NCBI GenBank assembly: GCA_031763025.1 | Contig: JASSKH010000014.1 | Coordinates: forward strand, 12,347,201-12,411,200 | Direction: 5' to 3' | Source: Macrocystis pyrifera | Taxonomy: Eukaryota > Sar > Phaeophyceae > Laminariales > Laminariaceae | Length of the DNA stretch: 64,000 nt | Shown: positions 1-64,000 of the stretch, in pieces | Numbering within the stretch: position 1 is the stretch's first letter | Layout of the letters: each line of letters opens with the position of its first letter | Notes under the pieces: generated by a model | Seen by the model: only the letters and a program-made list of their open reading frames with translations | The model's database searches: none | Told to the model about the DNA's origin: nothing | Position numbers and translations under genes: made by a program

Positions 1-13
1 CCGCAAATATCTA

Positions 14-121
14 TTACGCGGGGCCATAGTAAATAGGACCCAATACTGTTGGTAAAAATAGTTAAATGTATAGGTTCTTGTATGTTCCACAGGTCCTATT
101 TACTATGATGATCCCCCGTAA
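14..121 (+). mobile_element. TTACGGGGG-family MITE, copy A
   Basis: A 108-bp non-coding element with near-perfect terminal inverted repeats of about 27 bp. It opens TTACGCGGGGCC and closes with the complement, ending CCCCCGTAA. It is flanked by TA on both sides (12-13 and 122-123), as expected for a Tc1/mariner-like target duplication. Six related copies lie in this window, in both orientations. It has no coding capacity, so it would need a transposase supplied elsewhere. Confidence 0.85.
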
Positions 122-123
122 TA

Positions 124-1065
124 CTAAAATATATATCTACTACCTCCAACTAACCACCATTCCCCCCCCACTTGACCGAGCCCAGTCCCCTTTTTGGTCA
201 CCAGCGACTACAAGTAAACGAATCGTGACCGCCCAACAGCCCGAACAGACCACGAGCGGAATATTCAGAAGTTGCGACTAGTCGCGGTCATTTGTCTCCG
301 AAAAATCACGGCACAACACATACATACACGAATCCAATATTTATAGACGAAATACATATTTCAGCACAACTACAAATCAAATATTTATAAACAGACGTAA
401 ATGTGCTCGCATACCTATGCATTTATTTCAGGTTCAGTATGATTGCCTATACGTCTGAAATCGCAGAATTACGGATTCGAAGTACCGCGTATTGTTATTG
501 CCCTCGAAGAAATGCATTCGAGCGCTGTTCTCGGTTTGTTTTCCTTTTTCCTTTAAAGTTTGTGGAGTCGCAGTTAGTTGGAGTTAGTCATGGTCGTACA
601 ACATTAAATTGTCATGTATTTAATCGTCCCGGTCCTTACTTTCACCGACACACCTGGTATAGTCAGACAGTAGTAAATGGTCAAGGGTTTTTAAGGAACT
701 CTAATTCTTTAATATTAATTGCACAGCGGTCCTTACTTTGACGGATACAATAATAGTGGTGGTACAGCCGGAAATGGCCAGGTTGACTAACGATCCAGTC
801 CATCATCGTATCTTCATGGTATAATATTGCCATAGTACACAGCATACAGCTCAAGGTTCCACAAGCCAGTAGTTCACATCTGCTGGTTCGTCATCTCAGC
901 AAAGATAGTATTGTCCGATCTATACAACGCATCTCTGTCGAAAAACCTCTGGAGGTACGTTTTTTTCCCCATTTTTTTTGCCTCGTCATATCCTTTTTCT
1001 CTTTCGATTTGTTTTCTTTTTTTTTTCTTTGTTTTTTTTTCTTTCGTGTTCTCTCTTTCATGTGC
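124..1065. other. No supported gene; short repeats and a pyrimidine tract
   Basis: No reading frame here resembles a known protein. About 491-592 is a copy of a dispersed repeat (called P here) containing ATGCATTCGAGCGCTGTTCT. It recurs near 34,060 in the same orientation and near 39,185 inverted. A strongly pyrimidine-rich tract runs from about 959 to 1,060. Confidence 0.5.
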
Positions 1066-1216
1066 TTACTCCATGCGTAACAATACTGTATCTCTGTGGC
1101 GTAGTTTAATGACCATATAACTTGTTTCACTCTACGAGTAGGTTTGAAAAATCGGCACGGACACTGATTGTGCTGGATGTCGACTTGAGAAAGGACGGTT
1201 TAATATGACACCCGGT
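1066..1216 (-). repeat. Dispersed element E, partial copy
   Basis: This stretch is the reverse complement of about 61,487-61,643, sharing the blocks CTCTGTGGCGTAG, AATCGGCACGGACACTG and GGATGTCGAC. The best preserved member, at 45,887-46,097, has matching inverted ends, so this is probably a truncated TIR element. No protein is encoded. Confidence 0.65.
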
Positions 1217-1315
1217 GAAACCTGACGCATATCAACCGGCTATAATCTATCAACCATCATGCTACCCTTCAGGCGTACTGGTACGGAGTTTAGTCCGCAA
1301 TGCATATACTTGCTA

Positions 1316-1422
1316 TTATGGTGGTCCATAGTAGGCAGGACCTATGGTACACACAAAAACCTATATATTTACCGATTTTTTCTACCAAAACTTGGTCCTA
1401 TATTTACTATGGTTCCCCGTGA
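1316..1422 (-). mobile_element. TTACGGGGG-family MITE, copy B
   Basis: A 107-bp copy in the opposite orientation to copy A. It opens TTATGGTGGTCCATAG, ends CCCCGTGA, and has TA at both flanks (1314-1315 and 1423-1424). The interior has the TATATATTTACC and ACCAAAACTTGGTCC blocks typical of the family. Both ends are slightly mutated relative to copies C and F. Confidence 0.8.
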
Positions 1423-1612
1423 TACTCGAATACCAACCTGCTCCGGCTACCTGGAGGGTGCTTTGTGCTTTGTGCCTTGGTTGGCTATGTAATAGTTATT
1501 TTCCATATATACTACATTGTTGCGTATGCAGTAAGAGTAGTATGGGATACACAGTGGTCTTTACTTCGACGTGCACAACTGTAGTCGTATATATAGGAGT
1601 AAATGGAATTGC

Positions 1613-1731
1613 TTCTGTCGGTGTACGTGATACCCACATGGTCACTTTTTCTGTCTCTACCCTGCCGGGAGAATAATACTAAAACCTGAGTCATCTTCGT
1701 TCTTCGCCTGGGATTTATCAACACTCTAGAG
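1613..1731 (+). repeat. 119-bp direct repeat, first copy
   Basis: Nearly identical to 5,130-5,248 in the same orientation; shared blocks include TACGTGATACCCACATGG and CTGCCGGGAGAATAATACT. Nothing in it looks coding. The copies lie 3.5 kb apart, so this is a dispersed repeat and not a tandem one. Confidence 0.75.
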
Positions 1732-1890
1732 TCTGTCAACGTTGGCAACTTGGACTCATGGGTGACGAAGTAGAGGTATTGAGGTAGGGCTTCGCGCTCG
1801 AGGGGCTGAAGCGGGGGGTCGCACACGGCGAGGATCGTCTAACGCACGCCCAGCTTCTCGAGGTGATGGCGCAGATTGGGTCAGGTCACA

Positions 1891-2310
1891 GGGTTCTACA
1901 TTATTTGACCTTGTCGTGGGCATGCCGTGGCATTGCCATGGTACCGCCAATGGCATACCATGGCATCCCCACGGCATACCATGGTGTGGCAACAGATTCC
2001 ATGGCACGCCGTGGGGGTTGCCATGACATGCCATGGGTAGTACCATGGCAACCCCCGCAGCTACCGCCACGGCGCTCCATGGCAACCCCACGGAATGTCA
2101 TGGCAACCCCAACGGCACCCCAATGTCCTCGGCACCTAGGTTAGGGTTGGGGTTGGGGTTAGGGTTAGGGTTAGGGTTAGCGTTAGGGTCCCATGGTATG
2201 CCGTGGAGGTCCGTGGAAAGTTCCGTGGTATGCCGTGGAAGATGCCGTGGAAGGTTTTGCCGCAGGTGGTGCCACGGCATGCCACGGCATTATTGCGAAA
2301 AAAGACAATG
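1891..2310 (+). repeat. Palindrome-rich element with telomere-like core (T1)
   Basis: About 420 bp made almost wholly of CCATGG, CCGTGG, GCATGCC and GGCATACC words, each at or near a palindrome. In the middle sit telomere-like repeats (2,141-2,188). The whole element recurs inverted at 55,344-55,751, with matching ends (GGGTTCTACATTATTTGACC at this end, a GCGAAAAAAGACAAT block at the other). The matching boundaries suggest a discrete repeat unit and not chance low complexity. Open frames across it are by-products of the repeat. Confidence 0.8.
2141..2188 (+). repeat. Interstitial telomere-like TTAGGG repeats
   Basis: Eight hexamer units: TTAGGG, with two TTGGGG variants near the start and one unit bearing a C. 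The tract lies inside T1. It is in the middle of sequence, not at a chromosome end. The inverted element T2 carries the matching CCCTAA tract. Confidence 0.9.
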
Positions 2311-3640
2311 GTCAGGTAGAGGGCAGCCACTATATACCGTAGTTGGAGCAGGGAGGGATGCTGCAACGCCATCGTCGGAACATCCCGAAGTTGGCGACGG
2401 GAGCCGGGAGGGTAAACGCGTTTCCACGGAAGATGGTCACCCCGGTGGAAAAGGGAGCGGAAGCTGTGTTGGTGCTCTTGGAGTATGCCGGAGATACGAT
2501 GGCGTGCTACATGGAGAAGAAAAAGCCCCGCGGTGGGAGCAAAAAAAACCGTAGGCGCCTCCGTGGGGAGTGGCACGGAGGATAACAAGTCGTGCGAAAC
2601 TTTACGTGCGCACCTCACCAAGGGAGATTGTGGTGGGGCTAGGAGCTATGGAGATGGGAGACATATCTACACATTTTCGCGTGAAATCGCATGGTGATCC
2701 AGGCCGTGTGCACCCGGCCACCCATGTGGCATGGTCGGGAAAAAGCCGCGCACCTGAGACGAGCACTCGACTACGGTGTGGTAGTGGTCGAGGGAGCGGA
2801 CGTGGGGAGAACCGGGTGTTGCTGCAGCAGTACTAGTAACGAAGGAGGGCACGTCTGCACCGGCAACAAGTCGCGTGACACAGCAGTCGCGTGCACACGA
2901 CGACAGCAGCAGCAGCAGCAGGAGCAGCAGCAGCGGGATATTAGGAACAGCAGCAGCAGCCGCGGAAGGTCAGCAGCAGCAGCAGCAGCGGGAGGTCGTG
3001 GATGGGGCAGGCGTGGTTGGATCGTCCGCTGGATCCCTTTATGGGTCCAGCAACACGCGGGGCGAGGGGATAGCGTCTGCACTCGTAATGGCAGGTCTTC
3101 GATCCACTATTACCTTGTGAAGTTTGTTTCTTTTTATGACGAGGATAGAAATTTGGTGAATTGATTCGTAGTACGCACGAGTACGTATAAAATATGCGAC
3201 AACGAGGTTCATACTGGATGATACGTACGCAAGTATTTTTTGGGCTTCTTTTTCTGGAAGGTATACGTGAATACGCCCCCGGCCCCCACCTGGTAGTTGA
3301 AAAGTCGTATTTTCGTGTTTTGGTTAGAAACGTTACTGCCGAATACGACATCCATTGCGTTTCGTTGAGCTCCGTGTTCGATGTGGGCAGGCCCACAAGA
3401 GCAACTGGACAAATACCATACAATACTATCGCTCATTTCGAAGGTTTGGAGAGAGTCGGCGTCAAGGGTGTATTTATGTTGCTGGAAGTTCGTGAAGTGG
3501 ACCCCCAGGTATCTCGCCATCTGGAGCTTTCCAGTGATGCGGCTACTTCGTGGGCGGGAGGTTATGTCTAGTATTTTTTCGGTGGGTATTCGTAGGAGTA
3601 GTTTTCTCTTGCGATTGGATACACCTGTCGGTCTAAATAC
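2311..3640. other. No supported gene; CAG tracts and one unassigned ORF
   Basis: CAG/GCA trinucleotide tracts lie at about 2,904-2,990. An open frame at 3,194-3,571 (plus strand, ATG start, 125 codons, preceded by a TATAAAATA-like sequence) resembles nothing I recognise and overlaps an antisense frame of similar length, so I do not call it a gene. Confidence 0.4.
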
Positions 3641-3649
3641 ATTTTTGAC

Positions 3650-4170
3650 CGCACAAATGGAGATATGTCATTTTCGACTGGATGTGGATTCGTTCCGTGT
3701 AAAGGAAAGTCGATACATACCGTTTACGACTTGTTACGGAATACTAAATTATACCGGTATGGTAGTTATCGTTGTTTCCGGGAAAGTGCTGGATGATATA
3801 TAAGATATGTATCGCTTATTACTGGTTAGGGAGATCTGAATGGTATGTATTATATTTTGTATCCCGGGAAAGTCGTGAATGTGGTACGAAAAAGTTATAG
3901 AACGTCTACTGTAGGTTCGTCAAATGGAGATGTGTCATTTTCGACTGGGTGTGGATTCGTTCCGGCTAAGTCGTATATGATAGAAACCATTTGCGACGTG
4001 TTAGGGATAAAATTATGTGGTAGTCATCGTTCTTCCCGTCGGGTACGTGGTGGATGATATATAGGATATGTATCATTTACCACTGATAGGGATCTCTGGA
4101 TGGTATGGAATATATATTTCATCACGGAAAGTCGCAAATGGTACGGAGGCATACTATCGTCTACTCGACG
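3650..4170 (+). repeat. Diverged tandem duplication, unit about 262 bp
   Basis: The block AAATGGAGATATGTCATTTT at 3,655 recurs at 3,922. GGATGATATATAAGATATG near 3,791 recurs at 4,052, and the GGTATG...GGAAAGTCG block near 3,842 recurs at 4,100. The offset drifts from 267 to 258 bp, so the two units have accumulated small indels. Confidence 0.7.
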
Positions 4171-4249
4171 GTATACGTCGCCTTTTTTTTGCCTGGAGTT
4201 TTGAAATGAATAATTTTTCATGTTCAAATCAAACAGTCTTTGTGATATA

Positions 4250-5129
4250 GACAGGACCAGAAGGTGACAGGTGGGACGGATACTTACTAGTTGACGGATT
4301 GGCGAGTTAAGAGTACGTGGTGCACCTTGAGAGGTGTATTGCAGATGCAGCGGTATTGGTGGGTACTGATTTGATTGAGTTTCGCAGGGATTTGTCTTTG
4401 TACTGCGGTGTATTGGTTGCAGAACAAGGGAGGGTATGCATATTCTTGATGAGTTGTTCTACCACCAGTATTGTATTTCCGAACTTGTTTGTTCGCGAGT
4501 TGAAAGATGAATTTTCGTGTGTAAGGGTATGCTTATTCATGATGATCACCACTATTGTTGTTACAAACTCTGAAGTGGGTGAAGAAAAACTTGGTTTACG
4601 AGAGGGAAGATGAAGGATTTCATGGGACAAGGAGAGCTAATGAGCTGAACCAGAAACAGGGAGTGTGATTTTCGGTTCTGACCACAAACGGATATTGTTT
4701 CGGGGATAGCAAGCGCCGGGCAAACTGTATAGGGAAAGATATTAGGTATCTCGTGTTACCGCTACGATCTGAGAGTTTATGGCGGGAGTAGTGGGCACAG
4801 GGAGACGTGTGTCTCGGGGAGCGGGGTTCCTCGCGAGTTCTTTCGTTTAGCTATCGCTATGGTTTTATTGTTTCACGGCATTGAGCTGTTGCAAAGGAGA
4901 TCTGCAATATTTTCATACCAGAGGGAGAGGTGTCTGCTTGTAAGGTACAAGTTTCCTCTTGAAATATTTTGGTTGATTTTTGAACATGGAGATGAGCTTT
5001 GTTCTGTTATCTTGGATTGTCATTACTGATTTGCTGAAAATGCAGGGAGTGTGTTCGAATGTGCTTGTTCAGTATTTTGACGGTTTCATGACTATTCTGG
5101 ATATGGGCTGATTATGGGTTACTGGTTGA
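4250..5129. other. No gene or repeat recognised
   Basis: Only short open frames occur (the longest about 98 codons, at 4,317-4,613) and none resembles a known protein. I see no internal repeat. Confidence 0.4.
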
Positions 5130-5248
5130 TTCTGTGGGTGTACGTGATACCCACATGGTCACTCGTTCTGTGTCTACCCTGCCGGGAGAATAATACTAAA
5201 AACCCGAGTCATCTTCGTTCTTCGCCTGGGATTCATCAACACCCAGAG
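5130..5248 (+). repeat. 119-bp direct repeat, second copy
   Basis: Partner of 1,613-1,731, same orientation, with only scattered substitutions. No coding content. Confidence 0.75.
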
Positions 5249-5404
5249 GCTTATATCGTACCAGCACTCTTCTGGTACATCATCTTAAAACATTAAAACA
5301 CGACCAAACCTTTATACGCATGTCTGCATCGATTCTTACCACTACGGCCATCCACATATCACTGTGGGGTACATACATAATGGAACTAAATTGAAAGTGT
5401 CGAC

Positions 5405-5660
5405 CCACGTGCCGGATCCGCGGGTCGGCCCCTGGAGTCGAGATAAATGGTTTCGCGGGTTTATGTGACCCGATCCGGGACATGACCCGTATCTCACGGA
5501 TTAAACGGAATCTGACGGGTTGGGTCGGTTCGGGTTGAGTCGGGTCAGGAGGTTTCAAATATTATGGGTCGGGCCAGGAGTCTTTCAAACGCTCGTGGGT
5601 CTGGTTGAGTCAGCATACCTAACCTGACCCGACCCGACCCGACCTGCCCCGTGAAGTTTG
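5405..5660. repeat. Low-complexity GGGTC/GACCC region
   Basis: Many GGGTCGG, GGGTTGAG and GACCCGACC words. Those near 5,510-5,580 are mainly GGGTC and those near 5,620-5,645 mainly GACCC, so the two halves could pair as a hairpin. No gene is seen. Confidence 0.55.
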
Positions 5661-5939
5661 ACCTAACCCGCGAACAGCCCTGGAAACAACCTATTCACAG
5701 TATAAGCACAAGGCTAACTTTTCGGAGGACACCAAGAAAATCGGACGAAGAAATCGTTCTCAGCGGCGCGTGCTACAATAAATCCTATACAATAGACTAT
5801 GCTCAACGGTGCCATATTATTAAGATTTTTTAGACTTGCTCAGAATACATGTTTTTTTGTTGAAGGGACCATCCTGGTCTGTACAGCAAATACCAAATAA
5901 GACATGCGTATTCATCTCCAGGGTTTACTACAAGATATC

Positions 5940-7178
5940 ACTCCACCGCAGGATACCACGCTGAGCTGCCCTGGGTGACTAAAGAGGTAATCACCGCCTT
6001 ACTGAGGGCGGTCTAGGCCTCCACATCTGTACAGACACCCTCCACCAGCTCTCGCACAGCAGGGCGTACCGCCCCAGCAGGACACACCAGTACGTACCAC
6101 CCCACAAGGACACGCCCCTACAGTTCGAGCAGTAGAGGCGCACGATGCCCTGTGGAGCAGGTGAACTGTGCACTGAGCCTCACACCAGGGTCCCCCGACG
6201 GCCATTCTTGTAGTGGAGGGTGTGGTGGCCGGCTTCATGGCCTTTGTGGCGAGGTGGAGGAACCAGATTGTGACAACCCAATGTACCGCATCTGTCACGC
6301 GTGCGCTGCTGCCAAGTCCTCCACGAAGGATGTCGTGAAAGCCCAGGCGGGCAGCGCTAAAGTACAGACAAGGAGGGACGTGGGGCGGGACCGTGGAAGA
6401 GGGTGGAATCTGGTTTACGAAATACAGAAAAAGACACACGTCGCGCGCGGCTTGCTCTGACCGAAAGCTAAGGTCCTGCAACTGCTTGATCAGGGAGTTA
6501 CTCACAACACGATAGTAGGCCGTTTTAAGTGTGGGTTGCGCACGGTTTCCCGTGTTCAGGAGGAGCGGCGGCCCCTTTACCACCCAGGTGGGTCAAAAGT
6601 CAAACACTGCCGCTGGAAATGGAGGCTGCGCTCATGGAAGCCCACGAGGAAGGAGTGCCAGACGGTTCCAAGGACCCTGCGGTGGAGAGGCTGGGAAAAA
6701 ACTCAACAACGTGAGCTCACGTGTGCGTAAGGCAAATGAACAGGGGTCGCCCGTCACTGATACGGAGATGGTCGATTTGTTGGCGAACCTGAACATCATC
6801 CCGGGAGAGTGCGCCGATGAGGCCGCCATCGAAGCGGCTCAGATGTGGGTGACAGTGGATGACCAGGAGGACGTCGTCGAAGCTATGCAGTTGGATGCGG
6901 TGGATGAGACGACGGAGCAGTTGGAAGGCACTGGCGTGGGGGGCGTGGACTCCATTGATGGCGGGAAAGAGGACGGCGACAATGAGATGATGGGGTGCGG
7001 GGGCACTGTGCCGCCGTCTGACGCTGACATGTCCTCGAGCTTTGGCGACGTGGAGAGGGAAGCGGAGGAGGGCGGCAATGACAACGCCGCCTTCCACCTG
7101 CAGAAGGCCAGGATGGCGTTCATCGAAACGCATGCGTCTCAACCAGTGCAGCAGGCGGACAGAAGGGTTTCTTTTTAA
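5940..7178 (+). pseudogene. Broken pogo/CENP-B-like transposase, DDE core missing
   Basis: The frame at 6,152-6,460 holds a cysteine/histidine cluster (CSGGC, then HGLC, then CHAC), resembling a small zinc-binding domain. A TGA stop at 6,458-6,460 interrupts it. The same frame then continues 6,461-6,730 with a helix-turn-helix stretch beginning KAKVLQLLDQGVTHN, similar in pattern to the CENP-B/Psq-type DNA-binding domain of pogo/Tigger transposases. After a +1 frame change, 6,720-7,178 carries an acidic segment ending in QKARMAFIETH and QQADRRVSF, reminiscent of the C-terminal tail of that family. There is no room for the catalytic DDE domain (about 200 residues). I infer an internally deleted, stop- and frameshift-bearing relic that cannot be active. 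Family assignment is by motif pattern only; other transposases with similar DNA-binding domains are possible. Confidence 0.55.
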
Positions 7179-7577
7179 GCCCAAGGCGGGGACGGGGGGT
7201 AGCGCGGCAGAGTTGTGCTGCATGGTTTCGGTGTGGTGTTCCTGATCTTGTTACGGCACAGTAGTGCTGCACTGTTCTGGCTTGGTACACCTAAAGCAGC
7301 TAGGTGTAGGCAGTAGGCGGTGCTAAGAGTAGTCTCAGTACGGCACCAGAGTCAGTGGTTTTCAGTCACGTTCAAACACGTATTCTGTCAACTCTGCTGT
7401 GATATTAATAGAATATTCCCAACTGGTCTTCATTCTTATAAGGTGCCAGGTATGCATCTGCGCTCTCGTTACCCACGGTGGAGCCCATTTCCGTCCCCCC
7501 TTTTCGTTGCAGCGCTCTGTTAGGTAAATGACTATTATACTGCTATAGGGTACAGCACAAATCAAGGTATTGCCCTC

Positions 7578-7712
7578 ATTAAGGCGGTAACCGCCTTACT
7601 GAGGTAATCCCACACCCTCTACAAGACTGTAACCGCCCTATTCACGAGTAAGGCGGCTGCCCGCAATAAGGCGGTCATAGTGCTCTGGCACACTACCGCC
7701 TTATTCAGGGAC
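7578..7712. repeat. Cluster of AAGGCGG / CCGCCTT words
   Basis: TAAGGCGGTAACCGCCTTA near 7,580 is a near-perfect palindrome. Further AAGGCGG or CCGCCTT words occur near 7,651, 7,668 and 7,695. ACCGCCTTACTGAG is also found near 5,994, upstream of the transposase relic, which suggests terminal or subterminal sequences of the same element. The outer copies are in the same orientation, so a simple TIR is not shown. Confidence 0.45.
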
Positions 7713-8375
7713 CCCCACGGTAATTAGATGCTGCTGAAAGGTTGGTTTGCCTGGAAACATGGCTTCGCGATCAAGCGCCCTTATACTCCCCCTTTCCCCG
7801 TGGGCGGAGAGGCTTGGTCCCACAACCAGTGGAATACCGGGTCTCATGCCCGCCCGGGTTCGGGCCGTCGCGCGCTGAGTATTGTCGACAAACCACTACA
7901 AATTACAGTCAAGTGCAATACGGCGGGATTCTCCTCTGCGTAAGAACAGCCAAAGCAGAAGCGAAGCAGCAGCACAACAAACAGTTTCTGTGTGTCTGTT
8001 TATAATAGGGGAGCGCGATCCTGAGCGCCTCAGCCCCGCCTCGCCCCCAGGGCAGGGAGGCTGAGTGCCACAATCTGTGAAACAGTAGGTCTTGAGACGC
8101 CTTGCTTCGCGCCGAGCCGTGGCCGTCACTCTGAGCTGCCGCTATCCAGAGCCGTTCACCAGGCCGATCCCCGAGGGGCGAGGCACTGCTTCTTCTGGCT
8201 GTAGTACAGTTCAGATCACGAAAAATGCATTTCATATTATATTGGCTAATTGGAGCAATGAAGGCAGCGTCGCTTCTCGCCATATTTCAGCCCAAATAAG
8301 AAACAGGCATCCTCTTGGCCGATTGGAACAGTGCAGAACACCACGACCTTGTATCTCTAATTTCGCACAACAGGG
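7713..8375. other. GC-rich stretch, no gene recognised
   Basis: Contains GC-rich blocks (CCCGCCCGGGTTCGGGCCG near 7,850) and a TTTATAATAGGGG sequence near 8,000. These could be promoter-like but there is no gene to attach them to. Open frames on both strands are of similar length and unrecognised. Confidence 0.3.
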
Positions 8376-9140
8376 CTTCCGGAGCCAGCGCGCGGCGAGA
8401 GTTGGCTTTTGGGAAACCGCCGAGGTCCCAATGCACCCAGCGACAACAACGTCCCATTCCCGCATTAAAAATATGTCCATAATATAAAACTCTAACAAGC
8501 TGGGGACGAAAAACGGACACCTCCCCAGGCGATATCGCCCCGTAACGTGTGGAAAACCCAACCCCACGGGCTGATTTAAAGTTGGTTGGGGGCTGGGGCT
8601 CATGGAACCAGGGCGCGGCGAACGTTGGCTCTCGGGACAACGACGAGGTTTCGCCGCACCCGAGGACGATCATGTAAATCCTTCGATACATCTATAACTC
8701 CAACGAACCGAGGAGGACGAAAACGGAGATCCCCCGGGTCGATACCGCCTCGCAAGAAATAAATGTTGAAATACCATCCCCGCTCACTGATTCCTGATTT
8801 GCTGGGGCTCATGGAACTAGCACGCGGTGAGAGTTGGCCCACGGGACAAAGTCGAGGCCTCGCCGCACCCGGGGACGATACGGTCTCACCTGCCTTCAAT
8901 TCATCTTTAATTCCAACAGCCCGTGGACGAAAACGGACATCACTCGGGTGTAAATCTCTCCGCAAGGTGTGGCCCCAACTCCACTTACTCACTGATTTCA
9001 GGTTTGGCTGGGCGTCATGGTCGATGCCCCGCCACACCCGGGGGTGATGAGGCACCGCCGCCAGATAATAAAATTATATCATGTATGTACAGCTAAATCA
9101 ACCCGGGGACAAAAACCAACATCCCTCGGGTCGATACCGT
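8376..9140 (+). repeat. Diverged tandem array, period about 208 bp, four units
   Basis: Units begin near 8,376, 8,590, 8,799 and 9,007. Each holds a GCTGGGGCTCATGGAAC-like start, a CGCGGCGAGAGTTGGC block, then an AACTCCAAC block followed by GGGGACGAAAACGGACATC and CGGGTCGATACCGCC. The fourth unit has lost part of its first half. The units differ by many substitutions, so the array is old. No coding frame persists across it. Confidence 0.7.
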
Positions 9141-9866
9141 CCCGCTTCATCATAGTTTCAGTGGCCCTTACATTTCCTTTCAGAGTGGTACATCACAGCC
9201 CGCCACGAGTATATTACTACGCCAGGCACTTACATACTACGATGTCAAACGCAGGGCTAGTGCCACACGGGCGGAGCCGTGACCGTACCGCTGGTATACA
9301 CCAGGTAGGCACCAAGATACTTCCAGAGTCACATTATAGCACATTTTTTGTTTTCGTTTTAACACATTGCTATTGTTAATAGTCCACGTCGTCAGCCGCC
9401 TACTTACTGCTGTATGTAGCTGCGGGTGCGAGAAAATATTCGGTCGCTGCACTCCCTGGCATCTTTGCCGGCTGCGTGCGTCGGCCGCGCGTGTCCTATA
9501 CTACTACCTGGCACTGTAATTTACAGTAATAGTACTGTACGTAGTACTCAAACGTACAGTACAAGTGTTTCTGCTCTGTTGTTGCACATCCCTCGTAACA
9601 TATACTACATACACACCGGTAGTCTCTGCTTTGAGTTCTGTCTCTCTCTCTCCTTTAGTCTCCCTTTCAGCGGTTGTTCTTAGCGAACACCCCCTCGTCG
9701 TAGTATTTGGGTTTTATTACGAGGTGTGGGGGGATCTATAGCCTCATTTCTTTTGTTTCGAATAGCCGCATCTTCGACCACCTTTTCCTGGCCGTTCGGG
9801 ATGAACTTTGTCATCAGCCTCCGACCATCTTGTGGTCTGCATATACGACTATTCAAGGTGGGCTAA
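9141..9866. other. No gene or repeat recognised
   Basis: Short open frames only; a TCTCTCTCTC tract lies near 9,640. Nothing I can name. Confidence 0.35.
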
Positions 9867-10564
9867 TGCGATATGAGTAGAGTATTCATGGGCTATAGAT
9901 ATATATAATACGTTTCAGTCTTGTAGTCTCACGAATACGAGAATAATCCAAAGAATGGATTAACCCGGCGGATATTCCGTTAGTCGAGAGTATCGTTATT
10001 TTAGGAATGTTCCCTAGGGCGGATAGCCCGTTAGACGAGAGTAATGTTCCTTGACGCAGATAGGACTACGAAGTGAGAAGTTCGAGTAGAGTATTCATGG
10101 GCTATAGATATAGATAATACGTTTCAGTCTTGTAGTCTCACGAATACGAGAATAATCCAAAGAATGGATTAACCCGGCGGATATTCCGTTAGTCGAGAGT
10201 ATCGTTATTTTAGGAATGTTCCCTAGGGCGGATAGCCCGTTAGACGAGAGTAATGTTCCTTGACGCAGATAGGACTACGAAGTGAGAAGTTCTTATATTA
10301 GCAGAAGAACGATCGGTAGCCATAGGAAAGTTCTGTTGGAGTACATCAGATAAGAGGAATTTAGGAGAGCTTGTGGTGTGGGGTGGGACGAGTATATCTG
10401 GGCGTCGAGTCCCGCCTCCCTACCTCTCACTTCTCTACCAGAGCACCTCCTCAGCTCTCGCCATCCATAAGAAGATCTAAATCAGAAGAAGCGAAGCACT
10501 GCTTTCCAGCTGCCAGAACAACCTGCGTCCCTTACCACTACCCTAGAGCGGTCTCCGCATCACA
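9867..10564 (+). mobile_element. Solo LTR of an LTR retrotransposon, copy 1
   Basis: Begins TGCGATATGAGTAGAG and ends GCATCACA, i.e. TG...CA ends. It matches, in inverse orientation, the 501-bp unit at 49,840-50,340, so the boundaries are set by comparing the two. It carries an AATAAG-like polyadenylation signal region in its second half. An internal tandem duplication of 209 bp lengthens this copy to 698 bp. No obvious target-site duplication surrounds it and no retroelement genes adjoin it, so it looks like a solo or recombined LTR. Confidence 0.7.
9875..10292 (+). repeat. 209-bp tandem duplication inside the LTR
   Basis: 9,875-10,083 and 10,084-10,292 are almost identical (one visible difference, ATATATATAAT against ATATAGATAAT). 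The copy at 49,840-50,340 has only one unit, so the duplication is recent and specific to this LTR. Confidence 0.9.
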
Positions 10565-11489
10565 CACAGCAGTAGTACCTGGTACCTGGTATACCAGATA
10601 CTACTTACTACGAGTATATGTGTAGGTCGGTGAGACTCTCGTCGATAGATCTGAAGGAATGATGCGTGTCGAGGCTCTGTCTTCTATGAGAAGAGATGCA
10701 GAGGCGGCACCGAAGTGTCTGTGAAGATCACTTGTGATGAAGAAAAGAGAATGTTTGGAAAAGGCGCTTATGTGGCCAAATGTGGAAAGAAAGAAGAGTG
10801 AGCAAGGTGGGGCATGCCATCACCTGATCACGAGACAATGCCCATGCTACGGGCAGGTGTATTCTACAGCAGCCCGTCAAGGTTCCCTGAACCGTTCCTA
10901 GCAATGTCCCTGCAACGTTCTGCATAGCAAACTCGTAACGTTCTATGCAACGTTACCTGATACTTATGGTGGTATAAGCTAGGCTACCCTGCATTACGAT
11001 CAGTATGATAGAGGTAAGTTGAATACAGTGCGTCGGCAAGAAGGAACAAACTCAAGTCTCGCCGCATATCGTATTTCTCCGCATCTATCATAAGATACAT
11101 TGTATGCTCGTGTGAAGTGACTGCACATCAACATAAATATGGATCTCAACGTCCATATTTCAATAAGATCAACCAAACGAAAAAATGTACTCGTATGTGT
11201 ATAAATAAATACTGCCGGTGCAGTATACAGACACGACGTAAAGTCAGTATGTAGCACACCCGGTATATATGATCGATTCACACTTCATACTTGATCTGTT
11301 ACAGCAGTAATAGTACCAGGTAGTAAATGCTGGATGTACCTATATAGATCTTCCAGGGCAGACAGATAGGTGGTTCCTATATAATCAATCTATCAGTGTA
11401 CGATCTAGCTCGTGTGTTTGTGGGGTGGGAGCCTTATACATAGCCGGTACGATCTACAGACAGGAAGGTGGTGGGACATGTTTCCTGGT
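10565..11489. other. No supported gene; dispersed palindromic words
   Basis: TACCTGGTA occurs twice in tandem at 10,576-10,591 and TACCAGGTA at 11,314. Repeated AACGTT words cluster near 10,915-10,960. Open frames are under 95 codons and unrecognised. Confidence 0.4.
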
Positions 11490-12980
11490 TGTAGATCATC
11501 TGCAATCAATACTGCATGCTGTATGCTACGGATCGTGCACAACGCCCGATAACGGCAGGTAGGTCTGGCTCTTTTTATATGATCTATCTACATACTGCTG
11601 CAAGTACTGTCGTAGATTGAGATCTGACCGATGTCCGATTCGTGAAAAGTAAGAAGTGCATGCGGGTCGAGTTCGTCGTCCTCATCATCATCCAACCTTG
11701 ATTGGCTGCTATTTCCCCGAACTCGGAAGAAATGTGATTGGTCGATGCTCAAAAACAGTTATCTGATGATGACGAACAACTGCACCATCCTTTCCCCGGT
11801 ATAGGGTACCCGCGTACTACTACGTACGTACCCCCCCACACAAAGCCCACCATCCAGCCTACGCCCAGACGCCCAGAAGACCAACGAACGAATAAGTCAC
11901 CCGCTCGCGTGTCGACCTGAAACAAAGGAACCTGCGCTCGAAGGGGCTTGTCGTTCTTCCATCGAGCAGAAAGATCTCGGTAATCTCTCCTCTCCGTGCC
12001 GGTTGCCGACATCTGAGTGCCGCATTGAGTGCCGCCGTCAATCACTCATCATCACCATCCATCACCACCATCCATCCGCCCGGTGAGAACGGTGAGAACC
12101 TGCCTCCCTGATGTAAACCAAGGAGCAGCGTTGTGAGACACATGGATGAACAGCAGCAGTAGTTTCAGCACACAGGTAACTTGCATTCGCATTTTCTTTG
12201 TACTCTCCTGCTGTCCCTCTGTCCCTCCCGGCTTTATCTTTATCGGGGTTTGCTTTTCTTTTTATTGTATCGTATCATCAGGTGATGTGTTCAACGTTTT
12301 TTGTTGCCGGCGATCAGGAAAAAAATGAAACCCTGCCCTGCCTCTAAAAGTAAAATAAAAGGAATTCTTCCTCTCCAAAGAATCACTGCTGTCGTTTCAC
12401 ACGGCTTCATGGAATACAGCAGTGCTTGAGTGCTTGCTGTGTAGAATCTATCTGTTCGTTTTTTTTTTTTTTAAATAACTGACCTATCTACATCTTTGAC
12501 AAGGAATTACATAGAGAATACGCGCGTTCGGTTTATTACAACACTTGTAAAATTCGGTAAAAATAGAATATAGACGAGACGTATCACGCAGCTTGCAAAA
12601 TTGAGTATCAATTACCTGGTAATAATACGCAATCAGTCGAACTCACAGCTGGCGTATTTCATAAATTTATAAAATAACCAACCAGAAAAGGAATAAGAAC
12701 CTCGGCCAAAAATAGCTCCTTCGGTTTGTTCCAATTTGACAGCAATCCCAAAATGTTTTTTTAACTTTGAAGTTTACGACTGCGAACATAAATCCATACG
12801 ATTGTTACGTATGATGTCCCAAAATCGTCGGGTGGTGTGATTCTAACCGGCTTAAGACAAGCCCAATATTTGAATGACTTCAAGAGTCGACGAGCTTCTT
12901 TCATGTTGAAATTACCGCAGCACAAGTTCTACGGTCAATGATTGAAACTGAAAGGCAGCATCACCATACCACCACAACAC
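11490..12980 (+). repeat. Segmental duplication, copy a
   Basis: About 1.5 kb that aligns in the same orientation with 22,145-23,670. Shared blocks include GGAAGAAATGTGATTGGTCGATGC-like sequence near 11,725, the GTACGTACCCCCCCACAC stretch near 11,820 and TTTAACTTTGAAGTTTACGAC near 12,765. This copy lacks the MITE found at 23,163-23,267 in copy b. It has instead a dispersed block at about 12,585-12,680 (CACGCAGCTTGCAAAATTGA), also seen at 35,462-35,560. No reading frame is conserved between the copies, so it is probably non-coding. Confidence 0.75.
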
Positions 12981-14575
12981 CCACAGGCAGGTACGAGGTA
13001 CAGGTATGAGTACGAGATGTCCACGGCTGACTGCAGCAGCAGCAACAGCTGTAAACCATATCCCACTATTAATATCAATACCAGGTACTCATTATCACCA
13101 CAGCAAGTATATCACTGCTGCAGTGTAGCACGGGTGATACCGGTTGTGTTTCCTCTTCTGCCGTCGTTGTTGCGATTAAAGCAGTTACTGCTGTACTACT
13201 GAAATTACAGTACATACTACGGGCAGTATCATAGATTACGGATGTCCCGGACATAAGTTTATCTGGACGACAGCAGCACTATTGGTACTAACTTTAGTAC
13301 TGCAGTGTATACAAGCAGTATAAACATGCTCGGGCGGGTGCTCAAAGGCCGTGGCAATGCCATAGATAGGGTGGTGTCATGACACTATTGTTATTACTGC
13401 GTTGCCATGAAAAGCCCTTCCATGGTTCGTACGTGTGATCTACCTGGTATACCGTATCCCATGACAGGTAGTGCAATATGGCGTATTGCCATGAAAAAAT
13501 GCTGAATATTGCTGTACTGCGTTTTCTTGCGTGATTGCGTTGAATGTGGGATTGAGCGTGGGTATCTTGTGCGATGATTGATGAGATGGTCAATATTATT
13601 TAAGACTTGCTTGTATGAGTCACAACCCACAACCATGTTGTACGATATTGTGCTAGTTTTTCGAAGATTGTCTCAAAAGCGAATACTCGTTTGAATAGCG
13701 GGTACAAGGTATGAGCAGTCCAGCTAACATAGTAATGGCCCCTTTACGTTTATGTTATACGTCTACGTTTACAGTGCCGCGTGAGAAGTGCCGACAGCCC
13801 GCCCGAGGTTCCTGTGAAATCGATTGGCACACATGGGATTTCACTGTTTTGGCAGTGTTGCGGAGTAGTAGTGCCGGTTGCTTATATAGTGCCGGTATTG
13901 CTAACTGCACCGACATATGCCGGCACTACTCTGTACAGAGGGACCATTCCTGTATTTCTCTCAGCATCGTGTGACATCATTTGGCGAGGAGGGTGGACAG
14001 CGTTGACAGAAGCGGCTGAAACTACTGTCTACAGGCAATCGCCAAATAGACAGCCGGCACTGCTGTATTGGTAGTCCAGGAATGTACTAGACTAATATGG
14101 CAGGTATTGCTACCCGCTCGTTCGTGCCAAGCTCAGCCAGGCCATACAAAACCTGCTCAACGAAGTTTGAGGCAACAACAATATCTGTCTGTTGTTCATG
14201 CGTTATGTACTGCTGTCTTCAGCTGGTATCACAGTTCTGGAAAACAAGCCCGACCTGAGAGCGCCATCTCGCACTTCATTAGTGATATGCATATCACAGC
14301 GTCTAACGGCGTCTTCTGTACTGATCTGTGTACAGAGTGCTTGCTGCTGGTATGTATCTGGCACTACAGCAGTATATATGTACCGTATTGCATATCTGGT
14401 ACATGGTACAGGGTATGAATGTATGCACTTTTCCAGTCCTATTGGAGTATGCATCAACTCCCGGAAGGCAGAAATACACAACAGGGGCTGGCATACAATA
14501 TTCCCCGGTGAAAAAACATCCTACGTGCTTTTTATTAAAAATTCTGGTCTCAATTCCTTCCACGTTGTTGTACAG
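12981..14575. other. No supported gene; region upstream of ankyrin gene 1
   Basis: Contains TACCAGGTA at 13,079 and TACCTGGTA at 13,441. A weak inverted pair, AGTAGTGCCGG near 13,868 and CCGGCACTACT near 13,921, could form a stem. A TTGTTGTACAG sequence ends near 14,575 and could be a 3' splice site for an upstream exon of the ankyrin gene; no upstream exon was identified. Confidence 0.35.
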
Positions 14576-14612
14576 ATTGCTGGTGATTGCCCCGGCTCTC
14601 CCTCGTACCAAC

Positions 14613-16601
14613 ATGGCACACTCCGTGTCGGCTGAAGCCCAAGTTGTTGTCTACCCTCTTCTACCTCTTCAAAAGGTCATCAACCACCGGAAGCTAGTAG
14701 CCACAGCATTTCCACGGTCCGTCGCTGCAGCCGTGGGAGAGGACCCCATATCAGTTGCGATTCAAGACCAACACGAGATGTTTCACTGCGCCGCATCGCA
14801 AGGCATACTGTCCTCTGTCCTGGCGTTGCTAGCGGGTGGGAGACTGTCTCGCGACCTGCCCGACCGTTTCGGCCGCACCCCCCTCCACTGGGCCGCCGAG
14901 CAGGGGCACCTGCACGTGGTGTTCGCGTTGCTTAGAGCGGGCGTGCGCGTTGACCCTCGCAGCCTACGGAATGCCACCCCAATGATGCTGGCAGCGTCTA
15001 AAGGGCACGAGGAAGTTGTTGGGCTGCTGCTCCAGTATCGCGCAAGCGAATCAGACTGCTGGCCCTGGAATCGCCACCTCTGCGGCAGGGAGCACTGGAG
15101 GAGCACCGCCCTCCACTATGCCGCTGACGGTAGACATGTGGGGGTGATAGAAATTCTGCTTGATGTTGGATTCGACGCGGAGCAACGCGATTGGGCGGGC
15201 TTAACTGCGGCCGAAGTAGCCGCAAAAAAATCGGATTTGACATCGTGGGCCGTCTCACATCTAGCCGACTGTGCGAGTGCCAGGGGAAGAAAACTGCTCC
15301 GCAACCGCGTGAGAATGACAATGCAAGACATGGCTAAAGTACACGGCCTGGTCAAAGTCACTACCTTCCCTGGTGCTCGGAATGAGTGCGGAGATACTGG
15401 GGTGCACAGTTTCGTGCGCCCCCCGTATCCCACCGAAATGGCGATCTTGCTGCGCTCAGGCGACCGTATAAGTCTTCGTGACCAGTGTGATGAGTTCCCG
15501 CTACAGATTGCCGTCTGTATCGAATGCGGAGAGATCGTAGCGGACCGTCGTAACGCCGGAGATGACCTGGAGCCGCGGGCGATCGGTGGAGACTCTCCAC
15601 TCCACATTGCCGTTGTGAAGAACAGGGTAACTAGCGTTAGTCTCCTGCTGGGTGCGGGAGTCCCCACGGAGCACCGTGATACCACCCACGGCCAGACTCC
15701 ACTGTCCTGGGCTTGCGAAGGCGGCCTTACCTCTATAGTCCGCCTCCTGGTAGAAGCTGGGGCTGACGTCGAGTCAAGGTCCTCGGCGGGGTTGACCCCT
15801 CTACACTGGGCTTGTCGCTTCATCGACGCCGAGAGCGTGGACATCTTGCTTGACGCTGGGGCAGACCCGGGCGAGGTGGACCGGGCGGCAGCAAAGGATG
15901 CGGCGGAAAACTCGTCGTCTAGGAGCGGCGCGAATGTCTCACTGCCTATCGCCATCGACGTCATCGGTTTGGGCTACCCGCCCGACCGCGCGGAGGATTC
16001 GAGGATTCCCTCCACAGATAGCTCAGTGGCGTTGGCGGCCAGGCGGTCGGATCTATTCACCGTAAAGCGCATTGAGCTGGCGTTGCGTGCCGCTAAGCAG
16101 AAGCGTTCCTGGCGTCGCCGCGGTTGGCTGGTCGTCCTCGCGACCAGGTGGGTTGCGATTGGGTTGCGCGGCGGTGTTACATACGATCGATCGGTAGCTT
16201 GCCGTGGTGGTTGTAGTCTTGCTCTCTCCGCAGCTATACAGCCACGCTCTGTCCTTTCCGGCGTCGAACACCCGCCATGTGCGCGCCAGAAAGCAGCTAC
16301 CATTGATTACCTTGTTAGCACCAGTACGAACAAATGCTGTGGCGACAGCTCTGACTCGCGCAATCCTCACGAAGAACTGAGTAGCGGCAGCGGACCTAAC
16401 TACTATGCGGCGAAAAGGCTGAGACATGTCGGCAACGCATCGATGGGTTCAAGAATGATGCCTGGCCAGCTGGGTCAAACGTGCGATGACATCGGAGGCC
16501 AGGTTGATGTGTCAGTTCGTTTGCCGGAGCTTGTGCATGCTTTGCTCGGGCTAGCAGCGGTCGAGGTAGGCGTATTCCGCAGAGTGGTGTTGTTTGTGTG
16601 A
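14613..16601 (+). CDS. Ankyrin-repeat protein 1
   Basis: An open frame of 662 codons from an ATG in good context (ACCAACATGGCA). Ankyrin repeats with TPLHWAA-type helices are visible at about residues 56-83, 86-118, 121-153, 164-196, 292-322 (degenerate), 325-355, 359-391 and 392-424. Residues about 446-508 form a conserved non-ankyrin module, with IDVIGLG and RSWRRRGWLV, and the last residues (AAVEVGVFRRVV) are also conserved. All these parts recur in the inverted paralogue at 40.7-42.6 kb. Ankyrin repeats generally mediate protein-protein contacts; the partner and cellular site are unknown, and I see no signal peptide or membrane helix. The repeat at about 255-290 has lost its consensus, so some decay is possible. 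The frame is open upstream to 14,328 without homology there, so I chose the ATG; an upstream exon joined near 14,576 is an alternative. Confidence 0.75.
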   Translation: MAHSVSAEAQVVVYPLLPLQKVINHRKLVATAFPRSVAAAVGEDPISVAIQDQHEMFHCAASQGILSSVLALLAGGRLSRDLPDRFGRTPLHWAAEQGHLHVVFALLRAGVRVDPRSLRNATPMMLAASKGHEEVVGLLLQYRASESDCWPWNRHLCGREHWRSTALHYAADGRHVGVIEILLDVGFDAEQRDWAGLTAAEVAAKKSDLTSWAVSHLADCASARGRKLLRNRVRMTMQDMAKVHGLVKVTTFPGARNECGDTGVHSFVRPPYPTEMAILLRSGDRISLRDQCDEFPLQIAVCIECGEIVADRRNAGDDLEPRAIGGDSPLHIAVVKNRVTSVSLLLGAGVPTEHRDTTHGQTPLSWACEGGLTSIVRLLVEAGADVESRSSAGLTPLHWACRFIDAESVDILLDAGADPGEVDRAAAKDAAENSSSRSGANVSLPIAIDVIGLGYPPDRAEDSRIPSTDSSVALAARRSDLFTVKRIELALRAAKQKRSWRRRGWLVVLATRWVAIGLRGGVTYDRSVACRGGCSLALSAAIQPRSVLSGVEHPPCARQKAATIDYLVSTSTNKCCGDSSDSRNPHEELSSGSGPNYYAAKRLRHVGNASMGSRMMPGQLGQTCDDIGGQVDVSVRLPELVHALLGLAAVEVGVFRRVVLFV

Positions 16602-18537
16602 GGAGCAAATCAATCTCCACGCGAAAGTTGAAGCGCTTATGAGGATGGAATTTCGAGACGGCTTGTCCAGCGGACTCACGAAACCACAGCAGAGGAGTAC
16701 TGGACAATGCTGAGAGAAATATCGGGTTATGTTTGTTGCGGTAACCGTCAAAAACCGTGGTAGTGCATCGTCCATGTTTTGGAGGTCGTGGGGTATCGAT
16801 TGGAATACGCGGCGTGATACCGCTGTAGCGATTTGTTGTGTCCTCAGGCGTGGAAGCGTTCATGAATGAGGTTCGCGCATCTACTGTGGTGGCTAGAAGC
16901 TGCTTCATGTCTCACGACTTGGATGGTATCTGTATATCTCAGGATGCGTATGATTCCACGAGATGAACACTAATGTGTTGTCGTTCTCGTGGTTCTTGTC
17001 GTTGTCGCTGTTGTCGTTGTTGAATGTTTTTGCTGTTTATTCATGTTGTTGTGTATGTGGTATTGTTGTTGCGTATGTGGTTGCGTTAATCGTACTTGCT
17101 GAACGAACTTTGGCTTGGGCTCAGGCAGCACCATTAAACGTCTTGTAACGCCACGGAAAACTACACGGGGCAATGTGTCCGTCTGTCAGTCACGTTTGTC
17201 ATTCATACACAAGTTCATTTGTATGCTTTTAGAAACAATATGGAAGATTGGTCGAATGTAGGGTGCGGTTCGCGGTATGGGCGAGCAAAGGGCCTCTTGT
17301 TTGTGACCACAGGGTAGCGAACGAAGTTTCACACCATTCCTGGGGAAAAACTGACACGTTCGGCCAACCACTGCAAAGACGCGTCCTGTAGACCCTCGCA
17401 CCTTAGCCGAGGAGTACTGCGCTTTTCTGGAAAGCACATAATGCGTGGTATCGAAAACTGTGAGAATGGGTGGTGAATGACCTTTGTCTAGATATCGGAG
17501 GTGGAGGCCGTGGCATATCGTTTGGAATACGCATGGCGAGGCTGAACCGAAGCACAACGTAAGCGGTTTTACAGTCGTAGTCGGGTGTGGTCCGTGAATC
17601 TCTCGGCATCAGCCTACTCCAGCTCTCACAATCACGATGTACCGGGGTAAAGTAGCGTGCGTATGACTCTCAACGAGGAGAACATTGATGATGCGTGGAT
17701 TGTGAATAAACTTGGCTCGGACTCTGTGCGACATGACACGCTACGACGGACGAATGCACCATGTAAGACACTGTAACGCCGAGGGCGCCGAAGTGAAGTA
17801 ATGAGTTGCAGGCAAGGGATTTATGAAATATCAATGATACTATAGAATGCTGGCTGGTGAGATGGGGTCATGTGGCGTGTTCGGTCTGTGCCACGAGAGA
17901 GCATGATGCATACCGTGTGTATGCGACAATGTATTGAAATCCTAAGCCACGCTCAAACCCTCCCGTGTACGGCAGTCAGAAAGCGAAGGCTACTGACTCG
18001 ACCATTTGTTCTTGGACCCTTCTCGGGGAAAATAATGCAATGTGTTCCGCATGTTGGTCACAATGCTGTCTAAAGGGCCGCTATGGTCCGACGGGTCGCA
18101 CTGCCGGTTTCTGGATACCACCACCTCCTTTGTTGTTACACGTACTCCTGCGCATGTGAACACGTACGTCGTTCAGCAAGCACATGCACCCAAAAGTTGC
18201 AATATCTGTAAAGGTACCATGCATAGTGTCCGCAGTCTCACCCTGCTCGTTTTCGTCCCGGGGCTAGTCCATTGGGCCTGTTGAATCATCGTCTACCTAC
18301 GCTGTGGTGTCGTGCACCATAGCTAGGAAGTCCTGAGATTTGCGTTACCGACGAATGGAACTGGTGGCATGCTGGGACCGTAGTCACGTGTGTAATGTTG
18401 CAGTGCATCATTCGATATTGAGCAGGTCAATTACTGGACACGATAGTATATTGGTGGGTCGAGGCGATCACCCGGCGCGAAAAATAGATTGGCTTTGCGG
18501 TACTCGAGGATGCACTCTGAGCGGTGCTGCACATTTA
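16602..18537. other. No supported gene; weak internal duplication
   Basis: GGAGGTCGTGGGGTATCGAT near 16,781 resembles GGAGGTGGAGGCCGTGGCAT near 17,502, followed in both by TGGAATACGC. This indicates an old local duplication. Open frames on the minus strand (16,396-16,908 and 17,403-17,609) share an R-I-P-x-D-x-P-R-P-P pattern because of it. Nothing matches a family I know. Confidence 0.35.
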
Positions 18538-21500
18538 CGAAAACCACCCGTGGCCACAGAGGAATGAAGGTACCCTCATAGGCTACCCAGCATACTAAGC
18601 AACCACATATACACATGCAATGCTCTTCGTAGTAGGGGCAACTGCTACAGAGGGGATACTGGCGGGTGTTTGTCAGAAATTTCGGTCACAATAGTCGGCC
18701 CCATCATCGAGCTCAGAGTAGAGGTCGGTGCTGTGGCGTCTGGGGACATTCTGGGGTTATACCAACCGTTTTTTTTATTACCGATGCCGTTGGAAGGTCC
18801 CATGCTCTCCACACTGTTTCCGGAAAGCTTGTATTGCTCCCATAAGTAGCCCCCAGACTGTAACGAGGTTTACACCGGTATGGCATATTCACGCCGGGCA
18901 TCGTTGGGCACCGAAGCGAATGGCGCCCTTCGCCCCCCCCGAACGCGGTCGCTGCCACCCTATCGTCATCATCGTTTTTTATATTTCTGTTGCAGACGCG
19001 CCCATCACACAGCCTCACCCGTCGAGAAGGCTTTTTTGGCTCCTTCCACCGCTCACAATGACCGCGGTACGGGGCTAGGCTGCCATTAGTTTGACTATCG
19101 AGCTGAGCCCCTTTCGGGAGTGATTTGACCGGGGTTTGTGCTTTATAGGGGAGTAGCACCTGATGTTTCTGAGGCTCCTCACTTGACAAGCCCCAAACTT
19201 CACTCAAAACGTTTTCGGTTCGGATATTTAATGGCATAACCCATCGAACAGTCCCATCGCCTGGGTGCCAACCAACAGCATGTGCATCACGACAAGATAT
19301 GCCTTAGGGGGTGGTTCCTCGATGCCCTTAACGAGCTCTGTCAGCCATAATTAATTCCGCCTAAAAGGACTTCCCCTACGGCAAGCAAGAGCCGCTACGC
19401 ATGGATACGCACTTTACTCATGAACGGGCTTCAATAAAAGGATGCTGTCGACGAATAAATTTGACAGTAGCCACTTCTATGGTGAAACCGAAAAGCACCA
19501 AAGCCTACAAATACGCAGTCAAATAAGGTGCCAGCTTCTTCACGCAAGGGTTCTGAGCCACGGAGCCGCTAGAACGAGAGAGAGCAGACAATTAACTCGC
19601 CCGCCGCAGCATTTACTGGTATCCACTGCTGCTGCCGTTGCTCAAGCCACCGGCGTCGTCTCGACCATTATATTCCAGCCTTGGGGAGGGAGGGAAGCAG
19701 GGAGGCTCGGTGGGGAATGGCAAGAGCCTTAGTTCCACGTGGTAAACGGATCGGTAAATAATGTTTGTAGCATCCGGCGGCGAGCCTGACGGTGAAATAT
19801 AAAAAAACCAATGTGCCTGGACCCCATCACGGCAGCCGCGCGGACTGCTGCCCAACCGTGTCCATAGTCGGTTTAGGCAAACTCGTGTAGCGTCAGAGAT
19901 CGCGGTCGTAGCCAACGCACCTACGACCCACCGTGTCCGTAGAAAGGAGGGGCACGTTACCGTAGCAGCCACTACCACCGCCGCCGTGAAAGCACCATTG
20001 AATCGTGCTACGGTGAGGGAAGATACCTATTTCTTATCAGGCTCCTGAGAGGTGAAGCTTCATACCACACCTCGCCCAAAAAACGAGTTTCCTTCAAAAC
20101 AGGTTGGGAGAACCACTCAAACTACTAAACTAGCAGTAGCACGCTACAGTTGTAGGACTGGAAATATGTTGGTGTCGTTGACGAGGAAGCCTCCTATTTT
20201 CCCCCTCTTCTGCCGTAGCATAGCTCCATCCGTAGGCTCGACCTTGACCGCAACCACCGAGGAAGCACAAACACTACACGATGAAGCAGCCTCCATGATC
20301 GCCAAGACGGTAGCATGGCACGCGAGCACCGCTGTCCTATCCTGTACCACTGACGCCATGGCTGCAGCCGTTACCATCTCCGTCGCTGTAGTATCCCGGG
20401 CGAAGGTCTTCGCTGGAATAGGTTCTTGGGCTAGGGGATGTACCATAGGGCGGGGCATTTAGTAGGTGTTGCGTTGTTGCGGAGGCGCAACGTTAGGGAT
20501 GAAGTTACCAGTTTACCCGCAACAGCCGCCGTGGGGTCCATGTGGGGTTTGCCCAAATAGTTCAAGTTGGGCCCGCCTCAAGCCTGTTCGCCGAAATGTT
20601 GAGCATGCCGTCTTCGTCGGAGGCGAGCAATGTGCGTGAGACACTTATTATTTGTGAAGTTTACTTACGATTTGGGAAGCGCTTTGCCGCACTTTGACAA
20701 GTGAGTTTCGGGCGTTCATTCGCGCAAATGCCTTGTGGAGGTTTTCGGAGGCGCTGAAAGACCCTTTCTTTGTCAGGTGAGGATCTGGCAAATATCCATG
20801 TATAGTTACAAAATGTTGCGCCGTTGCGGGCGCCGCAGCACGTCGCGCCCGCCGCGCTACGTGCAGCACACACCGGAGGCAAGACTACAGCAATGCCCCG
20901 CCATGAAGTGCCTACATACAGCCTGCCCCATGTAAATACACTTGGCATTATCTTGCAACACTCCGCGGCTGATTGCTCAGAAGAAGGAAGACGCGAGACT
21001 GGTCATTCTCGGCATCAACACGCTCTGGAGGGGGAAGGGGAGAGTTGAATGCCTAAAACGTCGTCACACCTCATGCTCTTTCGACAATGGGACAACTACG
21101 ACACATGAAATCCGTCTGCTTAGCTACTTCATACAAACCGTGCAAGCCAATAGCTGAACAAAGTTGAAGGCGTGTTTCGCTTGTTCTGTCTGTGGCGATG
21201 TTTTGTTTTCTCTCTCTCTATCACCACTTTTACTTTCCAGCTTAACTCAAGGGAGACATATCCCTCCCGGCGGGCCCTTAAACAAGCCGTGGTCACAGGT
21301 ATCGTCCCTTCACCCTCACGTTATGGTCCCTCATTCTTTTCGCTTGAAGGGTTCAGTATGCTCACTGATCGTCAATTTGCATTGTAGTGTGCCAACTCGT
21401 GCTCTCGCACATTCGGCGACGATAACACCCACGCAAACACGATCCTGCACACACCACCCGAGCTTCCAACTTTACATAGAGCATTCACCAGCAAGTATGA

Positions 21501-21630
21501 CAGTCTATCGCCAAGGCATACTGTTTGTGATCTCCCCCACACCACACATGTATACGTATTATCCAGAGTGTATGTATCCGCCAGATGCGAGATGCCTGTC
21601 CTCGTTCCTGATCTCTTCTCGTACATCGTT
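18538..21630 (+). repeat. Large dispersed repeat R, copy 1
   Basis: Collinear with 24,215-26,475 in the same orientation. Both start GAAAACCACC then CACAGAGGAATGAA. Matching blocks follow at 18,560-18,790 / 24,240-24,466, 19,860-19,990 / 24,520-24,630, 20,280-20,940 / 24,960-25,690 and 20,960-21,630 / 25,700-26,475. A palindromic core near 20,468-20,500 (GTTGCG, then GGCGCAAC) is followed by a CATTCGCGCAAAT block. Its right part contains an inverted SINE-like unit (21,228-21,505). Short alanine-rich minus-strand frames lie at matching places in both copies, but I cannot name a protein. Confidence 0.7.
21228..21505 (-). mobile_element. SINE-like unit S2
   Basis: On the minus strand this reads through a CTGAACCC block, AAGGGACGATACCTGTGACC and TTAAGCTGGAAAGTAAAAG, matching unit S1 at 23,699-24,036. 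Its tRNA-like head is too degenerate to be sure of. It lies in the right part of repeat R copy 1. Confidence 0.5.
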
Positions 21631-22144
21631 TTTGTCGAAATAAATCAATGTCTTGAAATAGTACAAATTACATACGGTAACTACTGTAGTCTTACACTAA
21701 TAATATTAATACTGTCTGTGTAACTCAAGCCATTGACTCCTCCTTTGGGACCATGGGACATACGACTAAAAACTTGAGAACGTGAGGGTTACCATGTTGC
21801 CATCCGTCTACGAGTAGCATGCCACGGAGTGTCCAGCGTGACGGATAGGATCATGTTGCGCCCGTGCCGTACTGCTCCTTGCATTGCAACCATTGTAATT
21901 CTGAAACCACTTTCTATCATCCGCCAATCTCGCCGTGGCCGTTCCTGTAAGCGTTACTTACTTTTTGTCGTCTCGATTTTTCAACCTGAATTCCCACGAG
22001 GGTTCATGTAGTAGGATCAGGGCCATGGTTGGCGGTGTGCATTCGTCCTTCGCCAGTAATCTCCTGAACCTCTGAGAAGGAAGGGCGCTGCCTGTGTAAA
22101 TAATGCAGCATGCAGAATGCTAAATAAGTATTAATAGCACACCT
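21631..22144. other. No gene or repeat recognised
   Basis: Spacer between repeat R copy 1 and segmental duplication copy b. AT-rich words with AATATTAATACTG near 21,705; no supported gene. Confidence 0.4.
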
Positions 22145-23670
22145 CGGATAGATCATCTGTCATAACACTGCATGATACAGATCGCGCACCATGTCCCAAA
22201 ACGGCAGGTACTTGGCAGGTAGGTCTGGGTAGGTTTGATTTGTTCTAAATGAGGATCTACAGTAGTAGCAGTAGCATTGACTTGTATATCGCGATCTGTC
22301 CGATGCGTGACATGCAGGTGAAAACTACTCCGTGTAAACGCGTGAAGCCCAGGCGCCCAGTCGTCGTCCATATAATATTATCATTAATCCTGGTTGACGG
22401 CATTTTCCCAGAATTCGGAAGAAATGTGATTGGTCGATGCTAAAAAACAGTGATATATACAGCAGTATTATGCTGAAAAACTGCACTATCCTGTACCCGG
22501 TAGGGTAACCACGTACTACATATTGTACGTACCCCCCCCCACACACACCCACCACCCAGCCTACGCCCTGAGAACGAGCGAAGTCGCTCGCGTGTCGACT
22601 TGAAACTGAAGAACCTGCGATCAAAGAGGCTCATTGTTCTTCAACCGAGCAGAAGGGGTCTCGGCAGTCTCTCCCCGTCGTGCTGGTTGCCGACATCTAC
22701 CTTCAGTGCCGCCGTCAATCACTCGTCATCATCCATCCACCCGGTGAGGACCTGCCTACCCGACTGCCTGCCTGCCTGCCTGCCTGCCCGCCTCACTCAT
22801 AATGAAGAACGGTTTAACTACAACTGCATGTACTCAATGATACTTCGAACTATTAATAGGCAAAAAAGGAGCCCTGTGAAACATGTCATACATGGATGAC
22901 AGCAAGTAGTTCCAGAACACAAGTAAATTGCATTCGATTTTTCTTTGTACTCTCCTGCTGATCCTGGTGTATCGTTACAGGTTACAGCAGGTGTCCCGGA
23001 GGATTGCTTGTACCGGGTGGCGTGCTTTAGGGTTTTATTGGGGGCGACCAGGAAAAAATGAAACCCTGCTGAGCTGCTCTATATACTATTAATATGTGAA
23101 AACCATGCGTTTTTCCTCTTAAAAAAGTCACTGTTGTTTCACAGTCTTCATGGAATCTACTATTACGGGGGTCCATAGTTAATAGGATCTATGGTGTACA
23201 TAAAACACTATATATGTACCTATTTTTTCTAACAAAATTTGGTCCCGTTAACTATGGACCCCCGTAATATCAATACCGGTACTACTCCTGCTGCGTAGAA
23301 TGTAGAATCCGTTCGTTCTTTTTCGACCAACGGGAAGAAGAGCAGTAGCAATAATTCTGGTAAATAATACCAGGTATTCCATTCGGTTCGTTCCAATATG
23401 TTTCTAAATTCTTTGTTTTTTTAACTTTGAAGTTTACGACTGCAAGAAAATGAACCTATACTAATTTCAAGTATTTAGTCCCCAACATCGCGGGCGGTGC
23501 GGTTCTAACTGGGTCAAGACACACGCTCTAATACTAGAATGACTTCACCTCGACGAGCTTCTTTCATACGTCGTATTAAAATTACCGTTCGTTACACAAG
23601 TGCCACGGGACACTCGTTGAGTGTTGAATAATACAGTAGTTGAAACTGAAAGGCAGCACCACTGTACAGT
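22145..23670 (+). repeat. Segmental duplication, copy b
   Basis: Partner of 11,490-12,980. It has gained a MITE at 23,163-23,267 and a CTGCCTGC tandem tract near 22,762-22,790, and lacks the CACGCAGCTTGC block of copy a. Reading frames are not conserved between copies. Confidence 0.75.
23163..23267 (-). mobile_element. TTACGGGGG-family MITE, copy C
   Basis: A well preserved 105-bp copy. The ends are TTACGGGGGTCCATAG and its complement CTATGGACCCCCGTAA, flanked by TA (23,161-23,162 and 23,268-23,269). It sits inside segmental duplication copy b; copy a has no MITE at the corresponding place (near 12,410-12,425). Confidence 0.9.
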
Positions 23671-23698
23671 AATACAGCACAATAATAACACTACAACA

Positions 23699-24036
23699 CC
23701 CCCGATGGCTTGGTGGGTGGTCCGCGAGCCTGTCAATATTAATTGCGTGGGTTCGAGTCTCACCGAGTGCATGCTTGTAGGGACTTTTTCTTGCACAAAA
23801 TTGATTAGCGGAAAGCGCAAGAGCGTTAGTTAGCTGCACATTCGATGAAAATCGACGAGCAGTGAAAATGCTGAACCCTATGCGCGACACAAAAAATTCA
23901 CGTACCGGGGGGGAGAAGGGACGACGCCTGTGACCACGGCTTGTCCAGAAGATCGCTGAGGGTAAAACCTCTCCTACGAGTTAGGCTGGAAAGTAAAAGT
24001 GATGACTTGAGAAAAAACAATAAAACACCCAGTACT
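23699..24036 (+). mobile_element. SINE-like unit S1 with tRNA-like head
   Basis: The head has a good internal Pol III A-box match (TGGCTTGGTGGG from 23,706) and B-box match (GGTTCGAGTC at 23,750-23,759) at tRNA-like spacing. The T-arm at 23,747-23,763 folds with a 7-base loop. The 5' and 3' acceptor sides do not pair, so it is not a functional tRNA. A body with ATGCTGAACCCTATGCGCGA and CTGTGACCACGGCTTGTC follows, then an A-rich end (GAGAAAAAACAATAAAAC) running straight into (TAC)n. Related units lie at 21,228-21,505 and 25,990-26,370 (inverted) and 63,699-63,880. tRNA-like head, body and simple-repeat tail are the layout of a SINE; the call is by structure only. Confidence 0.5.
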
Positions 24037-24214
<178 letters not shown>

Positions 24215-26475
24215 GAAAACCACCCTTTGCCACAGAGGAATGAAAGTACCCTCATAGGCTACCGAGCATACTGAGCAACCACATATACACATGCAATGCT
24301 CTTCGTAGTAGGGGCAACTGCTACAGGGGGGATACTGGCGGGTGTTTGTCAGAAATTTCGGTCACAATAGTCGACCCCATCATTGAGCTGAGAGTAGAGG
24401 TCGGTGCTGTGGCGTCTGGGGACATTCTGGGGATACCAACCGGTTTTTTTTATTTCTGATGCCGTGTAGAGCCCCCACGCTCCGCCTCCGCTGTCCCGTA
24501 AAAACATCGGTATGAGGCGATCTCGGGTAACGGCAGCGGTCGCGACTGCAACCAACTTACCTACCACAATGTCCGCAGCGATGAGGGTCCCGTTACCGCA
24601 GCAGAAGCAGCTGCCGCCGGGAAAGCAACACCCATAGGAGCGTGCAGCGATAGGGGTAGTACGTTTCGGCCTACACTGTCACTGGGACTGACGGGACTCC
24701 TCAAGTAAGGAACTACCCGATAAGGCATGCCTCATCGTTGTTTTAACAATGTTGTTCGACAGAGAGCGCGTACGTAGCCATGGGATTTCTCTTCGGGTTA
24801 ACACTTTTTTCAAAGCCGTTGTGCGGGGGATAAGTAGAGTTCTTCAAGCGAGAGGGTCTAAGTGCTTTTAGGTACACCCTTACCGAATCATAGGATCATT
24901 CATAGTACCGATCGTCACCACAACTACGCCGAAAAAAAACGTGGAGTGCTGCTACTGTTGCAACATCCGTGATCGCCACGATGGTAGCATCACACTCGGG
25001 CACCACCTCCTCGGCTTGAACTACAGCTATCACTGATGCCATGGCTACGATCGCCACCACCTCGGCCTGAAGTACAGCTGTCACTGACGCCATGACCGCT
25101 GTTGCTACGACCCCCGTCTCACGATTGAAGCTTCCGCAAGGGTCGTCGCTATGGGAGCTTCTTGAGCGAGGAGACCTACCACGGAACAGGGTCTGTTAAA
25201 ACTGTTGCGTTTTTGCGCTGGCGCAACGTTTGGGTTGGCATTACGGTTTACTGCGACAGCTACCGCGGCTTATGTGGGACTCACTCAAACAAGTCAGGCT
25301 TCGTGCGCCGCAAGCCTGTTCGTCGAAAGGCTGATGGTGCCGCCGTCGCCAGAGGCGAGAATTGTGTTGAAGATACCTATTGCAGACATTTGCTTGAGGT
25401 TCGGGAAGCTGTTTAACCCACTTTATCAATTGACGTTTGGGTACATATTTACGCGAAACACCTTTCGGAGGTTTTTGGAAGCGTCTAAATTCCCTCTGTC
25501 AGGTGAGGTGCGGACATACCATGTCCACGCAAATAGTTATACAAAAATATTGCGGCGCATGTTGCGGGCGTACCAATCGCGCTACGAGTAACACACACCG
25601 AGGCCCTACAGCAACAAATGCCACGCCATGAAGAGCCTGATGCCCTACCGTGGAGTGCCTGCATACCTTCTCCCCCATGTAAGACGCCAGCTGTTAAGTG
25701 CGGTTAGCAACACTCCACGGCTGTAGTGGAACATAAGGAGAAGGGCACGAGCCTGGGCTTGGTCGGCACCAGTACGAGCTTGGGGGGAGGGGTATCAACA
25801 TCAAACCGATCGTCGAACTCCATAATCGTTCGACAAGGAGACAACTACGACACGTGGAATCCGCCCTCTTGGCTACTACAGACAAGCCGTCCGAACCCAA
25901 TAGGGTAGCGAATGTGGATTTATGCTGCTTCTGTCTGCAGTGATATTTCCCTTCCTCTCTCCCCCTTTGGTTTTGTGTTTAGTAATCACGTTTACTTTTC
26001 AGATCAACTGAAGAGAGGTTTAACCACTAGCTGCCTTTTAAACAATCCGTACTCATCGGTGTTGCCCCTTCCCCCCGCTCCCCGTATGCGACATGCCTTC
26101 ATTGGTATGATTATTGTTAGTATGGTTTACCATCCGACAATGTGCAGCTTGTGTCACTCGCAAAACGTGATGAGCTAAATAACTTGATCTTGACGCAGAG
26201 GGGTTCAGCGGCCCCACTGCTTACTATCTTGCGTCGGAATTTGCCGACTCGCGCTCTCGCACACTCGGCGACGTGACAAGGCCCAAGAAGCGTCCTGTGC
26301 CTAATAACATGCGCCTGTCGAGATTCCAACCCTAGATAGTGCCCTCGCCAGCGAGGATGGCAGTTTACCATTGACTCATAACGTTGGTGGCCTCTTCCAC
26401 ACCATATAAATTATCCAACGCATCTATCCACCATACTCGAGGTGTGTTGTCCCCGTTTCTTGCCTTTTTCGTACA
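24215..26475 (+). repeat. Large dispersed repeat R, copy 2
   Basis: Partner of 18,538-21,630, somewhat shorter. It holds the same GTTGCG...GCGCTGGCGCAAC palindromic core near 25,202-25,230 and an inverted SINE-like unit in its right part (25,990-26,370). With S1 at its left edge, this copy is bracketed by two inverted related units, about 23.7-24.0 and 26.0-26.4 kb. No intact gene is seen. Confidence 0.7.
25990..26370 (-). mobile_element. SINE-like unit S3
   Basis: The reverse complement carries GAACCCCTCTGCG, GGGGAAGGGGCAACACCGATG and TGATCTGAAAAGTAAACGTG blocks in the same order as S1. A degenerate B-box-like stretch lies near 26,325. More diverged than S2. Confidence 0.4.
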
Positions 26476-27439
26476 TATTTCATATTGGTACACCGAAACG
26501 TGCGGCGTGTATGAGTATATATAATGAATAGCCCGGGCAGAAGTAATCAACTTATCCATCCACCTTTCGTTGATCCATCTCCCCCGCTCATTCTTGCTAC
26601 AATAGTGCAAGGCCCTAACCTACCTACTGCTCAGGGAATATTTTACAGTTTAGACAGATTAATCGTTCGGATCCTGACCTTCTGTCCTATGGCAGTTTTG
26701 CAGGGTCTGTACAGCCGCACACATACATATCCCATCCGGGAAAACTGCCCTAAGTCACGCAGATTACACGACCCCCACCAGGAAACATATCCTAGATCAT
26801 ACGGAATAGGAATCTATATTCCCCTTGAAACATCTAGATCATGATCTATCTGACGTGTGTAGCTACTAGGGCGGGAGATTTGAACAGTGGAAACTCGGAC
26901 GAGTACCATACATCGAAAAGCAACAGAGTCAGTAGGGGGGGGGGTGGACGCATTTAGTGGTTTCCTTTGCCTGGATCATGATACAACACCACCTTGGAGG
27001 CCGCATACACCTTGTTCCTCCACAGACATGCTATTATCTGTGCCACCCTGCGCAGGGAGAAATATAAGGGGAATGATGGCATCACGTACCAGGTAGTGTT
27101 TATGATAAGGCACCCAAAAGGCAGTTACATAGTATACCCATTGCTGTCCCTGGAAAGTGGTACACACCGGAAATTAAATTAACTCATTGAAGCTGTCATC
27201 CATTTTCAAGTTCGCCTCGCCCTTCATGCGACTCACCGGATACCTCACGGCGCTTCGCGCTAGGTGCAAGCAAGGTCCGCCTGGTCGGTGAACACCCGCC
27301 GTGCTCCGTCCCGACATTGTAGGGATGCGCTGGTCTGTGTCATACGACTACGGTTATGCTTGATATCGAGTACCCCCCCCCCCCCCTCTCTGCCCCCCCC
27401 TAACCCTTGCGCCGGAGGGAAGGGGGTTAAATCCTATGA
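26476..27439. other. No supported gene; poly-C tract
   Basis: TACCAGGTA occurs at 27,087. A C-rich tract (14 or so Cs, then a second C run) lies at about 27,369-27,400. A GGCGCTTCGCGC hairpin-like word occurs near 27,250 and similar words near 40,508 and 60,298. Open frames are short and unrecognised. Confidence 0.4.
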
Positions 27440-27566
27440 TCAGATCATGGCTTGTTCAGAATGCCGCCGGCCGCTTGGCGTGTATTCTCTTGCCTGCATT
27501 GTGTTTCTGGATACGACAGGTCAAGCGACAGAAAAACACAGAATGACCGTGTCCATATTCACGTGA
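27440..27566 (+). pseudogene. Unassigned CxxC protein fragment, copy 1
   Basis: The frame reads DQIMACSECRRPLGVYSLAC and then FLDTTG. The inverted sequence at 39,463-39,600 reads DQITVCLQCQRPPDVKY, with the same spacing and similar flanking DNA. Shared C-x-x-C-x-R-P and downstream Cys suggest a once-coding zinc-binding segment of a repeated element. I do not recognise the family. The flanking frame degenerates, so I treat it as a fragment. Confidence 0.35.
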
Positions 27567-28639
27567 AACAATAGTCGTGTATCCCTGGTATGATCGATGC
27601 AATCCAAGTAACTCAGTGACATTCGTCCAGGTCTTCTCAATCAAGTAGTTTGGGATGAATTCGTGGCCTCATTCCCCACCTCGGGCGAGGACCGATCCCC
27701 CCCTACCTGTCGCGAATACATACTGGTACGTAGTGCATATGAAAAATGGTTTATTTCCGGCAGTACAAGGCCAAGGATACTAGTTAGGCGCTTGGACCGT
27801 ATTGCGCAAAGCTAACCACGAGCCGGAGTGCATGGTGCAGTCTCCTCACCACGAGCCGGAGGCGAGGTGCGCCCCCTCCCCTAGAGGGCTCCGGAGTCCC
27901 CCCGCAAGGGGCGGGCTCTGCTTGCATGGGCCCGCCGGAGGTCAAAGTTTGAACCTATGTAATAATAATAATAACATGTGCCTCACACCCGCTCCTTCCA
28001 CCTTGTAATAGCATGGTGTATACCAGGTATGCCCTTGATATTACAATAAAAAGTACGTCTTACCTACACCTTGTACCCACCATTAGTACAGTAGTAATAC
28101 CCTCCAATATAGCAGGCATGCATCAGGCTGGCTTACAGTGTCATGCAACACGCAAACAAGCAAGCACGAAGGTGCGATCGTAATATGCACGCAACGAGGT
28201 ACAGTGACAACCCTCGAAACGATACTTTCCTGAACGCTTTGACAAGATATTTGTGCGACAAAGTACTGCAGTTTGGCATGAGCGATACATGTGTCGAGCA
28301 GCATGAGAAAAGGTGCGCCACGACGTTTTGCCTGCGGCGAAACGGACATATTTTCCGCATTTTCACGCCTACGACCAAAGCTAGTGCGGACTTCGAAAGC
28401 AGATGTGCGGCAAGTCGCATTTAGCGTTTGGACGACGATGTGCTGGGAGTAATTCTGACGAAATATGCGCGCCAGCGAAGCAATTCACCACCTAACTATA
28501 GTCCTGATTCAAGCTTGACGAATGCCTCCATGCCATCGATTTTATTGATTCAATTGTTATATTGACCTCGTATTTGCATAATTTATGCGTCTTTTGTTCC
28601 GAGATGGACGTGAATGCCAGTGGAATGAGTGTGTAAGAT
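27567..28639. other. No supported gene
   Basis: TACCAGGTA at 28,021 and an (AAT) run near 27,958-27,974. A GC-rich block with ACGAGCCGGAG repeated twice lies at 27,810-27,865. Overlapping frames on both strands at 28,083-28,424 are of equal length and unrecognised. Confidence 0.4.
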
Positions 28640-28966
28640 ATGAGAGTTGGTCACAGTCGCGCAAATGTTTGATGTATTCTGATTGTTTGGTTGGTATGAT
28701 TTATGTAGTTGCAAATTGTCCAAGGGGCATGTGCGGTGGGTTTTGTGCTTTCCCGAATGGGTTGCATAAAAATATATTTGGATGGTTTTCAAGGGTCACG
28801 GAGAAGAAGGATGAGAGGCCCCTTGACCTCTGTCTACCTCACAACTACAAGTACAAAAAACATGGAACCTCTACAACGACAACAACAAGAACGACAATAC
28901 CATCTCTTCTTTTGCTCCCGTGCCTCATGGCAAGGTCGAGCGGCGCCACACCCGGTGTACGAGTTG

Positions 28967-29290
28967 AAACGCCAAACATGCCTCAAAAACAACACTTCCT
29001 TAATCACGTCTGCAAGCGCCACGTAGTCTGCCTCCGTAATGGAGAGTGTGACGCACTTCTGAGTCCTAGAAAACCAAGACACACAGGCACCCCCACACAA
29101 TACCAATCCTCCTGAAACTGGCCTTCTGTCAGCCGCGTTGCTTGCGTAGTCCGCGTCAGCAAATACCTGCAAGCTCAGCCCCCCTGTTGTACCTCTCTGA
29201 AAAGTAATCCCGAAGGAGCTAGTCCGTCTCACCTACCCTAAAATATCAAGTACTGCCTCCAGTGCACTAACTTTGGTGCAGCGCAGTACC
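28967..29290 (-). pseudogene. Copia RNase H domain fragment
   Basis: The minus-strand frame (28,834-29,232 and slightly upstream) has FGITFQRG, then FADADYASNAADRRPVSGG, a VSWFSRTQK stretch and SITEADYVALADVIKEV. These are the characteristic blocks of Ty1/copia RNase H, with the catalytic-type acidic residues in ADADYA and TEADY. An in-frame stop lies between the DILG segment and VRRTSS. The domain ends abruptly after RHVWRFN, where it joins unrelated sequence shared with 32,431, so its C-terminal third has been deleted. Confidence 0.85.
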
Positions 29291-29480
29291 TTGCCACTGC
29301 TCGTACGGCATTGAAGATGTCTGGTCGAGTCTGAGTTGATAGCCACATAAGTCAGCCTACCAACTCGCAAAACGGGCAGTCTCCCGGTGCTTTATTCTTG
29401 TCGAATTCCGCAAGTTTCGTGCCATCAGGAAGCGGAACACTCTTATCAAACTCTATCCCGTACTCATCTGCCAAATGTTC
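29291..29480 (-). pseudogene. C-terminal end of copia reverse transcriptase
   Basis: On the minus strand the frame reads KAPGDCPFCELVG, a stop, then LMWLSTQTRPDIFNAVRAVA. The L-V-G-x-L-M-W-L and T-R-P-D-I pattern is the conserved reverse transcriptase end and connection segment of Ty1/copia polyproteins. A nonsense codon and a later frame change before RNase H show decay. The palm domain with its YVDD-type motif is not present upstream. Confidence 0.75.
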
Positions 29481-29656
29481 AGCGAACGTCTGCTGTATAA
29501 TCTCGAGCACCCCCTTCTAACGACGTTTCCTCGCGGTTTCCATTCGTCAGCTCTTTGCGGCGACTTGCGTCGACGGCCTCCCGCGTATCAAATATCGACA
29601 ACAGCGCCGTCTTGTTCGTCATTGACAGAAGGCCGACGCTATGGTGAAGGCCTTGG

Positions 29657-30101
29657 TCACGGCTTACTGGCGACGGCCGGGGCGGCTCCTCTGGAGTTGT
29701 TGAGCGCTGAATGTCTGGTGTGGCCAAGAACTGAACCGTCTTCGAACAGGTACGGCCGGATATCCGTTGCGGCTCCGGTGGCGGGTGAAGCGGCAGTAGT
29801 GGCGGCGGTGGCTGCAGCGGTGGTGGCGGCGGCCGGACCGGCGGTGGCGGCGGGTGAAGCGACGGTGGCGGCGACTGAAGTGGCGGTGGCGGCGGCCCCG
29901 TACGTAAGGCTCAAAATTGGTATTGCCGGCGCGACGGCGTACCCTGAACCCCTCGCGTCCGGCGGCGCCGGCACGGGCATGACGGGCGCACGCGGGACCG
30001 TCCGCACCACGTCGCTGGTGTAGCAGATGCCGCCCGTCGAGGCCTTGTTTACCTTCACAGCGGACGACGGATGGTTGCACCCATTGTTCAGCAAGTAGCA
30101 T
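29657..30101 (-). repeat. Ala/Pro-rich linker of the copia relic
   Basis: GGCGGTGGCGGC-type codon repeats give alanine/threonine/proline-rich frames of 145 codons in two minus-strand frames. It lies between integrase and reverse transcriptase, where copia polyproteins have a variable linker. Both frames being open reflects base composition, not two genes. Confidence 0.5.
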
Positions 30102-30109
30102 GGTACGGC

Positions 30110-30902
30110 CTAGATGTCCGATTTAGACCTACGGTCCACCAGGATAATGTCTTCTTGGAAGAACGGCATAACCTGCAGATTCGGCAGTCGCGAGTAGAAT
30201 ACCTCGTATGGTGACCGCCACCCGATGCTGGCCTTGGTCGCGGACCGGTTGATTCTGCCGGCGGTCCAAAGGACAGCTTCCAGCCACAGGCGGTTGCCAT
30301 CGACCCCGACATGGGGAATCCGGGCGAGGTGGACGCTCGGAAATAGCCGTAGAATCTCGCGGCGAGCCGCATGGACACCCTTCATGGCCCGACAGATCGC
30401 GCTCTCGACAACGGCGTTCTGCTGCGGCTTGCCCGGGGCCGTGCACTCACGTCGATTCCCTGCAGCATCGCAGAGATCGATGAAGCTGCGGTCGATGAAC
30501 TCCCCACCGTTGTCCGTACGAAAGCAGAGTGGTCGCCCCATGGCGTTGGTGTCGGCGAGAAACTTCTGGACGAACGCGGTGGTCTCCGACTTTGTCCTCA
30601 TCCCGTACGACCGCATCCACCGCGCAGCGCTGTCGACGAACATGATCGGACAATGAGACCCGCTCATGGACGCCTCGTATGGGCCGGCCAGGTCGATGTG
30701 CACCGTCTTCATACGCCTCCTTGCGCGCGATGTCGTCCTCCGCGGCACCTTCGCTCGCACGCCCTTCGCTTCCAAACATCCACTACACGTTTGCAGCACT
30801 CCCGTCAGGGTGATACCGTGCTGCCCAGCCGTTTCCCTCAACAGACGTTCGTTCAGGTGGCCGGAGGAGAGGTGAAAGTGGTTAATATCAATAAATTTGT
30901 CA
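30110..30902 (-). pseudogene. Copia integrase with gag-pre-integrase zinc finger
   Basis: The minus-strand frame has HLSSGHLNERLL and CSGCLEAKG, matching the H-x-x-x-x-H ... C-x-x-C zinc finger before integrase. The catalytic core follows, with acidic residues in HIDLAGP, FRTDNGGEF and the glutamate of PQQNAVVES. Thirty-five residues separate the second Asp from the Glu, as in D,D35E integrases. The ending (GWRSPYEVFYSRLPN) corresponds to the usual P-Y-E-x-x-x-x-x-x-P block. This core of 243 codons is unbroken, but the rest of the element is not. It would insert retroelement cDNA in an active element. Confidence 0.9.
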
Positions 30903-31080
30903 CGTTTCCCAACAGTGAATAGACGCCTACCCGGAGCAAGTATACGTGTCCCTGCGGTATCTGCCTCAATCCTTCGGCAGCGACAGCGCGATCACCCAGG
31001 CGGACAAGATGACTTGAGCCGCGGCCGGAGATCAGATTGGAAAACGAAGGTCGCGGCGAAGGCATCCGTTTCAGAGTAGT

Positions 31081-31616
31081 AGCAAGGGTGGGGAGATGAT
31101 ACACGCGTGCACGTACAGACGTGCTTGGAGTCGAGACCCATGAATTTGTTTTCTTCACTGGGTATCGGATTTTGAAGTTTAAAGCTGGGTGATTTATAGT
31201 TGGCCGATCTAGTTGGAAGCAACTTGATTGCTTTGTAACCCCCCCCCCCCCCCCCCCGATGCAGTGTTTGGGTGATACTGTTTTATATGCTACTGCATAA
31301 AGTACGGTCACGTGCGTACGTAGGGAGGAACTATGAGTATGGTAGTACTATACTACGCCCGTGCGCGTACCTATGCAAAGTTTATTACTGTTTTGAATTG
31401 TCAGTGGTATGCAATAGGTATTTTTAGTGGTTGGTTTATAAGGAAGACACAGCTTTGGTAAGATGTATCGTCGAGAGATTCGGGTGGTATTGTGCTGACT
31501 TGGAGGAATAAGATATTTTCAATTTTAATGAATATACTAACCTCGAAGAGCAGTATATGTTGGATTTTATTGAGTTTTCGGAATTCGAAGGGCCATGTGT
31601 ACACAGCAGGGAGGCG
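31081..31616. other. No supported gene; poly-C tract
   Basis: A run of 19 Cs lies at 31,239-31,257. Nothing coding is recognised. Confidence 0.6.
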
Positions 31617-31828
31617 GTTGTGCGTGTGTAGTAGTTTTCAACTGGTGGCCGTTTGAATATAGCAGCGTGATTAGTAGTTTTCAACTGATGACCGTTTGAA
31701 TTTCGCGGACAGACGTCAGTAGTTGCGGCAGTTGACTGTTTGGTTGTGCGTGTATATTAACTTTTCAACTAATGACCGTTTGAATATCGCGGACAGAGGT
31801 CCGTAGTTACGGCAGTTGAGTGTTTGGG
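31617..31828 (+). repeat. Short tandem repeat array, three units
   Basis: The block TTTTCAACTGATGACCGTTTG occurs in variant form three times (near 31,635, 31,677 and 31,763). The last two are followed by CGCGGACAGA, then AGTTGCGGCAGTTGA or AGTTACGGCAGTTGA. Unit length varies from about 47 to 84 bp. Confidence 0.7.
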
Positions 31829-32107
31829 AGATTATTGAAGCTTATGATACGCCAGTACGGTACGGTTTGGAAACTTGCGTTGAATTTGAGTTCGTGGATT
31901 TTGGATGAGTTTGGTGATTTCTTTAGCATGGAGGCAGCTGTTTAATGGATTTTGGGATTTCTGTGTTTGAATTGGTGGCACTACACTATAACTACTTGTA
32001 GTGCCACGACGACAGCACCTATGTGTTGGATGATTGTAGACCTACAGCAGTACGGCATTGACACTATGATCATGACAGTGTGCCGCGAATGAGGAGGCTG
32101 TAATACA
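31829..32107. other. Spacer, nothing recognised
   Basis: Short spacer between the tandem array and the copia-related 3' segment. ACAGTGTGCCGCGAATGAGG near 32,080 is weakly similar to the end of the 28.6-kb copy. Confidence 0.35.
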
Positions 32108-32600
32108 TAACAGTTGTTCACAGTCGCGCAAATGTTTGATGCATTCTGATTAATTGGTTGGTATGATTTATGTAGCTGCAAATTGTCCAAGGAGCATATG
32201 CGGTGGGTTTAGTGCTTCCCCGAATGGGTTGCATAAAAATGCATTTGGATGTTTTTCCAGGGTCACGGGGAAGAAGGATGGGAGGCCCCTTGACCTCTGT
32301 CTACCTCACAACTGCAAGTACGAAAAATAGAACCCCTACAACGACAATAACAAGAACAACAACACAATCTCTTCTTTTTCTCCGGCGCCTCATGGCAAGG
32401 TCGAGCGGCGCAACACCCGGTGCACGAGTTGTCCGCTTAGAGTGAACGAGAGCTGTCTTTCTATACCGCAACCTTTCCCCGTGTAGTCGGTCACAATGTA
32501 TTTTCCTTCGCGCCGCTTGCAACACGAATTCTTTCACTAACTGAGCTGGCTGTGAATGCTCCTCGACATATTACCCCCTACCTGCGGATGAGACAGGGGC
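32108..32600 (-). mobile_element. Copia-related 3' segment, second copy
   Basis: 32,108-32,431 repeats 28,640-28,966 in the same orientation. Upstream on the minus strand (32,600-32,440) a frame reads QLVKEFVLQAARRKIHCD and then RKTAL, weakly like the RNase H C-terminal tail (x-x-L-T-K-A-L) of copia elements. I infer the 3' end of another decayed element; the identification of the tail is tentative. Confidence 0.5.
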
Positions 32601-34059
32601 TGGCTCCGTATATATGATATTCGGGGTATCTGCTTTTCTCGGTTGTGAACAATAAACGGCAATCATTCGTATACATCTTGTTCACCCTTTCTTCGTTGCC
32701 CCTTCTACTTCTTGTACTAATACAACAGCTGTATGGATTACGTGATCGGCATTGGTTTCGTCATGCGCATTGCGGGGCTTTAATCTCCGAAGTGAGAAGT
32801 CGCGTGGCGGCCGTGTGATGAGTTTGATATGCATAACGCACTATATACTTACCCTGCTCGGTAATCGGTCTATTCATTATAATTGCTTCTATTCGCCCAT
32901 ATGGGAAAACCTTGACGCTCAAAACACTCAGAAAAGGGGGAGATGCGGTTTGGTGGAGACGATTTGCCTCTCAGGTGGCCGGGACTCCCCCGCTCGCACA
33001 AGACGGGCGGCGTAAACAAAGCCTTGTGGAAGCATTGAGCGATGTATCTATATCCCCACAAAGTGTCGAGAACCTCTCAAATCGGTACGGCAAATGGTGT
33101 GTTGCATTTGTCGATGTCTCCACAAGGATTGTTTTACGGTACCCTTGCTCGTGGCCGCACCGTCGAAGCTGACGTGTCGCCGACTCTTGCACTATTTTCG
33201 ACAGTCATGGTTGGCGGGTGCTTGGTTGAAAAAAATACACTACACGGATGGCTTCAAAAACTGATGGCAACGAAAACGTGGCCTCGACATCTGGGTCTCA
33301 AACGTATATCTGGTATTATTTTGGTCGAGAAGGAGAACCAAGTAGTGAATTTGTAAGAACGCGTTGTACCATTCCGACGTCCCGCACCTTTTACCGCGTA
33401 TCGTACTTTAGCGTATCTCTTACGACAGAGGGTTCCCTTCTTTCAACCCGGATTACTGTGCGCACACGACAAAATAAAGGCCGATAATAGCATGAGAACA
33501 TCAACGCATACCGGTGCATAGTGTGGTACAAGGGAGACTGACAGAAAAGGCGCTTAGGAAATATGCAAAGGGACCGCTTTTTATCACAGCGGGAAGCAGT
33601 GGCCTCATAATTACATACCAGGCACCAGGTATTGGCACGTGCGGTCGAAGTATCACACACAGCTTGCAAAGGTGAGTTTCGAGAAAGTTTTTCAATCTCA
33701 TAGCAAGAGAGATATCCATTTTTTTCCAAACACGCGGTCCCTGTCCCATATATCGGGCGGTACCATGAAGAGCTCGGATAGTGAAAACGTCGTTGTCGCA
33801 GGCTTTGTGAAGATAACTACAGTATTAAAAAGAGAGCACGAGGCAAGCCATGCAGAATCGCACAGCTCGGTCGATCGTTCCGTTGATTGTTGCATCCACC
33901 CCTCCTTATCCCGCATAGATAGGTCATACGTGTACTGCACGTATACACGCATGATACATACCGGTACCTGGTACCAGATACCAATGTGAACGTGAACACT
34001 ATTAATACGATGTTCATGCTGTGTATAAATATCTCAGGTTGTAAAATGAAATTTTCATT
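32601..34059. other. No supported gene; dispersed repeat fragments
   Basis: 33,500-33,740 shares blocks with 61,640-61,800 (CACACAGCTTGCAAAG then AATCTCAT). TACCTGGTA lies at 33,965. Open frames up to 117 codons are unrecognised. Confidence 0.4.
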
Positions 34060-34325
34060 GCCCTCGATGAAATGCATTCGAGCGCTGTTCTCAGTTTGCT
34101 TGTCTTTTTTTTCGTGAAGTCGCAGGTGGAGTTGTTGAGAGTGACGGGAGAGGCCAGTCGGGACCAGCACAGACGGAACCCCAGAGTGCTGTGTTTGGCT
34201 CAGGCAGAGCGTCTACTTGTTGGCTATCGGTATCACTTGTTATAGTACTCGGCTCCAGCAGCAGCACACGAAGACGGAACGAGCACCCGCACCAGTACCA
34301 CAGCAATGGGATCGATATCATTGAG
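34060..34325 (+). repeat. P/Q repeat, inverted partner of 38.5-39.2 kb
   Basis: 34,060-34,215 (P) matches 39,030-39,190 inverted, and 34,235-34,325 (Q) matches 38,530-38,615 inverted. The order is that expected of one inverted repeat whose right copy has gained about 410 bp between Q and P. A third partial P lies at 491-592. Confidence 0.6.
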
Positions 34326-34713
34326 GTGTAATTGGGGTTGTAGGGCTACATACAAGACTGTTGGCCAATTAAAAATGAAACATGAACGAGGAGATATCTC
34401 CAACAATCAGTCAGAAAGCTGACGACGCTCTCTTGGCCAAAGCAAAACATGTCGGTTGTTTATTACAACAAGTAAACGATAGATTGACAAGAGATCTCTG
34501 TACCGCGAAATAGTTGTTGGCGAAATGAGAAGTGAGGTGGATGCATGCTCTAGGGGGCAAGAGCTTTCCACCGGCGTCCTACGGTACAAGATCCCTTCTC
34601 CCAGATTGCTAGGGGACCTCATCCTCCCAAACCTGAAAAAAGTCCATTTTTTGTTGTGTGTTGGTACACATTCGACAGATTGACGTATTTTCAACTGCCG
34701 GGTTATTATTTTT

Positions 34714-34905
34714 GCGAGTACCCGAACATACGATGAGGATCGCAAAATACAAATAAAGGCGAAAAGTAGAAAGTAATCAACTAATTGCTGTCGTAAAATA
34801 CCTACGATAGTATGCAATTTTGGGTCATTCTGTTTGCGAGTACCGAAACATACGACGGGGACCGCAAAATACAAATAAAGGTGAAAAGTAGAAAGTAATC
34901 AACTA
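34714..34905 (+). repeat. 70-bp unit in tandem, period 122 bp
   Basis: 34,714-34,783 and 34,836-34,905 are nearly identical (GCGAGTACC, ACATACGA, AATACAAATAAAGG, GAAAGTAATCAACTA). A third, more diverged copy lies at 35,895-35,962. The first copy is an empty site and the second is filled by the MITE at 34,906. Confidence 0.85.
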
Positions 34906-35010
34906 TTACGGGGGTTCATAGTAAATAGGACTAAACATTGTTGGTAAGAATAGGTAAATATATAGGTTTTTGTGTGTACCGTAGGTCCTATTACGTGTGT
35001 TCCCCCGTGA
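34906..35010 (+). mobile_element. TTACGGGGG-family MITE, copy D
   Basis: 105 bp from TTACGGGGGTTCATAG to CCCCCGTGA, flanked by TA at 34,904-34,905 and 35,011-35,012. The sibling unit just upstream has CAACTAATTGCTG at the matching point with a single TA (34,782-34,783). Here CAACTA precedes and TAACTGCTG follows the element. This shows a TA duplication on insertion. Confidence 0.93.
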
Positions 35011-35012
35011 TA

Positions 35013-36230
35013 ACTGCTGTTGTTGTAAAAGACCTACGTTAGTTCGTATGCAATTTTTTTGTAGTATGCAATTTTTAATAGTACTCTTTTACAGGTGTGT
35101 GTGCTTGCTGTGTTTTTCATACATCAAGAGCGGAAGAGGCCAAGAACATGTACGATAGTGAGATTCACCAAAAACACGCACTTGTACGTCAAGACCTGCT
35201 GCAACATTTACAGGGAGTATTACGTCGTAAAGATTTCCGGTGTCTTGGTGTGTATGTCACGTGCGAACTGCTGTAAACCAACTTTCGACTGTCTTGTGTA
35301 CCCTGGCCCTCACGTGTCGATCTGCTGTTTCAGTGCGCGAAATAGTACTGGCCGAAATCAATTGGAAATCGAACCAGCTGTAAGTATTATCGTCTCGTCG
35401 ACCCTGGTGGCATCCAGGGGAGTCTCTGGCCAGTAGTCACTCGCGAGGGAAATGATGGAAAACGCGCGCGGTTCACGCAGCTTGCAAAGTTGAGTATCGA
35501 CCGATCTGCCGATCGGTTGAACTCACAGCTGACGTGCTTTCTTGGTTTCTTATAAAATAGTACTCGTAGATAGTTTTGTTGTCGCACAAGAAGTAATCCA
35601 CTCCTCCTGTTGTTGTAATGTATAATACCTGCTTGTGCTATAGTATGCAAAGTTGTTGTTGGCCAAATGAGAAATAAGGTGGGTGCATGCTCTAGGGGGC
35701 AAAAAACATGACTAAGTACTGTGGAAATGTCGTATCGTATAGGGGGTACATATAGGGTAGCCCTATAATGATACCAGGCTCTACTGCTATAGTATGCAAA
35801 TGACGACGCTTTGTTGGCCGCTGAAAAACATTTTGTGGGTTGTTACACATTCGACAGATTGACCTGTATTTTCAACTGGCGGGTATTATTATTTGCGAGT
35901 ATCGAAACATACGATGAGGATCGCGAACAAATGAAGGCGAAACGTAGAAAGTAATCCACTGCTGCCGGCGGCGTCCTACGGTATTCCCCCAAACCTGAAA
36001 AAAAAAAACCCTTTTTTTGCCATTCGCTCCTGTGAAAGAACTGCGATAGTATGCAACGTTTTTGCCATTCGAGAGAGATACAGCACTACAGCAGTAGTAC
36101 TCGTAGATAACTTTGCTGTGGCACAAAAAGTGACCCAGTCCTGTTGTACTGTAAAATACCTGCTATAGTATGCGAATGGAAACGCGAAGTACACCAAAAA
36201 AGTATTATTTCAGCTGGTTCGACGATACAC
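35013..36230. other. No supported gene; repeat fragments
   Basis: 35,462-35,560 is a copy of the CACGCAGCTTGCAAAGTTGA block also found at 12,585-12,680, with a CCGATCTGCCGATCGG hairpin at its centre. 35,665-35,710 and 35,965-36,035 are fragments of the GCATGCTCTAGGGGGCAA / CGGCGTCCTACGGTA repeat found intact downstream. Confidence 0.5.
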
Positions 36231-36711
36231 GATAGACGCTCGATCTCGACAGAGACTCAGTCCACGGGCAACCCGCGCGGTGGCGGGCAAGATCAACTAG
36301 TATAGATGACGGGCTCGGAGAAATGATGTGGATGCATGCTCTAGGGGACAAGAGGTTGCCGGCGTCGTCCGACGGTATCCTCCCAAACCCGAAAAGAAGC
36401 CCATTGTTTGCCATTCGACACGTTTGTTGTACAGTAAAAAGACCTGCTCGTGCGACGATAGACGATAGCCGTTTGTTGTTGTACAGTAACTGTAAAAGGC
36501 CCTGCTCGTGCGACGATAGACGATAGACGCTCGATCTCGACAGAGACTCAGCCCACGGGCAACAAGCTCGGTGTCGGGAAAGATCAACTAGTATAGATGA
36601 TGGGCTCGAAGAGATGAGGTGGATGCATGCTCTAGGGGGCAAGAGGTTGCCGGCGGCGTCCTACGGTAACCTCACAAACCTGAAAAAAAGCCCATTTGTT
36701 GCCATTCGAGA
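36231..36711 (+). repeat. Tandem duplication, period 291 bp
   Basis: GATAGACGCTCGATCTCGAC begins at 36,231 and again at 36,522. Each copy is followed by CTCAG-CCACGGGCAAC, GATCAACTAGTATAGATGA and GGATGCATGCTCTAGGGG blocks. A related segment lies at about 34,530-34,650. Both copies carry short open minus-strand frames that are repeat by-products. Confidence 0.8.
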
Positions 36712-36822
36712 CGGATACAGCAGTAGTAGTACTCGTAGATAATGTTTTTCATCTATTTCGTGCACACCAGCGGCCAATGCGCTGCACTGAGCGTAAGACC
36801 CAAGCGTCTGAGCCAACTCTTA

Positions 36823-37075
36823 TATTCATCGCCACCCTTGCACAACAAGACAGCACTCATATATTCATCGCCACCCTACCACAACAAGACAGCACTCCAG
36901 CAGTAGCAGGCACCTGGTCTGGTGTATAGACGTCTCCCCAACTCGGTATGGGCGTCTGAGCCAACTTTTGTATTCATCGCCACCCTTGCACAGCAAGACG
37001 GCACTACAGCAGTAGCAGGCACCTGGTCTGATGTATAGACGTCTCCCCAACTCAGTATGGGATATGGGATATGTT
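36823..37075 (+). repeat. Tandem repeat, period 109 bp
   Basis: TATTCATCGCCACCCT starts at 36,823 (39-bp partial unit), 36,862 and 36,971. The full units share CAGCAGTAGCAGGCACCTGG and TATAGACGTCTCCCCAACTC. Confidence 0.85.
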
Positions 37076-37215
37076 GATGGTATGGTATATGGGAATATGG
37101 GATATGGGATATGTGGGTGGTATGGTATATGGGAATATAGGAAAACCACCGTGTGTGGTATGGGTTGACGGTATGGTACGGGAAAAACACAGTATATGGT
37201 ATGGTACGTTTGCGG
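37055..37215 (+). repeat. GGTATGGTATATGGGA-type low-complexity tract
   Basis: Irregular repeats of GGTATGG and GGGATATG with no coding content. A (CAGA)n tract follows at 37,384-37,410. Confidence 0.8.
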
Positions 37216-37672
37216 TATGGTATCATGGTACGATGCCGTGGATGTATTATATGGCTAATTTGGCTGGTGGTATGATATGTTTCAGTATATAAGGTCCGTA
37301 AGGGTCGAATACGTCGTACGAATATCATCTGTAACGAGGTTATATATCGGCCATTGGAAAGTGTTCGCAAATATAAGCCTTGCGGACAGACAGACAGACA
37401 GACAGACAGACTTGCATTTACCAAAACAGAGAATCAGTTGTACAAATTGAGAACTGTGTCTCAGTTTCGGTAATTTCAAACTTATCTGTCCGTCTGACTG
37501 TCTGTCTGCAGTCACAAGGAAACTCCAGTCCTCGAAAAATCTGCTCCCGAGCCTCTCCCGACGTTGACGTGTATACCACGCGAATCGATAGATAGCGGAC
37601 ACACTTTATAAGCAACCTGGGCCAACTTTTGGGATCAACCGAGCCCTGCGCCTTGAGCTACACGACCCAACT

Positions 37673-38410
37673 TCACCGGGGGGGCAATCGCTCGTAGACA
37701 ATCGCTCGAGCCAGAGTCGGTACGAGCAGCGAAATATCTTTCGCAAATTGGCTACAGCGCATCGATCGTAACAAAAGTGGGATCACCTTATAGAAGCATG
37801 ACTCGCTCAGCGGGATTGGCCAAGGTTGTTGCCCACCGCTCGCAAACGGCTGTGCAAGGTCGCTTCTGGCTGCAAGGTCTGGCCTAATGGGGTTTGCAAT
37901 AGATTCTGTGGCGTGTTTCGGCAGGGTCGTTTCCTGCTCTACGGTAAATCGGAGTATAATTTTCAAACACCTGTGTTGCACCCCACGAAGAAAAACTGAT
38001 ATTTTGTCAAAGTCCCGCCAACATAGACGATGGAAGCACGTCTGCCGTTTTTTTTTCCAAAGTGACTTTACGTTTTTCTGCTCCAGCTCCGAACGTTTCC
38101 ATAGAACCAAATTTTCGCAGGGCAGATATATATGATGAGCTCCTTGGTGCACTCCCGTGAGTGTGCCAAAGCGACAGCACTTTTCTAGTGTCCTCCTTCG
38201 GGGCGACCTCGTCGCTGAAGTTTGAAAATGTGGTTCCAGTCGCTTGAATTTTCGGTTTCTTGTACTGTAGCCAAGTATTTTTCTTCTGGTGTAGAACGAG
38301 AAGGAGAAAGGTGCTGAAGCCAAAGGTGGTGTGCAGCAGCTCGAGACATGCCCTTTCCTCGTCTCGTCGACACGTACGAGTATCGAACTGTTGTTGTACG
38401 TGCAATTCAT
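37673..38410 (-). CDS. Unassigned 245-codon open frame
   Basis: A minus-strand frame with an ATG at 38,408-38,410, running without a stop to 37,673. It is basic and rich in Ser, Arg and Cys, with no domain, signal peptide or membrane segment that I recognise. A second minus-strand frame of 132 codons overlaps it, and no homologue exists in the window. Its length is more than expected by chance, but there is no other support. It may be a hypothetical gene, an exon, or a chance frame. Confidence 0.15.
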   Translation of the reverse strand: MNCTYNNSSILVRVDETRKGHVSSCCTPPLASAPFSFSFYTRRKILGYSTRNRKFKRLEPHFQTSATRSPRRRTLEKCCRFGTLTGVHQGAHHIYLPCENLVLWKRSELEQKNVKSLWKKKRQTCFHRLCWRDFDKISVFLRGVQHRCLKIILRFTVEQETTLPKHATESIANPIRPDLAARSDLAQPFASGGQQPWPIPLSESCFYKVIPLLLRSMRCSQFAKDISLLVPTLARAIVYERLPPR

Positions 38411-38529
38411 TGCGTTTGTTTCACGCGGCAAACAAAAACAGAAATAGTATTCTACTACAGTAGTAGCTGTACAAAAGCTTGCTGCGCTGTGACGCGCATC
38501 GCTTAAGTAATAATGTGTTTGTCACAGCT

Positions 38530-39190
38530 AAAACCGATGAAATCGATCCCAATCCTGTGGCACTGGTGCAGGTGCTCGTGCCGCTGTGGTGCCCTGCGAC
38601 TGGAAGCACCTCATTTTAAAGAGGAGTGTTGTTCCTGTGTCCCCGGGGTCGTTCCGGGTTTGTTGTGTGCCCGTATTCTCTGCCGACTGGCAGCAGCTGT
38701 CGCCTGGTCCAGCTGGCGGGACATCTGTCGTTAGTACTATATGACGAGGCTGAGAACGACAGCAACACATTCATCACAATACAACAACCGCCAACGCAGC
38801 AGCTTAATCTAGTTGGGAGCTTGACCATTGCTGTAGATCTGTGACGTTCGCCATCCCCACACTTTAGTAATCGTAGGCTGTGGAAGCATCTGGTGCATCA
38901 CTACCAACAACACGAAGCAGAAACGTTGTAGAATGTTGAATGCCCTTCACGAAGCAAGATGAATATATCCCATATTCCCGCCCAGTACGACCACGAGCAG
39001 TACCGATAGCCAGCACGCAGACGCTCCGTCTGAGCCAAACCCCGCCTGCTGCTGTGCCGTCCACGCCGGTGCCGACTGGTTTCTCTCGTCACTCTCACCA
39101 ACTCTTACTAACTCCACCTTCACAAAAAAATAAGACAAGCGAACTGAGAACAGCGCTCGAATGCATTTGGTCGAGGTCAATAACGACAAT
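38530..39190 (-). repeat. Q/P repeat, inverted copy
   Basis: 38,530-38,615 and 39,030-39,190 are the inverted partners of 34,235-34,325 and 34,060-34,215. The 410 bp between them (38,616-39,029) has no counterpart at 34.2 kb and may be an insertion; it has no obvious inverted ends. Confidence 0.6.
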
Positions 39191-40711
39191 AGGTACAGAA
39201 AAGGAAATGATGCTACTGCGTCCATCGTCGCGTACTACCGACATGCGAGGAGATACATGTACTCGCGACTGGGGGCCTGACCAGCCCTCGCTGGAGGCTA
39301 TGCCACTGGCTCATCTCAACCCACTCCATTGAGAATACAGTATTTACTGTCCGGACGACACATATTAGTCACCAAATTGCCAAATCTTTTATGGTTAACT
39401 TATATCAAATTATCACAATAGTATACCTGGTACCTGTTATTATAATTAGTTGATCCGTCGTTCTACCATGTGTATCCCAGCGCGCAGCAGACAATATATT
39501 TCACGTCCGGCGGTCGTTGGCACTGTAAACAGACCGTGATTTGATCAAAGGGTTCAATCAAACTTTGTCCCCCCGGTGGCAGGAGGAGGAAGGGTATAAG
39601 GGTGGAAGTACCACAATAGTGGCATGTATGCGAACAATGAAGATCGGTTACGGCCATTCGTTGTGGTACATATGGTGATCCGAGCGGACGCACACAATAA
39701 ATCCATCGGCTGTTTCTCCGTATTAATCCCGCGATATCGCTAGGCTTCCTTTCGTTCACAACTTCCGCCGTACGAATTGGTCAGGTTGTTCACCAGGTGT
39801 TCCCGAAGCATTACCGTAGCCTCAGCCTCGGAAAGGTAGTTGTGGGATACGTCGGAGCTTCACGCGCGACCTTGCTGCATACTAAGTCTGCGACGATCAA
39901 AGAAGGGCTCACGCATTGCATTTCATGTGCGTACATCTTCATCAACAGCAAGAATTGGCTGTCTAATTCGTCAGCCAATATGCGCGGCACTACCCTAAGA
40001 GTAGGAACGTGTGCCCGAGGTATAGGCGAATGGCCCAGCAACACCCTTGTCGTGCACCTCCTTTTCGTCGGTCAAACCTCCGATCGCACCCTTAGTCCCC
40101 CTCAAGGTGCCTCTGTCAACCGTGCCCAATATTTCGTTTTCGCTCCCTTCCGTGCCAAAATGGGTCTTGCCTGGTACTGCATCACCTCGGCTGACAAGGT
40201 CAACACACGATACCAGAGTCCCACCTTGGCAGGGGCACGCGCAAAGTTCGCGCAACGAGCAAACTCAACTGCCATTCACATCGATACCTCCGTACTACAG
40301 CACTAAGCAACCTCTATTTTAGATAAACACACGCAATTGTCAAAACGCTAGAGCTCGTTACAGAAGGTAGATCTGCAAACCTTCCCCGGCAGGTGCTGAA
40401 TACTTGGTATTTACTTCGTATAGGTGATATCGCCATGTCTTTCGGCATACTGTTGGCATGGCCTAACCTACAATCGATATCGCACGACTCTCGATAGGTG
40501 AGAAAAGGCGCTTCGCGCGAAGAATGCCCTCTTCGTTCAAGACTCTCCACGGTAGTCCACCCCAAAACGCGTAGCAGCATTCCTCTCGTGCGGTACTGGA
40601 GTAGATTCAATCACTAAAAATCTTTTCAACACATGTCATCAAAATAAATTGAACATAGTATCACATTCGACAATTCCTGAGAGATGCCGCCTGGAATCGG
40701 ATTGACGATCG
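39191..40711. other. No supported gene; unassigned open frames
   Basis: A plus-strand frame at 39,797-40,306 (169 codons) overlaps minus-strand frames of 77 and 86 codons. I cannot say which strand, if any, was coding. TACCTGGTA lies at 39,424. The region ends just downstream of ankyrin gene 2. Confidence 0.3.
39463..39600 (-). pseudogene. Unassigned CxxC protein fragment, copy 2
   Basis: On the minus strand it reads FDQITVCLQCQRPPDVKY and ends CCALGYTW. It matches the fragment at 27,440-27,566 in motif and spacing, in inverse orientation. The family is unknown to me. Confidence 0.35.
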
Positions 40712-42561
40712 TCATATAAACACCACCACTCTGCGAAACACGCCCACCTCGACCGCCGCGAGTTCTAGTAAGGCACCGACAAGCCCCGGCGAAGGTGCAG
40801 CCGCATTCGCTTGGGCTCCACGGTCGCCACACGTTTGACCTCGCCGACCGGAAGATGCTCCTGCGGTCATCACAACTTTGTCGACACTCCGCGACCTTTT
40901 GCTAAACCTAATCGTACAGTCACTCCACCCTGCTTGCACAGTACGAGAGCCAGGGCTGCCGCTGCTCGCGTTGAATTCGCAACGGTCAGTGTCACCTTCC
41001 TTCTGGCGAACTTGTGGTGGACGCTCGAAGAGAGTATCTGTATCCGTCCCTCGCGATTGCTTTGACGCCGGAACCCTAGGACCGCAGTCACTACCGTCGA
41101 CCGCCCAACACTTACCTCCACGCCCGACTTTCTCTAACGAATCTCGCCTGTTCTGAAGGATGACTAGCCAACCGCGGCGGCGCCATGACCTCTCTTGCTG
41201 TGAGCCCCTCAGCGCCAACTCAATGCGTCCAACTGACGTTAGATCCAACCGTCTGGCTCTCAACATATCTGAGAGGTGCGCCGAATCCTCCATGCGGTCG
41301 AGTGGGCGGCCTAGACCAATCACGTCGATCGCGACAGGCCTTGACACAATCGTACCGCTCCTAGACGACGACGCGGCTACCGCATCTGCAGCCGCCTGGT
41401 CCAGCGCGCCAGGGTCTGCGCCAGCGTTGAGCAAGGCGTCCACGCTTTCAGTGGCGTTGAAGCGGCAAGCCCAGTGTAGAGGTGTCAACCCGGCCGAGCA
41501 CCTTGACTCGACGTCAGCCCCAACTTCCACCAAGGCGCCAACTATAGGAGCGAAGCCGCATTTGCAAGCCAAAGACAGTGGAGTCTGGCCGTGGATATCG
41601 TCACGGTGTTCCATGTCGGCTCCGGCCTCGAGGAGGTCACCTACGATCTCCCCGCATCCGTTGAGGGCGGCGACATGTAGCGGAGAGATACCACGGTGGT
41701 CGCAAATATTCGGATCTGCGCCCGCCTGTAGCAAGACCCTCGAGATGGTGGCGTGATGGAAATGCGCAGCCCGATGCAACGGTGTGAATCCGGTGCCATC
41801 CTGCCAATCAAGAAATGCGCCGCCTTTTGTCAGACCGGATACCATTGCCACGTCTTGCATCGCCATGTTTACGTAGTCATAGACCAGTTTGCCTCCCATA
41901 TCACTCGTAGGCAGCAGTAGATGCGTGATCGCCGGTGATGTGTAGTGCGATTGCCTGGCGGACACTTCCGCCGGAATTAACCCTGCTCCATCGTGCTGCC
42001 CCCTGTCGAATCCAGCATCTAGCAGAGCTTCTACGACTCTCACGTGGCCACCAGCAGCGGCGCAGTGGAGGGCGGTGCTCCTCCAGTGCTCAACTCCGCA
42101 GCTAATATAGCAGCTTGAACGCCAGCAGTCTAATTCTCCAGCGCGGTAGTGAATCAGCACGCGAACAACTTCTGCATGTCCTCGGGACGCTGCCAGCATG
42201 ATTGGGGTGGTTTTGCACTCGCTGCGAGGGTCGACGCACGCCCCTGCCCCAAGAAGCGCAAGGACCACGCTACGGTGCCCTTGCTCGGCGGCCCAATGGA
42301 GCGGAGTGCGGCCGAATCGGTCGCGCAGGTCGCAGGAAAATCGTTCCTCTGCTAGCATTTCCACGACAGATGATAACATGCCTTGTGATGCGACGGAGTG
42401 AAACATCTCTTCCTGGTCCTCAATTACAACTACTGCTGGTGCATCTCTCATCGCTGCAGCGGCAGACCTGGGGAATATTGTAGCAACCAGGTTCCGATGG
42501 TTCGCGAGTGTTCCGAGGGGGTGGTCAGCAGCTTTGAGCTCCGCCTTGGTAGGAGAGAGAT
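40712..42561 (-). CDS. Ankyrin-repeat protein 2
   Basis: A minus-strand frame of about 616 codons, paralogous along its length to the protein at 14,613-16,601. Counting residues from the first codon of the open frame (42,628), ankyrin repeats are visible at about 72-100, 103-135, 138-169, 182-214, 278-310, 311-343, 345-378 and 379-411. The conserved module with IDVIGLG and RSWRRRGWLV spans about 432-492, and the end reads AAVEVGVFRRVV. Repeats in the middle are better kept than in gene 1. There is no ATG before residue 60, after conserved sequence has begun. A polypyrimidine stretch and CAG at 42,565-42,562 look like a 3' splice site, so I start the exon there; the first exon was not found. 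Role: protein binding by ankyrin repeats, partner unknown. Confidence 0.72.
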
Positions 42562-42691
42562 CTGGTAAAAACAAACCCGTCGCCAGATCTGGACAGCAGT
42601 GAAGAAAAAAACAAACAAACAGTTGCACGAGGTTTTGGAAGCGTTTTACTATTTCGGCATTTTGTCTGTACCGGCCCCAGTTTCAATGCCT

Positions 42692-42698
42692 CGTTGTT

Positions 42699-42743
<45 letters not shown>
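42692..42743 (+). repeat. (TTG)n microsatellite
   Basis: About 14 TTG units, with one TTA near the left end, just upstream of ankyrin gene 2 on the coding strand (there CAA). It might lie in its 5' region or first intron. Confidence 0.95.
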
Positions 42744-45700
42744 GCTGTTGTGGTTGTTGCTGTACCGTTGCTTTGGTTCGTGCACTATTAATAGTGTGAC
42801 TAAATATACCACTCAGGTGCAGGTTATAGAGACAGTTCGGGCATTGAGCCACTTTTTAGGCGAGAGTACAAATCAATCTGGATTTGTATTTTTTGTGTTC
42901 GCTATGATGACCTGGCGGTCCAAAGCAACGCAAAAGTAGACCAGAATCACACATTGATAACCTTCATCATAGTCCCCACTATAGGGGCACTCGGGCCTCG
43001 TCTTACGAGCGCTCCAGTTGAAGGTCCTTCCAATTGTTTTTTTTTGTTTTCTTGGAGCGGGGGACTTGCACGAGAATTGAAAGTTTCTCCTCGACCTCCA
43101 AAAAGCCAACGAAACAAGTTCACACAAAATGCAACCACCATCGGTCTTTTCCAATGATCATTTTTTTTTTTGTTTTTGACGGTCAAGGGAGCTGCAGTTA
43201 AGGCTGCTGCTGTAGCCCGCTGAATGCTCAGAGTCGTTGTTATCGGGCATTCTTTTTTTCATGTACCCGTCGGGGCATCCGTCAAATGAGCAAACGACAC
43301 ACCACACCCGCAGAGGTTGGAGTGGAAACACACCGTTGCAACCGTTGTGATCACATGGTGAAATAGGATTTTTTCTTCTTTTTTGCATTTTTATTTCACT
43401 TGGCTCTACTAACTCTCCCCCTGTCTAGCGAAAACAAATTCTGTGACAGTTCACATTTGTTTTTCCGGGCGCCCTTGGTACCAGGTATATATTTTGAAAA
43501 CAATCCCAAAGTTGTGAAATTTAATTTTCCTGCTACTTTGCCGTCTGTTAAATTCCACTATTTTTTTAATCTGGAAGTTATTTCCCAGTTCTGGAAACTC
43601 TGGCCTAAAACCCAATCGATATCAACAGCCCTAACCTACGAATGCCAGGTAGGTGTGCTGTTCAGTTGATCGCGCTGATGATGAAAAACGTAAGAAAAAA
43701 ATATTGTTTTACAGTAAAAAGTTCCGGAATTCAAATGGAACGAAAATTGAACAGACACCCGGGATATTGTTTTCGTTTCCCCTGTATGACCTTAACCAGG
43801 TTCTACGTATGTACATAAAACAAACCAAAACATGTGTGCATTTTGGATCAGTTTGTTCGTCGTATAAAATCAAACCAGAAACGATTCTTATATAGTGCAA
43901 CATCATAACAATGCCGAAGTCCTCATAATAACCTATAATCTGCACAAAAGTGATGAATGATTGTCTATGAACTCAAGCCGGGCTTGTGTTACCCGACAGC
44001 AGTCATCATCCTTTCCAAGGCAAGCCCGAGACCACAAAAGCATGAAGACGTCCATCACCGCAGCTGCCAATCGCGTGATCACTGGCCTGGCTCACGGTTG
44101 AGTGAGGAACTACTGTGAAGTTGCACGTGCTTGCACCACCACGCATAATAAAAAATACCTGCGATGGAGCTGTAGTGGCTCCTGCATAGTGCCTGCGTCC
44201 CTGTTCTTTCTGCTCTGTGTGGTGTGTTTAGAAAACTATTCTAGATAGTACCAGTAGTATGTACAAGGTGATACAAGGAGCTCTTTGTGTATTGCGTTGG
44301 ATTGCGTTGGTCCACTATTAATGGTTCAGGCCAGGTACATATATTCAGCATGGTCGGTTGCCCTGCAACGCTTGTTTCTATTTCGTGTTTTGAGTTTGCT
44401 GGAAGCAGGCCTTCTTACCTGGGGGAAGGATGAGTATGGTGTGTGGTGGACCAGGATAGGTGGTGGCATTCACGATGTCGACACCTAAGCACCACGAGGA
44501 GAACGCCCCTGCCTCTCTCTCTGGTAAATTCCTTTTGCCAGATAGAACGAGAAGAAGAGGAGGGGTCACAAGGTTCTGAACCTTCGTAACAGAGGAGCCG
44601 GTGTCAGAAACCGAGGCAAGCGTTGAACCGCACCATTCGTTCCGGAAGCCTTGTTTCTGTGCTGTGGGTGTGGGTATTGCAGGTAGGTGTGCGTCGTGTT
44701 GTTGCGCGCTGTGTTAAGCTCCAGAATTTGTTTCGGGACCATTGCTTGCGTGCTACTTGTGGTTGACAAATCAGAATTTCTCCGAGTGCGTGAAACAGTA
44801 GTGGCCAATCAAATCTGAATGTGCTACAACAAGTGGGAGATCAGCGATAACCACCAACGCACGACAATACGTGGAAAAACTAGCTTAGCCAAACCGAAGT
44901 TTGGTTGCCACTCCTCCAGTCGCCCCCGTTCATTTCACAGACGATTGATTGTTATGTTGGAGTTACGTGTTTCTTTTTGTTAAGTTTTTTTACATATTTG
45001 TAGTGAGTCGTATCACGTACCTGGTAGCAAAATAATAGCAGGTAGTAGGATACAGTATGTTGCTGACAACTAGGGTTCAATACTATTAATAGCAAGCAAT
45101 ACAATCTTGGCCTTATTGCGGCACCATCCTTCAACCCTTCTAGAACCGGAGTCTGGGTGTGGGGACAATCTACTTATTAGAGTACTTAGAGTTTGACTGC
45201 TTGTTCCCCAAAATAGGACTACGGTTCTAAAGAGTAATACCGGCAGCAGCAGCAGTAGTATCATAGCAGTAGTATTTATATTAATAGTAGCACTGCTGTT
45301 ACTACTACTGCTGTGTAGTAGGCCGTGACAATGGCTCCGCATGGGTGGCGCCATGCTCACTAACTTCAAGATAAAAGCGCTGGGGATTGATTCGTCACAC
45401 AGGCGTATAAAAAACTAGTAAGGTGACTGCCAGCTTGTTCGTTCGGTGTCCGCGTCGTCGGAGTTTTAGTAGCGCAGTCCGGTTTAGGGGACGAAGCGGT
45501 CGAATTTCAAGCACTTTCCCCCCAAAACGGGACTGCGTTTCCAGAATAATTGATAATTTATGATCCTTACGATTGTTTCATTCCACCATCTGCTTTCTTC
45601 TTTTTTTCACCTTTTTTTAGGAACATGGCGTGGGTGTCATCAGTGACTATTATTAATAATAGACTAGAAAGATAATGGAACAGAAAGCTTCACCGCGAAA

Positions 45701-45886
45701 TGCATTTTTTTTTTTTTGTTCTTGCATACACACATACATCTGCCACCAGGAATATACCAGGTACCAGTATTATCCACTATTTTAGTACTGGTTATAGAAT
45801 TCGTATGTCGTGCCTGTCATATCCGTCATATCCAGTATGATGAACATGTCATTGCATTGCCTACTGCTGAGCTTACTTCAGATGTG
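42744..45886. other. No supported gene in 3.1 kb
   Basis: Open frames are 60-120 codons and unrecognised. TACCAGGTA or TACCTGGTA lies at 43,479, 45,018 and 45,755; CTATTAATA near 42,786 and 45,083. A CAG/CTA-rich stretch lies at 45,240-45,320. 45,800-45,886 shares blocks with 61,620-61,700 inverted (CATTGCATTGCC, GTGCCTGTC) and may belong to the element E neighbourhood. Confidence 0.45.
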
Positions 45887-46097
45887 TGTGTGTTCTTCAC
45901 ATTAAACCGTTCTTCTACTCGTCGACATCCAGCACGTACTCGTAGCAACGTATTATCTCTCCTCTCTACTGCTGCTGCTGCTGCTGCCGTGGGTTTGTTT
46001 TGTTACCGCAGAATTTGTATCTCTCTAGGATTGAAGAATCGGCACGGACGCTGGTTGTCGACGGATAGAAAGAACGGTTTAACGTGAAGAACACACA
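45887..46097 (+). mobile_element. TIR element E, most complete copy
   Basis: The left end TGTGTGTTCTTCACATTAAA and the right end, read inward on the other strand, agree over about 45 bp (TGTGTGTTCTTCACGTTAAA, then CCGTTCTT and CGTCGACA). The interior is 110 bp and non-coding, with a GCTGCTGCTGCTG run. Partial copies lie at 1,066-1,216, 61,487-61,643 and 61,928-61,968. A miniature DNA transposon is likely; no target duplication is obvious. Confidence 0.7.
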
Positions 46098-46254
46098 GAC
46101 TGGCATATGTTATTTTTGCCGTTCACAATGTCCAGGTCAGATACGGTTAGATTGTCGAAGCTGAATCATTGCTGGTGTAGCACTAACTGCGGTAGCAGCA
46201 GCAGCAGTACTACTCGTATAACTGGTACCAGGTACCTGGCACGTGATATGAACA
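46098..46254. other. Spacer with palindromic words
   Basis: Contains TACCAGGTACCTGG at 46,226-46,239, two overlapping near-palindromic words. Confidence 0.5.
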
Positions 46255-46392
46255 TTGCGGGGGCCCATACTATTAACAGTGCACTACGTAATAGGACCCA
46301 CGGCACAGACAACAACTTTACGAGAATAAATACAACTATTTTTACAACCAATATTTGGTCATATTTACTATTAATACTGCTTTCCCCCGTGA
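46255..46392 (-). mobile_element. TTACGGGGG-family MITE, copy E, enlarged
   Basis: 138 bp instead of 105. It starts TTGCGGGGGCCCATA and ends CCCCCGTGA, followed by TA. The left TIR is interrupted after CCATA by about 18 bp (CTATTAACAGTGCACTAC) before GTAATAGGACC resumes, and extra bases (TTAATACTGC) lie in the right TIR. The most diverged copy. Confidence 0.7.
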
Positions 46393-47235
46393 TAGTTACT
46401 ATTAATACCACAGGTACAACTTGCTTGTAGTATTTTATGCCTGGCATGTCATTGTTGGGTGGACTGCTGTAGCATCAAAGCCTTGCAACACCCGAAGAGT
46501 ATTCTCGGGGCTCGGAAGGTTTCCTCGTAGTCCAATGGTCGTTATAGCCGATAGGAGAAAAATAGACAAGTGCCCAAGGACACTTCCTCGGATAAGTGCT
46601 TGTACCACTTCAGCGAGCTAATAATATTATAGTAGGAAGAGAGCAGAGTGGGCCTGATACTTTGAATCAATTCCCTGTCGGATTACTCTCTACCAGGGTT
46701 ATAATTAGGTGTTGCGCTGGCGCAACACTTTGGTTAATATATATATATAGCCGTTTTCTCCGCAACAGCCGCGGAGGGCTTGGTTGCGCGTAGCCTAACA
46801 CACGCGATTTTCGGCGCGCAACGTTTTTGGCCACAGCCCAAAAAAATGTTGCGGCCTTTTTTGTTCACCGTAGGCGATTTTTTTTTAAATACTGTTTTTG
46901 AAATTCGCCTTTGGATCTTTTTTCTATTCGCCTGTACTGAAACCAAATAAAAAAATAGGTTCGTATCCCAACACACCCTTTTTTTGAGGTTCGGGAGGCG
47001 TTTAAACGCACTTTGTTACCTGGTTTTCGGGCATCTATTCGCGCAAATATCGCAATGCTTTTTATGCCGGACCACTACTTATATATATATATATCCCTAT
47101 ATCCCTGCTCTCTACAGCTCCCTTTTCTCTCTAATCATGAAGAAGACGAGTGATACGACATCATAAATATCAGTCTCCTGAACAAGAGAAAAGCTGCCTT
47201 CCAAGCCAGTTCATATAATTTACATGTATATATTA
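46393..47235. repeat. Partial copy of repeat R (R3) and flanks
   Basis: About 46,700-47,060 matches internal parts of R1 and R2. GTTGCGCTGGCGCAAC at 46,712 corresponds to their palindromic cores, and the GAGGTTCGGGAGGCGTTTAA block near 46,985 plus TATTCGCGCAAAT near 47,036 correspond to 20,660-20,730 and 25,395-25,460. (TA)n runs lie at 46,738-46,750 and 47,080-47,092. Confidence 0.55.
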
Positions 47236-47340
47236 TTACGGGGGTCCATAGTTAACGGGACCAAATTTTGTTGGTAAAAAGAGGTAAATATATAGTTTTT
47301 TATGTATACCATAGGTCCTATTAACTATGGATCCCCGTAA
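47236..47340 (+). mobile_element. TTACGGGGG-family MITE, copy F
   Basis: 105 bp, TTACGGGGGTCCATAG to ATCCCCGTAA, flanked by TA (47,234-47,235 and 47,341-47,342). The arms are nearly perfect, so this is probably one of the youngest copies. Confidence 0.92.
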
Positions 47341-47696
47341 TAGGACTTTACAAAATATTGTACGTACACCAAGTCGCTGCAACATATGGTTCACATATGA
47401 ACGGGTAGCATAGCAGAAGGCCAGGAAAATGTACAGATATTGCGCCCGAAGTTCGCTTCCTGGTGAGATAGCCGTTTTGCATTTTTTCACGAACATTTTT
47501 CTTCATCTGTTATTTTCAGCGTTGTCACAATAGTACTCGGAGTAAGTTTTATGATCTCACCAGTTAGTTGGAGATCTAACCTTCCAACATCACAGCCACA
47601 TATCAAATTGCAGTCCGCGATATAACTGATAAAAATGCTTATATTACAAAGCAATGAAAAAATCTTGGTTTTTCGGTCCGTACGAGCTTAGGCTGA

Positions 47697-48345
47697 ATCT
47701 TATGGGAGCCGAAATCGGGAAACAGAACAGGATTTCCCCTTTAAATATATTGTGTACGGTGTTGAAACCCGTACAGTCGATACGATATGCTTTTTGGTAT
47801 GCCGCAGCAGGGAAAAACTCTGCTTTCAACGCACAACACCTACCACCACCGACGATGATTCCTTGCCTCACAGGCGGGTACGGGATGACGTCAAACTTTG
47901 AAGGCTGTATGCTCAACTGCTCTAAGCGTGCTCGCTACCACGCTGGAGGTTCGTTGCTGCTGTGTGGCCGGAGTTCTCGTTCGAGACGTGAGAGCCTGAC
48001 CCACTTCTGGACAACTTTTTTTCTGACGGAATTGGGAGTCGTCCAGAAATGGGTCAGGCTGTCACGTCTCGAACGAGAATCCCGGTCACACAGCATCAAC
48101 GACCCTCAAACTTGGTAGCGAGCACTCTCAGAGCAGTGGAGCGTACGGCCTCGAAGGTTTGATGCCATCTCGTTCCCAATGAAGCGAGGAATCGGCGGCG
48201 GCAGGTGCTGTGCGTTGAAAGCACAGGTTTTATATTTGGGCAGTGACCGGAAATGGCTCAATGACATGTCTACCGACGGCACTACCCTGGGGTTTCTACA
48301 CGATGAAGGGAAATCCTGTTTGGTTTTCCGGTTTCGGTTCCCATA
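47697..48345. mobile_element. Foldback element with arms of about 300 bp
   Basis: 47,697-48,023 and 48,050-48,345 are inverted copies around a spacer of only about 26 bp. Shared blocks from inside out include CTGACCCA-TTCTGGAC, GTTCTCGTTCGAGACGTGA, TGCTCTAAGCGTGCTCGCTA-type sequence, CTTTCAACGCACA and AACAGGATTTCCC. Pairing is strongest near the centre and weaker outward. Both arms hold a short open frame of related sequence because of the duplication. Transcription would give a long hairpin RNA. Confidence 0.85.
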
Positions 48346-48849
48346 AAAGTCCGCCTCCAGCAAAGTCCCCATAAAATCCTTTGCTGGATATTTTTTCGAA
48401 ACCCCAAGATTCCCGGTGGAGGATCACCAGGAAACATCCCCGGTTTAATCAATATATACTTTCAATCTGTGTTTGGTTCATCTGCACGGTGTTAAGAAAA
48501 ACAACGATACATCAGTAGTACCTGTCATGACACACCACCTGTATCGCCTCGTTTCTGCTCCATTTAAAATATGCTTCATTATGTTTTCGTGTCTCCTGAT
48601 CAGCCTTATCTTACACTCCGGCCCGGACTGCTGTGTACATACACTTCAAGCTCAGCAAAAATAAATCCCACAGGGGAGATTTTTTTGCAGGAAACTACAA
48701 TTTGGACGCCGATCCGACGTTTTCGGCACTTTGGTGCATAAACTCGCGCCAGCGCTGCGCACCAAGAGTCATAAACAACCCGCACAATGAGGGAACCAAA
48801 GGCCGGCGTGTGTGGCGGCGTGGCAGCAGTGTTGCACAGTTTTGTTTGG
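48346..48849. other. No supported gene
   Basis: Nothing recognised between the foldback and the palindrome array; short frames only. Confidence 0.4.
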
Positions 48850-49839
48850 CAATCTCACGGGACGTCCCATGGGATATCCCTTGCGATAATATTCACAGCT
48901 CAGGGGATCCCATGGCTTATCCCATCAGGTACCAGGTACACGCTTTCCCATTGACGGTCCCCATGCACCAATGGGACTTCGCATGGGATTTCCCGTTGGA
49001 TAATCTATGGTATTGTTATTACCATCATGCATCGCGTTTGTCATCCGACAGTGTGTAGAATGAGCTTTCCGCGTTGATCGCCTATTATCATTGCCCGACA
49101 GAAGAAATCCAAGGGAGCTCAACTAGAAAAAAAAAACGATCTATGAGCAAAACCCAACCCCCTTCTGTACTTTTTAGTCACTACGTATATATTAATATTA
49201 TTATTATTTTTAATATTCCGGTGGATTGGTAAAATTAATACTTACAGTACTTAAGATCACCAGGCTTCTACGCTTGAAGTGCCTGCCGTGTGTCAATTTA
49301 ACCCGCCCCTCCCGTTGCAACAGCAGAGCCGGCTGCTGCTGCTACCACTGGCGCGTGATCATGTTTCTGTACGTCCTCCCAGCTTAGCCTATATCTACGT
49401 CAATTTCAAATGCTGCCTTTGCCCCTTCTTTCTCATTACTACATATTATACCCCCTCTAGCTTGCTCTCTGAAATCCCAAGCCGCGTCCAGGCTCCATCC
49501 CCTGGCATAGTGTTTGTGTTATCCCATGGGGATCCTATTTTTCCTTCCATTTCAATCAACGGCATCATGGGATACCCCACGGGGTTTCCCGTTGGGTTTT
49601 TCACGGATTCCCATGGTACAGCGCACACGCTATCAAGTGGGATCACTACAGTACGTTCCATAGGACTCTCCGTGGATGCACAGAAGTCTGCATGGGGAGC
49701 CCAACTGAGAAGTTCCATGAGATTCCATAGGAAGTCCTCCAGGTCCCATGGGACAACTTGTGTGATGGTCATGGCGATGATACACGCACCATGCAAAATA
49801 TTGTTGGGCCTGTCACCGTGGGAAGTCTTGTGGACCTCC

Positions 49840-50340
49840 TGTGAAGCGATGACCGCTCTAGGGTAGTGGTAAGGGTAGTGGTAAGGGACGCAGGTTGTTC
49901 TGGCAGCTGGAAAGCAGTGCTTCGCTTCTTCTGATTTAGATCTTCTTATTGATGGCGAGAGCTGAGGAGGTGCTCTGGCAGAGAAGTGAGAGGTAGGGGG
50001 GCGGGACTCGACGCCCAGATATACTCGTCCCACCCCACGCCACAAGCTCTCCTAAATTCCTCTTGTCTGATGTACGCCTACAGAACTTTCCTGTGGCTAC
50101 CGATCGTTCTTCTGCTAATATAAGAATATCTCACTTCGTGATCCTATCTGCGTTAAGGAACATTACTCTCATCTAAGGGGTTTTCCGCCCTAGGGAACAT
50201 TCCTAAGAGAACGTTACTCTCAACTAACGGAATATCCGCCGGGTTAATCCATTCTTTGGATTACTCTCGTATTCGTGAGACTAGAAGACTGCAACGTATT
50301 ATCTATATCTATAGTCCATGAGTGCTCTACTCATATCACA
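49840..50340 (-). mobile_element. Solo LTR, copy 2
   Basis: 501 bp on the minus strand, TGTGATATGAGTAGAG to GCTTCACA. CTCC lies on both sides (49,836-49,839 and 50,341-50,344), a 4-bp target duplication. It matches copy 1 (9,867-10,564) apart from the latter's extra 209 bp and a 12-bp CTTACCACTACC duplication here. No retroelement genes adjoin it. It is inserted in the CCCATGGG array, which continues on both sides. Confidence 0.82.
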
Positions 50341-51097
50341 CTCCCCTGTGCCTTCCCGTAAGGAGGGGACTGTTTTATGGTCCCACAGGACACTCGGAGC
50401 ATCTCACTAGGAGCACGATGCTCCCCACGGGACGCCCCATGAGCTCCAATGAGAAGCATCCCATGGGCAGTCCCATGGAAGAAAACAAGCCCCAATTCCC
50501 ATAGGAGATGACAAGTCCCACGGGACAACTCATGGGAAGCTCAATGCACCTCATGGCATGCCTTGTGACGCCCCATGGGAAGTCCTAGGTACCCCGATTT
50601 ATCCCACGGGAAGTCCCACGGGATCCCAAGGGACCTCTCAACGGTGACTCCAGTGTACGTCCCATAGAACAGCTTACGGGACTTATTATTGCTATTTTGA
50701 TGACAATGGGACAATGCTTCAGCGTTCATCACTCATGAGCACCCCGAAAGACGAAAACCACGGAAATAAACGAGTTCTACGTATATATTTTAAATAGTGT
50801 TTTCCTTTAGTCTCTGGGAAGTTTCACGAATTCCGATGGGAAGTACTACTGAAGATACAGTGCATCCCGTTCATCTTTACATGGAACTTTCGACGTCCCA
50901 TGCGACCTCATGTGAACTCCTAATAGAGTACAGTGCATCCTGTGGGCAGTCCTATGAGATCCCATGGGAAGTACAATGCATGCGACGGGAAATTCCATGC
51001 GAAGCATGATGCATCTCATGAGGAGTACAATGCTTGCCGTAAGAAGCTCCGTGGCAGGCACGATGCACAGAACGGGACTTTTCATTGGATTTCGATT

Positions 51098-51359
51098 CTA
51101 TAGTGTTTGCGCCGCGGGAGCGGTGGAAGCTATATGCCCCGACATAGGAAAGAACAGCGGACGCCCCCACCACACGCACAATGGCACCGCCGTTTCAGCA
51201 CTGGGAGAGTTGACACCAAACTCCTCCAACGCCGTGTAGGCTGGCACGTCGCCCTCAAACGTAATCTGGCTTGATTTTTCAGACACGTTTGGAGATGTTT
51301 TAGGGTTTAGATATAAGGAGTAGGGTTCAACCACATAGTTGACCGGGACCCCACCATCC
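51098..51359 (-). CDS. Possible terminal exon, unassigned protein
   Basis: On the minus strand, TTGTATTCTGTGCAG precedes GGATGGTGGGG, a plausible 3' splice site (exon from 51,359). The frame then runs 87 codons to a TAG, with a mixed composition that looks coding (NYVVEPYSLYLNPKTSPN; later GDVPAYTALEEFGVNS and LCVWWGRPLFF). I recognise no family. It is an island in the CCCATGGG array. The upstream 95 bp are repeated inverted at 51,440-51,545, where a plus-strand frame shows related residues (RLHNC, TLCRAG). No other exon was found. Confidence 0.3.
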
Positions 51360-51545
51360 CTGCACAGAATACAAGCGAAAACACAATTATGGAGACATTG
51401 AGCAGTGCAGCACATCGGTAGGCGTACCTAGTTGAGAAGTTGCCGACACGTTGTGTTGTTTGGTACATTTGTCAACGTCTCCATAACTGTTGTTTCACGT
51501 CTACGTTGTGTAGGGCGGGGAGGGGATCCCGGCCACCTGTGTATT
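51330..51545. repeat. Inverted repeat around a divergent coding-like pair
   Basis: 51,330-51,425 and 51,440-51,545 are inverted copies at about 70 percent by eye (GTCTCCATAA-TGT, TGTGTAGGGCGGGGAGGGGAT against TGTGCAGGGATGGTGGGG). They point two related frames away from each other, minus to 51,098 and plus to 51,706. Confidence 0.5.
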
Positions 51546-53524
51546 GGAGAGCGAAGATAATCCAAAGGGAAGAACAAGGGTTAGCTAACGAAAAATCCAA
51601 ACACCACCTAGTATCAGCACATATTCGCTTATGTAGCCTACGAAGGCTGCGTTTGACTTGTCACCAAGACCTCGCCGTCGCTCCTAACGCAGCCTACTCA
51701 GGCTGAAACGGCATCATCAGTGTGCTTGCTGTGGTGGGTTTTGCTGTTGTTATGCAAGTTGTGGTGGTGCAAACATTTCCCACAGCATCCGCGGCGCGAA
51801 CAATTCGAAATCAAAATCCCATGAAAAGCCCCATCGTGGCTGATTATTATGGGCTTGCCATGGAACTTCCTACGGCAACAATTGTGCTTTTCATGAGATG
51901 CATTGTGCTTTGCATGGGGTTTCCCATAAATGAATTATGCTTTCCCTGGACTTCGATGGGACTGCCCATGTGATGCACTATATATCCCCCCGCGAGGTCG
52001 CATAAAGTCCCATGGGGAGTCGAAATTCATAAGTGAGAAAGATCCATGGGATGAGCTGTATTTCCCGTGGAACTTCGCATTGGAAGTAATGAAACTTCCC
52101 AGAGAAAGTACACGATTCCATGCGCTATTTTATGGGATGTTCAGTGGAAAGACTGTTGATATTTGCCTTGGAGGCGTTCTACGATAGAGGTATCACATTT
52201 GGGGGAAACAACTTTCTTAGCCACTACCACGGCGTCCTTGCCGGGCGCGAGTTGAAGGAGCTACAGCAATGCCCCAGATCGTGCAGATGTATGTATCGAA
52301 GTATTGAATGTGCACGCTCCACACATCCCAGGCATCAGTCGTACTCATATGTTTGTCGGAGTTGATTTCCTCTTTTTTCTTTCGGGAGACATAGGAGCCT
52401 CTTCAAGTTTAGCGTGCACCCCTATCGTAGAACGCCTCCTTGAAACCCCGGACTTCCCACGCGGTGGGATGCATCGTGGTATTACCTAGTGGGACTTCGC
52501 ATGGGACTCCACAGGGGATGCACCGTGCTTCTCACGGGATGCATAGAGCTTCTCATGGGACGTCCACCGGACGTGATGTCTCTCATGGGACGTGTGCATG
52601 GCACTTGTGATCTTAAACCTAAATTCTCATGGGATGCATCGTGGTACCCATAGGACTTCCCTTGGGAGCTCGTGAGAAGTCTCATGAGATGCATTGTGCT
52701 CCACATGAAATGCATCCAGCGTCCCATGGAACTATCAACAGCGTTCTTCTCACGGGAAGGTACAGGAGAGACCCGCGGGACTTCCCACGGGGGGTGACAG
52801 CCTCCATGTGACTTCCCATAGGAAGTGTATGATCTAATCGGCCATCCCATGAGAGGTCCCGGCATAAGATCCTGGCAGACATCTCATGGGATTCCATGGA
52901 ATTTTCATTGGGGTTCCTCAAAAACCTGCTGTGCACCCTCCGGGAGTCTCATGAGGCGCCCTATGGCAATCATACGTGATAGCATGTGCCATGTGCCCTG
53001 GGAACCCGTGGGCAGTCCCATGGGAAATGTCGTGGGATATCCCATAGAGCGCTTTATATACTTGGAAAGTAGGGCGGGATGCCAGTATTCTATAATAAGA
53101 GCTCCATAGAGTATTTGATGGGAAGTCCTATGGGAAGTCCCATCGGCCAACGGGGAATTCCCGTGGGAACACGCATATCTTAGTGGATTTCGATTCGATC
53201 CCATGGGATGGGTCTTATCTCGTGGGATGTCCCATGGGACGTCCGGTGGGAAAACCAGATACTGCTGTGGAACACTGCCACAAACAGACTTGATTCCCTC
53301 AATACTCAATAGCCTACGTTGGTGAGATGTTGGTAACTTGGCCTGTAGCGTCGGTGCAGGTTCATAGATCGAAATATCCCTATTACTAATAGTTCGGATC
53401 GTTGTCTTACAATAACATGAGGCAATCGTAGCTTCCTCAACGATTCCACTTCGGAATTATTCTTCCTGCTTGACGTAAACAAACCTGGTTTATACGAATA
53501 TATAAATATACCACACCTCGGATA

Positions 53525-54360
53525 ACGTAACACTTAAAGTTTAAAATTGATGTTAGGCGTCAGCGAAAAAAACACGTAACATTACGTTACTATGTTAACT
53601 ATTTTCTGGATTTTGTGATACCATAGTGTTGGTGTGTTATGATATTGACGGGCGATCGCGTAACATTATGTTAGAGTGTTACCCTGATCCCGTACTGACC
53701 GCAGTACATGTGTTGCGGTGTTAAGGTATGCAGCCCATGACGAGTAACACATCGTTAGCGTGCTAGCGGAATTCCTGGTGGCTATCGTTACACACGTTGA
53801 AAGGATAACGTACATGGTCAATTGAACGTTAACATCATGTTACCGTGTTAGCGGCATCAGCTCGTAGCGAGTAAAGTTATGTTATATCGTGTGTCAGCGG
53901 GCTTCTTCGTGCTACCGTAACACCCTTTCGACGGAGAACGTACACGGCCAAATAAACGCGTACATAACACTATGTTAGTGTGTTAGTGAAATTCGTAGGG
54001 GCTATCGTCACACGTGGGAGAGATGGCGTATATGGTCAATACAACGTTAACATTATGATACCGTATCAGCCGCAGCAGCAGTCCGTTTCGAGCGACGTTG
54101 TGTGAGGGTAATACGAAAGTCTTGCTACCATAACAGCAAAACATGCGTCAAACGGATAATGCATGTGATCGATAAAACATTATTAATAGCATTGTTAATG
54201 TTGGTAACTCGTATGCAATGCATGTAGTGACACAAGTTAGTAGATAACGTACGCCCCCAATCTAAAGTCAACAATATGTTATTGCCGTGTTAACTCGTAC
54301 GTGCGAGTGCGAAGATTACGTTATAGATAGATAACGTAATGTGATATAGATGGGTAAAGT
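53525..54360. repeat. TAACATTATGTTA word array, left
   Basis: Words such as GTAACATTATGTTAG, TTAACATCATGTTACCG and CATAACACTATGTTAG recur roughly every 60-90 bp (53,577, 53,662, 53,745, 53,827, 53,872, 53,965, 54,045, 54,180, 54,268). Each is often followed by GTGTTAGCGG. No coding frame. The right-hand counterpart lies at 60,480-61,270. Confidence 0.8.
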
Positions 54361-54758
54361 ACTGGCGGGGTTTCCACAGAAAAAACAAGGCGTTTTTTTT
54401 TTGCGGGGATTCCTCCTAAATATCCCCTGTTTTGGGCTTTGAAAATATAGAGGCGTTTTTTTTTACCGGGGATGCCCTGTTATCCTGCCCCCCGGGGACA
54501 TTTTTGGCACTGGGCCTATAAGTCGGGTGGGAATCTTAAAGTCGGCGCACTCTCATTGGTCAAACCCTATATATATTTACGATTTACCGAGCGAGATTAA
54601 AGTACGGGTTTTAAAGTCGGCGCATGTCATTGGCCAAGCGTCCGAAATCACCCCGAAATCACTGGACTGTCACGTTTCGTGTACGAGCCGCACTTTCCTC
54701 GCGGCGCCAGCACATCATCAGCACAAGAGCAGTAGCAGCAGCAGCACAGCAGCAGCAG

Positions 54759-54803
<45 letters not shown>

Positions 54804-55343
54804 CAGCGCTCTCCGTGTCAGGCTTCAGACGCCGTAGAGGAGAAGCAGTGCCAGGAGGAGTACCAACAGCCGCCAGCAGCAGCACTCTCAAAGCAGTCGA
54901 CTTCAAGGTGAAGGCCGTGCTATTATACTACAGCAGTAGAGAGAAGCACCGTGCCTGCACCAACGACAGCAAGCAGCGGCGGCAGCAGCAGCAGCAACAA
55001 CAACAACAGCAACAACCACATCAGCAGACCAGGCAGCAGTAGCAGCAGGGAGCAACCTATCAGACAGCTCGAGCTCTCCTACGAGACCAGGCTCAAGATC
55101 TACGGGGGCAACGGCTTGAAGCCGCCCATTCGGTTGTATTCACAGGTGAACTGCAGGTTGTATTACTCTGTTTTTATGTTGCACGCTTGACCCAGCAGCC
55201 AGAGAACAGCAAAACAACCACCAACTTAGCAATGTTATGACGGTGGTCAAGAGCAGACTTGCCTGTTTCGTCAGAACCAGTGATGCAGTTTGTCTTTCTA
55301 CAACTCGACATCGCCTGTACCGGTCGTCCGTCGTCCATGTACA
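54361..55343 (+). repeat. CAG-rich region
   Basis: A pure (CAG)14 run at 54,761-54,802, with interrupted CAG either side from about 54,727, and a second CAG/CAA block at 54,970-55,043. The frame at 54,527-55,042 (171 codons) would be glutamine-rich, and an overlapping frame serine-rich. I see no conserved part, so I do not call a gene. The duplicated block TTAAAGTCGGCGCA-TCATTGG (near 54,536 and 54,613) is a short tandem repeat. Confidence 0.75.
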
Positions 55344-55751
55344 TTATTGTCTTTTTTCGCGACATGCCATGGCATGCCGTGGCACGACCTGCGGCAAAAC
55401 CTTCCACGGCATCTTCCACGGCATACCACGGAACCTTCCACGGACCCCCACGGCATACCATGGGACCCTAACCCTAACCCTAACCCTAACCCTAACCCTA
55501 ACCTAGGTGCCGTGGACATTGGGGTGCTGTGGGGGTTGCCATGACATGCCGTGGGGTTACCATGGAGTGCCATGGTGGTAGCCGCGGGGGTTGCCATGGT
55601 ACTACCCATGGCATGTCATGGCAACCCCCACGGCGTGCCATGGAATCTTATGCCACACCATGGGATGCCGTGGTGCTGCCATGGTATGCCATGGGCGGTA
55701 CCATGGCAATGCCACGGCATGTCCACGACAAGGTCAAATAGTGTAGAACCC
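55344..55751 (-). repeat. Palindrome-rich element with telomere-like core (T2)
   Basis: Inverted copy of T1 (1,891-2,310): same ends, same CCATGG / CCGTGG / GGCATGCC words, and a telomere-like core in the same relative place. Orientation is opposite, so the two copies face each other across 53 kb. Similarity is high apart from word variants and core length. Confidence 0.8.
55466..55502 (+). repeat. Interstitial CCCTAA repeats
   Basis: Six perfect CCCTAA units inside T2. In T1 the corresponding TTAGGG tract has variant units, so this copy is the purer one. Confidence 0.92.
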
Positions 55752-55847
55752 TGGTCGTCCGTCTCGCTTGTTGAACCCATCCCCAGATGACTCCTGTACT
55801 GACCGCCCAATGCTTCAGGAGGCAACGGAGGCAACGGGGATCAGTAC

Positions 55848-56363
55848 ATGGAGAACGAGCTGATCGTCGTGATCCAGCCGGCCCGTCTTCTCCAAAAGCT
55901 AGAGATGGAGTTCCTACTGCCGAGTATCGTGTTCGCCCCCCCCGCCGCCGCCGATGTTGTTCATGCCCTTCGTAAGAGCGACCAGCCGTGTGGAAAAGGA
56001 GGAGGTTCTTGGTGTGGACGCGGGTGGGAGACGGTCGATTCGGGGAGTAAAAAGGGGCGGCCATTAATGCACCCCCCTAGCACGGCACGCCCTTCCTCTC
56101 CCACACGCAGAGGGTCCCTTCTGGGTTCACAAAGGAGACGTTCCCTACTGCTCTCGAGGGTCGATCAAGGTGAGCGTAGCCAACCGCGACAAGTAACATC
56201 TTGGTACGTTTTTTCCTGTGTCCCTTTTTTTTTGGCAGGAGTACCTGCACTCTTTTTTTTGTCTTTGCACCAACTTGCACGGCGACCGCCTTTCTTTCTG
56301 CTCGATGGCCCCCCTGCACTGACTAGTACCACCATCAAAGCGGATGCTGCGCAGGTTTTTTAA
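55848..56363 (+). CDS. Possible gene with an optional 69-bp intron, unassigned
   Basis: A frame of 171 codons from an ATG (GTACATGGAG). It begins MENELIVVIQPARLLQKLEM; no family is recognised. AAG-GTGAGC at 56,169-56,175 and a T-rich stretch with GGCAG ending at 56,238 look like an intron of 69 bp. Its length is a multiple of three and the frame stays open either way. Antisense frames (56,145-56,537 and 56,335-56,790) are equally long, so the strand is uncertain. No start-site or polyadenylation signal is clear. Confidence 0.22.
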   Translation: MENELIVVIQPARLLQKLEMEFLLPSIVFAPPAAADVVHALRKSDQPCGKGGGSWCGRGWETVDSGSKKGRPLMHPPSTARPSSPTRRGSLLGSQRRRSLLLSRVDQGERSQPRQVTSWYVFSCVPFFLAGVPALFFLSLHQLARRPPFFLLDGPPALTSTTIKADAAQVF

Positions 56364-57291
56364 CAACTGCGGCGTAGAAGCGGCGAATACCTTGTACTTG
56401 CACCCGCTCGCCAAGTTGAAATTGGTAGCATACTCGTCTCGATAACACGCCGCTATGACGGCATGCCTGCTGGAGAAACAATTGCCGAACAGCGCCATTC
56501 CGTTCTCCCGCTGCACGAGCGCTCGTCTCAACGACACAAAACAGGACTAAGGTTATATGATACCTCCACCTCGGTCGTTCTGTGCAAAGTGTGCCATCTC
56601 CTCGCCTCTGCGTTCCCTGAACCTGAGGACCTGGCGCCTGGTTTGAAATATATCGAGGAAAATAGAAAATACGGTCGCCGGTCAAAGCTCTATCATCGAA
56701 TATGTCGGTACTGCAATACGTAACCGCAACGCCCAGCGCCCCTCGAGTGCTACACACAGAAGTACCCTCGTCCTTCTCGCCCTCGTCCACGCCCCTCTCC
56801 GCGAAACAGATCTCGTCTACGCCCTATCGGCGAAACAGGTGTGTCTGTACAGCATCAGCTACTCTCAGCGAGTGAAGCTCTCTGTCACGGGGAAGCTCGG
56901 ACGCAGCTGGTCGGGCTGTGGGGAGGGGTCACGATCATGAGGGAAACATTACTAGGTGCTTTCGCCCGTTACGCCAGGTCGCCGCCAATACCTGTGTGAT
57001 GAAAGGCCGGGCAAGCGACGAGCACGCGTTGCACGGAACGACATGCGGTATCCACTGCCGCAGGCCAGGGCGCAGCGCCCCGAACCGGCGCCCAACCAGG
57101 AAATCGCAGCGAACGGTGACGAGGGGTTTGATGCAGCCGTAGAGGCGAGCGTGCTGCTCAGGAAGGAGGAGGGTTTCTTGAGGGAGGGGGGGGGGGGGGG
57201 GGGGGGTACGCCAAGACAAAACACGGCCAGAGTCTGCTCAACCTGCCTCTTTCGATGATTTAGCGTTGCGGGGTGTATATATCATCCGCAG
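56364..57291. other. No supported gene; poly-G tract
   Basis: A run of 21 Gs at 57,186-57,206. A plus-strand frame at 56,463-56,723 contains a C-x-x-C and ends CRYCNT, but nothing identifies it. Confidence 0.4.
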
Positions 57292-58138
57292 GCGGAATCT
57301 TATAAGCCACCGCTGGACGATGGTGCGGAGGCAATGGCGACTTCAACAACGAGGACCTTCCTACCGGGAACACCGCGAAAGGAGCAGGTGAGTCAATGGT
57401 TGTTTGCCGGGGCTCTAACGTGAGGATGGCATGCGTGTAAACATTCTACTTTTTTGCGTATGGTGGAGTCTGACACTTCTGATGCTAGTGAACGATATTG
57501 TGTAGCCCTTGCGTGTGATTGAGACTTCGGTTTCACTGTCCTATACGCTCTTCTGGCGTGGACCGCATAATTTTTGAACCAATTGCCAGATAATTCTGAT
57601 GCCGGAGGTGGCGACGCTGCAGGTGGAACCAGAGCAGGCACCGAGTGGATCGGTCTCGCCCTTGGTCTGGACGACAAAGTCGCGGGTCTAATGCGACCAG
57701 ACGACAGGGATATACAGGTGAGCGGCGGGTGTAGATGCTAGTATAACTATCGAAACGACATGTAGAGGCTTGTTCACTTCGGTGCGTGTGTTGGCAGCCT
57801 GCTCGCGGTTACGAATCGTGCTAAGGCAAGGGGAGTACTCTTGTTGGCAGGGAGATGGCTAGCTAGTTTTCTTGAAAAAATAGATAGCGGTACTAATGTA
57901 GAAATATAATTTCTATAATGTGATATGTAAACTGGGTCAAATGCGCGTACCTTTCGGATGTACAAGATTGGCTGCTCACTAAAATCGGCGGGAACGCTTC
58001 GAAGTCGTTTTCGGGCCACAACCAATCACCGCTGTTGCGGCTACACTATTCTTGCCTTCTGGTTGCGTCATATATTCTTAGCTACCGCCGGTATCTTTGC
58101 ACCCTCTTCGTCTTTTCCACCAACAGGAAGATAGCTAG
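57292..58138 (+). CDS. Possible 3' exons of a spliced gene, unassigned
   Basis: Splice-like sites frame three open segments. The first is 57,292-57,387 (after ATCATCCGCAG, before CAG-GTGAGT). The second is 57,590-57,717 (after AACCAATTGCCAG, before CAG-GTGAGC). The third begins at 58,127 after TTCGTCTTTTCCACCAACAG and reads Glu-Asp-Ser-stop (TAG at 58,136-58,138). The second and third agree in phase (RPDDRDIQ then EDS). The first ends in a phase that does not fit the open frame of the second, so that join is wrong or another acceptor (57,629) is used. No protein family is recognised. The coordinates include introns. Confidence 0.25.
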
Positions 58139-59159
58139 CCAACTACAAAGCTATGCTTCGGTGTCTGCGAAACGCGCATGACTCCCGATCATGAAAATCG
58201 CCGCGGGGTCGTCAGGGGGATGATGCAGCAAGCACCGCCCAGAAGTTTAAGCACTGCCGTGGCCACGCCTCGAATGTTTACTCCCAACCCCGCAATGCGG
58301 GATTCGTTGGCGGCACCCATCGTCGCGGCCGGGACGGTGGAGGCAGGGGTGGAGATGTGAATCCTCGCCTTGTGAGTAGATATCGCCAGGGGGGGGGTGG
58401 GCGGAGGGAATGGCGGTCGTACACCGATGGAGAATTCCGGAAGTTGCCAGGAATGCGCACAACGCAAGGGGGTGGATGGTCTCAGATCGACCCTGGACCC
58501 ATTTTTGGACGAGCAAGGACGTATGGTGCCTGCTGACCCTCGCCCTGAGAAGGAAAACGAACGCAGAGGAAAATTGAGTTTCCTCCTTGCAAGTTCCCAT
58601 TGGTCCGTGGGTCGTACGAGGAATTTAAATATGGCTGTCGTGGTCGCAGAGGCGATTGTCTTTAGTTGCCACTGACGTTAAACATGGACTAACGTGCAGG
58701 GTTTAGTGTAGCCCTGGCTGCTGCTGAAAATACGTTTTTTTCGATTGAAATCGTCTACCAGGTACTTGTTAAGGAACGTCTCGGCGTTTTCCGTGTATTG
58801 CAATATGTTTCCTTGGAGAAGGCCGAGGGCGACGTAGATCTGCGTTGTACATGTTGTCTAAAATGCAGTGAACTTCGTCATTATATCACCAGACAACTCT
58901 CCATGTATCCGTGTTTAACATAGTGGTATATTTTACGAGATACCACTTCCTTCGGACACGTTGCGGTGAGTATCTCATGTACGTGTGATCGTTCTGTGTC
59001 GTCCGAGATAAAATTCTAGAGCAGCTATTAATAGCTGCAGTCGTACATAATGTTTTTTTCTTGTTTTTCGTTGCCTATATTTGTGACGACACCCCCACAA
59101 CCCTTCATCTGCATCAAATATATCTGCACTGCCAGTCTATGTGGAAAGTACCAGGTAAT
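58139..59159. other. No supported gene
   Basis: Frames of 60-117 codons on both strands near 58,180-58,680 are unrecognised. TACCAGGTA lies at 58,756 and 59,149. Confidence 0.35.
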
Positions 59160-60310
59160 CCAACGTGAAAAATCGTTTTGCAATCGGATTTTATCTCGAG
59201 CGGATATGCACCATTACTTGATGTCGACTTTTGACGTTAAACAACAGAATCTTGCCCTCTATATACCAGAACACAGGTAAAGGAGCCCACTGTAAAAGTA
59301 AATGACAGGAAAATAAGAAGTTTGACAGCGGTTGTACTGAAGCCAGTATAGAACGTAACTTTCCCGAATAAGAAATTCGGGCGAGACCAGCATCCCTGCT
59401 TCTTTTTTTTCCTCACTATTATCAAGTGTTTTGTAGTGTACTTCGCCCAAGAAAAACGTTTACATAGCCAAAAACGCCCGTTACAATGATTTTGTGCAAA
59501 TATCGCTGAACCTACCTAGAGGTTATATTATTATTTTGTCAGGGGGGGGGGGCTAACATCGCTCAGGCTTGAAGGGTTCGTTTCTCAGGGCGAAGCCTGG
59601 AGAGGGCCAGATGGCTGTAAATCGTAGATGGTGCATTTGTGTGCATTGTGTCGTTAAATGCTGTGAATTGTGATAAATTCAAGATTTGTGTTGTAAACGA
59701 GTCGAATAAAATGAGAATCCCGGTACACAAGAGTTGGGTGAATCGTGTTTGGTCGTTACTTATCACGACATCCTTTCATTCTATAGAGTTGTCAGTAGGT
59801 CGCTGATGTCGCACTTATTACGTTTAAATCTTTGAGGTTGCCTACTTTGACCGCACCGCCTCTACAACACCTTACCTTCAACAAAACACCCACCCAACCA
59901 CTTCATCCGAATAGTGCCAAAGATTGAAACGTAAAAAACCGCTTGTCAATCGGACCTTATCTCGAAGAGCTACCTACCATTACTTGAAATCGACTTATAT
60001 CGCTGTGAAAGTTTTTCTGATCTTCTGTCATGACACCATGATGAACACAAGGGAAACAGAGTACTTGTACTGTACAGATAGATATTTTTACACATTATAT
60101 ACACGAGGAGTAAAAAAGAGATATTATACGACAATAAGAAAATTCGAGACCCTTTGTACTGTTATTATCTGTGGAATACATTTTCAATAATAAGAAATCC
60201 AACCTGGGCCGGCATTCTTGTTTCTTATTTTTTTTCTTGAGGCTAATAAGTGTTCTGCGCTGAACACTCCCGAGAAAAACGCCTTTTTATATTTTTTTCG
60301 CGCTTCGCGC
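59160..60310 (+). repeat. Diverged direct duplication, offset about 770-820 bp
   Basis: 59,160-59,235 matches 59,925-60,000 (CAATCGGA, TTATCTCGA, CCATTACTTGA, TCGACTT). 59,355-59,465 matches 60,180-60,290 (AATAAGAAAT, a T-run, AGTGTT, AGAAAAACG). The segments between have diverged or contain indels. No gene recognised; a 10-G run lies near 59,541. Confidence 0.55.
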
Positions 60311-60479
60311 GAAAAATCGATACATAAATCGGGACCCCTACCTATGGTCGCTGAGCCATATTTTTGTAGGTATCCTCTACAGGGATGTCGCCGAAATTGG
60401 ATAACACGGCTACGCTATGTTACTCCCACACGCACATGCCTTACCACTAACACAAGTGACACATATTAGATCTCGTGAA

Positions 60480-61270
60480 GGTACAAAGGGTAACGTAGTA
60501 CCATTATGGCAGAACGACTTCGGCCCCAATGGTAACTCAGTAACATAAAGTTAGACCCGGATTGGTTCTTATGGTAACCATCAGATCTTTACCGACGGTA
60601 ACACCGTAACATAATGTTCCAGAGTCTTCCGCGTTTAGGCTAACATCCCAACGTAATATTACGTATGGGCCGGCTAAGACTGAAACGTATCTAGGAACGC
60701 ACGTTATCCGACCCTAAGGCAATCATATGGGGGGTCCAGATAACGTAGTGTTAGTAGTGCTGGCCATTGCGTTATGTTACGTTAGTGTGTTATCTGTAAC
60801 ACAATGTTATGTGTTAGTGCTGGCGAACATGGTAACGTTATGTTAGGGTGTTACGTATAACACTCCTCAACATAATGTTATTGTGTTACGTCTAACGCTG
60901 CGTCGACAATAATAACATTATGTTATCGTGTTAGTGGATATGCGGATCCCGATCTGGGCATGATAGAGTGATAATGTACGTGTTTGGTCTAAAGCCTAAC
61001 ACTGTGTTACGGTGTTAGTTCCAGGACTGATCACGGCATAACATAATGTTTCTGTACCAGAGCTGGACGAAACCGAGCAGCAACATAACGCTAAAGGCTC
61101 TTGCACGTTCGTGGGTTTCCAGTTAATAACACTGTGTTACCGCGTTACCGTGATCGCTTCTCCAGTGCTAATACTATGTTAGTACGTTATCACGTGCCTG
61201 CGTTAGGCCTCATATCCTAGATACGTGTTATCCGAGTGTTACGCTATCCCAGGGTGTGAAATATACATAT
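60480..61270. repeat. TAACATTATGTTA word array, right
   Basis: GTAACATAATGTTCC, GTAACGTTATGTTAGGG, CAACATAATGTTATTG, ATAACATTATGTTATCG and TAACACTGTGTTACGG recur every 30-80 bp, many followed by GTGTTAGT. Same word class and reading direction as 53,525-54,360. Confidence 0.8.
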
Positions 61271-61486
61271 GAAGTACTAATGTGGATTGAGGAATGGAGG
61301 TTGAGCTGGAAGTGTAAGAGGGCAACGATCACATGACATACCTGTTACCTGGGATATACGTACCAGGTATATTACATACAGCAGTACCGGATATACCCCA
61401 TACCAGGTATGTATGTCAGGATACACATGCACTTGTCGTATAATACCATGTACCGTTGCGTAGTATGTGCGATCGAAGTGTGTTGT
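61271..61486. other. Spacer rich in GGTA palindromic words
   Basis: TACCAGGTA at 61,361 and 61,401, with TTACCTGGGATATACG and TACCGGATATACC close by. No gene. Confidence 0.5.
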
Positions 61487-61800
61487 GTGTTCTTCACATT
61501 AAACCGTTCGTTCTGCCCGTCGACATCCGGCACAACCAGTGTCCGTGCCGATTATTCAATCCTAGACGAGATACAAGTTCTGTCGTTACTAAGCTACGCC
61601 ACAGAGATACTACGTTACAAAGCGTATGCAGTAAGCACAGTGGGCAATGCAATGCCCTGTCATACTGTATACGACAGGCACGGCATACACATCCATGAAA
61701 CAGAGAAACGCAAGGAAACAAAGTATCAGCACACAGCTTGCAGCAAAGATGTGTTTCGACGAAATTTTCGATCTCATACCTGGCAAACAGTTTTTTATAA
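61487..61800 (+). repeat. Element E and neighbour, copy at 61.5 kb
   Basis: 61,487-61,643 matches 1,066-1,216 inverted and the right half of 45,887-46,097 inverted. 61,640-61,800 matches 33,500-33,740 in patches (CACACAGCTTGCA, ATCTCAT). A further end fragment (TTCTTCACATTAAACCGTTC) lies at 61,928-61,968. Confidence 0.6.
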
Positions 61801-63027
61801 ACCACATTTCATACTAAATACCTGGCACCTAACACGATCACCAACTATTCAGTAAGCTGCATCCAACCTACGATGGTATAGACACCGAACAAACAAGCCA
61901 TATTGTATTTTCTACGTGTATTGTTGTTGTTTTCTTCACATTAAACCGTTCTGTCTACCCGTCGACATCTAATGTGTGTCAAATCAAAATCTTCCTCCTC
62001 TTTTACGCCATCTACAGTTAGTATATTCCACAGCAGTAGTAAGTCAAGTATGCACCGCTGTGATTTATGGTGTGCTTTGTACGACTTAACGATGGTATCA
62101 CTATGACGACAACAACGACAAACCAAACGAACTGCAGAATCTGAATAGGTGTTCATGATGTACCAGGACAATAGCGAGCCACCAAAACGCTGCTTGCTGT
62201 GACATCACACAAAACTCTTCACGTTTCTGAGTCAATTATTTTCCGTGGGATTGTGCTGTATCGGCCAACATCACGAATTAAGTCGTCGTTATTCGCGCGG
62301 AGCATGTATCGGAGGTCGGGCGGTGTCGATTGCGCGGTAGGCTGAGGCTGAGCCAAGATTGTATCGAGGTGCGGCAATATCATATAATCTATCAGTACGT
62401 ATATATGTTGCGGTCTGCCGGTGAAGGTCCGCGAATGAATACGTACAGATTCTCCTTTTTGGCAAGAAATTGTTCGTTCGCCTATACTTTTCGTAGAGTG
62501 TGGAAGAATCTATGAAGCACCACGTTCAATGCTCGTTGTGGGACTTGGCGTCCGGACCACTACAGGCAGACATAATGTGGAATAGAAGGCCGGTACGTCG
62601 ACCTCTACTGCTTTACGTTACCATGTAAGAGACTTACAGTATACTCTACTGTAGGTAGCAAGCCAAACTACGGCATTGACTTGGCAAAGGGGTTTTGGGG
62701 TGTTTTAAGGCTCACCGCAAGGCACAATTCGACGCGAGTGGACGAGGAAAGAAAATACCGAAGTTTCCCGTGATAATGGTGAAAGAGGGAGGGAGTAGCC
62801 TACTTTGCGACCCCGGATCTGAGCTACGACTACTGAAGGACGGAGCAGGAGCAACAAAGGGCGAACACACGAAATGAGACGGAGAAAAACAAAAATATAC
62901 GTAGCAAAAGGGCGACATCGGGGGCTTGACCGATGAAAACATATGATGGGTAAGTAAGGTGGTGTGGTTGATATGTCAGTATCGCGGTCGAATACGTGCT
63001 GTATGTACGCAGGACCACGAGCACCTA
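61801..63027. other. No supported gene
   Basis: Short frames only; 62,695-62,877 (60 codons) has an even composition but no recognisable motif. Confidence 0.35.
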
Positions 63028-63132
63028 TTACAGAGGCCCATAGTAAATAGGACCAAATATTGTCAGTAAAAACAGGTAAATATATAGTTTTTTGTGTGCA
63101 CCATAGGTCCTATTTACTACGGTCCCCCGCAG
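63028..63132 (+). mobile_element. TTACGGGGG-family MITE, copy G
   Basis: 105 bp, opening TTACAGAGGCCCATAG and closing CCCCCGCAG, flanked by TA (63,026-63,027 and 63,133-63,134). The interior matches copies D and F closely. Confidence 0.85.
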
Positions 63133-63698
63133 TAGAATATCGGGTGAAAAATACGTGAGGAGTTTCGCCGTCAAATAACCGTGAAGGGAAATTACAGGGA
63201 AGAATAACCAGCAGGTATAAGTGCTCGTAGCTCACCTAATATAGCGAGTGGCAGTACCTGTGGAGGAAACGGACTTCGGTTATATAGGTCGGGCATGCCT
63301 CGGTGCTCTGTGCGAGCGTGCCACAAGTTCGGAAGTCCGGTACACAACAGTCTCTGAGGTGCGACGCATTTTTTTGCTCTGATGCACCCCTCTGCCCGCC
63401 TGGGAGATCGAATGAATGCTATCTTTTTGATCAGCACTACATCAGCGGTATCAACTGTGTCTTTGGGCACGGTTACCACGAAAACACAAGGCCGCCTTTC
63501 ATCGTCTTCCCCCGCGTCATCTCTGGTCGTTCCCCACCGGCCAACATCCCTACGGCAACGCTCCTTCTCTACTTTCCCTCAGCCCCTGCAAGTAGATGGT
63601 AGTGTTGCTACCCATATCTCGTTGACAGATGGAAAATGGAGTACCGTTATAATACAGGAAGAACAACATGTACTACTCGCATAATAATGCTTTTATGG
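63133..63698. other. No supported gene; unassigned frames
   Basis: Two overlapping plus-strand frames of about 100 codons (63,303-63,602 and 63,382-63,684) are unrecognised. Confidence 0.3.
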
Positions 63699-63880
63699 CA
63701 TCGACGAGCAGCGAGCAGCGAGAATGCTGAACCTTATGCGCGATAAATATGAAGGTACGTACCGGGGGGGGGGGGGAAGGGACGAAACCTATCTGTGACC
63801 ACGGCTTGTCTATTAATATAAGATTGCTGAGGGTAACACCTCCAACGAGTTAAGCTGGAAAGTGAAAGTAATGATTGAAA
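63699..63880 (+). mobile_element. SINE-like unit S4, 5'-truncated
   Basis: Begins at ATCGACGAGCAG and continues AATGCTGAACCTTATGCGCGA, a 13-G run, TGTGACCACGGCTTGTC and GTTAAGCTGGAAAGTGAAAG, as in S1. The tRNA-like head is absent, as in 5'-truncated retroposons. Confidence 0.55.
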
Positions 63881-64000
63881 ATATATACTAAACAATGCCC
63901 TTGCATGTTCGAGCATAAAACTTCATTCGCTGGACAAGCATCACAGATCGCAGGGATATTTCGCGGTCGTTACAAGATTCAACCATAGGGGTCTTTTCAA

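Follow-up and report, generated by a model that had tools for sequence, protein, structure and literature searches.

Positions 48850 to 53260 of the window (the whole 64-kb stretch of brown-alga DNA that was analysed) hold an array of words related to the self-complementary decamer TCCCATGGGA, at the place given in the initial annotation. The array is real: the window contains 10 exact CCCATGGG octamers, every one of them within 48866–53238 and none outside the array, versus 1.13 expected per 64 kb and a maximum of 5 in dinucleotide shuffles. The single-base variants described with the octamers are also present, since 31 of the 33 sites with at most one mismatch to TCCCATGGGA fall in the bins from 48 to 53 kb. 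Perfect 8-bp palindromes of any sequence were not unusually dense in these bins (5–9 per kb) and numbered 12 in each of bins 46 and 47 kb, outside the array; the enrichment is therefore specific to the word and not to palindromes generally. The block is not homogeneous, with unrelated stretches and an array-free centre between the array stretches (Table 1). An ankyrin ORF is also found in the window, its best named relatives being from Laminaria digitata (69%), which supports a brown-alga host.

Table 1. Features of the palindromic word array and of related elements in the window (limits of the array stretches are approximate)
Feature	Position	Strand	Remarks
Whole fold-back structure, inserts included	48788..53301	.	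The two ends pair in the alignment of the arms
Left subterminal inverted repeat (GCAGTGTTGCACAG...)	48826..48889	+	64 nt, 77% complementary to 53215-53278
Left arm, word-array stretch 1	48853..49014	+	48826-49021 pairs with 53278-53093, 66%
Stretch without right-arm counterpart	49022..49521	.	Gap in collinear pairing
Left arm, word-array stretch 2	49522..49843	+	49567-49743 pairs with 53045-52871, 69%
Inserted dispersed-repeat copy	49844..50344	-	49872-50332 94% complementary to 10084-10544
Left arm, word-array stretch 3	50345..51100	+	50341-50467 pairs with 52770-52647; 50811-51199 pairs with 52105-51702, E=5.6e-36
Best 21-bp unit, TCCCATGGGA+AGTACAATGCA	50960..50980	+	1 mismatch to consensus
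Centre, almost word-free	51101..51799	.	51333-51401 pairs with 51542-51472, 72%
Right arm, inner word-array stretch	51800..52168	-	Inverted pairing with left arm
Inserted 270-bp MITE-like element	52170..52439	.	22-bp terminal inverted repeats GGAGGCGTTCTACGATAGAGGT, one mismatch
Right arm, outer word-array stretch	52442..53251	-	Inverted pairing with left arm
Right subterminal inverted repeat (GCAGTGTTCCACAG..., read inward)	53215..53278	-	Pairs with 48826-48889
420-bp elements E1/E2	1889-2309, 55346-55753

The words are distributed over two inverted arms, collinear and 74% identical, of ~1.6 kb each, around a centre near 51437 that itself retains partial mirror symmetry. Global alignment of the arms scored 812, compared with a mean of 198 (sd 30, maximum 303) in 500 block permutations and 165 in a direct-orientation control; the alignment omitted the three interruptions listed in Table 1, whose edges were chosen by us, and the permutations break local context at the block edges as well as order. 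Inverted BLAST blocks were ordered (best E=5.6e-36, against 0.007 for the best direct-orientation match), and out-of-order unit-to-unit matches between the arms were also detected, e.g. 50993–51033 with 52731–52691 (E=4e-6). The initial annotation was thus right that this is no normal satellite, but for another reason, namely that the array forms two inverted arms of one structure. Instead of a single head-to-tail array in which one consensus unit recurs together with its spacer, the units are of two types, the 2-bp linker varies, the arms are inverted and the centre is free of the array.

The spacing had been called irregular, yet successive words (at most 3 mismatches) lie 12 bp (30 times), 21 bp (13 times) or 10 bp (9 times) apart. 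Block autocorrelation, a check proposed in that annotation, peaked at 12 and next at 21 and 22, and TRF with relaxed scoring returned periods of 12, 21 and 22 bp. Since both arms are built of the same inward-reading units, one of 12 bp (TCCCATGGGA plus 2 bp) and one of 21 bp (TCCCATGGGA plus the 11-bp spacer AGCACAATGCA), the spacing takes discrete values, and the 11-bp spacer is conserved. Spacers with at most 2 mismatches numbered 8 and 7 in the two arms reading inward (15 in total) and none in either arm reading outward; with at most 3 mismatches the counts were 10 and 14 inward and 2 and 0 outward (shuffle mean 4.2). The view that spacer bases are not conserved therefore stands for the variable 2-bp spacer and falls for the 11-bp spacer, which has a consensus and a fixed orientation in each arm. 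The reported AAGT linkers correspond to the GGGA-AG-TCCC junction, the most frequent 2-bp linker (10 of 30). In columns where the arms agree, word positions match the consensus in 227 of 245 cases, and three different bases occur at either position of the 2-bp linkers (12 linkers, with 9 agreeing bases per position), a contrast partly built in because resemblance to the consensus was the criterion for calling words, which favours them. The 63 words with at most 2 mismatches are in helical phase, with the best of the periods tested (8 to 25 bp) at 10.5–11 bp and R at 10.5 bp of 0.43, versus no more than 0.35 among 500 random placements, with the caveat that tandem 12/21-bp units by themselves yield some helical phase.

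Structure 48788–53301, whose outer limits are the extent of visible homology, starts with TGAGGGAACCAA... and finishes with ...TTGATTCCCTCA (as search patterns, GAGGGAAYCAA... and GCAGTGTT[GC]CACAG), and the terminal 12-mer at 48788 has its complement, with one mismatch, at 53290. No secure target-site duplication was found among ten offsets tried (AAT at offset 1, AC at offset -2), which counts against a transposon. It is in keeping with a different origin, in which a degenerate 12/21-bp minisatellite that neither belonged to a mobile element nor had a function was duplicated in inverted orientation as a segmental palindrome. The TRF periods also favour this alternative, as does an arm divergence that is about equal in words and elsewhere, and the emergence of 12- and 21-bp units goes part of the way towards the consensus repeat that the initial annotation associated with an ordinary minisatellite. 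We nevertheless consider a duplicated minisatellite unlikely, although it deserves attention, since the two-arm homology stops at matched terminal sequence, the symmetry takes in the array-free centre and the subterminal 14-mers, an ORF on another contig (P0138) is collinear with the array plus the centre, and linkers are more variable than words where the arms agree.

The structure has been interrupted by later insertions. The inserted dispersed repeat is flanked on both sides by CCTGTG (49838 and 50345); that it is LTR-like is a guess. P0130, a relative on another contig, aligns up to 52079 and resumes from 52490, giving a single match once the MITE-like element is removed. Either the stretch without right-arm counterpart is an insert or the right arm has lost it; terminal repeats were sought in it, but none was convincing (best internal inverted match, 12 columns), and short 6–7-mers are common to both of its edges.

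A translated-unit search identified 24 ORFs on other contigs, 7 of which beat all 100 permuted elements while the remaining 17 did not. Among these relatives, P0138 is collinear with the array into the centre and P0130 spans the site of the MITE-like element; they could be orthologues of one locus, and no second copy was detected within the 64-kb window. With P0130 as protein query, P0145 was the only match at E<=0.01 apart from P0130 itself. A weak match in the list of 24 means little, as shown by P0141, which looks like a bacterial protein of unrelated kind. In the genome-contig collection, pattern CCCATGGGANNTCCCATGGG occurred at 11 loci, all of them bacterial or archaeal to judge from the titles; with one such site and 2–9 words (at most 2 mismatches) each in the stretch examined, these are not arrays. 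Neither CCCATGGGANNTCCCATGGG nor CATGGGAAGCACNATGCATCCCATGG gave any locus in the viral-contig collection. One viral contig matching P0130 (L012) has 5 words at up to 2 mismatches in 10.3 kb, as by chance, and its ORFs are phage-like by eye.

The array is not coding: its frames are translations of the units, and none of the 14 ATG-started ORFs of at least 60 aa overlapping the element, those of the centre included, had a Pfam domain above cutoff (the best match, PF24793 with E 0.006, was under its cutoff). A structured RNA was likewise rejected (no Rfam hits, no tRNA). No transposase, including the P type with a THAP domain, was found in the 14 ORFs of this copy, although a non-autonomous copy need not contain one.

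We found that the two arms are 77% identical within words (143 of 185 shared word columns) and 73% outside them (480 of 662), with 90 of 123 and 83 of 111 columns identical where only one arm has a word and 73% identity over the 293 columns of the centre. As the words have changed nearly as fast as the rest since the arms diverged, no present constraint is visible, and present purifying selection on the words was rejected as an explanation. This divergence and the tolerated interruptions argue against a host regulatory or chromatin platform, with the array kept by selection for a host dimeric factor. The self-complementary word and helical phasing would fit such a platform, as would the depletion of CCATGG in the rest of the window (7 versus 13.7 expected), where CCACGG (23, expected 12.8) and CCGTGG (21, expected 13.5) are above expectation; we regard it as very improbable.

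As to the idea of serial small hairpins, array pieces fold modestly better than shuffles, and many of the stems join neighbouring words. Of 7 array pieces (z from -3.42 to +0.78), 6 had z below -1.5, whereas the 5 other pieces, which include one from the centre, ranged from -0.74 to +1.29; the one large hairpin is formed by the entire pair of arms. Variable linkers with invariant words are also to be expected if words grew as serial mini-hairpins by hairpin-dependent amplification, with only paired bases copied faithfully. Such growth seems highly unlikely, since a lone 10-bp palindrome would leave almost no stem, and the non-palindromic 11-bp spacer was copied together with the word in fixed orientation, like ordinary tandem duplication.

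Structure 48788–53301 is probably an old, decayed, non-autonomous DNA transposon of the fold-back type in a brown-alga nuclear genome. As in fold-back elements, long inverted arms make up most of it and consist internally of short tandem repeats (12/21-bp units, the 21-bp unit reading inward); its past movement is inferred from the sequence. The arms are long inverted repeats filled with tandem units on TCCCATGGGA. Under this interpretation the words would be reiterated sites that a transposase, supplied in trans by an autonomous partner elsewhere, bound through a dimeric DNA-binding domain. Gathering the sites on about one face of the helix would make a short site specific by number. Binding of a dimeric protein, as first proposed, is the best functional guess because the word is self-complementary, the phasing is helical and the words are uniform while the 2-bp linkers vary; such a transposase may once have landed on these words. 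The copy has decayed and is now probably inert.

The repeat units of Drosophila FB elements are about 10, 20 and 31 bp long. The long inverted repeats of Tm1, of the nematode Mutator/Foldback family, consist mostly of short tandem units of 13–15 bp (commonest 14) whose number can differ between the two ends of one element, with 9-bp target duplications and a Phantom-like transposase encoded by some members (PMC3169594). The present arms resemble these in being long inverted repeats of short tandem units, but here each unit is built on a perfect 10-bp palindrome and the spacers fall into two classes, of 2 and 11 bp; neither a 9-bp target duplication nor a Phantom-like transposase was found in 48788–53301. 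In Galileo (P superfamily), footprints and gel shifts revealed secondary THAP/transposase sites inside long repetitive TIRs, with three sites per end in Galileo-G (PMC3688188), and the F group of D. mojavensis has tandem units of about 210 bp (PMC3573991). Galileo, which likewise has long arms with repeated sites, can serve as functional model for the binding predicted here; it differs in its known P-type transposase, three sites per end and long units in place of 12/21-bp ones. Tetris of Drosophila virilis is described as an apparently non-autonomous fold-back element with tandem repeats in its TIRs and no transposase found, its units of about 220 bp also forming longer satellite-like arrays (PMC4079207). 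Our element shares the fold-back form, the TIR-internal repeats and the lack of a transposase in the copy, but its units are of 12/21 bp, with no satellite-like outgrowth within the window.

The 420-bp elements E1 and E2 of the same window also carry CCATGG-type words, mostly at 10–12 and 20–22 bp steps, and E1, the one permuted, has slight inverted symmetry (52 versus a maximum of 51 in 300 permutations). They differ from the fold-back structure in their flanking bases (TGCCRTGG), internal (TTAGGG)n tract, flanking direct repeats of 8 and 11 bp, and ends that by eye are unrelated. A speculative and rather doubtful extension is that a brown-alga protein recognising CCATGG palindromes has been put to use by two or more mobile elements of unrelated kinds, the fold-back and the telomere-repeat-bearing 420-bp one, each having a multivalent "word lattice" as transposon recognition end, with many sites in helical register, uniform words and free linkers.

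The literature matches listed included no description of such word arrays in brown algae and, for fold-back in Ectocarpus, only microRNA work. A puzzling palindrome array thus becomes an interpretable mobile-element architecture in brown algae, and repeat annotators gain an inward 12/21-bp unit to seek and mask. If the words are transposase sites, they would carry to an extreme the principle of secondary sites, which was tested on three sites in Galileo.

The octamer CCCATGGG occurs 10 times in the window, always within 48866–53238, versus 1.13 expected per window and at most 5 in shuffles. For the self-complementary decamer TCCCATGGGA at ≤1 mismatch, 31 of the 33 sites in the window fall in the 48–53 kb bins. 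Because both kinds of site cluster there, the word array reported in the initial annotation is real. The density of perfect 8-bp palindromes of any kind is not special in the block; the enrichment concerns the TCCCATGGGA word, not palindromes generally. The spacing, described as irregular, instead favours steps of 12 bp (30 cases), 21 bp (13) and 10 bp (9) between consecutive words (≤3 mismatches), and the block autocorrelation has its top lag at 12 (z 10.0), followed by 21 and 22 (z 4.8 each).

The region 48788–53301 is a single fold-back structure centred near 51437. Complementary pairs found by repeat search join both extremes of the array and span its middle, and when the left half was compared with the right by BLAST, an ordered series of opposite-strand matches resulted (see table). 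Weaker out-of-order unit matches between the arms (e.g. 50993–51033 with 52731–52691, E = 4e-6) are expected since the sequence is a repeat, and same-strand matches were short (best E = 0.007). Global alignment of the arms, leaving out the interruptions, covered 1424 columns at 73.6% identity with a score of 812, versus 165 for the direct-orientation control and a mean of 198 (maximum 303) for 500 permutations of 40-bp blocks, which retain most words. The mirror symmetry extends to the array-free centre and to the terminal TGAGGGAAYCAA.

Coordinates of arm pairings and other features in the window
Feature	Coordinates	Orientation	Basis or remark
Arm pairing	48826–49021 with 53278–53093	opposite strand	BLAST
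Arm pairing	49567–49743 with 53045–52871	opposite strand	BLAST
Arm pairing	50341–50467 with 52770–52647	opposite strand	BLAST
Arm pairing	50811–51199 with 52105–51702	opposite strand	BLAST, E = 5.6e-36
Arm pairing	51333–51401 with 51542–51472	opposite strand	BLAST
~420-bp element, two copies	1889–2309; 55346–55753	inverted to each other	CCATGG/CCGTGG words
Ankyrin-repeat ORF	14325–16598	+	long ORF
Ankyrin-repeat ORF	40713–42679	-	long ORF
110-bp MITE-like copies	12–121; 23161–23270; 34904–35013; 47234–47343; 63026–63135		repeat search

Three interruptions were found. The segment 49872–50332 is a reverse copy (94%) of 10084–10544 and is flanked by CCTGTG at 49838 and 50345; within the repeat to which 10084–10544 belongs, a 209-bp unit is tandemly doubled at 9875–10292 (99–100%). 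The segment 52170–52439 carries terminal inverted repeats of 22 bp that differ at one base. For 49022–49521, neither a right-arm counterpart (BLAST, left versus right half) nor recognisable ends were found, and it may be an insert or sequence lost from the right arm.

The initial annotation held that spacer bases are not conserved, which is true of the 2-bp linkers but not of the 11-bp spacer AGCACAATGCA, kept in inward reading in both arms. At ≤2 mismatches it occurs inward 8 times on the left and 7 on the right and never outward (mononucleotide shuffles: mean 0.46, maximum 3); at 3 mismatches the counts are 10 and 14 inward and 2 and 0 outward (mean 4.2, maximum 10). The linkers of 12-bp-spaced words (n = 30) are AG (10), CG (5), TA (5), CT (4), TT (3), CA (2) and AA (1), with G absent at the first base and C at the second. 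Left words start level with right words in 33 of 50 cases (≤3 mismatches), and columns identical in both arms probably represent the older state. Where the arms agree, 227 of 245 word columns carry the consensus base, while aligned linkers (n = 12, 9 agreeing at each position) show three kinds of base per position. Uniform words and mixed linkers thus probably predate the divergence of the arms, a contrast weakened by the picking of words for consensus likeness. Inter-arm identity is 143/185 in columns that are word in both arms, 83/111 and 90/123 where only one arm has a word, and 480/662 in non-word columns, and the centre stands at 73% (293 columns); no protection of words since divergence is visible in this comparison. 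The present copy looks inert.

Among 63 words (≤2 mismatches; 94 pairs ≤64 bp apart), the strongest period in the 8–25 bp range was 10.5–11 bp, with R = 0.43 at 10.5 bp (500 random placements: mean 0.12, maximum 0.35), although tandem units by themselves produce some phasing. The 12- and 21-bp units place words on roughly one helix face, an arrangement expected of a protein lattice. Folding z-scores ranged from -3.42 to +0.78 for seven array pieces (six below -1.5) and from -0.74 to +1.29 for five others. Neighbouring words do pair, but this follows from their self-complementarity and lends no support to a function.

A 148-aa synthetic translation of the unit matched 24 proteins from other contigs at E ≤ 10 (7 at E ≤ 0.005), none with a listed Pfam domain. 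When compared with the element without its interruptions and with 100 block-permuted versions, 7 of the 24 scored above all permutations (P0124, P0127, P0130, P0133, P0137, P0138 and P0140), 7 were reached by 1–3 (P0122, P0123, P0125, P0128, P0135, P0136 and P0141), P0121 and P0126 were reached by 5 and 7, and 8 by at least 12. Collinearity is thus not shown for P0121, which had the best E-value, and P0141 resembles an unrelated protein of bacterial type. P0138 runs out of the array into the centre (about 50954–51244). P0130 aligns on both sides of 52170–52439, which suggests an arm lacking that insertion. The contigs bearing relatives could represent dispersed copies or orthologues.

Similar words occur in the two ~420-bp elements, mostly in steps of 10–12 and 20–22 bp around a (TTAGGG)n tract. 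Direct repeats flank the copy at 1889 (GGTCAGGT, 8 bp, at 1879 and 2310, two bases beyond the shared left end) and that at 55346 (GGTCGTCCGTC, 11 bp, at 55322 and 55753, some 13 bases beyond the shared end), which marks them as a mobile element carrying telomere-type repeats. The copies differ in 24 of 408 aligned columns (5/138 word, 19/270 other), too few for a claim of word constraint.

At 47876–48177, just outside the fold-back element, two 141-nt arms separated by 20 nt form an inverted repeat (84% complementary), and a degenerate GTTA/TAAC-rich stretch with TAACATTATGTTA-like words, identified by eye and perhaps repeating at roughly 170 bp, adjoins the element at 53500–54360. The two ankyrin ORFs are inverted relatives (74–79% DNA identity in matched pieces); among the best 120 of 3183 matches, the minus-strand ORF had one 80% relative, and its best named relatives were from Laminaria digitata (69% and 52%), followed by Ectocarpus species (~40%). 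The source is thus most probably a brown alga close to the kelps. The five MITE-like copies, with GGGGTCCATAG-type ends assigned by eye, are 62–83% identical to the reference copy. An integrase core fragment at 30113–30991 (minus strand; PF00665, E 4.8e-7, 30.4 bits, just under the cutoff of 32.6) is probably a retrotransposon remnant, and 24033–24214 is a nearly pure (TAC)60 microsatellite.

Several transposon groups are known to include fold-back elements whose arms are internally repetitive. For Galileo, sites within the long arms are reported to bind the THAP domain of the transposase, and the authors suggest that specificity comes from many short sites (PMC3688188). By analogy, TCCCATGGGA is a putative former binding site of a dimeric transposase domain. 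None of the element's 14 ORFs had a domain above cutoff, and the only candidate target duplications among ten offsets, AAT (3 bp) and AC (2 bp), are both insecure. With confidence slightly lowered on account of copy number and target duplication, we consider the structure likely to be a fold-back element, now decayed, with arms formed as lattices of a palindromic decamer.
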